Assembly: GCA_963920665.1 (NCBI GenBank)
Contig: OY987264.1
Location: 22,858,906-22,922,905 of the forward strand
Direction of reading: 5' to 3'
Length of the DNA: 64,000 bases
Source of the DNA: Straminergon stramineum
Lineage: Eukaryota; Streptophyta; Bryopsida; Hypnales; Calliergonaceae
The notes under the pieces were generated by a model. That model saw only the letters and a list, made by a program, of their open reading frames with translations, was not told where the DNA came from and searched no databases. Each line of letters opens with the position of its first letter. Within the stretch, counting starts at the first letter, position 1. Below are positions 1 through 64,000 of this stretch, piece after piece. The position numbers were made by a program, and so were the translations under genes.

Positions 1-1390
1 AAGTCAGAGAGAAGCCTCATCGATACCAAGCTACTCTCACATTCAATGGCTTCACGACATAGAGGTCAGGTAGCTCATGGGGGCAATTAAACTTCTCTAC
101 TGAATCTAAGTATTGGGAATGATGAAGTCACCGTTTTCATGGAATCATGGGGTCAACCTGTTTGGCCTTACTCATCTGTCGGATCCGACAGTAGCCAAAG
201 GATTCCCACCTGGACCCCCAAAGTCGACATTCAAGGAATTTCGAAATCCAACGCTGGAGTGGGAACGATTATAACAGAGAATCAACATTTTTGCTCGGGA
301 CTTAGAATCAAAAATTCTACCCTCACAAATCTCGTAGCAAGTTTCTCCGACCGCATCGATAAGTTAGAGTGAAGCCTCATCGATACCAAGCTATTGTCAC
401 ATTCAATGGCTTCACAACACAGGGGTTGGCAGCTCATGGGGGCAATTAAACTTCTCTACTGAATCTAGCGACTGGGGAACGAGTGAAGTCACTGTTTAAT
501 GGGGTCAACCTGTCTGGCCTTACTCATCTATCCGATCCGACAGTAGCCAAAGGATTTTCACCACACACACCCCATGTCGACATTCAAGGAATTTGGAAAT
601 CCAAATGCGAGGTGGGAATGACTGTAACAAAGAATCAAGATTTTTGCTCGGGGCTTAGAATCAAAAATTCTACCCTAATAAATCTCGATAGCAAGTTTCT
701 CCAACCATTTCGATAAGTCAGAGAGGAGCCTCATCGATACCAAGCTACTCTCACATTCAATGGCTTCATGACATAGAGGTCAGGTAGCTCAGTTGGGCAA
801 TTAAACTTCTCTACTGAATCTGAGTACTAGGAACGATGAAGTCACCGCATTCATGGAATCATGGGGTCAACCTGTCTGGCCTTACTCATCTGTCGGATCC
901 GACAGTAGCCAAAGGATTCTCACCGCGACCCCCCTAGACAAAATTCAAGGAATTTGGAAATCCAAATGTGGGGTGGGAACAATTGTAACAGAGAATCAAG
1001 ATTTTTGCTTGAGGCTTAGAATCAAAAATTCTACCCTAACAAATCTCGATAGCAAGTTTCTCCGACCGCATCGATAAGTCAGAGAGAAGCCTCATCGATA
1101 CCAAGTTGCTCTTACATTCAATGGCTTCACGACATAGAGGTCGGAAACTCATTTGGGCGATTAAGCTTCTCTACTGAATCTAGCGAATGGGAACGATGAA
1201 GTCACCGTTTTCATGGGGTCAACCTGTCTGGCCTTACTCATCTGTCGGATCCAACAGTAGCCAAAGGATTCTCACTGTGACCCCCCTTGTCGACATTCAT
1301 GGAATTCGAAATCCAAACGCGGGATGGGAACAATTGAAGGAAGAATCAAGATTCTTGCTCGGCAATTATAATCAGAAATTATAATCTCTA
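1..1390. repeat. Tandem repeat, about 360-bp unit, four copies
   Basis: Four successive units begin with the same AAGTCAGAGAGAAGCCTCAT-like start at 1, 361, 715 and 1076, so the periods are 360, 354 and 361 bp. The last unit fades out near 1,390. All share a stretch with GGGTCAACCTGTCTGGCC and another with TCAAAAATTCTACCC. The short open frames in each unit are the same frame in repeated DNA and carry indels, so I do not treat them as genes. The array probably continues to the left of the window. It could be a satellite or an internal array of element I. Confidence 0.9.
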
Positions 1391-1763
1391 AAATTTCGAT
1401 GTCGCACCTGTACTATTGGTCGAGTGGGAGCCTCGCGTGGACGCCCTTCTTCCAAGTCCCCGTCCCCTCTTGATCGACTTCTCGTATTCCTAGCCATCCT
1501 TCCGAGCTGCAAGAGAACGATTCAAATCTAGTCTCAGTACTGGTGTTGAGGTCGAAATAGCTAGCAAGTACTTTGCGTGCAAGAAGACGGTATAGAGCTT
1601 CAGAAGGAATAGCACCGCAATGTGCACAGAGGAGTAAGGCACCAGCTTTTGTGGCTCGACGTGCCCTTATCATTTCCTCCCGGACAAGCACAGAGGGAAA
1701 CATTTCCAAAAGTGGAAGACGACACCATCGCACCACCACCAGAACCGGAACCACGCGCCTATT

Positions 1764-2210
1764 CCCATTCCTTCAGCTAATGAATGTGGGGAATTTTCTA
1801 TTTTGAATTTATTGTTGACAGTGAGCCTGTGAAGCACTTGCTGCCGCGAGTACGTGGTCGACAGATGTTTGGAATTACTTGAAAGCATTGAAAGAAGGCA
1901 CAGGGAAGAATGCCGCCGCCTACAACTACGCCTAAACGCACCTTTTCCCATTCCACCAAGTCAATTCATTTTTGGAATCCTCTATTTTAAATCTACTGTT
2001 GAAAGTGAGCTTGAGAAACAGGTGCTACCGCGAGTGCATGCTTGACCAATGTTGGGAATTTCCCAACGCTCGCTAGCACCGCCCCGAAATAAGGCACAAT
2101 GCACCTAACCATTCCACCTGGCCACACAATTTCTGGAATTTCCAATTTTGGAGGTACAGTTGAAAAACGCTTGTCAAAACGATGTTGTTGCTGCATGCTT
2201 GATGGAGGGT
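1764..2210. repeat. Degenerate tandem repeat, three units of about 160-185 bp
   Basis: Units begin with CCATTCC at about 1,765, 1,948 and 2,109. Each continues with a TGGAAT..TTCTATTTT-like block, then a GTTGA(C/A)AGTGAGC-like block and a TGCTGCCGCGAGT-like block. Similarity between units falls from left to right. No coding sense is kept. Confidence 0.65.
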
Positions 2211-3706
2211 TCGTCCGGAACATTCAGTCTCGTCAAGTAGTCCTTGAATTAGTTTAATGAATGGATTTTTAAATTTAAATTTTAGATCTACGCTCTCCGA
2301 GTAACTGAATTTATAAACATCTCACATACCTAAGTGCACTTGCAAATCTCATCCTCTGTAATTTTAAAATAACTTGAAAATAGATGAAGCTTCCATGATT
2401 TTGTACCAGGCAACATCCACCGAATTCTAAGCCAAGGTGAACCACTCCCCTCTTTCATCCCGAGCATTCGCGAGGGAGAATGCTACTCATAAGAGTCGTC
2501 ACGAAGGATGAAATTTGCAAATTTTGAATTCATATTATAGCCCCCTAATTACTATAGGAAGGCATATAGCATAATTTTAGTTTACCGAAAATATTGTTTT
2601 TACTAAAGCCGCTTGAGAAATGACTGTGGGTCAAAGTGAACTGCACCCCCTCAACGTCTTTCAAGAAGTCGTTCTAAGAATGCATGCACAAAAAAAGGCA
2701 CCCTATTTCGTGCCTAATTCATTTATCCTGTACACCTCTCTTGGATAATTTGGGGCCATTAATTGCAAGTACATATTCAAAAATTGAACGTATGATCATG
2801 TGTGGCAGAGGAAAAGTTTAACGTTTTCACTCATGGACTAGCGATTGGAGCTAGGGGGGTGGTTCACCCATGTCAACTTTTGGGGCTGAGTGGGGGTTTT
2901 CCAACCACCCAAATCCAATGTATAGGCGCTATTTATCCATTAATTGAACCCACTAAGTTTCTTACACACATAATTAAATTTGGATCAGAATTTGGATTTC
3001 TAATTATAGGACCTTGTTTAGCAAAGACTGGTACTTTAGGTACAGAAATTAGTACCAATATAGGACCCTCTCATTCAAAGTACACCCCTGAATGGACATG
3101 GAATGTTTGAGCTAAGGCTTCAATCTAAGAATACACATATATCTTGAATTGACTATATCTAATTAGGGTCCTCAGATAGGGCAAATTTCATTATAAATTA
3201 ATAATATTTACAAATTTATATTCACTAGAACTATTTTTCATTTTTTTTATTTTATAAGAAATCATGTAGTGGACATGAAGAACTTGAAACTGTCGTTGTA
3301 TGAGGGATTATTTAAAGAATACATGAATGTACCCAATTACAATGTGGGAGCAAACCTCAAAAATATATTATAATAGCCACCATATAAGGGTTGAGACACG
3401 TTATTTATTAGTATTTATGAATGGCACGAATTCTAATCCTTTCCACAACATCAAGATGAAACAACATTGTTTATTCATTTCATTGTCTTCATTTATTACA
3501 TCTACATAGAAGCACTAGGGTAGTAGGTCCATAAAGCACCCAGATAAGAGCTCAAATAGAATTTTGGGGTGCCGGAACTTATTGAAATAGGGTCTAGTAG
3601 ATTTTTCTTGAAAGACTAGAGAAATTGACATCTAACCCAAGTCGTTTCATATTTTTGGGAGCTTTGTAGAATTAGTTAGCCATTTCGGAAGTTGAAATGG
3701 CATAGG

Positions 3707-3818
3707 GCTCTAAAACCGCACACCTCCTCAAATGTACACTACTTGTACATCCTTGTAAAGATGAAAAAAATCCTTTGTACACATAGTGCACATTTGAAGA
3801 GGTGTGCGGTTTTAGAGC
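3707..3818. repeat. Hairpin: 43-bp inverted repeat with 26-bp loop
   Basis: The arm at 3,707-3,749 and the arm at 3,776-3,818 are reverse complements with about four mismatches. Both contain the block ACCGCACACCTC or its complement. The loop is 26 bases. The size and near-perfect pairing suit a foldback element or a small-RNA precursor. Confidence 0.8.
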
Positions 3819-4334
3819 CTGTGCTAATTTCGAGCCTCCTACCTTAATGTCTCACAAGTTTACTAAGAAGCATTCCTATATCTCATAATCCTAAACAAAC
3901 CATTGAACTCCTACGATATTCAATCACTCCAACGAGCAATATCCTAAACCCACATTTTAGGTGACGAGTCTAAATTCTATAAAGCAAAGTTATGGCAATG
4001 TCCAACATTATGAACATCCTATTTTATGTTAAAACATTGCCCAGAAAAATATGAAGATGTTATGTTGGACGTCAATGTTGACGTAAAAAGTGGGATGTTC
4101 CATTAGTTCTCACCTAGAATTAATCCTATAAACTATTGGTTCTTTTTAATGGAGAGAGAAAATGTTTTCACTCCTGTACATCTAAGAAGGCATTATCCCT
4201 CACGAAGACTAAGAAGCACATACATGAAATGCAATGACAATGAACATATGTCAAATGCAATGTCAAGGCATTCAAATCAAGTGCAATGACAATGAATCAA
4301 CTGAAGAAAAGGAATGATTTGGCTAGGTTCTTAC

Positions 4335-4630
4335 AGAAGTGGTGACCTCATGTTGTCCTTCAGTCTATCTGCCTGTCGTATCCTCCGACATGTCTTGCAA
4401 TACGTCAAAGTTTTTCGCTCCACCACTTTCTTCCCCACTCCTATCTTCAGGAACAAAGCGAAGAGCTTTGCGAAGGTCTCCCGATGTGGATTGACCTGTT
4501 TTGGACCTAACTTTCTTCCCTTGGGTCATTCTAGATCTCTGTAGTTCCTTATGAGAAGAAAAATACAAAGCCCTCCGCCTACTCTTTCTCTTTCTCTCGA
4601 ACGTACTAGGATTGGATGCGCCCAAGTTCT
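4335..4630 (-). CDS. Small basic exon of unknown gene, element I copy
   Basis: This minus-strand stretch lies between a splice acceptor (CTTGTAG) and a donor (GTAAGA). It reads through without a stop for about 98 codons. It holds a lysine/arginine-rich block (ERKRKSRRRALYFSS) followed by HKELQRS. The same pattern, RKRK..R...FSS.KELQRS, appears on the minus strand of element II at 20,649-20,940, in both cases about 1 kb upstream of the transposase start and divergent from it. Conservation of the reading frame between two diverged elements argues for a real exon. The basic block could be a nuclear localisation or DNA-binding patch. I do not recognise the family, and the other exons are not resolved. 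Confidence 0.4.
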
Positions 4631-5397
4631 CTACAAGCATAAGGAAGGCAACTACATGAAATCTAACACTCTAGACTCCGTCACAGACCCTAAACTCAAA
4701 GCACGCAATGGTTGAAGATGGTAGAAATGACTTCTATTTATCAAGTTCAAAAGAATGGTCTGGGTGAATACACTACCACATCGGAAAGTAGAGTGATGAC
4801 AGAGGCTCATATTGGCAATTACCTAATGGTATGCCAAAGTTGGCTTGATGCGCCGTAAACATTTGTAATGAGAGGTTAGTTAATCGAAGCTTAAATTTGA
4901 CACATTCCGGAAACTTAAAGGCCATCCAAAGCGCGGCTTCTATGCATTTATGATTTTTTTGAACATGGGTGCTCTAAAGGGAGTAAAAGGCGGCGGAGGA
5001 CAGGCCTAGAATGATCAGACTTTGCAACAGATGACGGTGAGTGTAAAATAGATTAGATGGCTAGGGGGGCAATAGTTATTGCATGTGGATGGTGGCTACA
5101 AACAATACTTCAATAGCCGCTAATTCTAGTATGTGTCATTCGCTAATTAGTGTAGATGGCGGCAAATGACGGTATTGTAATAAAAGAGGATGGTGGCGGA
5201 GGGCTACACAAAAGTACATTTGAAAGACCTATTCTAATGGTGGACACCAAGTGCTGAGAGGACTACTAATACTAGTTTATAAGTTGATGTAATTGACGGT
5301 GATGAACCATTTGAGCCCCTTCAAATTCTTTGAGTCTCCATTCCATGCTTAGGATTAGGGGTCTTCTATTTCATTACCGTATGCACAAGTTGTCGAG
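4631..5397. other. Divergent spacer between basic exon and transposase, element I
   Basis: This stretch probably carries the transposase promoter and the 5' end of the minus-strand gene. I see no clear TATA box or other distinct signal. Confidence 0.3.
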
Positions 5398-8300
5398 ATG
5401 GCTTGCATTCGAGTGGATGGTCATGAGGTACCTCTTATGTTTATCGTAGAGGATGGAGGACGTGCTAGAGTTCATAGTCACCTTCTCCACGTTTGATTTA
5501 GATTTCTAGAGTCCTCCATTTACGTTGAAGAAGAAAGGATGTCGAAGTTAGGCAGAGTGAAAGAATGTGTCCCTGTTGTTAAATCCGTAGAAGATGAAGG
5601 ACATTGCTGGTACCTTTCCCCTGCGAACTATAGGGCATATGGACTTCCTCTCCCCATGCTGGGTTCTTCCACTGAGATTTTGAGTTGCCAGTCAAACAAT
5701 TCAACAGTAAATATGCCATTTTCCGGTTACATTTCACCTAGTGGAAGTCCTCAAATTGCTCCTGTTCTTCTAAAGCCTATATTACTTCAGACTGTGAAGA
5801 TAGAGAAATTAGATCCAATTATAGAACTTTCTAGTGAATCACAAGGAGAGTCTCTTGAATTGACACTAAGAAATCCAGGATGTTCTATCCTAATACCAAG
5901 TACTGGAAGGGCTCTATTGAACTCTACATCTAAGAATCCATCAAATAGTCAATTGCAATCCTCATTGTCTCGTCCTCTGTTGCATCCGTATCCAATCAAC
6001 AAAGTAAGCATAATGGATTGTTTGAAGAGCCTAGCCAACATGCATCGGTCTCGAAACGAATTATCCATAATGGATTTGAGTGTCATAAAGCACCACCGCG
6101 TTGCTTTTCTTCCAGCAATATTTGATGGAGATATCATTTTCGAAATACCGCCATGCCGCTCCACTTCATCTTCGTCGGCAGCGCGGAGCTTGGAAGGAAT
6201 GGACAAGCGCTATGATGGGCACCCGTGGTGTCGACTCATCACCACAAACATCAACAACACCGACAACCTAAAGTTTCGTAAGTCCTACTGTGCTGGCCAT
6301 CTCTCTTGTATGAACCCAAACTGTGATTATTTGAATAGAACTTCCAAGCAGAACAAAACAGAGTGGAGTGGCTTCACATCGATTCCTTTTGTAGTTGGAG
6401 ATGGGCCTCCCAAAGACAGTACCCTAGTTTGCAAAGTGTGTAGAAAACCACCTTCATGTCTTAGCCCCTGCAATGCTAGGATATACTATGCTTTCAATGA
6501 TAACCCTGAAATGAGTAGGGCCGCTATTCACTTCGGAGAGCACAACCACCTAGTTGCGAAAGGCATGTATAGAGATTCTGCGGAGCAAATCTGTGGGTTC
6601 ATTGAAGAGCAGGTGGCTAAAACACCAACGGCCACAAACTCGGCGATAGCTCTATCCGCTAGTAAAGAGTTCTTAACGAACTATCTATTTCACAACGGAG
6701 ATGGAGAGAAGGAGTTATTGAAGGGGGAAGAAATGGATGAGGTTATGGACTGCTTCCAATATCTCAGTAGTCCAAATATACGGAACGTGATCTCCTCTTT
6801 CCGCTCAAACAATAGAGGAGGGATCATTGACAACATTATGACCATGAAGAAGGAGTCGAAATTCGAATTCATACACGATAGTGTCTTCCCCGGCGAAGGG
6901 AAAGAAAAGGTTTATGTCTTCAAAATGCTCACAGAAGGACCAGGAAGTGGAGTGGACCTTGTAAGGCGCATGCAACCAGGAGGTAATCTACAAAACGCGT
7001 GGTTGATGTTTGACCACGTGAAGCGTGTGAAGGAGTGGACCACAATGGCCTGCCATGTGTACGATGTTGAGTACAAGAAGGTGATGACTATTGCAGTGTA
7101 CGATATACAGTCCGAAAATACTGAGGTGCAAGTACAATTTTAGAGGAGCTTAAATACTATCATGGAGCGACAGGGAGTGGCAAATCCAAACTTTAAAGGA
7201 TTCATGGTAGATAGTGCTATGGCCAATTGGAATGCGGTCCGGATTGTCTATGGCAGTGGATCTGCCAATGAGGAAATGGAGAATCGTGAAAGGACCTGTT
7301 TGCTACATTGGAATAGTTCTCTTCATAAACACACCCAAAAGTATATCAAGGAAGTACTTTAGCAGCAACATATTTCTCTGTGTAAGCAATATAAAGATTC
7401 CAAGAATATGGATGAGGCAGAGACATGTTACCTAGCAATTCGATCATGGTGGTTATCATCCAGAGCTGCAAATGAAGAAGCACTTCATCACTTAGACCAT
7501 TGGCTAGCATTTTGACATTTTTGATATCGGCAATTGGGAGGCTTCATAGATATGGTGAGTGAGGTATTTCTTTCTATGCATAAGGGGATTTCGACTAAAT
7601 CTATGGTGATACATACAATTTTCTTTCTTTTCTAATGATGTAGAATAAAGAAAGAACTTCATTTTCTAATTTTAAATTTTCTGAGTTATACTTCCTAGAT
7701 ACCTAGAAGAGGGGGTCTACAGAATAGTGAAAAAAAATATGTCGTGTCCAACATGTCTTTGTGGTGTTTACTAGCCCCCCTCTATTGACTACCTTTAAGT
7801 AACCATAGAAGTTTTCAAAGTCCTCATGTACGATGTCACTACTTCCTTATACCAATTCATTGAAAGATCATTATGTTCTTCTATTTCAATGTAGTAAAAT
7901 ATGTGTATTTGAATTTGTCTTTGAATGTACTTCATTGTCTGATAGGGCATGTTCAATAGAACACACAAGAGTCCATAGTTACAAATATGTATGAGGTATT
8001 GAAAGTGAAGTGCTAACTTTTCCCTGAACTTGTGTTCATTTCTAGAAATTGAAATTGGAGGAGATGCTCGACATACCATCGTTTAATTTATCTGAAATTG
8101 TTCATAACAAGTGGCTCCAAATGTCCAGAAAAAGGGGAAACAACTTGTTTGATGCTACTTGTGACGACAGTATTCGTGCTTGGATGCATATGACAAATTA
8201 TCGAGCATACCTTAGAGGTCATGCACGTGGCTCTGGTCCATCAAAGAATGAATTGAAGCTAAGGGCTGCCACTCGGAGTAGAGATCCAAAGAAAATTGCC

Positions 8301-9442
8301 GAAGCACTCAATACTTTACCTGGAGTAGAAGGGCTTGGAAATTGAATATTGCATTTAGAAGGAGAAGAGATCTTTGGAAGCACAAAAAGGAAGTTGGATG
8401 TACCCATAGGAGATGTTGGGGACTCACATAGACCAGACAAACTCAATTTCTCTCAACCACGTGTGCGTACGAGGTCCACATCGATTTCTATTGAGATCTT
8501 GGATGCAAAAGGTAATGAGCCTGCCACAAATATTTCTCCACATGTCAATATGTCACTATTGCATGTGAAAGTGATTGTGATACATCAAAGTGGCACATTG
8601 CAAGGATCAACCACAAATCGAATGCAAAATGTCACGCTCAACAACAGGGGTCAAATATCAAGTGCTTTGCTAGAATTGCAAGGGGAAGGAACGGTAACCC
8701 TGCTCCAACCTATCAAGGTAGAAAACTAGATTATGGTACTAAGCGAGAAGTGGTGGTTGACTTTTGGTTCTGCTGGGATGATATTGAACATTGTGTGAAA
8801 GGTTCGAAACGGAAGTGGATAATTGACTGGCCAAAGGTGCCTGAAGTTTGGCCTATTTTATCAGGGACACACCTCAATCGGGAAGAAACTCTCCTCTTAC
8901 AACATGCAGGATTTCAACTCCAACAGCACCCTACATTGTCGCCACGTCGACTTTTCAACATGTCAAACATTTTCAAGACTGCCTTGTTTGACCACCCACC
9001 ACCAAAGAATGCAGATGCATATCCAACAGTCAGGAATAGCCGAACTATTCGTAGTATTGCAAATGCACCAACTATAAAGCAGCGCAACAAATGGGAGAGT
9101 GTAGGAAACATTAGAGGGCAAATTCTGGGAGTGACCTTACTACCCCAACCGGGCTTAGGTGCAATAGTCTCGTTAGAGACAAGGGCAGACCATAACAAAA
9201 ATGTCTACCGAATTACAATTGGCATGTTTCCCGCATGCACTTGCCCTGACTTTACAAATATGGTTGTTTCTGCTATTGGAGGTTGACAACAATACGTAAA
9301 TTGCAAGCACTTGTACTATTTGTATAGGTACTTCTGCAAGATGGATGTCAACAAAGACAAATTCATTCATGCACCTAGTTATAGCTTCAATGAGTTGAAA
9401 CTCCTTCTAGTTCGAGCTGGAATTATTACAATTCCTGAATAG
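5398..9442 (+). pseudogene. MULE-type transposase, GCM-like zinc cluster + DDE + SWIM, decayed (element I)
   Basis: Two exons (5,398-7,554 and 8,046-9,442, intron ATG|GTGAGT to TTTCTAG) encode about 1,180 codons aligned throughout with the element II copy. In order they hold an N-terminal region, a VKIE plus IIELSS motif (SUMO site and SUMO-interaction-like), a cysteine/histidine cluster (CAGHLSC....C, CKVC, HFGEHNH) resembling the GCM/WRKY zinc fold, a DDE-type core (FDHVK, then FMVDSA.ANW) and a C-terminal SWIM-like finger (ACTCPDF ... VNCKH). The copy is dead: in-frame stops lie at 5,494, 7,141, 7,360, 7,513, 7,522, 8,343 and 9,284, and there is a frameshift near 8,640-8,700. Most stops fit CGA, CAG or TGG changed by C-to-T or G-to-A. 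The domain calls are pattern recognition and the MULE assignment is supported by the 9-bp target duplication of element II. Confidence 0.8.
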
Positions 9443-10659
9443 GCATGCATTCTTTTTCAAGCACACTTCATTTGTATTGTATTCATTTACATATGTTATG
9501 ATTGATATGATTTAGCACACTTGGAATTGAAAAAGTCTACGGATTTCCTAAGTATTAGAATATGCGCCATTCATGAAGTGTTTTGAAGCATATTCCCGTG
9601 AATGATTAGAAATTGTAATCATAATTTACTATTGCACACATGAGTATGAAATTCTATTTAATTCCATTCATTCTATATTTGTACTACCTACTTCATTTTT
9701 TTCTGAATTCCTTTGTCTCACTTGTCTTTCTTATTCTTTTCAATCTTTTCTTTTTTTGGATTATCCTTCACATTTTTTTCATCTTCTTTTCCTTTTCCTT
9801 AACCTTTTTTTTAATATCCCTTTCACTTTTATAATGAAAGTCTTTCATTTCCTTTCCATTTCCTCTTCCATTCTTTTTTAATGAACTTCCATTTTTTCGT
9901 CCTTTTTCTTTTCATTTACTACCTGTTTATGTCCTCACTTCCCATTTTTTACTTACTCTCATTTTCTATTTTTTTGCTTCCAATTTTTTGGGCACTCTTT
10001 TTATTCATTTAAGTATTCTAATTCATGGCTTGTTATTGTCATTTCTTTCTAGGACATGTTCTATCTTTTATAACTCACTTATTTCTATAATTTTCTACAA
10101 ATTTGTGCCACATGTTTACATGTGGCATCAAATTAGATGCTCCCTAAGATTAATTCTTACAATTTAAAATTATCCACTGCAACACTCTTACAAATGAGAG
10201 TGAGCTTTTTACCACAATGATTTGTCCTAACTCTGTCACCCTAAGCCGTCAATTGCCAACTCATACTTCACGTGCCTTCTTGTACTAGCGCATGTTGAAA
10301 ATTCTTATACATATGCGGTACTTAGAAGATATGGTTCTTTGCATGAACTAAAGCTAGCTAGGAAATTATAATTCACTATTTCCAAAGTGACATGAGTTTA
10401 CTAGACATTAAGCGGTTGGCATATTCTCTACTATAGTTAATAAATAAATTCTTTGAACTATGCACAAAATTCTGAAAGTCTGAATGCATGGCTATAGAAA
10501 ACCCTAAACCAGAAAGTATAAAATTTTATCACAGACCACGGTCATAGGGTACACGGTCATAGGTCACTGAATTTACTATAAATAGTAAGGTTTCCTTCAT
10601 TTTTTCTAACAAAAATGCAAACAAAAAATTTTGGACCAAAAAATTCCACAGAATAGGGT
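9443..10659. other. Gene-free 3' part of element I with pyrimidine-rich tract
   Basis: From about 9,690 to 9,990 the plus strand is almost all T and C with TTCATTT-like repeats. The open frame at 9,640-9,834 is a low-complexity artefact of this tract. No other feature is seen. Confidence 0.6.
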
Positions 10660-10737
10660 TTGGGGGCTCACTGCTCACAAGGTCCACGCTCGCAGCTCGC
10701 AAGCTCACTGCTCCAAGCTCGCACGCTAGCGTCGTTG
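10660..10737 (+). repeat. Right terminal and subterminal repeats of element I
   Basis: Read inward from the end, the sequence is CAACGACGCTAGCG followed by about seven GAGC boxes spaced 7-12 bases apart (GTGCGAGC, TTGGAGC, AGTGAGC, TTGCGAGC and so on). The right end of element II has the same form. Such arrays are usual transposase-binding subterminal repeats. Confidence 0.75.
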
Positions 10738-11899
10738 GAAGTCCACCCAAGGGATACTCAGTTTGAAAAGGGCCAATTCAATTGATCTCATTGTGAAAAA
10801 AGATAATTCAGATGGAGGCTACTTTTATATCATCATAATCGGTGAAGAAAATTACATATTCTAATAAATAAAATAAAAATTGATTAAACAAAAGTCTAGG
10901 ATTGATGTAATTAAACCAACTCAAAAAAACAAGAAGCCAAAATTGGACATCTTGATCATTTAGAGTGTAAAGTATAGAAGAATTTCCAACAAAGAGGATC
11001 ATGTGGTAATTCACTTAACCAATCTTGTTTGTAAAGGGAGCTACAACTAATTTTCTCATCTCTTACATTTAGGACACCTTGAGTCTCATAGCAGTGGACC
11101 TCTTTTCTTCTACAAACAAAGCCAAAATATTGGTAAGGTGAAAACATCCATTCAAACCAGTATGTGGACCCATTTCTAACAAGTAGACTTCATTTGAAAG
11201 TATCATGCAATATGCAATTATATTGTTTCCATCATTAGTTGTAATTGGTTGATTGTTGGTACTCTAGGTTTTAAGTTTATGACAAGTATATGTGACAAAT
11301 TCAATGGCGTGTAGGGGGCTTTTACTTTGACAATTCATAGTAATTACATGTCTTTTCAAAAAAATCTAATCTTTTTAAATAAAATTCATGATTTTCAATT
11401 GCCAATATTAGAAAAATGATTTTTCTTGAATAAGGTGCCTCCAATTTTATTGAATTGTTTATTTTGAAGCTTTTGGATGTTTTGGGTGTTTTCATCTGAC
11501 CTCTGCAAGAGGGTAGACAAAACACAAGTTGTAAGGCAAGACCAATCAAAACACATACGAGAGCTTGAAATTATACAATGGACATGGTAATGCACTTAGA
11601 CCTCTTTCATTTGACCTTTACAAAAGCGTCCTAAAACATCATATACACTTTTCAATCTATCATTGATTGTAATACACTTCACACATTTTCAAAATAAGAT
11701 AAACCAACCTATCATAGGCACAATGATTGTTTTGTACTATTGGCATTGTTGAAATTTAAAATTTGAAATGAAAAAAATGAAAAGAATAAAAAAATCTCAT
11801 GAAGACAAATGTCAGAAATGGGGAGAGCAATTGAATTTTATTTTTTTTGAAAAAACATAAAATTGTTCTAAATTTTTGAACTGTATTGCCCATTGGTCC
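10738..11899. repeat. Copy A, left part, of a 3.3-kb duplicated repeat
   Basis: This segment is collinear with 37,883-39,048 and differs by only a few percent. It continues at 26,443 after the 14.5-kb insertion. A minus-strand frame at 10,956-11,147, with CRRKEVHCYETQG followed by LYKQDWLSELPHDPLCW, is kept in both copies. It looks like an old coding fragment that I cannot name. Confidence 0.9.
11891..11899. repeat. Target-site duplication, left copy (CATTGGTCC)
   Basis: The nonamer CATTGGTCC lies directly left of element II and again directly right at 26,443-26,451. It occurs once at the empty site in copy B (39,040-39,048). Nine bases is the usual MULE duplication length. An 11-bp reading (CATTGGTCCCA) is also possible, but it would remove the shared CA from the termini. 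Confidence 0.85.
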
Positions 11900-11957
11900 C
11901 AGGGTTGCTATTTTGTGAGCCTGTGAGCCTATGAGCGTAAGAGTGTGAGCTACGAGT
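11900..11957 (+). repeat. Left terminal inverted repeat and GAGC array of element II
   Basis: The end reads CAGGGTTGCTATTTTGTGAG and then a run of five or six related boxes (TGTGAGC, CTGTGAGC, CTATGAGC, GTAAGAG, TGTGAGC, TACGAG). The first 29 bases pair with the right end with six mismatches. Confidence 0.85.
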
Positions 11958-12832
11958 GTAGATTTTCTTGTATTAAAAATTGATGAGGTACCTATGATCA
12001 TGGACTTCAAGATAAAGACTTCACCTTATAGTGCAGGATGAAAAAAACAAATGGTCATTAAATTTTTTTTATCTTCATGGTAATTCAGTTCATTTGTAGT
12101 GAAATTTATTGCAAATTCTCTTGTTATAGTTGAGGATATTTATAAAAAAAAAATACTTAATCCATAAATCACTACTGTAGTGCATTTCAGCCATTTTTTA
12201 CTATTTATTGATGATAATTTCGTCCATTAAAATGATGCCTCTTAATTTTACTTAGCAACTAATGAAATGTAGCTTCAGAAATGCAATTTTGACTCCAATT
12301 CGTGTGGCCTAAAAAAATTTGAAATTTAAACGATGCCAAAGAGAAGTAGACTTGGTTGCATTCTATGACATTTGACAATAGAATTATATGTAGGGCGAAT
12401 TATCTTTATTTTCTTTGTTTAGAATACATAATAATTTCAAATTCTAAGGCGTGCAAAAATATCACTACGTGTTGTTGACATATGACATCATTTCCAAATC
12501 ATAAACAAAATTATTTTACTCATTTGTAGTAGTCTAATGGTAGGAAATAAAGTGATAATCAATGAGCCTTTGAATCATTGGTCATTAATTCCTCCTAGCA
12601 AGGATAAATGATAAGTGAACTTCACATTTAGCAACACCATGTTCTTGTGAATTAAATATCATTTATAATCCCTTAAATTTTTGAAAACAGAGGAAGCTTT
12701 AAATATAACAACTTTAGATACATAGAATACTACTTATTGAAGTACCAAAACAATATATAATGGCTGATAAAATAAAATCCAACAAGTGCAGTGCAACTAA
12801 AAATAGACTTACATAGAAAATGTAGACATAGA
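11958..12832. other. Gene-free left arm of element II
   Basis: AT-rich sequence between the left terminus and the end of the methyltransferase gene. It should contain the 3' untranslated region of that gene. No other signal is evident. Confidence 0.4.
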
Positions 12833-15800
12833 CTAAGAGTGGCCACTGCTAGTAGTTGATGATGACTCTGTGTCTGATTCTAAGGCTGTCACATCTACAA
12901 ATTGCATAACCAAAGGATCTAAAGAACTCAACTTTTCATGCATAGGAAAATTTTGAGTAGATGCAAATGTTGAAGCCAAAGCCTCTGCATATGATGGCAA
13001 TACATAGGACTTCTTTGGGCTTGGGAAAAACTTAGGTAAAGTGAAAAAAGGTCGATGAACTACCCCATTAGAAATCATGCTGCAAATACATAACAAAGGA
13101 TTAGAAATGATTTAAATATTAAATTCCTGGTGAAACAAATAAGCAATGTAAATGTAAACAAAATTTAAACAATGTTTTACATGTACACTTACAAATTGAA
13201 AAAAATTCTAGACAAAGATAGACTTACTTACTGAAACGAGATTTCTTAATAATATGGGGAACTTCAACTTCCATTGCATCTTCATTGTCAGATTGCAAAA
13301 TGACTGTCGTGAGTGGTATTGGAACATCCAGAAGAGAACGAATCATTGGAGCTAGAGCTGCCTCAAAAATGGCCTTGTCTTCTTCAAGTGCAACTATATG
13401 TCTACTCACAATCCTACATGCATGGATGGAGGCCCCTAATAACAAGATCACCACATCAATTGTTAGAAAAATGGTGGGAGAGTTGGAGGAGGAAATATAA
13501 ATGAAGATTACAAAAATAGGTGGGGAAGGCAATTGAATTTACCAATTCCTGCAATACAGTCTAGAACAATGTCATTTCGAAGTGATGATGCTTCTATCAA
13601 CATCTGCAAGAATCATGGATCATTTTCTCGTGCCCCTCTCCAAGGCTTGGAATTGTGGTCCATGGTCAAAGTCTCCAATTTGGTGAAATTCTGAAGGACG
13701 TCATCTACGGCAACATCCACCCCCAATTTCTTCAAGCTTGGGCATGGCAGAAATTGAAACTTTGAAGGACCAATACCAAGCAAGTTCCTCACAAACAACG
13801 AAATACCGAAGTGCTGAGTCTACAAAAATGAAGAGATATGAAGATAGTTAGTCTATAATGTAAGCATAATTGGATACTCTTAGATTATTTGAAACGTAAA
13901 ACAAATAGAAAGATCTCACATCATACAATTGAAAACCAATATAAACATACAACACCTTGCTTAGAATTAAAAGTGAAATATTCAACAAAAAACTGTATAT
14001 AAAAAACTAACTACATTCTAAACCAAAAGGACAAATGAATATACCGTTCTTGAAGGAGAAATAGGTGAGGCCAAATGTAACCAATTCATTCCACACCAAT
14101 CCTTCATCTTCTCAAAATAATATGTAGTTGCATATGTGCGAATGGTGGCTTTTGTAACAGCCTTCAAAGGATAAATAATGATAAGAACTCCATCATCATA
14201 CAAATGACCATCAGCAAACTCAAAAACTGCCTCTAGCCCTAGAGGGTTGTCCATGTTCCACTTAGGCACGTTGGTTGTAGGCATTGACAAATTAGGGACA
14301 AGCAAACCCTCCAGAACATCGGCAATAATAAGATCAATGCGTGGTTTCTCACTTGTAACTCCTTTGAAGAAGCGTTGCTTCACCCCTTTGTACTGCAATA
14401 GAATTATGATAGTTAGTAAAACAAAGAAATAAAGTCAAAAAATAAAATCATAGCAAATTTATCAAGGCAAGTGAAGTTGCTAACCTCATCAATAAATTTG
14501 ATGATGTCATGGTACACTTAGGGTAGAGGATCAGCCAAAACATATACTAGAGAATGATTAAGAATGAACTCATCGATAGAAATGTCTGAGTCATTCAAAA
14601 ACTCCATAGCTGATGGACCATGCAACATCCCATCATCATTGAGTGAAACATAATTAGCATCATGTTTGGTGCCTCGCGAGAAAGATTGCACATGTTGGGA
14701 TCCTTCATCTCTAGTAGATGAAGGTGGAATTTGTTGCTTCATAATTTTGCCCCTAGTCTTCTTAGCTGCTGAAGCCTCTTCAATCTCAACTAGTTTCATA
14801 GCCTTCTTTGTGATTCTCTCCTTGGCCTTATCTACAACCTTCGAGTTTTTCAATGCTCTCTTCTTGTTAGCTTCATCCCTCTTCTTCATAGCTTTTGCTT
14901 TTGCATCCTCATCAAGACCAACAAACTCATCAATTTCTTCCACAACCTCATGAGAATTGATAGAGCGCTTGAGGTGCTCCTCTGGTAGCGGCATGAACTC
15001 CGGTGGGCAATCCAAATACCATGCACCTGATTTGAGATGCAAACTAGTCCACCACCTCAAGTGAGATATTGAGAACATGCAATGCTCAGAGGAGACATCC
15101 AACCATATTCCTAGAAAAGGAGGAAGATTATGCTTCGCAATTGCTCCCTTTGGCAACAACTCGTACTTGAAATACCTGTAGAAATAAAGAATGTTATTAA
15201 GAAAAATCGCATGCAACCAAGAAATCAATATCTCACTTAACCATAAAACAATGAAAACATGAAAGTAGAATACATACTTGTAAATCACACGTTTTACAAC
15301 TAGATCACTGCCCTTGTGCTTCTTGAAGTCATCTGACTTCCTAAAGACATCATGCCCCCTAAAATGCATCAAGAATGTATGGTCCCAAACTTAGATTCGC
15401 CATCCCTCCACATAATCTAGAAAACTCTCTGGTTCTTGGGGAGAATCCATGGACAATGTTAGCTTGTCCTTCTTTACAATGTTCTCAAACATTTCATTCC
15501 CCACCTCTTCAATCTGCAGAATAGAAAAAGAAAAATTGTCACATATTGATATCTTTGGTATCCAAATGATAATGTTATCTGCTATATAATATAATTGTAA
15601 GGCATTGAGAAGCACTTACCCCTATATACCAGCAGGCCTTTGCCAAGAATGATTATAATTCATTCTCTCCAACTGGCTTCAATGGGAATCTTCTAGCCTC
15701 TCTTGTTTGAATTGAAGAATTCCACCATTGCAACCACTTCACCTTTTGCTCACTACTGACATTGCAAGTTGCAATCAACTGCAACTTCTCGAGAGTCATT

Positions 15801-17100
15801 TCGGGGGTGATATTTGAGCTCCAATGGCGCTCAATCTATATCACAAGGAATTTAGACTAAGAAAGATGGCATGACAAGAAAAGAACATAAGATGAGAGGA
15901 CATATGCAATTTCATTTTACCTCTCGAAGCCATTCACTCCCAAGGTTGGAATTAGCCACGGCTGTTAACTTCTCCAACTTCTAGATCAACTTGGATGTCT
16001 TCTCTTTCATACCCAATCTCATGGCAACTAAGATGCCTTCCTCTGACTGCTCTTCCCTTGGTGTTTCTTCTTTATATAGTCGAATTGCAATATCAGCTGC
16101 TGCTCCAATCTCGTACTACATAATAATATAGCCATGAGCACTGTTGTAACTTAAAGCCAAAGAATATAAGAATGACATGATTAGTTTAGTAAGAAATGTT
16201 ACCCGAAAAATGAACAAAGTAAACACTTTGAGTGACATAGAGTACCAACTCTTTCGATGGCTCTGTTGGCATTGTGTCATCTCAGAGGTACTCAAATGCT
16301 CGTAGAACTTGTCTAGTGGAAGAACTCCATATTTTTGAACACGATAGAGCATGTGTATGAGACTGGTTTTGATAAATGAATTCTTTGTATGTCTGCAAGG
16401 AAAAATGTAGATGTTATATGAAACACAAATTAAGGTACATACCAAACCAAAATGTAAACTACATGAGGTAAGGCACTTACTTGTTGATGTTGTACATGGC
16501 ATGCATAACATCACCAATTCTACCCTTCATCTCAAGAATGATTGAATCCACCGAAATGTGCCAATCTCGGTCATGGCCATGATGTTTGGATATATATAAA
16601 GACCATGCAAGCAACCTATGGTTACCATCGCATTCAAAAAATTTAGAGTCTTGAAAACGCTCCAAGCCTGGTGTTGCATTGAGTTTGGCATTGAAGAGGT
16701 CATTCTCAACATTCCACATTGGGCCCCAAGCACATTTATCAACGTCAGACACTTGCTCTGTCTCTCCTTGCTCATTAGTTAGTGACACATAAAACACACA
16801 AAACCCATCTTTGTATCCGTGCACAAACTCTTGCTCCAGTCTGATAAGATCACATGCTAATGCTGGACAAACCATAGGCATCATAGCAAGTCGACAGAGT
16901 GCTATCTGCAAACGTGAAATTGAATGAGGTTTCAATCTCAAGTTAGTAATGGAAGCCACATAATTAACTTTCTGGGCTCTTCAGAGGGCATCTTTGGTGG
17001 TGAATTCCGTGCTTGTCTTCTCCACAACCTCGTCTTCATCTTCATCAATATTTTGATCCAACAAACCTAGAGTTTGCAAAGGATTGGAATCAAAACCCAT
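12833..17100 (-). pseudogene. ParB-like / beta-class DNA amino-methyltransferase-like fusion, decayed
   Basis: Ten exons (17100-16481, 16392-16203, 16115-15921, 15835-15620, 15513-15278, 15175-14485, 14392-14045, 13819-13543, 13435-13228, 13079-12833) join in one phase over 1,076 codons with GT-AG introns. Residues 158-166 read DGNHRLLAW, the signature of ParB/sulfiredoxin-like nuclease domains. A lysine-rich, probably coiled segment lies near 575-632. From about 717 comes a methyltransferase-like domain: DLIIADVLEG at the place of motif IV (DPPY), DDGVLIIIYP as the following strand, LASPISPSRT, then KPWRGAREND and motif I VLDCIAGIGGA with ACRIVSRHIVALEED. Motif IV before motif I is beta-class order. 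The DPPY tetrad is not kept. Premature stops lie at 16981, 15981, 15653, 15391, 14518 and 13613. A splice acceptor just before the ATG implies an upstream exon, perhaps untranslated. Confidence 0.8.
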
Positions 17101-17103
17101 CTC

Positions 17104-20100
17104 CTGCAAAAAACAACAAATCATTAGAAAGAATCATGTGGTACTAACAAATGGATGCAATCAGATAAATGAACACAACAAATAGAATTTGAAAAACAAC
17201 TCTGAAATAAGGAAGCCTAATTAATAGGGACCACAAGATCTTTAAAAATCCTTAAATCTAACCAATAAAAAACCAAACATTTCTCCATTATACTCTCGCA
17301 AGGGCCCAACAAACATAGTGCCCTCGGCGCCGAGGCCACCCATGCCAAAGGATAATTCTAATCTAGGTAAATATACAATTCAAGAAGTCGATATGACCCA
17401 AACCCTAAAAACATCAATTCATAGGAAATTATTTATCCCCTCGATGCCAAAGGATGCCAAATAGGGTAAACCAATTGATCAAAGCAACCAGTGAAACATG
17501 AAATCAATGAATTTCTCTTAACCCTAAACAAGTAAGATATATTTGATAAGATTAAAAAATCTCCAGCAAAACTATCCCTCGGTGCCGAAGGATGACTACG
17601 AGGATGAACAAATTGATTTTAAAAAAAAGTGTTTCAAGAAATCGATGAATTTGATGATATTTAATGTAGGTCCAATCAATTCAGAGAGATCAAAAACTCA
17701 ATGACAAGACTAGGCCTCGATGCCAAGGCTTCCCACTATCTAACTAATTTAGATACTAGAATCACTATCACTCTAATGTCATATCACGAAATTACTAGGC
17801 TAGTTAATCTAAACTATATTGTAATTTTTTAATTTATCCTCAATTATCAATTGATAATAGCAACACTTTCTCTAAACTTAGTCTATAAAAACCCAAGAGC
17901 TAATATGAAAACCAACTTTAGGATAGTTCCTTAATAATTATTCAAATAAAATATGGATCATAATACTCAGCTCACATAGTTCAATATTCTGAATAAGATT
18001 GAAAGTGGAGAATGTGTCCATCAAGATCGAGCCTTCCTATAATGCACATCAATTTGATTGATAAAGAATCAACTGAATCGAAATCGGAAAAATAGAAAGC
18101 ATAATTGTTTTAATAAAATAATTTTTTGACCAACAAACTAACCTCCCAGGTAAGGATTTGATTTGTGGATACATACTAATATGCTAATAAACTAACAGAC
18201 TCAAATTGGACGGTGGCTCATAAACTACCGGTTGAGATTTGTTTATCCTCAGAAGACAAGCCAACACAGAAGCCCAACCAGAACTACTTCGGGCCCAAAC
18301 TTCTATGCTTCGAGTGTGGAAAACCAAGATCAATGAATAACCACCAATTGACTCTCATCGGCCCTGAGGCTGGCAATACAGATCGATATGTTGATCCAGC
18401 AACTTCTCCTTAAGCCATTCCAAAACAAATTGTAGCAAGAAAAGAAGCTAAGTGACAACTATAATATCCTAATGAAGAAACGGATCACATCCGCAATTTT
18501 GCAACTAAGCATCCAACTGCAAGATCAATTGATCTTGTGCCAAAGCACATGTTTCCTGCAAATGATGGATTAACGATTATGTCTCAACCATAATAAAATT
18601 TTAGAGAGAAAAGCAGAACTCCAAGTTCTATTGTAATGGACTTCATCATCTAATTAGTATCTAATTCGACAAAGCCAACAATAGTACTTGTTGATCACAG
18701 CATCCAAGGGAGGACAATTCCATCGAGGCCGAGGCTTCTCAGTCGGCAGACCTGGCTGATCAGATTTCTGAATCGGCAGACCTTATTGAGCTCGTCTCAG
18801 AATTGGTAGAGATTGTTGAGAAAGCTACTTCGACACCCCTAATCACTCTAAAGTTTGAAATTTATGCAAGGTCGATGTAGTTAGCCTCTGTGAAATTTCC
18901 CCAACCATAAACTTTGAGTCTTGGGTATTTAATTTCTATAGGGTTTTTGTTATCTATTCAAATTAGTATCATGAGACAAAGTGCTCTATACATTCTTTGT
19001 GCCTTGCTGGTTTTCATGACCTGAAATGGAAGAACTAAATCTCGCCCTCGGGGTCAAGGGATCCCTTGCCTATTTAGAGAATGATTGGAAGAACTGTCTA
19101 GCTAAAATTTCATTCGCAGAATTCATTTCAAATTCATACAATGCATATGGTTTCGTACTGAGGAATATTTGCAACTTAATTCTTTCCCATATGTTGAGTT
19201 GTCGTTCTCTAACCCTAATTTCGTAGTCTGCAAATTTTCAGCTATCATTGCGAGCATGAGAATCTGTCCTCTCATTTCCCCTCAAATATGTTTCTAGATT
19301 CACAAGAAGATGAACTAAAATGGGTCTAACCCAAAGACCTGAACTATTCTAACTGAGTCTATCGTACAATTCTATTACCTCGTTCAAGCAATGAATTCTT
19401 TATTTCCTTCACAAACTCAGACTCTTCCAACGACTAGCTGCGAGACGCAAGAGATAACCAAGAAGCAAGATGTAATAGTTAAACAGATTACTTGGAAAGA
19501 AGTCTACAAACTAGACATGAAGGATGAAATTGAAAAAGGAGGGCCAAGACTTACTGTGGTTGCACCTGGAGTAGAAGTCTTGGTGGTTTCAATGCCAACT
19601 AGAATTTATGGGCTGACATCCCCATTACTACCATCACCCTCACTTTGGAATCCTCTAGCTGACGCGTTTCTCGTTGCAAGCTTCTTCACCACTTCTCGCA
19701 TTTCCTACAACAAGATTACGGAAACCTAATTTAGCAATCATCATATTCAGGTTTGAGGAAATGCGTAAGCTAAGTATTTTCTAAACCAGGTCTACACCTA
19801 GATTGTCACCAAGGCAATGACGAGAATTACTGCTTACGATCAATTGATCACAGTGCAAACTTGACCGCAGAGAAGGAATGAAATGGTCGGAAGAAGAGGA
19901 CGATGGTCTCCAGGGAAAAACTAGCGCCTCCCGATACCTCCGCAGTGGTTACCTTTGCAGTAGGTCACCCGATCGGTTACCTTTGCAATAGGTCCATTGA
20001 TTGGTTACCTTTCTAACAGGTTGCCCGATCGGTTACCTTCAATAGCCGGTTACCCGTGTATTGAAAGTGGTGTATATCAAATGGTATGGGATCACAATTT

Positions 20101-20648
20101 GAAAATTCAATTGTGGAATTGACATACAAAAACAATTATAGAGTGTGAGTTTTAGATTCCTTCTTGACGATTAGATTTTCCTATGCTATCATCAATATTT
20201 TTGTTCTAAATATTATCAATTTTGTTTAAAATTTGTTAGAATGTGTTTGAAATGAGGTTCTCTTCACATGGTGATTTTTTGAAATTTTTGGGTTCTTACA
20301 ATCTACAACACCATTGTGGCTAATCCCGTCTCGAGCTCTAGTCTTTGCAATTTAGTTTTGGTCAACTACATGACATACTTGCAGATTTGGAATTTAAAAA
20401 TATATGTACACTTGTAACATGAAATTCAACATTTCAAGACGACAAACACATCATATATTATATCTAGAAAGTAGAATGACTTCTCTCTAAGTTATATTCA
20501 GAAGATTCTTTAGTTTCAAACAATTTGTCATTTTCTCTTTGGACATTGGTGCATGTCAAGGTTATTTTAATTCTAATCTGTAGGTTGTTGGCATACTCAA
20601 AACATATGAAGAATATATATGTGTCCGTGCAAAAGTAAATATACTTAC
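17104..20648. other. Long spacer of element II with palindromic motifs and possible unresolved exons
   Basis: A possible 5' exon of the methyltransferase gene ends near 18,141 on the minus strand (CTGGGAG|GTTAGT). Imperfect palindromes of the form CCYTCGRYGCCRARGG lie near 17,322, 17,438, 17,577, 17,714, 18,721 and 19,046. At 18,720-18,830 a plus-strand frame repeats SADLADQISE, SADLIELVSE, LVEIVEK. On the minus strand near 19,620-19,710 an acceptor (TTGTTGTAG) is followed by a protein-like run with REVVKKLATRNASARGFQ, which could be another exon of the basic-protein gene. None of these is firm. Confidence 0.35.
19947..20058. repeat. Minisatellite, 28-bp unit, four copies
   Basis: Units start with GGTTACCTT at 19,947, 19,975, 20,003 and 20,031. 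Three are clear and the fourth is diverged. The consensus is GGTTACCTTTGCAATAGGTC then MCCCGATC. It lies inside element II, between the cargo gene and the basic exon. Confidence 0.85.
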
Positions 20649-20940
20649 ACACGAGTTTGACATTGCTCTCCTACGATAGAACTTGAGTTGCTCCACCTTA
20701 ATATTTGATACCTCCTGTACACTTCCTTCATTCGCATGGAAATTTTGTTTCTCCTCTTCTATACAAAGGTGGAAATGTGAAGTCGGAGCTGACAAATTTT
20801 CCTCTATAGCACCCTTCCCTCTTCTCTGTGATCGTTGCAACTCCTTCCATGATGAGAACAAAATTTTCCCTCTCTTCTTCCTCTTTCTAAAACAACATTG
20901 GGAAACACTATCGATTCTATCTTTTGTAGCATGCATGAGA
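20649..20940 (-). CDS. Small basic exon of unknown gene, element II copy
   Basis: The exon lies between an acceptor (ATCTACTAG) and a donor (GTGT|GTAAGT) on the minus strand. It is open for about 97 codons. It contains FRKRKKRGKILFSSWKELQR followed by further basic residues and EEEKQNFHANEG, and it matches the exon at 4,335-4,630 of element I at the RKRK..R and FSS.KELQRS blocks. It lies about 1.2 kb upstream of the transposase and divergent to it. The basic block could bind DNA or act as a nuclear signal, but I do not know the family. Further exons probably lie at lower coordinates, one perhaps near 19,700. Confidence 0.4.
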
Positions 20941-22096
20941 CTAGTAGATCATAATGTGGAATGAATTTGAAGAAATACAACAAGATTTAAGCAACGACAA
21001 GAATGCATATTCCAATATGGACTTCACACTATTCTCAACACAGCACGTAAGTTCAAATCCTATGGTGTTCACTAGAATGGGTAGACAATGACTTCAACTT
21101 TCATGTTAAAGGATTATTTCACGTTCATAGTAACAGGATTAAAATTTTCAAATTTCCACGGCAATCTTTGTAATTATATCATCACATATTGTACAACTCT
21201 TCACTACTAAGTATTCCATTTATGGCAACCTAATGTAGGTAGACAAATAGTTTCAAATTCATTGGCATCCACAAATTTGTGGAACATATTAAATGTCATG
21301 ATGGCCATACTTTAATTGGAAGTGTGGAAAAGTGGTTTTGAATTTGAACTTGGGTAATTAGTTACAGTGTAAGCACCAAAAGCCATCATCATAAGCAATT
21401 ATGCATAGTTCAAGGTACCTATCCTATACAATATTAGTTCCCTAGTATTGGCCGTAGACAATTTTGAATTTCTTAAAACTACTAGACATTCTAGAAATAG
21501 TATGTTAGTAATTTCTATGATTTTTCAAAGTGGAGGCTCCTAGACTAGTAAAACCATCATATCAATTTAAGGGACTTATATCTACATAACTAACCCTATT
21601 TACACCCAATCAAATTTAAATACAAAGACAGTCTATGGAGAATTAATTAGAAGTCTATAAACTATTTGAATGTTTAATGGAAAATCAAGGTACATGACTA
21701 CCAAAAGGAATTGAATGGATGTTTTTACTCTTCTGTTGCCCATTATTTGAGCACAATCTAAATCCGTCCTCTCTCTACAAACATGAAGCATGTTCTTGGA
21801 ATTTCGCATTAGTTTTCTTTATGAGTTAGGTAAGATAATCGACTTTCCCTTAAAGATTCTTCTTCAATTTGAGTGGTGGTTCTAGATATACGAGATTGGA
21901 GACCTCTAACAATATTGTTGTTTATCAACTAGTAATACAATTACATTTTGTCCTAATCATGTCCATTTAATTGTATACCTCATGCTTACATAATGTATAC
22001 AATAGAACCTCATACACATAGTAAGTTAGTCTCTAATCTCTAACAAGTTTTCATTAGATATTGTTCTCATTGTTGTTGTTTCTTCGTATGCTATCA
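20941..22096. other. Divergent spacer before the element II transposase
   Basis: AT-rich sequence. It should hold the promoters for the basic gene and the transposase. I see nothing else. Confidence 0.3.
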
Positions 22097-25000
22097 ATGG
22101 CCTCCATTCGAGCAGATGGCCATGAGATTCCCCTTGTTCTCCCTCTTAGAGAAGAAGGATATGTTGTAGTGTCTTCACACCTTCTTCATGTCTGATTTGG
22201 TTTTCTCCAATCCAGTATATATGTTGAAGAAGAGGTCATGTCTAATTCTGGAAGCTTGAAGGAGTATGTCCACATGATGAAGTTAGAACTTGAGGATGGT
22301 CATGCATGGCACCTTCGTCTAGGTTGCTATAGAGCTTATGGGTTGTTGTCTCTCATGATGGGTGCTTCCACCAAGATTTTACCTCGCCAATCATATCCTT
22401 CCACTATAGATATGCCTCGTGCTCGGCATGATATTAGGAATTCTATGGAGGGTCAAAACATGACAAAGGCGAGTAATACAATTCAACTTCTTCATGTGAA
22501 ACAAGAAGTCCTTCACCCTATTATAGATATATCTAGTGAGTCAGAAGGAGAGTCCCCTAGCCAACCAAGTATCCAAGCACCGCTTCCTGTTAGAGTCCTT
22601 GAAGATATGCTCAGGACAACTTCCATTACATACCACACGCCATCAAGTAGTCCTACTCTGTCAACTCACTCTCGCCCACCAACTTATCCAAATAGTATAG
22701 ACACAGCCAGTATTGTTGGGTGCTTAAGGAATTTGGCATCAATTCGTGGATCTAGGAATGAAGTTGGTGCATTAAACTACGATTCACTGATTCATCACAA
22801 AGTGCAGTATCTCCCCACAAACTTTGATGGAGACGTAGTATTTGAGTTGCCTTCACTTCGTGTTTCATCTTCATCATCCGCTAGTGGAAATCTACAAGGC
22901 ATGGATAAACGATATGATGGTCATGCTTGGTGTCGGACCATGACATCCAATATCCACAACCAAGATGGCTTGAAGTTCAAAAAGTCCTCTTGTGCAGGCC
23001 ATTTGGTATGTAACAACTTTGAGTGTGATTACTTGAAGCGGTCCTCTAAACACAATGAGACAGAGTGGTCTGGTTCTACTATTGTTCCATTCCATATTGT
23101 CTCAACTCCTCCGAAGGATTCAAGTATTATTTGCAAGACATGCAAATATCCACCTCATTATATTACTATTTGTGATGCTAGAATATATTATGTTTTTAGT
23201 GACATTGCATTGATGACGAGAGCATGCATTCATTTAGGTAATCACGTACATCCTGTGGCTTCGGGAACATGTAGAGAGTCTTTAGACACTACTTCCGGTC
23301 TCATTGTAAGCGAGGTTGCCAAGACTCCAGCTGCCACTAACTCAGCCATCGTCCTTGGAGCTAGTAAGCAATTTCTAGACAACAACCTTATTCACAATGG
23401 CGATGGTCCTAAAGAGATGTTGTAAGGAAAATTGTTAGAGGATGTAATGGATAGGTTCCAAATACTAAGTTCTCCTAACATCCGTAACATTATCACTTCA
23501 TTTCGTAGCACTGGTAAAGGTGGGGTCATAGATAGCATCAGGAATATGAAACGGAATTTGAAGTTTGAATACATTCATAACAGTGTCTTTCCTGGACAAG
23601 GAAAAGAGAAGGTATACTTGTTTAAAATGTTGGTTCAAGGACCTGGTAGTGGAGTGGACTTGGTGAAGCGCATGCAACCCGGAGAAGATTTAGAGAATGC
23701 GTGGCTTATGTTTGACCACGTAAAACGTGTTAAAGATTGGACAACCATGGCATGCCATGTATATGACACAGGATGCAGGAAGGTCATGACAATCGCCGTT
23801 TGTGACAAGCAATTTGAAGATATAAAAGTGCAATGCATCATGTGGAGGTTACTAAATGATGTTAAGAGACGCAATGGCGTGATGAGTCCTTACTTCAAGG
23901 GTTTCATGGCAGATAGTGCACAAGCAAATTGGAATGCTATTTGCATTGTATATGGCATGGGGAATACCAAAGAGGAGCTTGTTAACCAGGAACGTACATG
24001 TCTCTTGCATTGGAGTACTTCGATGCATCGACATACCCAAAAATTCATTAAACCGGATATGCAACACCAACATACTCATTTGTGCTCCCAATATAAAGAT
24101 TTCAAGACCATGAAGGAAGCCGAGACACAGTACTTAGCGATTCATTTTTGGTGGCTATCATCTAGAGCAGCTTCAGAAGAGGCTTTGCGTGAATTGGAGT
24201 TGTGGCTTGCATTTTGGCACTTTTGATATCACCAATGGGGCGGGTTCATGCAAATGGTACGTTATTCGATGTCATTTTTTTAATAATATCTTGCTTGTAC
24301 AACCATTTTCATTTCATAATGTCTTTCCTATAGAACTACTTGTGTTCCAATTTTGTTCCCTACAAACTAAATCACTACTTTTGATAGAATTCTGATCACC
24401 AAAGGTAATGATTGACTTCCCCTTGGGGCCGAGGGGACCCTTTGCCTCACAATGGAGTAATCAAAAAATTATAGTAGTATACCTTAGTGAAAGGTATGGC
24501 ATGTTTTGTTTTTTCAGTCATTGTATTTTGGGCTAAAGAAAACCCTTTTTCTCTTTCTAGGGGTTGAGTCTTGATGAAATGGCGGACATGCCATCATGCA
24601 ATTTATCAGAAACAGTGCATCACAAATGGTTGCAACAATCAGGCAATTGAGGTAATGACTTATTTGTCGCCACTTGTGATGACTGCATTAGCGCCTTTAT
24701 GCAAATGACAAATTACCGAGCATTCTTAAATGGCACAACATCAATGTCAGGGTCATCCAAAGAAGAGCTGAAGTTAAGAGGCACTAGATGGATTGGCAAT
24801 CCAAAGAAGATTAGAGAGGCTTTGAATGGCCTTCCTAGAGCAATTGGTGTTGGAACACGTATTCCACATTTGGAAGGTGAAGAGGTGTTTGGTAGTAGTA
24901 AGTGCAAACTTGACCTTCCCATTGGTTAGGATGGTGACTCCCATCATTCAAACAAGGTCAACTTCTCTCAGCCACGAGTGCAAACACGATCTACATGTAC

Positions 25001-25967
25001 ACCAACAGTGGCCTCCAATGAAGAAGAAACTTTGCCTACCTCTATGAATATACTACATGTCACAATTGCGATGGAGAGTGATCGTGACACTTCGCAATGA
25101 CATATTGCACGAATTTTGCAAAAATCAAGTTGCAAATGTCATGCCCAACAATGGGGATCAAACATTTGTTGCATTGCCAAAATTGCAAAGGGATCTAAAG
25201 GCACTCCAGCTCCAATGTATCGTGGTAGAAAAAAACAATATGGAGGAAACAAGGAGATCATCACTGACTTTTGGTTTTGTCCAGATGATATTGACCGATG
25301 TGTATGAGGCTCTAAACGTCCTTGGGTAATTGATTGGCTACAAGTACCTGATGTGTGGCCTATTCTATCTGACACTATATTGAGTCACCAAGAAACCCTA
25401 CTATTGCAAGATGCTGGCTTCCAACTCCAAGAGCGACCACCTATGTCACCTTGAGGATTATTCAGAATGTCCAACATTTTTGAAGTGGTCTTCTACGATC
25501 AACCTAGTCTTTTGCATGCAAACACGTATCCAACAACAAGAAGGAGCAAAGCTATTCGCCGTATTGTAAATGCTCCTATTATAGAACATCGCAATAAATA
25601 GAAGAGTGCTGGAAATGTCAAAGGATTGATCTTGGGAGTAACTATGTTGCCCTTCCCTAGGCTTGGAGCCATAATCTCTCTCTAATCTGGAACTCAACCT
25701 ACGGAAAAGGTTTATCGAATTACACTTGGCATGTACTCGGAGTACACTTGTCCAGATTTTATAGACATGGCCGTCTCAGCAATTGGTGGCCACCATCAGT
25801 ATGTGAATTGCAAACACCTTTACTACTTGTTTTGTTATTTTTGCAAAATGAATCCAATAGACGATAAGTTTGTACATTCTCCAAGCTTCAGCTTCAATGA
25901 AGTGAAGCTTCTTCTCAGTAGGGTTGGTATCATCAAGCTTCCAAATGAGAATCTTCATCATACCTAG
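22097..25967 (+). pseudogene. MULE-type transposase, GCM-like zinc cluster + DDE + SWIM, decayed (element II)
   Basis: Two exons (22,097-24,256 and 24,561-25,967; intron ATG|GTACGT to CTTTCTAG) give 1,188 codons before the stop, without a frameshift. A VKQE plus PIIDISSESEGE motif (SUMO site and SUMO-interaction-like) lies near residue 135. The cysteine/histidine cluster at about 268-388 has SCAGHLVC....C, CKTC and HLGNHVH, with NQDGLKFKKSSC before it, as in GCM domains. The DDE core includes D540 (FDHVK) and D606 (FMADSAQANW), then TCLLHWSTS. The C-terminal SWIM-like finger has TCPDF and VNCKH, but its first cysteine, present in element I (ACTC), is tyrosine here. Stops lie at 22193, 23423, 24224, 24648, 24927, 25098, 25305, 25452, 25599 and 25683. 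The TGA codons at 22193 and 24224 occupy the same sites as those at 5494 and 7522 in element I. Confidence 0.8.
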
Positions 25968-26387
25968 ATGACCGAGAATCTTTGAGTGTTTACATTTCAG
26001 ATTGGAAGGTTGTAGATTGAAATTAGATATGTAGCTTCAAGAGTATTGTTTTCTATCTAGACAAATACTGTAATTTGCCAAAGTATTCAATACAATCTTT
26101 TTTCAATTTCAATTTGCATTGCACTATAGTTCAGTTATTTACCATTAAAATATATACTTTTGATGTTTAGTACATTATGAAAATAAAACATTTTACACAA
26201 ATTGTACATAACAACAATAATAGGTCCGTGGTAATAGGTCCACGGGAATATCTTCATGGTAATAGGCACTATAATTTACTACAAGTAGAAAATTTTATCC
26301 TAATTTTTATAATGCTATTTCTTTTTAGAAATCTTATTGACTTTTTTCTTAAAATTTTCTAAATGTTAGAACTCAACACTCACATAG
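25968..26387. other. Gene-free right arm of element II
   Basis: AT-rich. Near 26,220-26,270 three copies of an AATAGGTCCACGG-like motif resemble the GGTCATAGG motifs at 10,540-10,565 near the end of element I, so they may be subterminal signals. Confidence 0.4.
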
Positions 26388-26442
26388 TCCCTGCTCACTG
26401 CTCGTAGGCTCGTGCTCGCACGCTCACAAACTAGCACCGTTG
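26388..26442 (-). repeat. Right terminal inverted repeat and GAGC array of element II
   Basis: Read inward, the end is CAACGGTGCTAGTTTGTGAG followed by GTGCGAGC, ACGAGC, CTACGAGC and AGTGAGC boxes. It pairs with the left end at 11,900. Confidence 0.85.
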
Positions 26443-28568
26443 CATTGGTCCCAAAGAGTCTTTAGACTACTCCAAAACCAACAAAGAGTGTATCCATAAT
26501 GGTAGTCTACTCACCTACAACGGTCATAATATTTCCTAACATGGCTACTACAAGAAGGCCTAAAAAAAGTCATATCTTGTGATGAATTTGCACTCAAGAG
26601 GTTGACATTTCTATTGCAATCACTAATTACTCCATGCGGTAACAAACTCAACCTAATGTAGCCTAAATCTCATTGATTGAATTTTTTTTTGTCATAGGTT
26701 TATGCAAGACTTTGATGGGTCATTCCTCAAGTGTCTATGATGGGTCTTTTGCCTATGATGGGTTGGTTCACCTTATGTCATGATCAGTTTTTAGGAACCC
26801 AAGCAATTTGATAATAAAGGTCAAGTTGTACTTTTATTAGCTAGGAAGTCCTCCCCTATGTCACCATGGAGAGATGAGTGAGAGTGTGACTAGTTGAAAG
26901 GAGTAGGGTTTAGAGTCTAGACAACAACTTTCTAGTTCATTGAGGGTACATTCTTGGAAGGAGTTTCAAATACTTTGGCATAACTCTTAGGACTGCATTA
27001 CACTAAGGTAGAGGAGTGCACCGGTCAAGAATTATAGGGAAATGGAGCATTATGATTGGAGGAAGTTTCTTCCTTCACTAGATTGGGTTTACACTACAAC
27101 CAAGACTTGCATGGTAGAGAACTTCAAGCATAGATGAAAAAATGACATGGGTACCTACGTTGCAACACTTTTTGTAAGGGGAGTTCTCAAGGGGTCAAGT
27201 TTCTTGGGCGAACTGAACCCCCAAAGCCTAGACAAGAAACTTGGCTTTTGGAGAAATCCAACTTCACTAAAATATTCTTTCTTGTGATTTATTTGAATTG
27301 TGTAATTGATTGGTTTGAAATTTTGTGTACATGATTTGCATTAGTACAGTCAGTGTCAATGCTTGTCTTTTATGTGTGATCAATCAATCGACATGGTAAT
27401 AATGGTGCAAACAACTCTTGTGCAAATTTTGAAGTATGTTAACCAAGGTTAGCGGTTCAAGGAGAATCACCATTGAGAGTAGAATAGAATTTCACAATGG
27501 GCAAAAATTTGGTTGAAATGAAGTTGAAGTTGAAGGATATTATGTTGGTGGAAATTTTGGAGGAAATTTGAGTGGAAAATTGGTAAAGTAAAAAATCAAA
27601 GGAAAATTTAATTGTAGAATAATTAATCCTGGAAGGACACCAAGGATGTTTTGTGTTGTTTTGGATGGTCAAATAGTCTTTGTGCATATTAAAGAATGGA
27701 TGATTCTCACCATTTTTTTAGTTTATGTAACTTCTTCAATGCTATATCTATATGATTGAATTAAGTTCAAGACATTTTAGTCTTTTATTTTAGTTTATAT
27801 GGGATAGTTTATCAAAAAAATGGTACACTATCCAATGCATTTCAATACTTTGAGGTTTTTTCATAGAAACTTGATTTGACATTCAACTTGCTTTTGAACA
27901 ATGCTAACAAAATGAAGCTTCTAAGAGCTTGTTTAGTTCTAGAAAGTTTGGATATTAATTAACTCTTTCTGTCACTGCCCATCATTCTAGATCGATGTGA
28001 AGAGACGGAAATTGAAAAGGAGGAAGAAGAAGAGTATGTACTATATAGTAAGGAATAGTTCTTTATACAATGAATATGGGATTTCTCCTCTTCATCCCCA
28101 TAAGACCATGACTATCTTTTTCAAAAGAACACTCCAAACATGGACTTGAATTGAAATGAAAATTTTACCACAATAAATAGACTTCAAAGGAAATCTAACC
28201 TTGCAATTTTTTTTGCAAGTGGACATTGGATGAAAGAGAAACAAGCCCTAGAGTTGTAGCCCTCAAAATGCACTTCGGTAAATGAAAATGGAATCATGTA
28301 TACTTAAATGATTCCCACAAAATCAATACATATTGGATTGATTTGAAAATTTTACCACACAAACGAGACAAGTAGATGAATTTTTTCCAACAGGTTTTAT
28401 GAAATTCGGGCAATGGATGCAAAAGTTAAAACTTCTCAAATTTTGCTACACCCCAAGAATGTACAAAATATGTCAATAGCGGGACCATTAGGTGTTACAA
28501 TTCCTATTGTGGCTAGCCAAAACCCTCTTGCTGGTGAAGTTTGCCAAAAGACTTCTCTGGTTGGTATT
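26443..28568. repeat. Copy A, right part, of the 3.3-kb duplicated repeat
   Basis: It begins with the right copy of the target duplication (26,443-26,451) and is collinear with 39,040-41,163, near-identical over long runs (for example 26,820-27,950). Near the end both copies keep a plus-strand frame starting MDAKVKTSQILLHPKNVQN, then MSIAGPLGVTIPIVAS. It looks like a coding fragment, but I do not recognise it. The repeat has no visible terminal repeats, so its class is unknown. Confidence 0.9.
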
Positions 28569-29430
28569 CAAAGGAAATCTGAATTCTGCAACGAACGACA
28601 GTAATACTTCATAATTCCCTGGCCCCCAGTAGGACTCGTTTTTCAGCTGGATGTCAGGAACATTCTGCACCGTAGGTGATGTGAAGCAATCTTAAGGAAA
28701 TGAGTCAATTCTCTCTCAGTTGTCTTATCCACCGGCAATTCAGTTGTGTGCAGCAGCTAGAACTGCCTTCATTCAGTGCCAAGATTTGTCGAACCCGTAC
28801 AGACACAAGTCTTAACTTGGAATCGATCGGTGAAGGTCTGAACGCCTCCACCCTGCCTCCACTGCCTGGGCAGCCCCTTGTGTTCCCACCTCCCCTGCTG
28901 GCAGCACGTGGCTCCTGTGCAACCACTTCCTCGGGCGGAAACATAAAAATTGTTGAACTGAATCTACCATTTTTTCCATACAATGTTCCGAGCTCGTGTG
29001 GAGTTTTTTTTTACTCCCTTCCAACTAGTTATGGACGTATGAGAGCCGCTGCATTCAAGGGCCAGTTCAATAACTAATTTCATTTGTACAAAGCTCCGTG
29101 CAGATGGTGAGTTTCCTGAAGTAAGAGGAGGTAAAGAATATTGACACGTGCATAAGAAAGAACTGGTGGGAAATTTTCAACTCAGCATTGAGCATGTGTG
29201 CAGAGTGTGTCACTCAATCGTGGAGAGCAATATCGTAGTATAAGGTATGTGCACGCAGAATCGCCACTTGAAATGAATGCATGCTGGATAATTAAGGTAA
29301 CGATTGTGGGTGCACACACCTGACCTGAATTCTCTGCAGCTTTAAACCTTAGCCAGAGTGCAAAGTGAGGTCAGGCTCCTATGCATCTGACTAGAACCTT
29401 AAATTGGATTGAGCCAGACTACCCCATGAA
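28569..29430. other. Intergenic; 3' flank of the kinase gene
   Basis: Overlapping open frames on both strands at 28,700-29,077 have no recognisable domain, and neither is preferred. The stretch is less AT-rich than the repeats on its left. The 3' untranslated region of the kinase gene should lie at the right edge. Confidence 0.4.
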
Positions 29431-31263
29431 CTAAATCTCTTGTCCCCCGTATGTCAATCCCAAGCATCGGCTGAGCACACGTTTCGTCCATGCCTCCACT
29501 CTAGAGCGTGGTGGCACCACATTTCCAAAGGGGATGCTACAAAGGACATCACATATTGTGGAGAACTTGGGCCTCACCTCAGGATCATCGTCCCAACACT
29601 TCGAGATGAACCCTGCCAAGTCTGGATGTAGTCCAGCCGGGAGCTTCGGCCTGCGCTTCTCAATCACGTCTCTCTCATTCAAATGCTTGTCAGGCGCATC
29701 ACCGGTCAGAATTTCGTAGCATGTCATAGCAAAGCTATACACATCCGTCTTCATTAGCTGCTCAGCTCTGAGTTCGCCTCTCTGTGCCCTTAGGACCTCC
29801 GGCGCTCGCCACAGATTTGTGCCTGCACGGTGCGCAACATTTGGGTTTCCAAGACGATGAGATTCTCCAAAATCAGTGATTTTCACATCAAACCGTCCAC
29901 AATGGTCGTGGACCAACACATTCGCTGCCTTGATGTCCCTGTGGACGACATTCTTCGAGTGAAGGAAGTTCAAACCCAGAGCTATCTTGAGGCACAGCTC
30001 CTGAGCTTCAGCGCCGCTGAATAAAGGGGACGATGTCCGACCTTCCTTGCGAGAATTGATCAGTTTTTGGAGATCCATGTCCATGCGCTCCATCATGATC
30101 CAGCCGCCATTGTCATCAACAGAAACACCGATCAACCGAGCAATGTGTGGATGCTGAAGCTTCATAAGAAAATCCACTTCCTCTCTGAAACTCAGAGACA
30201 ACGACTTGAACCTTTTCACTGCAAATGCGCATCCCAGCCAGTTCACTTCGTACACTTCGTTGGTGCCTCCGACTCCAATGCGTCGTCTCCACTCTACATC
30301 AGCAGGGTCTATGGACAGATGGATTGGCATTGTTTCCAACATACTTGCAATCTCCAGGCATTTGTTTCCTTCATCGTCTTTATGGGTGGTCCATTGTAAC
30401 GCACAGTCCTCGGTCACGGTCGCTTGCTTTCGGGCTTGATCACATGCAGCACGGATGGTAGCCAATCTGTCACATATTGCAGAAAACCCAGGCCTGTTCT
30501 CTGGGTCCTCATCCGCGCAATCGAGGATAAGCTCCACCAGGTCGTCACTAATGCCAGGAGGAAGCTCTAACTTAGCCGCTGCTTCTCTAATTCTTGGTTC
30601 CAAATTTACAGTACAGCGAGACCTCAAGTACAAGTAATCCCATCCTGATATGAGTGCAATGAAAACTGCAGAAAAAACATAAACATCTGCAGCTTTCGAC
30701 GAGTTTCTGGCATGATCTGAGAACGCAAAACCGCCGATCTTGATGTCAAGCTCGCCATTAGTATGCACATTCATCAAAATAATGTCACAAGTCAAGGATC
30801 CGTGTACAACTTCTCTGCCATGCAAGAACCTCATACCCAAAGCAATCTTCGAGGCAATGTCAAGAGCTTCGCAGCCATCAAAGGGAGGAGCCCTTGATGC
30901 CCTGATGCGATCATTCATAACTCTTAGCAGGTTAGTTTCCAAGCGTTCCATCACTATGGACACCTTTCTTTGCCCAGGTTCCACGTTGAATCCCAAAAGT
31001 TGCACTACATGCGGATGTGGAAGCCTCATTAAGATTTCCAGTTCCTTGGGGTAAGGTTCGAAAACTTGGAAGTCATAAATGTAGAATTCTTTGACAGCAA
31101 CCTCGCAACCTAGCCAAGTGGCACTTTTTACCTCGCTAGAACTTCCAAAGCCAATGTGATTTCCTACATGCAAGTCAGATAATGAAATCCTAAGATGCTC
31201 TGGAATGCTCCGGGATCTGGTTCGGTGTCCAGCCTCTGCCACGTGGGACTCCGTCAAGTCCAT
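29431..31263 (-). CDS. Tandem pseudokinase-kinase protein
   Basis: A single open exon encodes 610 residues from the ATG at 31,263; an upstream in-frame TTG is not a plant start. Domain 1 (about 27-275) has a glycine-rich loop GFGSSSEV and lysine in VAVKEF (58), but HRD is HGS (154-156), DFG is GGF (177-179), and the activation segment with APE is missing, so it should be a pseudokinase. Domain 2 (about 326-590) has GVGGTNEV, lysine 350, HRDIKAANVL (441-450), DFG (464-466) and APE (487-489), so it should be an active serine/threonine kinase of the plant TKL/RLCK-like type. No signal peptide or membrane segment is seen, so it is likely cytosolic. The order pseudokinase then kinase is like JAK, by convergence. 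An acceptor (GCCTTAG) lies just upstream of the start, so a 5' exon is likely. Confidence 0.85.
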   Translation of the reverse strand: MDLTESHVAEAGHRTRSRSIPEHLRISLSDLHVGNHIGFGSSSEVKSATWLGCEVAVKEFYIYDFQVFEPYPKELEILMRLPHPHVVQLLGFNVEPGQRKVSIVMERLETNLLRVMNDRIRASRAPPFDGCEALDIASKIALGMRFLHGREVVHGSLTCDIILMNVHTNGELDIKIGGFAFSDHARNSSKAADVYVFSAVFIALISGWDYLYLRSRCTVNLEPRIREAAAKLELPPGISDDLVELILDCADEDPENRPGFSAICDRLATIRAACDQARKQATVTEDCALQWTTHKDDEGNKCLEIASMLETMPIHLSIDPADVEWRRRIGVGGTNEVYEVNWLGCAFAVKRFKSLSLSFREEVDFLMKLQHPHIARLIGVSVDDNGGWIMMERMDMDLQKLINSRKEGRTSSPLFSGAEAQELCLKIALGLNFLHSKNVVHRDIKAANVLVHDHCGRFDVKITDFGESHRLGNPNVAHRAGTNLWRAPEVLRAQRGELRAEQLMKTDVYSFAMTCYEILTGDAPDKHLNERDVIEKRRPKLPAGLHPDLAGFISKCWDDDPEVRPKFSTICDVLCSIPFGNVVPPRSRVEAWTKRVLSRCLGLTYGGQEI

Positions 31264-31321
31264 GGAAAGGAAGAAGAAGAGCAACCTAAGGCTGGCGTGA
31301 ATAAAGAGCCTGTTGGGGTTC

Positions 31322-31535
31322 TTACACTCGCAATTGAAGAGGAACTGTATCCATCACTGTGATGCGATTCAAACTATCCACTGCAGACACATAAACACAT
31401 ATTAGAGCTTGCAATTCATGATTCCTAACCCATTCTACTAACTCGGGAATCCATGAAAGAAATGTTTTTGGTTGCGCTGTACGAACCATCACCTGCATGA
31501 CCATGAAACATTCACAAGCTCCATCAGCAGCCTTG
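31322..31535 (-). CDS. Possible coding exon upstream of the kinase
   Basis: After an acceptor (TTTCTTTCAG) the minus strand reads through about 70 codons, with SWIPELVEWVRNHELQALIC and VYVSAVDSLNRITVMD, to a TAA 59 bases before the kinase ATG. It looks like real protein. If GTAAGA at 31,327 is a donor, the intron to the kinase exon would be only about 41 bp, which is short for a plant. It may be a 5' part of the kinase gene or the last exon of another gene. I do not recognise the domain. Confidence 0.35.
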
Positions 31536-33291
31536 TCTGAAAGAAATTGCAAACCCTAGCAAATATCTCTAACTACCCCGAATTGCAGTTTGCAACTCTT
31601 ACCCAAATATGATCCCTGAAGATTTTTGTCCAAAATGTACACAATCTCAACATGAAATCCAGAATCGATTGTCGATACACCAATAATAAAAAATTTAGAA
31701 ATTCATACTTTGTTCATACTTTTTTCATATGGCGTCCATAATGTAAACTCTAAGATGCATCGGAACCCTCTTTCAAACAGTCTACATGATCCAAACGAAT
31801 TGAGACAAGTTAGTAGCAGAAATCATCCTCGAAATGATCATTTGGACGCGTACATACCATAAGCTTCCGAAAAAGACAATCGGATTAATAGGGGAATCAC
31901 CCAACCATTTCTTCTTTGTTAGAGCTCTCTCGACTCCGTCTCATTCTCTTCACTAGAGGCAGCTTGAGTCCGATAACAAGATCTGCAGTATAGACGCGAC
32001 ACTTCCAAACTGAAGCAAAAGATGAAATATCGGCAACTTCCGTACTACGCGAACAGACCTTAAAGGTTAGTGCTCGCTATCAATTCTTCGTGAACACGCG
32101 TGTATAATAAATCCTTCGGCTCTTCAATTCACGCATAGTGAAATCCCAGCGCTCGCCCCACAGTCTACCTTTTCTGAAAAGATTCGTAACTCTATCTAAT
32201 TCTATGCTAAATTTGGAAGGTCGAAAATTACAGCAAGAAAATCCTTGACAGACAGAGATTTCGACAAAAGATGGAGAATATATTAAAGAGGAGAACCACA
32301 CACAGCCATCTCTTCTTCGTACGAGGTCGATTCTCGCCCTCTTCACTAATTATGTTAAGAGGCAGCTAGAGTCCGATAGCAAGAGCTACTGACACTACAC
32401 TGCCGAACTACAGAAGCCCAACGATGAAGAATCGGGAAAATTCCCGTATATCTCCAACATGCTCTCAAGTACCTTGCGTCCACTCCAGTCGTTGTGCTCA
32501 CAGCGAAAGAAAACACAGCGCCTGCTTCCCGACAATCTGCCTTCCCAAAGGATCAGAAACAAGGAGATTTTATAAGATCGTCTGTTAGGAATTAATTTCA
32601 TTTTTTTTATTTTTGTGGGGCGAATTTTCGCCACTCGGACAGATTTGTCAAGCTCTGTCCCCTCCAGAACCGCGTCATTGCGCCAGTGCTGTGAAGGCTT
32701 GTGGCAGTTTACTGTTCCAAAATATAACACTTGTTAGATTAGAATGGGGCTTCCCTTTGACTTGAGGTCCCATGTGACAAATCCTTGAAACTTTCCCCAA
32801 CCAAAGAGTCCGCGTTGAAAAAACGGCAACATTAGGGGTAGGCACAGTTCCTCCATCCTCTGTATTTTCTGTGGAGAATGGGGACGTGCCTGTTTGCGGT
32901 TGGCTACCCACATGTTTTGTGAAAAGGAATATTCTTCCAAGAAGAATATTCCTTTTGGCACTGTAGTTTCACTCCGTAGTGTCCAGATTTCATCGTCACC
33001 TTGCCGTTTTCACCTCCATTGGAAGTTTACAATTCTATTTGCATTTGGGCGCTTGAGTGCTTGCAGTGCACACTTCACTTGAGGTATTTCTGCCTCAAAC
33101 TTCCTAGGTTTAGCTGTTGTTTACGAATTTGCTTTTCGTGCTTTACCCATTGCAAGCTATGGTGAAGCTTTTGGTCTTCTCCTGGTTTGCATTCATTTTT
33201 TTTTTTTTTCTTCCTTTTGCTTGCTGTTCACAAAGGCAAGAACTGAATGCTCTGTGCTCTGCATGACGATCACTTTGCCAAAGACATCCAA
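31536..33291. other. Upstream region of the kinase gene with duplicated segment
   Basis: The segment near 31,925-32,060 (CTCTTCACTAGAGGCAGCTT ... AAGATGAAATATCGG) is repeated, diverged, at about 32,337-32,440 in the same orientation. It may contain duplicated promoter or 5' untranslated sequence. Open frames here are short and unconvincing. Confidence 0.45.
32922..32956. repeat. Perfect 15-bp inverted repeat with 5-base loop
   Basis: AAAAGGAATATTCTT and its exact reverse complement are separated by CCAAG. It may be a cruciform or foldback remnant. No T-tract or gene end suggests a transcription role. Confidence 0.85.
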
Positions 33292-34224
33292 TTAACCCTT
33301 AAAGGACCATTTGTTCCCTCGGAGGACAATTTGGGTCTGGGCAAGTTCCTATTGTCTCAATTTTTAGTGATATTTTTTGGAATTTTTTGAGGTTTTGTAT
33401 TTTTGCAATAGCTCTATGAAAATATATTTTTTTATTTTAATTGATGCCCGGGAACAAAAGTTATGGCATAATAAGCAAAAATGGAGTTTAGTGGGCAGCA
33501 CAAAAAAATCACAGAAAGTCAAATTAATTTTTTTTCAAATATTTTTCTCAAAGATCATATTTTTGTCTACATGTGAAGCTTTGTTTCATTCAATTTGGAC
33601 TAATAATGAGAAAGTTATGGACAATCTTAGTTTTTCAGGCAATCTAAGCATCTTCTTGAAAAAATAACTTGTGGAATTCATTTTTGAGTGCAATTTTTAG
33701 AATTTTTCTAAAAACAATGCTAGACAAGGTTAGATTCTCTCGCTAGAACAATCTCACCGTTGGGATTATTGTGATTCAATTCCATCTAAAAATTATTAAC
33801 AATTTAGTTTTTTCTTCAATCTTGAACCCACCTCTTCTTAACAATTTTTTAATGAGTGAAAATTAAGTGTTTTTGTTCCAAATATTTTTTGTAGATTCTC
33901 AACTCAACTACTTAACATAAATAAGTAGAAAATCAAAATCAGTAGTGCAAAAAAATTGAACTAAAAAGATTCAAAGCCAAAAAATCGAGTCAAACAAGGT
34001 GCAAAAAAACTTGTTTTCTTCACTTGAGATGCATATATCTTGCAATCTGCATGGTCAAAGTTTCTGAAATTTCTTCCATGTATTCATATACTAGTCAAGT
34101 ATAAGATCTTACGGTTGGATATGCAAAAAAGAACAATTTTTCATGTTCTTTTCTCTTTGCAATAGAAATGACAGTTTTGAGGGGTTTTTTGATAGGAAAA
34201 TCACCTTGGTCCTCTAGGGGTTGA
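33292..34224 (+). mobile_element. TTAA-bounded short element, copy 1 (933 bp)
   Basis: It begins TTAACCCTTAAAGGACCA and ends TTGGTCCTCTAGGGGTTGA, an inverted repeat of about 15 bp next to TTAA (the right TTAA has become TTGA). It is similar along its length to 35,207-36,140 (934 bp). There is no coding capacity. The TTAA target and CCCY terminus suggest a piggyBac-like non-autonomous element, which is inference. Confidence 0.6.
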
Positions 34225-34678
34225 AGGTGTGTAAGTAAGACATGTGAATTGAGGCACAAAGGAGAACTAAGGTGCTGGAATATCAGATTTCCTCCTTGAA
34301 TTACAAAATCCTCAAGCCAGAGCAAACCATATTTTATTCGAAACTGCAACCCATCAAGTCCTGTGATTGGACCCTGGAAATCTGCAAAATAACCAGCATC
34401 CCTTTCCAAGGTAAACTATTCTCAGTCCTCCATTTCTCCACCCTTGTATGACGAAAATGGGGTGTCACAGTTCCTCCACCTGAGAATGAACGGCATTGGC
34501 TACCCATTCGTCGGTTGATCTTCCCATTTTCCACGGAAATCCCAAAGGGTGGAGAAACTATGACTACCCTTATTCTTTCTTTCGGATATTGCACTTGCCT
34601 TCATGTGAGATGTTAAAAACAAGTATAGAACATAATATAGTGAGAAATAACTCCAACCCTTTCTAGTGTTGGTGTTAT

Positions 34679-34908
34679 TTAATCCCTAAACACGCGGCAG
34701 ACTTTTTTTTGTCTGATGAACGTCAAGGAATTCTCCTCTACAGGATAGAATTGCAACTAGTCATCCTCAGAATTAGGGGTGGAAACTTGAGATCTTCTAC
34801 AATAGTTTGACTCCCAACGAGTATTTTTGATTTTTTTTAAGTGGATGATGTCACATGGTTCCAAAATGACTAATTTCTATGGTCACTAGCTCTGCGTTCA
34901 AGGGTTAA
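34679..34908 (+). mobile_element. TTAA-bounded short element, 230 bp
   Basis: It starts TTAATCCCTAAACACGC and ends GCGTTCAAGGGTTAA. Inverted and direct diverged copies lie back to back at about 49,437-49,664 and 49,685-49,880. No coding capacity. Confidence 0.45.
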
Positions 34909-35206
34909 CCTTGAAACACCTTGACTATGACCACAAAGTTGCACATCAAATTCCATCGTATGTTCCCATTTAGGAACTCTTGCACATGTGAACAAAAGAA
35001 TTTATTTTTATTTTTCAAAGATGATTATAAAATTGTAAAGCAACCTAAACCATTCTCCCTTCAAGATTAGGATAATTTGTCCCTACAGTAGATCCCTATT
35101 GTAGGAGTGAATTTAGTATAATCTTCTAAGAGTCATTGGTTGGTTTGGAAGTTGCAACACTAGGGGCTCTTGCTTTCTAGGTAGCTTAAGGCCCCCCCCA
35201 TGTTGT

Positions 35207-36140
35207 TTAACCCCTAAAGGACCATTGTCCCCCCTTTAGGGACAAATTGGATTTTAGGCAAGTACCTACAGTCTCAATTTTTGTCATGATTTTTGGAAAT
35301 TCTTTTTAAGATAGAAAAAATAATTAGCTTCGTGGTCATATGATTTTTTTTTTCAATTGGTGCCCAAAAACAAAAGTTATGACCAAATAATCTCAAAATA
35401 GGGGAGAACAAACAAACAAACAAAATTACAAAAATTTGCATTGTTTTTCAAAAAAAAAAAATTTCATAGATTATATTTTTGTCTATATGGAAAGATTTGA
35501 TTCATTTCATTTGGATAAGTGATGTGAAAATTATGGACAATCTTGTTTTGGGGGCAATCTAAGCATCTTCTTGAAAAAATAACTTGTAGAATTCATTTTT
35601 GATTGCAATTTTTAAAATTTTCTTAGAAAAAGTTCCACATCGTTTAGTTTTCTTTCTAGAACAATCTCACCATTGGGATTAGTGCGTTTTGATTCCATCT
35701 TAGAGATATTAGTTTAGATTTTCATTCTATCTTGTACCTACTTCTACTTAACAATTTGTTTTCAAAATGAAATTAAGTTTTGTTGAATTTTATTTTTTAT
35801 CCTAGACTCTCAGCTCAATTTCCCACAATAAAAATTTAAACCTCAAAACTTTGTAGTGCAAAAAATTGAAGTTAAGAAGGTTCAAAGTCAAATAATCTAG
35901 TCTTGCAATGTGAAAAAAATTATTTTCTTCACTTTAAATGCAAAAATCTTGCAACCTATGTGTTCAAAATTTTTGAAATTTATTCTACACATTTTCATAC
36001 TATTTAGCTGTAAGATCCTATGGTTAGATGTCCAAATAAATACAATTTTCAAACTTTTGACTCTTTGCAATAGAAATGGCAATTTTGAGTGTTACTTGGC
36101 AAAAGAAAAGGCCTTGGTCTTTTATTCTTTTAGGGGTTAA
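35207..36140 (+). mobile_element. TTAA-bounded short element, copy 2 (934 bp)
   Basis: It begins TTAACCCCTAAAGGACCA and ends TTTTAGGGGTTAA. TTAA is present on both sides. It shares internal blocks with copy 1, such as TTATGGACAATCTT and the AATAGAAATGRCARTTTTGA block near the right end. Confidence 0.65.
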
Positions 36141-37882
36141 TAATGTTATGAAATCACTTGTCTTCTTTACCTTCACTCCCAAGGATTAAACTAAATTCTC
36201 TCCCAAGAATCCCAAAGATTAAACTATCGAATTCCCCCTCCCCTCCCCAATCTAGTTTTTGAAGAAAAATAGAAAAAAAATCATATCAAATAGAAACTGA
36301 TTTCAATAAATCTTACAATTTCATCATATGTGCATATTATAGTAAAGAAAATTTGCTTCATAGTAAATTGTTAAAAAAAATTTCCTTATCATTCTATAAT
36401 TAGAATTCAATATTCATTGGAAATATCTCCAAAGTTCAAATTGCAATAAAATATTCAATTATAGGAATTTTCCAAAATTCAAGTTGGAATAGAAACTAGA
36501 GTAGATGACCTCCATTTCATGAGTTGAGTTCAAACTCAAAAAAATATTATTTTTATAGAGAAATTTCAAATCTACAACACAAAGCAATAACTTCCCCAAA
36601 GACACTAAAATAGCATATTTTGTGATCTATTCTTTTTACTAAATTTTCATCTACATGAAGACAAACACTAACAAGACTTCAAACTCAATTGCATGATGGT
36701 CATAACCCACCATGAAAGGTCAATAGAAGAAATTAGATGAAAAATCACTTTCAATTTTTGTCCAACTCATTTAATTTTCACCCAAATACCATAGGCACAA
36801 ATTGACACTCATAATGCCCCAAGGTCAAGGGCTTCTTCATGTAGGGTCTTACATTGGGTCCTACTTATAATTACAACTTGTAATACAAAATACCTATACA
36901 TGGAATAATTGCAACTTTGCAAACCCACCTGATTGTGGTTCATGTACATCCTTTCTTTGTTCCATAACTTAAATTCAAGATAGTCATATTGATTGAGGGC
37001 ATTCACAATGCACTTGACAAATTGGCATGGAAAATGGAATAAGTTTTGAATGATTGGTGTGGGATTAGAACTTGGGAGTAATACATTAAAAGTGCATCAA
37101 AACACTTCAAATAGAAACAACAAACAATATCTGGATTTTGACTTTGGACAACTAAAATAAAATCCATCAAAAGTAACCAAAAATATAGAAGCCTCAACAA
37201 ATCATGCTTTAAGAGCATCATCAATGGTTGATTAGTACATGACAATAGTATTCATAGTAGTATTGCCTCTAGTTGTTCCCTTCTTAACTTGCCACTCTAA
37301 GTACCTACAAATCTAATAGTCATGCAATGCATTTTTAGCTCCTTGCATTTTTGCACATGTAGAAAGCAAAACTTAGAAGGAGGGTTGCTATTATATTATG
37401 TGCGTCTATATTATAAGGAACCTTCCATAATTCTAGTGTAACTATTTTATAGATAAATATATTACAGGTATTTATATTACAACCACCTTCTATGGTTGTA
37501 GGATATCTACTTATACATATACTCAAGATTTACATGCTCTCATTTTCTTGCTTACTCACTAGCTCCATTGACTTAAAAGCTCCAAATGCAATGTGAAAGA
37601 AGAGATAAAGAATACACACCTTATTCCATTTTAGTACCCAATTGAGTTCAAATGATCTCTTAGTATTCATTTCATAACAAAAATCTATAAGTATATATGA
37701 TTTCTAAATTAGTTTACCAAATGTTGGAAACTTGCCTCCTCCACTTTTCAAGGGCCTCTCCCTAGTCTATAATTTTGTCAACCAACAATTACAATTCTCC
37801 TCTTGCACATATTGCACACTTTCATGTAGAAGTTTAAAAATCTTTTGTCTATTCTTAAAAGTTTGGTCAATTTTTGAAAATG
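36141..37882. other. Intergenic, no gene seen
   Basis: AT-rich. Open frames are short and without domain character. The left limit of repeat copy B could lie in here, because copy A is cut by element I at the equivalent point. Confidence 0.4.
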
Positions 37883-40800
37883 GAAGTCCACCTAAGGGAT
37901 ACTTGGTTTGAAAAGGGCCAATTCAATTGATCTCATTGTGAAAAAAGATAATTCAAATGAAGGCTACTTTTATATCATCATAATCAATGAAGAAAATTAC
38001 ATATTCTAATAAATAAAATAAAAATTGATTAAACAAAAGTCTAAGATTGATGTAATTAAACCAGCTCAAAAGAACAAGAAGCCAAAATTGGACATCTTAA
38101 TCATTTAGAGTGTAAAGTATAGAAGAATTTCCAACAAAGAGGATCATGTGGTAATTCACTTAACCAATCTTGTTTGTAAAGGGAGCTACAACGAATTTTC
38201 TCATCTCTTACATTTAGGGCACCTTGAGTCTCATAGCAATGGACCTCTTTTCTTCTACAAACAAAGCCAAAATATTGGTAAGGTGAAAACATCCATTCAA
38301 ACTAGTATGTGGACCCATTTCTAACAAGTAGACTTCATTTGAAAGTATCATGCAATATGCAATTAAATTTTTTCCATCATTAGTTGTGATTGGTTGATTG
38401 TTGGTACTCTAGGTTTTAAGTTTATGACAAGTATATGTGACAAATTCAATGGCGTGTAGGGGGCTTTTACTTTGACAATTCATATTAATGACATGTCTTT
38501 TCAAAAAAATCTAGTCTTTTAAAATGAAATTCATGATTTTCAATTGCCAATATTAGAAAAATGATTTTTCTTGAATAAGGTGCCTCCAACTATATTGAAT
38601 TGTTTATTTTGAAGCTTTTGGATGTTTTGGGTGTTTTCATCTGACCTCTACAAGAGAGTAGACAAAACACAATTTGTAAGGCAAGACCAATCAAAACACA
38701 TATGAGAACTTGCAATTATACAATGGACATGGTAATGCACTTAGACCTCTTTCATTTGACCTTTCCAAAAGCATTCTAAAACATCGTATACACTTTTCAA
38801 TCTATCATTGATTGTAGTACACTTCACACATTTTCAAAATAAGATAAACCTACCTATCATAGGCACAATGATTGGTTTGCACTATTGGCATTGTTGAAAT
38901 TTAAAATTTGAAATGAAAAAAAATAAAAAAAATAAAAAATCTCATGAAGACAAATGATTGCGAGAAATAGGGAGAGCAATTGAATTTATTTTTTTTTGAA
39001 AAAGCATAAAATTGTTCTGAATTTTTGAAGTGTGTTGCCCATTGGTCCCAAAGAATCTTTAGACTACTCCAAAACGAACAAAGAGTGTATCCATAATGGT
39101 CATCTTACTCACCTACAACGGTCATAATATTTCCTAACATGGCTACAACAAGAAGGCCTAAAGAAGGCATGTCTTGTGATGAATTTGCACTCAAGAGGTT
39201 GAAGTTTCTATTGCAATCACTAATTACTCCATGCGGTCACAAACTCAACCTAATGTAGCCTAAATCTAATTTATTGAATTTTTTTTTGTCATAGGTTTAT
39301 GCAAGACTTGATGGGTCATTCCTCAAGTGTCTGTGATGGGTCTTTTCCCTATGATGGGTTGGTTCACCTTATGTCATGATCAGTTTTTAGGAACCCAAGC
39401 AATTTGATAATAAAGGTCAAGTTGTACTTTTATTAGCTAGGAAGTCCTCCCCTATGTCACCATGGAGAGATGAGTGAGAGTGTGACTAGTTGAAAGGAGT
39501 AGGGTTTAGAGTCCAGACAACAACTTTCTAGTTCATTGAGGGTACATTCTTGGAAGGAGTTTCAAACACTTTGGCATAACTCTTAGGACTGCATTACACT
39601 ACGATGGAGAAGTACACCAATCAAGAATTATAGGGAAATGGAGCATTATGATTGGAGGAAGTTTCTTCCTTCACTAGATTGGGTTTACACTACAACCAAG
39701 ACTTGCATGGTAGAGAACTTCAAGCATAGATGAAAAAATGACATGGGTACCTACGTTGCAACACTTTTTGTAAGGGGAGTTCTCAAGGGGTCAAGTTTCT
39801 TGGGCGAACTGAACCCCCAAAGCCTAGACAAGAAACTTGGCTTTTGGAGAAATCCAACTTCACTAAAATATTCTTTCTTGTGATTTATTTGAATTGTGTA
39901 ATTGATTGGTTTGAAATTTTGTGTACATGATTTGCATTAGTACAGTCAGTGTCAATGCTTGTCTTTTATGTGTGATCAATCAATCGACATGGTAATAATG
40001 GTGCAAACAACTCTTGTGCAAATTTTGAAGTATGTTAACCAAGGTTAGCGGTTCAAGGAGAATCACCATTGAGAGTAGAATAGAATTTCACAATGGGCAA
40101 AAATTTGGTTGAAATGAAGTTGAAGTTGAAGGATATTATGTTGGTGGAAATTTTGGAGGAAATTTGAGTGGAAAATTGGTAAAGTAAAAAATCAAAGGAA
40201 AATTTAATTGTAGAATAATTAATCCTGGAAGGACACCAAGGATGTTTTGTGTTGTTTTGGATGGTCAAATAGTCTTTGTGCATATTAAAGAATGGATGAT
40301 TCTCACCATTTTTTTAGTTTATGTAACTTCTTCAATGCTATATCTATATGATTGAATTAAGTTCAAGACATTTTAGTCTTTTATTTTAGTTTATATGGGA
40401 TAGTTTATCAAAAAAATGGTACACTATCCAATGCATTTCAATACTTTGAGGTTTTTTCATAGAAACTTGATTTGACATTCAACTTGCTTTTGAACAATGC
40501 TAACAAAATGAAGCTTCTAAGAGCTTGTTTAGTTCTAGAAAGTTTGGATATTAATTAACTCTTTCTGTCACTGCCCATCATTCTAGATCAATGTGAAGAG
40601 AGGGAAATTGAAAAGGAGGAGGAAGAAGAGTATGTACTATATAGTAAGGAATAGTTCTTTATACAATGAATATGGGATTTCTCCTCTTCATCCCCATAAG
40701 ACCATGATTATCTTTTTCAAAGGAACACTCCAAACATGGACTTGAGTTGAAATGAAAATTTTATCACAATAAATAGACTTCAAAGGAAATCTAACACTGC

Positions 40801-41163
40801 AATTTTTTTGCAAGTGGACATTGGATGAAAGAGAAACAAGCCCTAGAGTTGTAGCCCTCGAAATGAACTTTGGTAAACTAAAATTGAATCATGTATATTT
40901 AAATGATTCCCACAAAATCAATACATATTGGATTGATCTGAAAATTTTACCACACAAACGAGACAAGTAGATGAATTTTTTCCAACAAGTTTTATGAAAT
41001 TCGGGCAATGGATGCAAAAGTTAAAACTTCTCAAATCTTGCTACACCCCAAGAATGTACAAAATATGTCAATAGCGGGACCATTAGGTGTTACAATTCCT
41101 ATTGTGGCTAGCCCAAACCCTCTTGTTGGTGAAGTTTGCCAGAAGACTTCTCCAGTTGGTATT
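37883..41163. repeat. Copy B: uninterrupted 3.3-kb repeat (empty site for element II)
   Basis: It is collinear with 10,738-11,899 plus 26,443-28,568 (3,281 bp against 3,279 bp). The single CATTGGTCC at 39,040-39,048 is the unoccupied target. Both copies have the same orientation and differ by a few percent. The minus-strand frame at 38,101-38,292 and the plus-strand frame from 41,008 are the counterparts of those in copy A. Confidence 0.9.
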
Positions 41164-42447
41164 TACACTACAATTGGTCAAGACTTCTTTAGACATTATT
41201 TTATTGTCTTTCCATCTTGTCCAACATCTTACCAATTGCCTCAAATAATCATATCTTAGCCAAAACTTCTTGACCAATCGGTGCACTTCTCCTCCAACAT
41301 GTAAATAATGGCCCTTAGGGATGCTTTACACATACAAGCCAGTCCGGGCCAATTCCCCTTGAGGCTGATTGCACAATTTCAGCCATTTGTCCAATGACAA
41401 GTGAGGATTTCAGGCCTCTTACACAACAAATTGGTGTGGCCTCTAGGTTTAAACCATCGCGTAACTCCAAAAAGACCAAGGTACCTCAGATGCTATGATT
41501 CTCCAACATTTTCTCACTTCGGCCCAGATGGATCTCCTCATAATTTGAGTTCAAGAATGAAACGTTGGTCTTCAACCGCCTATCCTAGGCAAACGCAGTT
41601 TCTACCCAACACAATGCAACCAACCGCTGCGAAGGTTGGGTGGGCTGTCGACACTACTAACTCATGGGCAGGTGGGGCTTCACATTCGAAAATGCATAAT
41701 TAGCCAAGAATATGAACTCATCAACTCAGGGAGAATTCCAGCACACAGCTTGCTTAAGTGGTTTCATAGCCATACACAACTCTTGGAATGTGAATCACAA
41801 TTAATCATCGTCATTTCACAGCAGCATTCTTTAATTAGCACACACTCTCGTGCTAAAAAGCACGCGGTTGATTCAAACCAAGTATGTATAGATATAGACC
41901 AGTTTTATTAGTCGTTGAAGCTAGGGGATCAAAACTGACACTCCCAATTTTGCAATTTAAGACGAATTGAAACTCCTCGGTGTCAATTTGAATAAAAACA
42001 AAAGACGCTCCCAGGTTGAATACTGAGTACTAGCTAGCTGCGTTTCATCACTACACAAGAGATGATTGAAGTGAGGTACAGTAAGTTATGAGAAGTCTAG
42101 TTCTGTTGGAAGTGTTCTACTCAACTACTCGATCTTCTGTGAAAATGATGACAATGCTCGATCGCGATGTTGTTGTCTGAAGTCAAGATCCAAAAGGATT
42201 GCGGAATTTGTCACAGTTCTTACCAACTTCAATTATACTCTGTTTGTAGTGGTGTAATTGTGTAAAGGCCTGATCGATGGTGGAGCCGGCAACTGAAAAC
42301 CTACAGTAGTGATTACAGAACATCGGTGTTCCAATGTGAGGAAATAACGTTACATAGAAGCAAAAATAGAAGCACCTTTGCCACTCTTCAAACTACAAAA
42401 ATTGTTAGAGCGGAGGTGACGAGTTGTCACTGCCAGATGACACCAAT
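41164..42447. other. Intergenic, somewhat less AT-rich, no gene assigned
   Basis: Plus-strand frames at 41,401-41,703 and 41,636-41,911 overlap and have no recognisable domain. They could be decayed coding DNA. Confidence 0.35.
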
Positions 42448-42833
42448 CATTAGAGAAAGTTTGGACTCTCCGGAGGGTTGCTAGGAAGTGCCGATAGGGA
42501 CCCTCACTATATTACATTTATTTTGCTTGAAGAATTTTTCCCTTATTTTTGCACTTCGTCACTTCCAAATGTCAAAGCATTCACTATGAAGTACTATTAG
42601 TTAGGGTGGTGACAAGTGTTGTTTTGATATTTGAAAGCACCCCCAAAGCACCTCCCTCTGACAATTGTGGATAAAAAAACTGAAATATACTTTTGGAACT
42701 CTCGATATTCACACAAGGTGAATCTTTGTTTTGTCAGAAAATTCCCTCTCCTGAGTAGCTTCAATAGGCTCCAGAAATAGACTAGTTTGTCAAACCCTGG
42801 CAGCCCTCTAGAGAGTCCAAACTTTCTCTAATG
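42448..42833. mobile_element. Short inverted-repeat element, 386 bp
   Basis: The ends CATTAGAGAAAGTTTGGACT and AGTCCAAACTTTCTCTAATG are exact inverted repeats, and the similarity runs on with mismatches to about 38 bp. No clear target duplication is seen, so the superfamily is unknown. No coding capacity. Confidence 0.7.
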
Positions 42834-44291
42834 TATAATGAAAAAAGACTCTAGAAGCCTTGGTGATTCTGAAAAAACTAACTCCTCACTTGGTGTCTTA
42901 AATCACTGCGGGTTTGCAAATCTGAAAAAACTCAGGTTTTGATTTCCAACAATATGATTGTACACACGAACCAACACAATGTAACACCTACATTAGGACT
43001 GAAAGGAGTCACAAAAACCTAGATATTGATTATGTAGGATGTATTGAAAGTATGAGAGTTTGAAAGAGCCCTAGAAAGAGCCTATTGAGTGTTGATTTTG
43101 GTACAAATGGAAATAGTACTTTGAAAACCCATTCATATGGTGTCCAAATAATGCATGCAATAGTGCATTGGAATCCTCTTTTAGTTGCTAATATAATCCA
43201 ATAAAAGTAGTGTATATTTAATTTAATAGTAACTATTCTCATTTGTTGTTAGTGCCAATTATAGGTGCACACATCTTAGTGCATGCCGATGCCCTTGCCT
43301 TAGTTTCAACTACCAAACATACATCCAAAACAATGGTTGCAAAACGATCATTCATTTCATTAAATTGGCACAATTTTGTCCTTGAAACTTGTAGCATACA
43401 TCTACACAAAGTTCTAAAAATTGGGATAGGTATAGATTTAAGTTTTAGGTTTCATGGCTTGGAAGTACCAAAATAGATAAGTAGAATACTGCCAATTTAA
43501 CAAAATTGATAAACACTCCATCTAAGATTCAATAGGAGTTTTACATGGGGGTATTAGTATGAAAGCATAGAATCTGTGAATCCAATAGCCTAGGACTCTA
43601 TCTTATGAACACCTTCTATGGTTACATGTGTCTCTATTATGGTACCTTGTTGTAGATTCTTTCTATGTTATAGTGTACCTATAAACACCTGCAAATGGTT
43701 GTAGGTACATACCTACAACAAGATTCAAGGCTTGTAGGCTTATGTCTTTGTACTCATACACTAGCATCATCAGGAATTTACAACCTTGGCTTCTTTAATT
43801 TACTATCTATCAATTGTCTTACAAATTATGATTGTTCTAGTTCACGGTTGAAAAAAAGCGCTACACTACACATGTCATTGACCACAAACCCCAAGTTTCA
43901 AATTGTTTAGAAATGATTGGAACTTCCCACAACTATTAATGATTGAGCATTAAAACCTCCATAAGAAATTAAAATAACTCAAGAATCACATATGCCTAAT
44001 ATATGATGCATTTATTATTATTGATGACTTTCAAAAAAATTGAAAAAATACAAGCACTTTCCATCTTTCCCTTCATAGCATATCTACACAAACATTGAGA
44101 GTCATCCTCATTTATGTAGTGCATAGTGTGTGGAAGATGTTTGTACAAGAAGCTTTCTCGCAATTTACAATGGATGATCAATTGTGTATGTGAATACTTG
44201 GTCCAAAAGAAGAGATCCAACTTTCTTACAATCTAAATTGAAATTTATTACACTCATACCATGGTAGGCACCCTTGAAATGGCACCTGACC
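42834..44291. other. Intergenic, no gene seen
   Basis: AT-rich. Near 43,135-43,190 a stretch (GTCCAAATAATGCATGCA, then GCATTGGAATCCTC) resembles the arms of the inverted-repeat element at 45,293-45,645. Confidence 0.4.
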
Positions 44292-45263
44292 TTAACCCCT
44301 AAATGTATTTCACTATGTTTTCACCAAAAATGCTCCAAAACTGTCATCTCTAGTACAAGTACCAAATTTTAGAAAAAAATACATTTGGGGACGAATGTAA
44401 CCGTAGGATCTTGTATTAATCTAGTTTGGAAAGATGTGGAAAAAATTTCAGAAATTTCCACCGTTTGGATTGCAAGATATTAGCATTTGAAGTGACATAA
44501 AGCCATTTTTTGGCCCTGCAAAAATCCGGGCAGCTGCACTTCACAAGGTCAGATCATTATGAAAAAATGTCCAAAATGGTTGTAACTCTTTGGATTCATT
44601 CTTCAAGTCATGTTGGCTACATGCTTGAAAAATTTGAGATCATTTGGAATTATACAACATATAGGAAAAAAATAGTAAGTTGAAAGAAGTAGAGAATGAT
44701 TCAAAATACTAAATTGTTAATAATTTATTTATGGAATTAAAAAATGCCAATCCCAATCCCAATGGTTAAATTGTTGTAATAAACAATCTACACCTCACAT
44801 TTTTATTTTTTTCCAAAAATATTAAAAATTGAGTTATATAAAGGTCTTCAAAATTTATTTTAGAGTAGAGATTCCATTGCTACCCACAAACTACCTACAA
44901 ACTATCCACAACTCAAACTCTTCATAACTTTCATCTCATAAATCAAAATGGAATGATTCAAAGCTTTCCATGTATATATAAATCAGGAAAATAAATTTCA
45001 AATTTTTATTTTAAAAAAAAAGGATTTTTAAAGAAGCTTTTTTTGCTACCCGGTCTGCCCACCAAGCAATGAAAACAACATATCATACAATAACTTTTTA
45101 ACCATGTATTCAAAAGTTATGAAAATTGTTGGGTCTTAAAGCTACTCCTCGGGCACATGTTGTGTGAAAAATTCAAATAAAAAAAATAGAAATTCCATTC
45201 GTAGTGAGCTGCCTAAAATCGCTATGTTGCCAAAAAACACCGTTTGGTCCTTTAGGGGGTTAA
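44292..45263 (-). mobile_element. TTAA-bounded short element, copy 3 (972 bp), inverted
   Basis: It is bounded by TTAACCCCTAAA and TTTAGGGGGTTAA. Its left part, reverse-complemented, matches the right part of copy 1 (ATATCTTGCAATC, TTTCTGAAATTT, AAGATCYTACGGTT, GATGACAGTTTTG). No coding capacity. Confidence 0.6.
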
Positions 45264-45292
45264 ACCACCATCTTCAGACTCTTCCAAAACCA

Positions 45293-45645
45293 ATTACGTG
45301 CCTATGTGGAAGAAACGCTTTTAGAAACAAACTTTGACCCTCCATAACTTTTGCATATTGTATCCAAATGGCATGTTCTTTGGTGCATTAGAATCTCCTT
45401 TCACTTGCCGAGAAGATAGTATGAAATTTTGAACAACCAAATAATAGTAACTAAGGTAGGTACACCTCCAAAAGCCACAATTGGTACCGTGCATTGTTAC
45501 TATTATTGAGCTGATCAGATTTTTATATTTCCTTGTTGGCAAGAGAAAGGAGATTCCAATGCACCAAAGAACACATCATTTGGATATTATATGCAAAAGT
45601 TATTCCCAGTCAAAGTCTGTTTCTAAAAGCGCTCTATGCACATAG
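45293..45645. repeat. Long foldback: inverted arms of about 115 bp
   Basis: The arms at about 45,293-45,415 and 45,530-45,645 are similar reverse complements. Shared blocks are CGCTTTTAGAAACA, ATAACTTTTGCATAT and GTTCTTTGGTGCATT with AATCTCCTTTC. The loop is about 115 bases. A related stretch lies in a hexokinase intron (59,880-60,100). Confidence 0.7.
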
Positions 45646-46431
45646 GTACATAACTGAATTTAGGAATGTTCACTTGCTGTAGATGACGCTTATTTTGGGG
45701 GTACCTACCTTAGACACTGTACCAATTTGTGGCACTTTGGGGATGTATACTTGTGACATGGTCAGGGCACAGTCAATGGCACATCCAACCTGACCAATTA
45801 CCAAACGTGAAAGAAAATCATGATCTTGTTATCGTAGAAGTTAAGTTAACTTGTGTAAAGTTGCAAAAAAGCAGACTGGTGAAGAGACTTCACTCACTTC
45901 AGTTGATCAATGGACAATGTTCTGCAGCTTTGTCTGGCCAACACAAAGGAAAACCTACAGTAACCTACAGTATTGATTCAGGAGCTGACGATCAATGCAA
46001 TTGGGTGATAAAATATCAGACACCCTAACTTAACTTACAGACACCCTGAGTGGCAGAGACCTCCATGAAGCGGGAATTCCAAGGTCAGGTGTACGTTACG
46101 TTGAATCTGCTGCTAAGTGAAGTTAGTAACTTAATATAACTTACTAATAATAAGTTCATCATGAGTGAGAGCTTCAATGTTATGTTAAACTGGGAATAAA
46201 AGTCCTGGGTACCCAGAGTGAGATGACAGACTGTAATAACAGAATCACATCAATTGCTGCACTCCAAATTTCCACTGAGATTTTGTGCTCGAAGTTATTC
46301 TCAATCAAATAATTTACTGGAAGCTTACTTGAGCAACTGAATTTCAAAGCGTCTCCACTCTTTCACTGGGAAACTGACCCGCCAAATGGCTTTTTGCAGG
46401 CTCAACTCTCCTTCCAGGCTCCACCAAGGAA
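45646..46431. other. Intergenic, no gene assigned
   Basis: A plus-strand frame at 45,729-46,028 shows no domain. Nothing else is seen. Confidence 0.35.
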
Positions 46432-46901
46432 GTAAGGTAAAACAGCCCATTACGGAACTTTTGCCCATTACAGAACTCTATGAATGAGCCCATTACAGTT
46501 TTCTTTTCATTTTTGAGATTTGGGCCACATTCAATGTCTTAGCTAACTGGAATGGAGTAATTAGTGACTGCAATAAGAACTTTCAGTTTTTCAGTGTTAG
46601 TTCGTTGCAAGAAGTGCCTTTTTCAGGTCTTCTGTGTTAGAAAATATTGTGACTGTAATAGGTAAGTAAGATGAGTGTTATGGATCAATTTTTGTTGGTT
46701 TTGGGGTATTCTACAAGCTGTGATGGGCTGAACATTTAAAAAATTCCTAACAAATTCACACTTTGTCAAAAAAAATATAATTTCAAATGCTCTTGTCATT
46801 TCTGTCACTTGACTTTCTCTCGAAAAAAAAGTAGAAAATTTCAGAAATGACAAGAGGGCAAACCCCCCATTTGGTTCGTAATGGACTATTTTACCTTATA
46901 A
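46432..46901. mobile_element. Short inverted-repeat element with TA flanks, about 466 bp
   Basis: The ends read TA|AGGTAAAACAGCCCATTACG and CGTAATGGACTATTTTACCT|TA. They pair over about 22 bp with few mismatches. TA on both sides is like Tc1/mariner-derived elements. The open frames inside are AT-rich artefacts. Confidence 0.6.
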
Positions 46902-48134
46902 GATACTTTTAGGTTCCCTACTCTTTCTCTCCATATCTTCAGCGAGCTTAGCTTCGCATTCTCATTTCAATGGTGGAAGTTGTTACAATTGTCAGATCTT
47001 CCAAAAAGTGTTACAAGAACATTGTCAGACAAGTAGAATTTAAGCTTGGAGAAGAGATGAGTGGGCCTATCAGGATGGAGGGTTGAGTGCTTATTGAGGT
47101 GGGTCCGGGTTGATTTTTAGAGCTTTTGTGTTTGTGGTGGGGGACATTTTGGAGGGTGGACATTATACTAATTAGGCCAAGGGCTCCCCACCACTAAAAG
47201 AGTGGAGATGCTCTCACAATAGAAAGCTACATTGAATAGTGAAATTAGGTTGTCCCTCATTAATTTCTCGACATTTTATATTGTATAAATATTTATTGTT
47301 ATTGTGTAAGATGCAATAACTTTCCATCAATCCAAAACCATGTGTGTGATATGGGGTTGGTGCAGTGGTTTTGGATCCAATTCATAGAGCCAAATGTGCT
47401 TCAACATGAACAAGTAGTGAGTCATGAGGTAACTTTTGGGGGGGTAAGGCAACTATAGTAAACTTGCCAATCACCACACATATAAAATTCAAATCTTTCT
47501 CCACATAAATATAGAGACTTGCATATTTTGAAATTGGGTGTGATCATAAAATGTCATGTTAAGATTAACCTTCAAGAAATAGAATGCAAAAAGATTTCTT
47601 CCTACAAATTTAATTGCAATCTATAAGCGATGAAGCTAAAATCTAGTTAAGAATTCTTTGCAACCCTTCATTGCACAATGTGCAATCATTAGGCAATGAT
47701 ATAAAATTTTGTTCCCATGGCAATTGAATTGGTAGTTGCATCGTGTGGTTAGTGTACAGTAAATGGCAATAATTGTTGTCGGTGTTTTTTGGATGTGTGT
47801 GGTAAATGGCAAGTTTACTCTAGTTGAAGCAATCTAAAACTAATTTCACTATTTTGTATAATGAAAAATGCTCTCTAATGAAAATGACTCATTCTTAATA
47901 ATATATCTCCTAGTTCAAAATATTAAAACCACAACTAGAAATTAAAAGTGCATAGCAAATACAATAGAGGGTACACCAAACATTTTTAGATCATATCATG
48001 GAAGTGAAAAAGTTAGCTGGATTGAAAGCTATAAACCACGTGCCTCTAACAAGCCACTCATGTATTCATTCACGTTCTTAGTATACTTACTATACTCATT
48101 ATTCAAATACTAGACTTGCAATGATATATTTGAA
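46902..48134. other. Intergenic, no gene seen
   Basis: AT-rich sequence without recognisable features. Confidence 0.4.
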
Positions 48135-48364
48135 TTAACCCTAAAAGGGCCTAAAAGCCATTTGTGGCCATGTAGTATATTATGTATTTGGTGGTATTTG
48201 ATCAAGAAAACATTGACCAAATACTTTTCAGCACAAAGTAAATTAATGATCATGATAGTATATAAATAAAAATGTATCATAACTCTTTTATTAAACCACA
48301 ATTGAAGAGTTATAAAGTTATATACGGTCGTATAGAGGGACCCCAAGGGCCTTTAAAGGGTTAA
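48135..48364. mobile_element. TTAA-bounded short element, 230 bp
   Basis: It begins TTAACCCTAAAAGGGCC and ends GGGCCTTTAAAGGGTTAA, an inverted repeat of about 14 bp beside intact TTAA on both sides. No coding capacity. Confidence 0.65.
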
Positions 48365-48650
48365 CTAATTTAGGACTTTGAATGCTATCAACAAGACTTG
48401 TATACTTGCCTTTCCTATTTTAAATTAGCTAAAAGCCAAAGACTTCAAGCTAGCTAGGCATAAATAATCCAAACAAAGAAATCGATGGTTTGAGCAAATT
48501 AACAGTAAACCAATACTATTACCAATAAGTCATGTCATTACCCCTTAGTGTTTGGAATTTCCAATGTTCCAAACATGGATGATGAACAAAGAAGTTTCTA
48601 GGGTTGTTTTTACCATATAACTTCTCATTCATCCCAAGCAATGCTTGAAT

Positions 48651-49207
48651 TTAATCCCTTGAGGACCAATGGGTAATCCAAATTTCTAAAATTGTAAAGA
48701 TGTATTATACAATGCAACTTATTAGAATAATTTAATGATGACTCTTGAACAATAGTTGTCGAATATGATTTGTAGATCATATACTAATGGTTTGATGAAC
48801 TAGTTCTGAAACCAATATTTTTCAATAAATTTTGAAGTTGAAAATTAAAAAAAAAATTGGATTCAATTGTAGATTGAAAATATTTTTTTATTTTCACAAG
48901 AATTATTTTCCTTTCAATTCAAAATGTTAGGTTCTAATCATAGTGATTTTTTTATTGAAGTTGTTTTTGAAGGGTCATTTTTTGAACACAAAGGTTACTT
49001 TTTGAGACCAAACCTACCAATATTTATTGAATAATAGAATATTTGCAAAGTGAATTCCTCATAATCTATACCATACAAATGTTAAAGAACTAACATATGA
49101 ATCTTCCCCAAAAATGATGGATGAAAAAATGCATTTTTATGTGTTTGGGATGTGTTTTCGTCCATCTGTTGTTCAAAATTTGAACGATTGGTCCTTTTCA
49201 GTGTTAA
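48651..49207. mobile_element. Probable TTAA-bounded element, diverged
   Basis: The left end TTAATCCCTTGAGGACCAAT and the right end ATTGGTCCTTTTCAGTGTTAA share the GGACCAAT block. The outer bases of the right end are poorly matched. A second possible right end is TTTAAGGATTAA at 49,318. Confidence 0.4.
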
Positions 49208-49436
49208 AAAAAAACCTTTTTGTATGATGAATTTGATGAAATTGAGGTAAATAATATATATTTATAAAAATATATAAACAAAAATATGCAAAAAATTGAG
49301 AAAGGATTTAAGGATTAAATGGTTAATAGTCGTAATATAAGCAATAGCCTTGGAGTGTTGTTAAGAGAAGGTGTTGGGTCAAAAATTTGGCTTTCAATCT
49401 CAATTCATTCTCATCATGAGACTATGACCATCAGCT

Positions 49437-49880
49437 TCTACCTTGAACGTTGGATGGTGACTGTAGAAATCAGGCATTTTGGAACCATGTGACATTATCC
49501 ACTTTTAAAAAATAAAAAATACTCATTGGGATTCAAACTAGTGTAGAAGATCTCCCCTTTCCACCCCTAATTCCAAGGATGAATAGTTGCAATTCTATCC
49601 TATAGAAGAGAATTCCTTGACGTTCATTAGACAAAAAACGTTTGCCGTGTCATTTAAGGATTAAACAACAATGTTCTGGTTGTTTTTCGGCCAGTAAATG
49701 ACAAGGAATCTTTTTGTGTAGGACAAAAGGACAATTGTTCATCCTTGAAATTTTGTGCAAAAAGGGGAGATCATGCATAGTAGTTTGACCTCAAGAGCAC
49801 TTTTGTTTTTTCAAAAGTAGACAATGTCATACACTGCTGAAAGGGATGATTTCCACGGTCACTAGCCAGGTGGGTAAGCT
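49437..49880. repeat. Back-to-back inverted pair of the 34,679-34,908 repeat
   Basis: The left half (to 49,664) is the reverse complement of the 230-bp repeat at 34,679 and the right half is a diverged direct copy. Together they form a large imperfect palindrome of about 440 bp, centred near 49,665. Confidence 0.6.
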
Positions 49881-50146
49881 TAGCATTCTGCACAAGTCAC
49901 AAGGACCAAAAGACTCAGATTGCTCAACAATGTTATGGTGTAGATTCGTGGATGTTGATTGATTTCAAATAATTAAGACATTCACAAACAACTAAGGTTT
50001 CAGTGATTGAAGAAAAATTCTTAATATGTGGATTGATTCTTTCCGACCTGCAGCTGTCGCTTGTAAATTGATTGTACACTGAAAAGGTGGTATTAAAGGG
50101 ACCAAAAAATGATAAGGGACTTATTTTGGAAAACTGTAGATGTTTG
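49881..50146. other. Intergenic, no gene seen
   Basis: Nothing recognisable except the left copy of the retroposon target duplication at 50,132-50,146. Confidence 0.4.
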
Positions 50147-50247
50147 TTTTTTTTGACACAAATGAAACGGAGATTTCATTGCACAGGAAAGATACATACC
50201 GGCCAGCCACAAGTGGCCTGGCCAGGGACCAGACTCAAAGACGCGAG
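50147..50247 (-). mobile_element. Short retroposon, 101 bp, minus orientation
   Basis: It is flanked by an exact 15-bp direct repeat, AACTGTAGATGTTTG, at 50,132-50,146 and 50,248-50,262. The insert starts with eight T on the plus strand, so on the minus strand it ends in a poly-A tail. These are hallmarks of target-primed insertion. The tail region (ATGAAACGGAGATTTCATTG on the plus strand) resembles 52,446-52,495. It is a SINE or a 5'-truncated LINE. Confidence 0.85.
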
Positions 50248-50262
50248 AACTGTAGATGTTTG

Positions 50263-52304
50263 AAACATGATGTACAACCCTGGACACTTCAATAACTACT
50301 GATGTACAATAAAGATAGATATTTATATAGTGTAAAATGTCAATTACTTAGTATGGGTCCCCTTAAAACCCCTATTCAATGTAGATGTGATCTCAGCTTG
50401 TCCAACTTGTTTCGGAACAAACAACAATTGGGGTAACACAATTAGTTTAATTAAAAGTAAGAGACCCTATTTGTGCCACAATTCAGAAGCCATCTTATTT
50501 GTATCACTATACATCAATAGTGTATATTTTAAATTAATTTTATTTGTACTATTAATATTAGTACATAGTGATCACAAAGTGACACAAATAGGGGCTCTTA
50601 GTTTAAAATTTGGAGAAATTGACAACAAATGACAATGAACCCTAATTTGCAAATCGTCCTTATTGTCTAAGAAACCAACAAAAGCAACAATTGAAGAAAT
50701 CTTATTTGAAAGCTTTACTTTAAAACCAAACTTTTGACAAGAGGGTAGGTCTAAATCCTTCTTGAATGCACATTGATGTAGATTGTTGATGAAATGTGGA
50801 ACAATCAAACAAAACATTCAACTGCACATTCAATCTAGAATAAAGTATTTTCCAATTAAAGAATGAAGTGGCCAAACTTCCCTAGCCGACATAAAGGATA
50901 CTAGTTCTTTACTTTGAGCCTCTATTCCTTGGTCTTCAATAATGCTATTGGGATCCATATAAGCTTGTATACAATGTTTTGCATTTGTGCAATTCATTTT
51001 GGGGAATCACTTTTGGAAATACAAAGGTCAATGTACTTTTTGAATGGACATACTTCCAATTTTTTAATTTATAGAATATTCTTGAATTTTTTGGGAGAGA
51101 TTTGCAATGTTCCAAATGTTACTTAATTAGCACAAGAACTAAGTAAAATTTGAATGGATGAAAAATACATTCTATGAAGAACAAAGGGAATTTTGCACTC
51201 TACCTATAGTCCAAAGAATTGACTCCAAAGTTAAAATAATATTGGTTTGGTAAATATTGAACCCAATCTAAATTCAATATTGGTCCCTATTACTAATTAA
51301 TTTGGAATCATGAGGTTACTTACATTGTATGATTTACTATCAAATTTGTAGTTATTGAAATCACATTGATTCCAATAACTAGGTCATAATAATTCTAATG
51401 AGTGGTTTAGGTCTTTAGAAAACAATTTCAATTCTAATTCAAAAATTAATCTAATTGTTAAATATGGAATCAACATTGAAAAAATATTGAATTTTGCCTT
51501 TGTAATACCAATAGAGGTATTTAAAAGGTAAACACTCTTCTTCCTCTCAAATAATAAGTTATTTTATTTTTGAAAGAGAAATAAAAAGTTACATATTAAA
51601 TTTAAAAGGCAAGTCAAATTATTAAGTTTGGTTTGGGCTCAATTATGCTTGCTTACTTGTGTGCATGTGTCATTAGGAGATATATGATCAAATTCCTATA
51701 AGCCTTTGTTTTGGTGAAAAAATGCATTTTGGTCTCTAACTATACTATTAGTATGAGACAATGCTCTACTTTCCAACTACCATTTTCTACTTTTCAAAAC
51801 ACCTCTTCTTCATTCTCTATCTAAACTAGACCTTCTATTTGACCATCGCCACCTTTGGGCTGCAATTCAAACATTCTAGATTGCTTTTTGCATACTCAAC
51901 CATCTTTAAGGGCTCTAGCACTTTGTTTCACGGTATCATTTCAGTACTCAACCTAATTTTTAGCCATTCACATGCTTTGTACTCTCATTGGTGGAAGTTG
52001 CTATTTTAACCAAATGATTCAAAAACTACCACAAAACATATTCAAGACTAGTAGAAGAGCTACATGATGACATTTTGCAAAGCTCATGTTGAATTTTGAC
52101 TTGACATATTTGTAGTAGAGGAGATCTTGAAGGTTGGACTCTCTAATGGTCAAGTTGGACACACTTACTATGAAACAATTGAGATGGTCTTATGAAGGAA
52201 AGTTTGTCAAAAGGCATTACAAGAATGTTTGAAGGAATATTTGAAGGAATTTTTCTTTTCCTGTCAATGCAAAAATTCTTCCCCTTCGGTCCAAAGTCCA
52301 TAAA
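50263..52304. other. Intergenic, no gene seen
   Basis: AT-rich sequence. All open frames are short and without domain character. Confidence 0.45.
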
Positions 52305-52307
52305 AAC

Positions 52308-52346
<39 letters not shown>

Positions 52347-52365
52347 TATTACTATTACTACTACT
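52305..52365. repeat. ATT/ACT trinucleotide microsatellite
   Basis: About 14 ATT units followed by interspersed ACT units. Confidence 0.95.
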
Positions 52366-52445
52366 ATTTTTCAAACATATGACCTTCAAGGATCGCAGCA
52401 GGGATTGACACGACCCAACTCAGTTATTTTTTTATTTTCTTAATA

Positions 52446-52495
52446 AAATGAAATGGAATTCCATTGCAAGGCAAAATACAGGAACGACAGCCACA
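52446..52495 (-). repeat. Diverged retroposon 3' end
   Basis: ATGAAATGGAATTCCATTGC and the following bases resemble the tail half of the retroposon at 50,147-50,247, and a T-rich run precedes it. No target duplication is identified. Confidence 0.4.
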
Positions 52496-53161
52496 TTCTG
52501 TTATTTGTTTTCAATATTGAACTCCAATGCTAGCATGCACGAACTCTGGATGAAAACGAAGAGGGATGGATGAGAAACACCACCAGAGTAGTACAGTAGA
52601 CCCGTCCGTCCGTCCGTCCGGTCTCTCTCCACTGCCCATTCCCTCATCACAGAACCATGATTGTCGCGACGGCTGCGTTGCGAGTCTTCCATTGCTCAGG
52701 AGCTCTGCCTCGAAGTCGGACTTGGCCAAACTCCAAGCCAATGTCACCGAGCCAGAAATAGACACATTCGAACAGTTCCATCCCACTCTCGAAAGATCTC
52801 TACAGTACACTAGATTGGCAAGCTCACTCTGTTCTGGCATTGGGTTTGGCCCCTTGTGTTAGATCGACTTTACCGCGTCCCGGAGTTTTTCGCCAACTGG
52901 CACTGGACGCATTTGATTTGCATTTGAAACGCAGTTCTTCAAGCTTTGGTGGGAGTATTTCTTTGCGGTTGGGTTCAGGATCGAGTCAGTTTGGGAGTTT
53001 GGAACCCTAACTTGAAGATTGCGATGTATGCTCATTGTTGAGCAGCAGATCTACCTGATCGCTTGAAGGATTTGAATGCGGAGCTAGAATTTTTGGGTTT
53101 TTTTGGGTTAGGTTTCATCTGAGTGGTTTTTGATCACTTCGGTGTTTGATTGGATTCTTGT
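52496..53161. promoter_or_regulatory. Upstream and 5' untranslated region of the LysM gene
   Basis: Base composition rises in GC here. A CCGT microsatellite (about 52,601-52,620) lies near the likely transcription start. I cannot place the start exactly. Confidence 0.4.
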
Positions 53162-54936
53162 ATGGGGCCACCAAGCCTTCCGGGAACCGAGAAGGAGTGG
53201 ACTAGGGCTGACATGCCGTCTTCTAGTTTTGTGGTGGACGATTTACGAAGTGAAGCAAGCACTTCGGGGAGTAGTGGACCCTACATCGAACACATTGTGA
53301 CGAGGCTTGATACTCTCGCCGGCGTTGCCATTAAATATGGTGTTGAGGTAAAGACTTGTGAAGGAAGGCTGTTATTGTGTTTTAAGTTAGGGTTTGTTGT
53401 GCGTTTGGCCGCCGATCTCACTTTCTGGTTGTGCGTGTGCTTGCAGGTGGCAGATATCAAACGTTTGAATGGGCTCACGACTGATTTGCAAATGTTTGCA
53501 CTGAAGGCTCTTCGGATACCGACACCTGGCAGGCATCCTCCTGGATCGAGGTTCGATTGTTGTTTCTTTACTCAGGTTGTGATCGATTTTAGGAAAAGAG
53601 ATAGCTGCAAAAGATATCGTAGGTGCTTAAGGGTTAGGGTTATTCAAAGTAAGGAATGGGTTTTTGGTTGGGTTGCGGATCTAAGGATCTTGTGCTATAC
53701 TTTCTCTTTGATCACAGGAAATCCCTTTTGTGATTTGAGAATCCAAGTTGTGCATTCCCTATTATAGCGATACATTTTGCGTGCAACTTCAAGCATTTTA
53801 ACCATTATGTAGGAGTGTGCTTTCATTGAGAGATCACTTTGCGTACAAGGGCCAAATCCGTTGAGATCAAATTTATTCTCTCCGAGATGATTTCTTGTGC
53901 AATCTTTCAAAGTGGGAGGTTTTAAACCACTATTGAAGGGATACTAGACAACCCAATATCCATTCAATGATCAGGCGGCCAAAGACGTTTAGTCAAGTCA
54001 GGCTTAATTCAAGTCCAACCAAGTGTATGAATAGATAAGTTGCTGTTGGTTACAGGGGTCGGTCAATAAGAGGCGATCAGGTCCCCAAGGGTATTTGTAT
54101 CCTCTACCTTCGGGAAATCCCGACTGTGATTTGAGAATCACAGTTGCATGTACAGTTTTTTCATGTTTAAGAATTAATTCTAAGAAAAAGTCTGATAGGT
54201 TGGTGGCCACATGTCTTGCAGATTTGAGAATGGTCCATCCACTTCTCACCTGCACCCTGCTGGTAGCCATGACCACAGTTTTGCAAGCAGCAAGGCACAA
54301 GAAACAACGACAATGGCGTTGTTGCGAAACTATTACGGTCTACCTTCCGCAGTCGGGGAAGACGGCGTAGAAATGGCTACCATTAACTTTAACAAGGAAA
54401 CCGGCGATGCATCCTTTGTGCCTGTGCACCGCCCACCAAACTCAGCTCACTCTCGGCGACATTCCACGGGAGATTACAGGACGTGTGGTTGCACACGAGA
54501 ATCTTGTAACCACATACTTGGTTCCTCTAGGTCGACAAATGCGCCAGAATCGACAGAGACTAGCCTTCTGATGAAGCCTAGTAAGGAAATATCAAGAGAA
54601 GGCGAATTATCGAGTAAGGAAAGACCCATCAGGAGGCGAACAAGGGACGATGTCAGTGACAAAGTCAACTTCTCGAAGATGAACCCTGCAGCGCCAAGAG
54701 TGAAGGATTCCAACTCGAGCGAAGTACCAACCGGAATGAAGAGCATTAGAGGTGCTCTTTTAGGAAGGAAGGAGGCTGTTGAGGGTCTTCTGTCGAAGGT
54801 TTTGCCGATTACTACTCCAGCTAGCTCCCAAGAAGGTGGCAGGCCTTTACACGAAAGGGTGCCTTCGACAGGATCATTCAACCTATTCGAAGGTATCACA
54901 TCAGTGTATCGTAACGCTAAAGCTGCCTTGGATTAG
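53162..54936 (+). CDS. LysM domain protein, intracellular type
   Basis: Three exons (53,162-53,347, 53,447-53,550, 54,222-54,936) join in phase to 334 residues. The first ATG is at 53,162; an in-frame TTG upstream is not used. Residues of about 45-95 form one LysM fold: EHIVTRLDTLAGVAIKYGVE, then VADIKRLNGLTTDLQMFALK and ALRIPTPGRHPPG. An intron splits the domain after YGVE, with acceptor TTGCAG. The remaining 240 residues are serine, arginine and proline rich without a known domain and end in FEGITSVYRNAKAALD. There is no signal peptide or membrane anchor, so it is not a cell-surface chitin receptor. It fits the plant family annotated as putative peptidoglycan-binding LysM proteins, whose role is unclear. 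The second intron carries a diverged direct repeat (near 53,718 and 54,113). Confidence 0.85.
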
Positions 54937-56192
54937 TTTAATACTTTTGATCCTGTTTCTTAGTTTTGATATGCTGTCTTGGAGTGTGCTGCCGCCTTCT
55001 TATGTAATAGATAACTGGCAGAGGGCTCGGATACTCGAGACAGTTGTTGGACATTACCCTCTCCTCCAGACTAAATCAGGACCGTCAGATCTTAGAGATC
55101 TGCGATTCTCTGAGAGTTGAGGGATGGACAGGGGTTATGACTCTAGACCCTCGTTACTCTTTTCCAATTGCATCCTCCCTGTGGCTCCATGCTGCTCCAT
55201 GAAAGTGTCGAGAGGGTTTTGGTTAGTTGTCACGTCTTCGTCTTCGCAAAGCAAGGACTTAGTTCTCTTTGCCGACATTGGAGCAAATCTTTGTGCAGCC
55301 TTGCTTGCGGAGTTCCGTTCTGGAACATTAGACTAGTCTACGATTATTTTACATTCTTTGGCTCACTGAGTCCCTCTGCATAGAGAATAAGAGGTTGTAC
55401 TTTACGTGTCGCTTCTTAGTATGTAGTGTTCAATTATACAATGAACACCATCCTTATGAATCTATGGTATATCAGTTTCTGGTTAAGCTACTCGAGGAAA
55501 CGAGCACTTAACTCCATGAGCTGTTCAGTTTTATGTTGAGTACAAATACATTTTTTCAATTGTCTACGTTGGTCTCTGAAACATAATATATCTATTATTC
55601 GTTGACTGGTTTTGGCATCACGTTTTCATTCAAGGTCACTAGGAAGTAGTTTTGGCAGCTGTTGTATGGCAGAATCCAAGTCACAATTGGAGAACATGTG
55701 AATTAGCTACTGTTTTGTAGCCGGAGTTGTGCGAGACTAGGCAAATAATTGTTTGGCATGATTGTCTCCTGAAGTTTGCCTTCTGAAGAGCGGGAGGCTT
55801 CAGACGTGTTGTGAGTGAAAAGAGCTGCCTGCAGGGCTCTTTTTCTTCGCTGGGCATATCATAAATGATGGCCCGCGTAGATTTGCTGTGTACTAGAAGC
55901 AGAACAGTATTGAAGATTCATTCATAACATTCTTCAGACCATCTTATTTTAATCTTGCTTGAATTAAGATTGAGAGTCTATTGTACAGAATGCATATCTG
56001 CAGTTCTACGAACAAGTAGTATGCTACATCCTCTACCCTTGAGTGACAACAATATTTGTCTTTTTGTTATCATCACTTCAAGTCATCAGAGTTTCTAGTG
56101 CGTCTTGAATCTAAGTAGACCAGTATGATTCATTCTACGAAGGAAAGCAGCAGGGATTATTTAATAGGCACCTTCTCATGTGTTTTTTGGTA
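54937..56192. other. Convergent intergenic region between LysM and hexokinase genes
   Basis: It should hold the 3' untranslated regions of both genes. No separate gene is seen. Confidence 0.5.
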
Positions 56193-60400
<4,208 letters not shown>

Positions 60401-62203
60401 TTCCTGATGGGCTTGGCAATGAAAGTAATTCTATCGAGGTTCCTTTTATTTCCGAAAGACTGGGTGTGGCCCGTGCTGTGTCTTCACTTTCACAGCATTG
60501 ACACGCAATGTACTAACCCTTTCCTCCGCCTGCCTTCAGAACCGACTGCCAATTGCAAGAGAATTTCAATGGCCATACACTCAAACCTCTTTACAATGAC
60601 CTTCTATAAAAAACGATATTCTAGAATAGCCTCCGCAGTCGTCACACAATCTTTGACTTCACACACTTGTCACAAATTCAAACTATGTCATAGTGAAAAA
60701 GTTGGGATCCCGGGTGGTAAGAATGAAGAGGTTTCAGTGTATGGATCAGGCAAGAATTGAAATAGACACTCTACTTGATTAAGAATTTCGGCCACCATTT
60801 CGCAAGATCCCTATCAAGAAACTCTTCCTTGGACAAACACACTGCAGGAAGATGCTTCTCCGGCGAGCTTCATCATCATCCGGATCAACATTGCACTTCC
60901 ACTCGCTGGCTGCCTCCCATCACATCATATCAAATCATAACGCATCACAACTGTTGAGCTTCTTAAAAGTCATTGCAATCGACGAAGCTCTCCACATTCC
61001 TACCCTGACATCCTTTGTTCTCAAAAGCCTACACACGGTTGATTTCCCTTTCCGAAGAAGGGCGAAATCAACGTTCTTCAACAACACACACGGAATAAGA
61101 AACTTCAGATATCACTCAAAAAAGAAACACGTCGGGTTCCTCTCACCTGACAAGACGGTCACATTCGCTGCTGCAACATCAATTGCAACATCGGAGACTT
61201 CGTAATTAAACTCAGCCCGATGTGGGATGACAGTCACCCCCAAAAGAGCTCCCCAAACCCCAGCAGCACAAGCCTCGGGCGTAGGACACACCTTCCAAAC
61301 TGACGGCATTGATTGATCCATGCATGGGTTGTGTGTTCTTGGCGAAGCGCGGCAGATGTAAGGCGAAAGCATGATGTGGAAGTTGGTAAACCCACATACG
61401 TGTGTTTATGGGTTTCGTCAAAGCCCACATACGTGTGTACACTGCAGGCATGGATCGATCGACTGTACAACTTATAAACCACGATGACACTTATTAGGGT
61501 TTCAAGAATCAAGACGACATGCGCACCCTGAGACTATACCAAGGACACATCCGAATAACCGGTAATTTAACATTTCCATCATTCTCCCATCCTTGAAACC
61601 CCAATTCCATTACACTTGTAACCGACCGCACTCCCCAGATATTATTCTCGTCACCCGGTCACTCGGTCAGCCTCAACTGTCGGGATGCAGATATTTCGGC
61701 ACTTGCCTGCGAGACTGACAACGAAATCGAATATTCCCGGACCAGCAGTTGCAGTTCCATTCAGTCCACCCATTTTCTGTTGCAGGGCTACAATCGCCAG
61801 AGCCGACGCTCATTGGCCGGTACAAATTGTACCAAACCGATGAAGCAATCACAATCCAAGCCATCCATGCGCTCTCCACACACTGGCAACACCTGAGATG
61901 CAATCTCCGTCGTTAGATGGGTCCCATCAACGGTCCAGCGTCGCCGCTTTGCTCGCCAGGTGGGACTCCTAAATGAAGTTGCTCGGGTTCCGGAAGTTGC
62001 CTCGGACTCCTGAAGTTGTCTTTTATCACATTCACCTCCCTCTCTTTTCTCTCTTACTATCCCGTTGTTTTGTGCTTCCCTTGTGTCCGGCACGTTCTGA
62101 AGGTGAGGAATAGAAGGGATTTGCGTACGTTTGGTAAGATTTGCTTGTGGTTTTTTGTGTGTGGATAGAGTTGGATAGTTGAGGTTGAGGAAGGGAAGGA
62201 GCC
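60401..62203. promoter_or_regulatory. Shared divergent promoter region of hexokinase and SUFB
   Basis: The two starts are 1.8 kb apart and face away from each other. On the minus strand a frame at about 61,142-61,320 ends in a donor (TTGTCAG|GTGAGA) and could be a 5' exon of the hexokinase transcript, but it would not join the hexokinase frame and so would be untranslated. Two copies of CCCACATACGTGTGT lie near 61,391 and 61,420. GC content rises toward the SUFB start. Confidence 0.5.
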
Positions 62204-64000
62204 ATGGCGATGGTGGTGGACGTCGGGAAGGTAGCGACGACCCCAACTGCTGCTGCTGCCGCCGCGGCTTGCAGGTGTAGGCATGGCGCCTCGTCGTCGT
62301 CGTCGTTGGTGGGAATGGGAAGCGGGCACGCGTTGCCCGTCTGTCGCGGACTCAGGAAGGTGAGGGCCGGGAGCAAGCGCGCGTTTGAGCCTGTTGGGGT
62401 TTCGGCGCGGCCGTCGCGCGCGACTGGAATCGTTGCCGAAGTGCAGGAAGCTGCTTCTCCAGGTAGTTGTCGCTTCTCTAGTTTCACGATGTGGATAGAA
62501 TTGCAGAGAATTGTTCGTTTGGAGCCACATGTGTGTAAACTGCAGTTGGGGTTGAAATTTTCGGCTATGGGCAAGCTCTATAGGGTGCTAGGGCGTGTTT
62601 GCGTTGTGGATTTCCCTGATTCTCTGTTTTCTAACAGTCTCGATGTGGGTAGAATTGCATAAAATTTCGTTTGGAGTCGCTTTTACCACAAGTGTTTACA
62701 ATCTCTGTATCCCACTGGTCTCAATTTGGGGGTAGTGGTTTGAGATTTGCAAATTCCGTCTCTGGGCGAACTTTTTAGGGTACCATGGCGTGTTTCATAC
62801 GTGATTGCCTCTGCAGTGTTTCAAGTGATGTGGATAGAATTCCGTGGCTTTCCTTTTGGACTCGCTGCTGTATCCACATGTATGTGAGCCTCAATAGAGT
62901 TTTGTTTCTGGCAAGCTTTTTTAGGGTGTTTCCTAATTTTGCAGTGTACGAGGCTCCGGCGAAGGGCTCCAGCGACGATACGATCCAGCAGTTTCTACAG
63001 CGCGACTACAAGTACGGTTTCGTGAGCGACATCGAGTCAGTTTCAATTCCCAAGGGCCTATCCGAAGAAACCGTACGCCTAATCTCCGCCAAGAAGAAGG
63101 AACCCGAGTGGATGCTCAACTTTCGCTTGAACGCCTTCAAGCAGTGGCAGAAGATGACGGAGCCCACATGGTCGGACAACAAGTACCCGACCATCAATTT
63201 CCAGGATGTGTGCTACTACTCGGAGCCCAAGGAAAAGGAGACCAAGTTGAGCTTGGACGAGGTCGACCCTGACCTTCTGGAGACTTTCGCCAAGCTCGGC
63301 ATCCCCTTGAGTGAGCAGAAACGTCTCGCCAATGTGGCAGTGGACGCCGTGTTCGACAGCGTCTCCATTGCAACTACCCACAGGAAAACGCTCATGGCAG
63401 CTGGTGTGATCTTCTGTTCGATCTCTGAAGCCATTCGAGAGTATCCTGAGCTTGTGAAGAAGTACCTCGGCAAGGTGGTGCCTGTTGCAGACAACTACTA
63501 TGCTGCTTTGAATTCGGCCGTCTTCAGTGACGGCTCCTTCTGTTACGTCCCAAAGGACACCGTGTCGCCCATGGAAATTTCGACCTACTTCAGGATCAAT
63601 GCCATGGAAACCGGCCAATTTGAACGAACGCTCATCGTGTGTGACGACAATGCTTATGTGAGCTACTTGGAGGGGTGCACTGCTCCGGCGTATGATAAGA
63701 ACCAGCTTCACGCTGCGGTGGTGGAGCTTTACTGTGCTTCTGGTGCGGAGATTAAATACTCCACTGTGCAGAACTGGTTTGCAGGGGACGCTAATGGGAA
63801 AGGGGGGATTTATAACTTTGTTACCAAACGAGGGTTGTGTGACGGGGCCAAATCGAAGATTTCGTGGACGCAAGTGGAGACCGGGTCGGCGATCACGTGG
63901 AAATATCCGAGTGTGGTGTTGAAAGGGGATAACTCGATTGGAGAGTTTTACTCGGTTGCTTTGACGAATAATATGCAACAGGCGGACACGGGAACGAAGA
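62204..64000 (+). CDS. SUFB: SUFB, plastid Fe-S cluster scaffold subunit (runs past window end)
   Basis: SufB forms the SufBC2D scaffold that builds Fe-S clusters in plastids. Exon 1 (62,204-62,462) encodes an 86-residue leader, rich in Ala, Ser and Arg and low in acid, which is a typical plastid transit peptide. Exon 2 (from 62,945, acceptor TTTTGCAG) holds the mature protein, with [73 protein letters not shown] (conserved cysteine), [38 protein letters not shown] and [18 protein letters not shown]. It stops at the window edge, shortly before the C-terminal Cys/His region. The usual RCPM after CYVPK is VSPM here, a small departure from what I recall of the family. The strong third-position GC of the exon differs from the AT-rich transposon genes. 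Confidence 0.93.

Follow-up and report, generated by a model that had tools for sequence, protein, structure and literature searches.

A gene for a protein that combines a ParB-type part with a part derived from a DNA methylase is resident in a high-copy, MULE-like DNA transposon family and is shared by at least two divergent lines of elements. Both domains are encoded by one gene inside the transposon, opposite to the transposase gene, which is the arrangement of ParB-methylase accessory proteins. Arrays of the palindrome CTCGGYRCCGAG lie in the intron that precedes the ParB exon. At about even confidence, we propose a self-targeting role for the protein: it would bind DNA at these palindromes, and its methylase part would probably not methylate in the usual way.

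The window, i.e., the whole analyzed stretch of 64,000 nucleotides, contains one clean insertion of 14,543 bp (element 1, 11900..26442), whose boundaries were defined by an empty-site paralog and by ends common to related copies. The exact ends, the 9-bp duplication and the terminal and subterminal repeats of the original prediction were all recovered. The target duplication CATTGGTCC is located on both sides (11891..11899 and 26443..26451), and the terminal inverted repeats (11900..11920, plus strand; 26422..26442, minus strand) are identical at 17 of 21 positions. Subterminal [TC]GAGC repeats were found four times at the left (11900..11969) and five times at the right end (26373..26442), so that these 70-bp stretches contain 5.7 and 7.1 repeats per 100 bp, vs. 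0.07 in the interior. A paralogous repeat (37883..41163, plus strand) represents the empty site for both insertions of the window: the joined flanks of element 1 match it at 418 of 454 positions, and it carries a single CATTGGTCC and no insert. The duplication of element 1 may in fact comprise 10 bp, with the first C of the element lost or shared, since nine related copies show 10-bp duplications. The copy itself is decayed, with six premature stops in the cargo gene and a likewise decayed transposase gene.

A second element, which ends at 10737 and is absent from the original prediction, was identified to the left. This element 2 is divergent, has a length of 18,959 bp and shows the same layout as element 1, including a duplication and an empty site. 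Its right 10.7 kb occupy 1..10737, whereas its left end is located outside the window (G000:C2:22850684). The right terminal repeat (10717..10737, minus strand) is followed by the duplication GAAGTCCACC (10738..10747), and the identical 10 bp are present at the left end. The portion of the paralogous repeat left of 37883 matches the left flank of element 2. Element 2 also carries the subterminal [TC]GAGC repeats, which are dense at the three ends measured.

The same 326-Mb genome, which is taken as plant-like from the original prediction and from host-like genes that resemble plant genes, was analyzed for related copies. Both termini and a 10-bp duplication were found in nine of ten copies examined (seven duplications perfect, two with one mismatch), as expected for the multi-copy element with matching ends that had been predicted, and the family is mobile. 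Among 798 candidates, 150 matches to the ParB exon were scored, and no stop is listed in 30 of the 50 best-scoring exons. Both window elements enclose the cargo gene within their termini, and so do 9 of the 10 copies tested. The original prediction had named a single-copy host gene, or a gene always outside such terminal repeats, as outcomes that would speak against it; neither was observed.

The cargo gene of element 1 consists of ten exons with AG/GT borders, all on the minus strand, which join in frame to 1075 codons including the six premature stops, in agreement with the ten-exon gene proposed within the element boundaries. Exon 1 (16481..17100) encodes the ParB/Srx-like domain with the DGNHR motif, as judged from the fold of its relative P0029, and contains a TGA at 16983-16981. 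It is followed by exons 2 (16203..16392), 3 (15921..16115), 4 (15620..15835) and 5 (15278..15513), by exon 6 with a charged stretch (14485..15175), by exon 7 with the methylase motif IV region, which was assigned by eye and reads DVLEG (14045..14392), by exon 8 with the motif X/I region (13543..13819), and by exons 9 (13228..13435) and 10 (12833..13079), the latter with the stop codon. The gene may include two additional exons at its 5′ side, around 19.6 and 20.8 kb. One putative exon (20649..20948, minus strand) comprises a basic stretch and matches a stretch at the corresponding place in element 2 (tblastx, 47.6% over 21 aa, E 1.9e-4), and the other (19553..19704, minus strand) has splice borders read by eye. 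The ParB exon is under purifying selection between subfamilies, based on a usable exon in 25 of 30 loci and with 8 of 300 between-class pairs (two classes) left out. The idea that all stops derive from C-to-T changes is not maintained; three of the six cargo codons were checked against relatives, and it was not borne out for the transposase.

The N-terminal part of the cargo protein belongs to the ParB/sulfiredoxin (Srx) fold according to the predicted model of P0029, a relative of exon 1; a first fold from 13 sequences (pLDDT 41) was set aside. Structure comparisons with this model gave Z < 8, a range for which the tool warns that merely a common arrangement may be reflected. With Foldseek no match reached E 1e-3; against viral models the best match (E 1.1e-3) was a giant-virus protein, followed by several phage ParB proteins and, at rank 5, a phage DNA methylase. 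The DGNHR motif, presumably a ParB box II-like motif, is present in 126 of the 131 exon proteins; one has NGNHR, and four have neither. The predicted ParB-type domain with DGNHR is borne out by this fold and this motif count. Searches of the ParB exon in Pfam, PHROGs, NCBIfam and PDB gave no convincing sequence-profile match, and relatives in phages and plasmids, IMG/VR and GTDB genomes could not be confirmed.

The C-terminus of the cargo protein resembles a permuted N4/N6 methylase. It matches PF01555 with E 6.6e-5 and 23.4 bits, which is below the cut-off of 26.7 (P0026: E 0.011), and weak PDB matches to DpnA (E 0.022) and MboIIA (E 0.25) were obtained for the methylase region. None of 24 cases shows the catalytic motif [DNS]PP[YFW] (DPPY) at the position taken by eye as motif IV, and motif I is also irregular in the distant groups. 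The catalytic site looks altered across the copies, a feature that seems to be new, and active DNA modification by the cargo protein is doubtful because the motif is missing in all 24 cases. The methyltransferase of the original prediction therefore stands as a methylase relationship, and not as a demonstrated modifying activity.

The transposase gene regions are located on the plus strand at 22196..25967 (element 1, decayed) and 5391..9436 (element 2), with 54-62% amino acid identity in four blocks and a pN of 0.25 vs. a pS of 0.80 between the two. Both copies are decayed, and neither has a Pfam match at E up to 1; the element 2 transposase gave no match in IMG/VR. A search of Rfam at gathering scores found nothing. 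In the two aligned transposases DHVKRV, DSAxAN and CLLH were read by eye, with CTCPDF...CKH in element 2, which may represent a MULE-type DDE domain with CxxH and a C-terminal SWIM-type CxC...CxH. The duplication length of about 9-10 bp (9 bp in element 1; 10 bp in element 2 and in nine of ten copies, two with one mismatch) fits a MULE. The family is therefore likely to belong to the MULE superfamily, an assignment which rests on the duplication length and the motifs seen by eye because the transposase has no Pfam match. Of the predicted plant MULE, the mobile element and its transposase gene stand, whereas the MULE assignment as originally worded is not backed by Pfam.

The palindrome was first spotted by eye. 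In element 1 a perfect site, CCTCGGCGCCGAGG, is located at 17322..17335, followed by sites with three (17439..17452), one (17577..17590), two (17715..17728), two to three (18356..18369), two (18721..18734) and two mismatches (19046..19059). A further site with one mismatch (24421..24434) lies within the transposase gene, outside its coding sequence. The core at up to two mismatches is not rare: it occurs 8 times in element 1, 7 times in the right flank (37.5 kb) and 6 times in positions 1-10737. At up to one mismatch there are three in element 1 and none in the right flank or in positions 1-10737, the window part of element 2. A first statistic without GC limit was weak (7 vs. 20 shuffle maxima of 3-6). 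The GC limit was chosen afterwards and the resulting statistic is post hoc (7 vs. ≤4 in 200 shuffles; 1, 1 and 3 in other window stretches); the independent tests are an array search by pattern alone and counts around the ParB copies. Six of the seven arrays found by pattern alone are located upstream of a ParB exon, the remaining one (L086) having no ParB match. The distant ParB groups (L020-L030, 11 copies) have few palindromes at up to one mismatch, six upstream and two downstream; at up to two mismatches there are 9 vs. a shuffle maximum of 4. Exact sites were compared with the ParB matches for 49 of the 50 listed, namely the sites on C1 and C2; 34 of them lie more than 6 kb from any listed ParB match, 14 of these in arrays for which ParB was found. 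Four sites in aligned introns showed no clear excess of conservation over background: in near copies two of the four are more than 0.05 below the background of 0.925, and in mid copies, with a background of 0.588, three exceed it and one falls short of it. Judged by sequence, the arrays may be landing sites for a ParB clamp, and the palindrome is a candidate target that seems to be new.

In the proposed mechanism the cargo gene is transcribed away from the transposase gene, and its product would join a ParB/Srx-fold domain to one that descends from a permuted N4/N6 methylase. The ParB part would recognize CTCGGYRCCGAG arrayed in the introns of its own element and may clamp at, or spread from, these sites, a guidance resembling that of VANC of VANDAL, which is steered by repeated motifs in its own non-coding DNA. 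The element would thereby be kept expressed, or its transposition would be helped. Methylation by the usual mechanism is improbable for the methylase-derived part, which may serve to read DNA or to bind AdoMet. More tentatively, and rather unlikely in its full form, the family could have a partition-like system, in which a ParB-type clamp spreads from parS-like arrays, a non-catalytic methylase part serves as reader, and the many copies of one genome are recognized collectively and shielded from silencing or readied for transposition.

Two other readings are each less probable still, to the same degree. In one, the cargo would be active as an N4C or N6A methyltransferase that its ParB part brings to the element, whose own DNA would be marked. 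The permuted motif order, the PF01555 match and the weak similarity to DpnA and MboIIA are consistent with this, and the Ectocarpus authors suggested such an activity for their own protein (PMC12477816). It is opposed by the missing [DNS]PP[YFW] in 24 of 24 cases at the by-eye motif IV position, by the irregular motif I in distant groups and by the rotifer N4CMT, in which a change of SPPY to APPA abolished 4mC (PMC8885841). Alternatively, the palindromes could be sites for the transposase or for a transcription factor of the host, or have a structural role, while the ParB-methylase protein acts elsewhere, e.g., at the subterminal [TC]GAGC. The dense subterminal repeats at the three measured ends, shared by element 2 whose window part lacks near-exact palindromes, argue for this, yet it is upstream of the ParB exon, and not at the termini, that the palindromes cluster, and they predict ParB genes.

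It is very improbable that the cargo is a functionless passenger captured by one Pack-MULE-like element. The decay of the window copy with its six premature stops would fit, but divergent elements with the same layout share the cargo, copies are many, the 30 stop-free exons among the 50 best-scoring ones point the other way, and purifying selection between subfamilies contradicts a lack of constraint. That a ParB-methylase gene of the host has come to lie between transposons by chance is less likely again: no supporting point was found, and the gene lies within precise insertions that are missing at paralogous sites. Both the host gene and the single capture were rejected on these grounds.

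Bacterial ParB, Noc and KorB have arrayed palindromic parS-type sites near their gene, as proposed here for the self-targeting factor. The fold of the model is also shared with them, whereas the ParB exon has no sequence-profile match and the palindrome is a different motif. VANC of VANDAL elements is likewise steered to its own element by short repeated motifs in introns and upstream regions, but contains DUF1985 and DUF287 and neither ParB nor methylase; its motif YAGTATTAY is non-palindromic and forms single-orientation arrays (PMC5735166). The bdelloid N4CMT, which is permuted, and the Marchantia 4mC methyltransferase are, like the cargo, bacterial-type amino-methylases in eukaryotes. N4CMT retains SPPY, in contrast to the cargo, and is not described as transposon cargo in that account (PMC8885841).

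ParB-methylase accessory genes are already known from transposons of brown, green and red algae (PMC12477816; for similar green and red algal proteins, Iyer, Abhiman and Aravind 2011 and Petroll et al. 2025, as cited therein), and the family described here is a variant of this arrangement. The closest description is that of the giant DNA transposon Sola1-1_Ec32 of Ectocarpus, which measures 21.5 kb and encodes, opposite to the transposase, a protein of 1104 aa with ParB-like and N4C/N6A methyltransferase parts. It belongs to the Sola-1 superfamily of a brown alga, whereas 9-10-bp duplications, a SWIM-like transposase and a plant-like genome are found here; catalytic motifs and binding sites are not discussed in section 5 of that report (PMC12477816). 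Transposons with DNA-binding or DNA-modifying cargo show the silencing contest between genome parasite and host. In the present family, for which 150 ParB-exon matches were scored in one genome, the resident ParB-methylase cargo is of prokaryotic type and comes with an explicit candidate target sequence, by which binding and methylation by such proteins, left open in the algal report (PMC12477816), become directly testable.

The ends of element 1 (window 11900-26442) given in the original prediction were confirmed, as the 21-bp termini are identical at 17 positions and CATTGGTCC is repeated in both flanks. The decisive test of its insertion is the empty site in a paralog of the flanking repeat (window 37883-41163), which lacks the element. 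The left flank (10738-11899) and the right flank (26443-28568) show 95.1% and 97.6% identity to this paralog, respectively. When joined, they are continuous with it across one single CATTGGTCC, and therefore the 14,543 bp are missing there as one unit. Further to the right, a 640-aa open frame on the minus strand (29431-31353) matched protein kinase profiles in three stretches.

A second, divergent element of similar layout, element 2, was inserted in the same repeat. It begins with CAGGGTTGCTAGCATGCGAGC at G000:C2:22850684 on the contig, ends at window 10737, has a length of 18,959 bp and is flanked on each side by GAAGTCCACC, its own 10-bp duplication. The paralog is 96.8% identical to its left flank as far as the junction. 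Element 2 contains ParB and methylase exons, with the ParB-exon match located 2.2 kb left of the window. Thus, two divergent elements that both extend into one window have the same cargo at the same position. Between the ParB exon and the transposase of element 2, a tandem array (window 1-1380) consists of 3.9 copies of a 361-bp unit.

The cargo gene of element 1 is encoded on the minus strand and comprises 10 exons with AG/GT borders, whose in-frame join has 1075 codons including six premature stops. Two additional 5′ exons are possible; a 28-bp tandem repeat with 3.3 copies (19947-20039) lies between them. The transposase on the plus strand is decayed. A second transposase copy is located upstream within the window, and four aligned blocks of the two are 54-62% identical. 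Their comparison (pN 0.25 vs. pS 0.80) indicates two lines that diverged under selection.

The genome (326 Mb, 59 contigs) was searched with the DNA of the ParB exon, which yielded 40 matches. Ten of these, among them the exon of the window itself, match at 93-100%. Among the ten next-best copies, L002-L011, nine possess both termini and a duplication, which is a perfect 10-bp repeat in seven (L002, L003, L005-L009) and carries one mismatch in two (L004, L011). L010 has the left end, and on the right its match ends about 330 bp early. DNA of the transposase 3′ part was found in all five copies examined that far. In a search with P0036, a relative's protein, 150 of 798 candidates were scored as ParB-exon matches, and 30 of the best 50 of these are listed without an in-frame stop in this exon. 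No fully open cargo was found among the examined copies of the window's own subfamily; L002 has no stop in exons 1-5 as searched, but one in exon 9.

Cargo residues 902-951 match PF01555 (E 6.6e-5, slightly below the curated cut-off), and the methylase motifs appear to occur in permuted order. At the motif IV position, assigned by eye, the catalytic DPPY is replaced by DVLEG in the window copy and by DVPEG, DVPKG, DVLEG, NVPEG, NVLEG, DMPEG, DCHEN or DYQEN in 23 other cases (L002-L014, L017-L019, four distant copies, element 2 and two metagenome proteins; L015 and L016 yielded no exon 7 and were left out). None of these 24 sequences has [DNS]PP[YFW] there. The second form, DCHEN or DYQEN, was seen at L078 and L079 (copies L023 and L025) and at L087 (element 2). 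As the departure is common to divergent subfamilies, the sequences suggest that the loss of DPPY is an ancestral change, beyond the decay of individual copies. In a fold search with the ParB model, the viral model ranking first belonged to an uncharacterised protein of Faunusvirus (E 1.1e-3), which weakly hints at relatives in giant viruses.

Element 1 contains eight sites with at most three mismatches to the palindrome CCTCGGNGCCGAGG, all non-coding in the gene model used. The core was found again in related copies in the intron upstream of ParB, at differing positions in divergent copies. CTCGGNNCCGAG, counted at up to two mismatches in the 1.5 kb upstream, occurs 42 times in nine near copies (shuffle mean 0.98, maximum 4), 22 times in five mid copies (0.57, 3), 17 times in four far copies (0.61, 3) and 9 times in eleven distant copies (1.25, 4), compared with 0, 0, 1 and 2 sites downstream, respectively. 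Within the window, the same threshold gives 7 sites in the right flank (37.5 kb), 6 in 1-10737 and 8 in element 1; at up to one mismatch, element 1 retains 3, and none is found in the right flank or in 1-10737, the window part of element 2.

Genome-wide, exact CTCGGYRCCGAG occurs 236 times vs. 17 for the reversed control. The matches listed for C1 and C2 form eight clusters of at least two exact sites, of which one adjoins the known copy L026 and seven were tested. Six of the seven contain a ParB match, always downstream of the sites, and four control stretches gave none. The seventh, L086 (G000:C1:20430500-20437500), is a palindrome cluster without detectable ParB match and perhaps a shortened copy. 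For C1 and C2, 49 exact sites were listed; 15 of them are no more than 6 kb away from a listed ParB match, compared with a mean of 0.26 and a maximum of 3 at random, and 14 further ones belong to clusters in which a ParB match was found.

The original prediction knew of no described plant transposon with this pairing. No land-plant or MULE case was recognised in our search of the freely available literature. The kind of cargo is already known: PMC12477816 reports ParB-methylase cargo in transposons and cites two other reports. As a variant of this kind, the present family is new in its host, probable superfamily and copy number as well as in the altered motif and the arrays. VANDAL elements (PMC5735166) have a similar layout, and their VANC proteins bind motifs that recur in the introns and upstream sequences of the elements encoding them. 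By analogy, the ParB part would be the sequence reader of the cargo protein. The Ectocarpus authors suggest that such proteins bind and modify the transposon's own sequence (PMC12477816). The motif data argue against simple modification in the present elements, in which the methylase-derived part probably no longer acts as a methylase by the usual mechanism.
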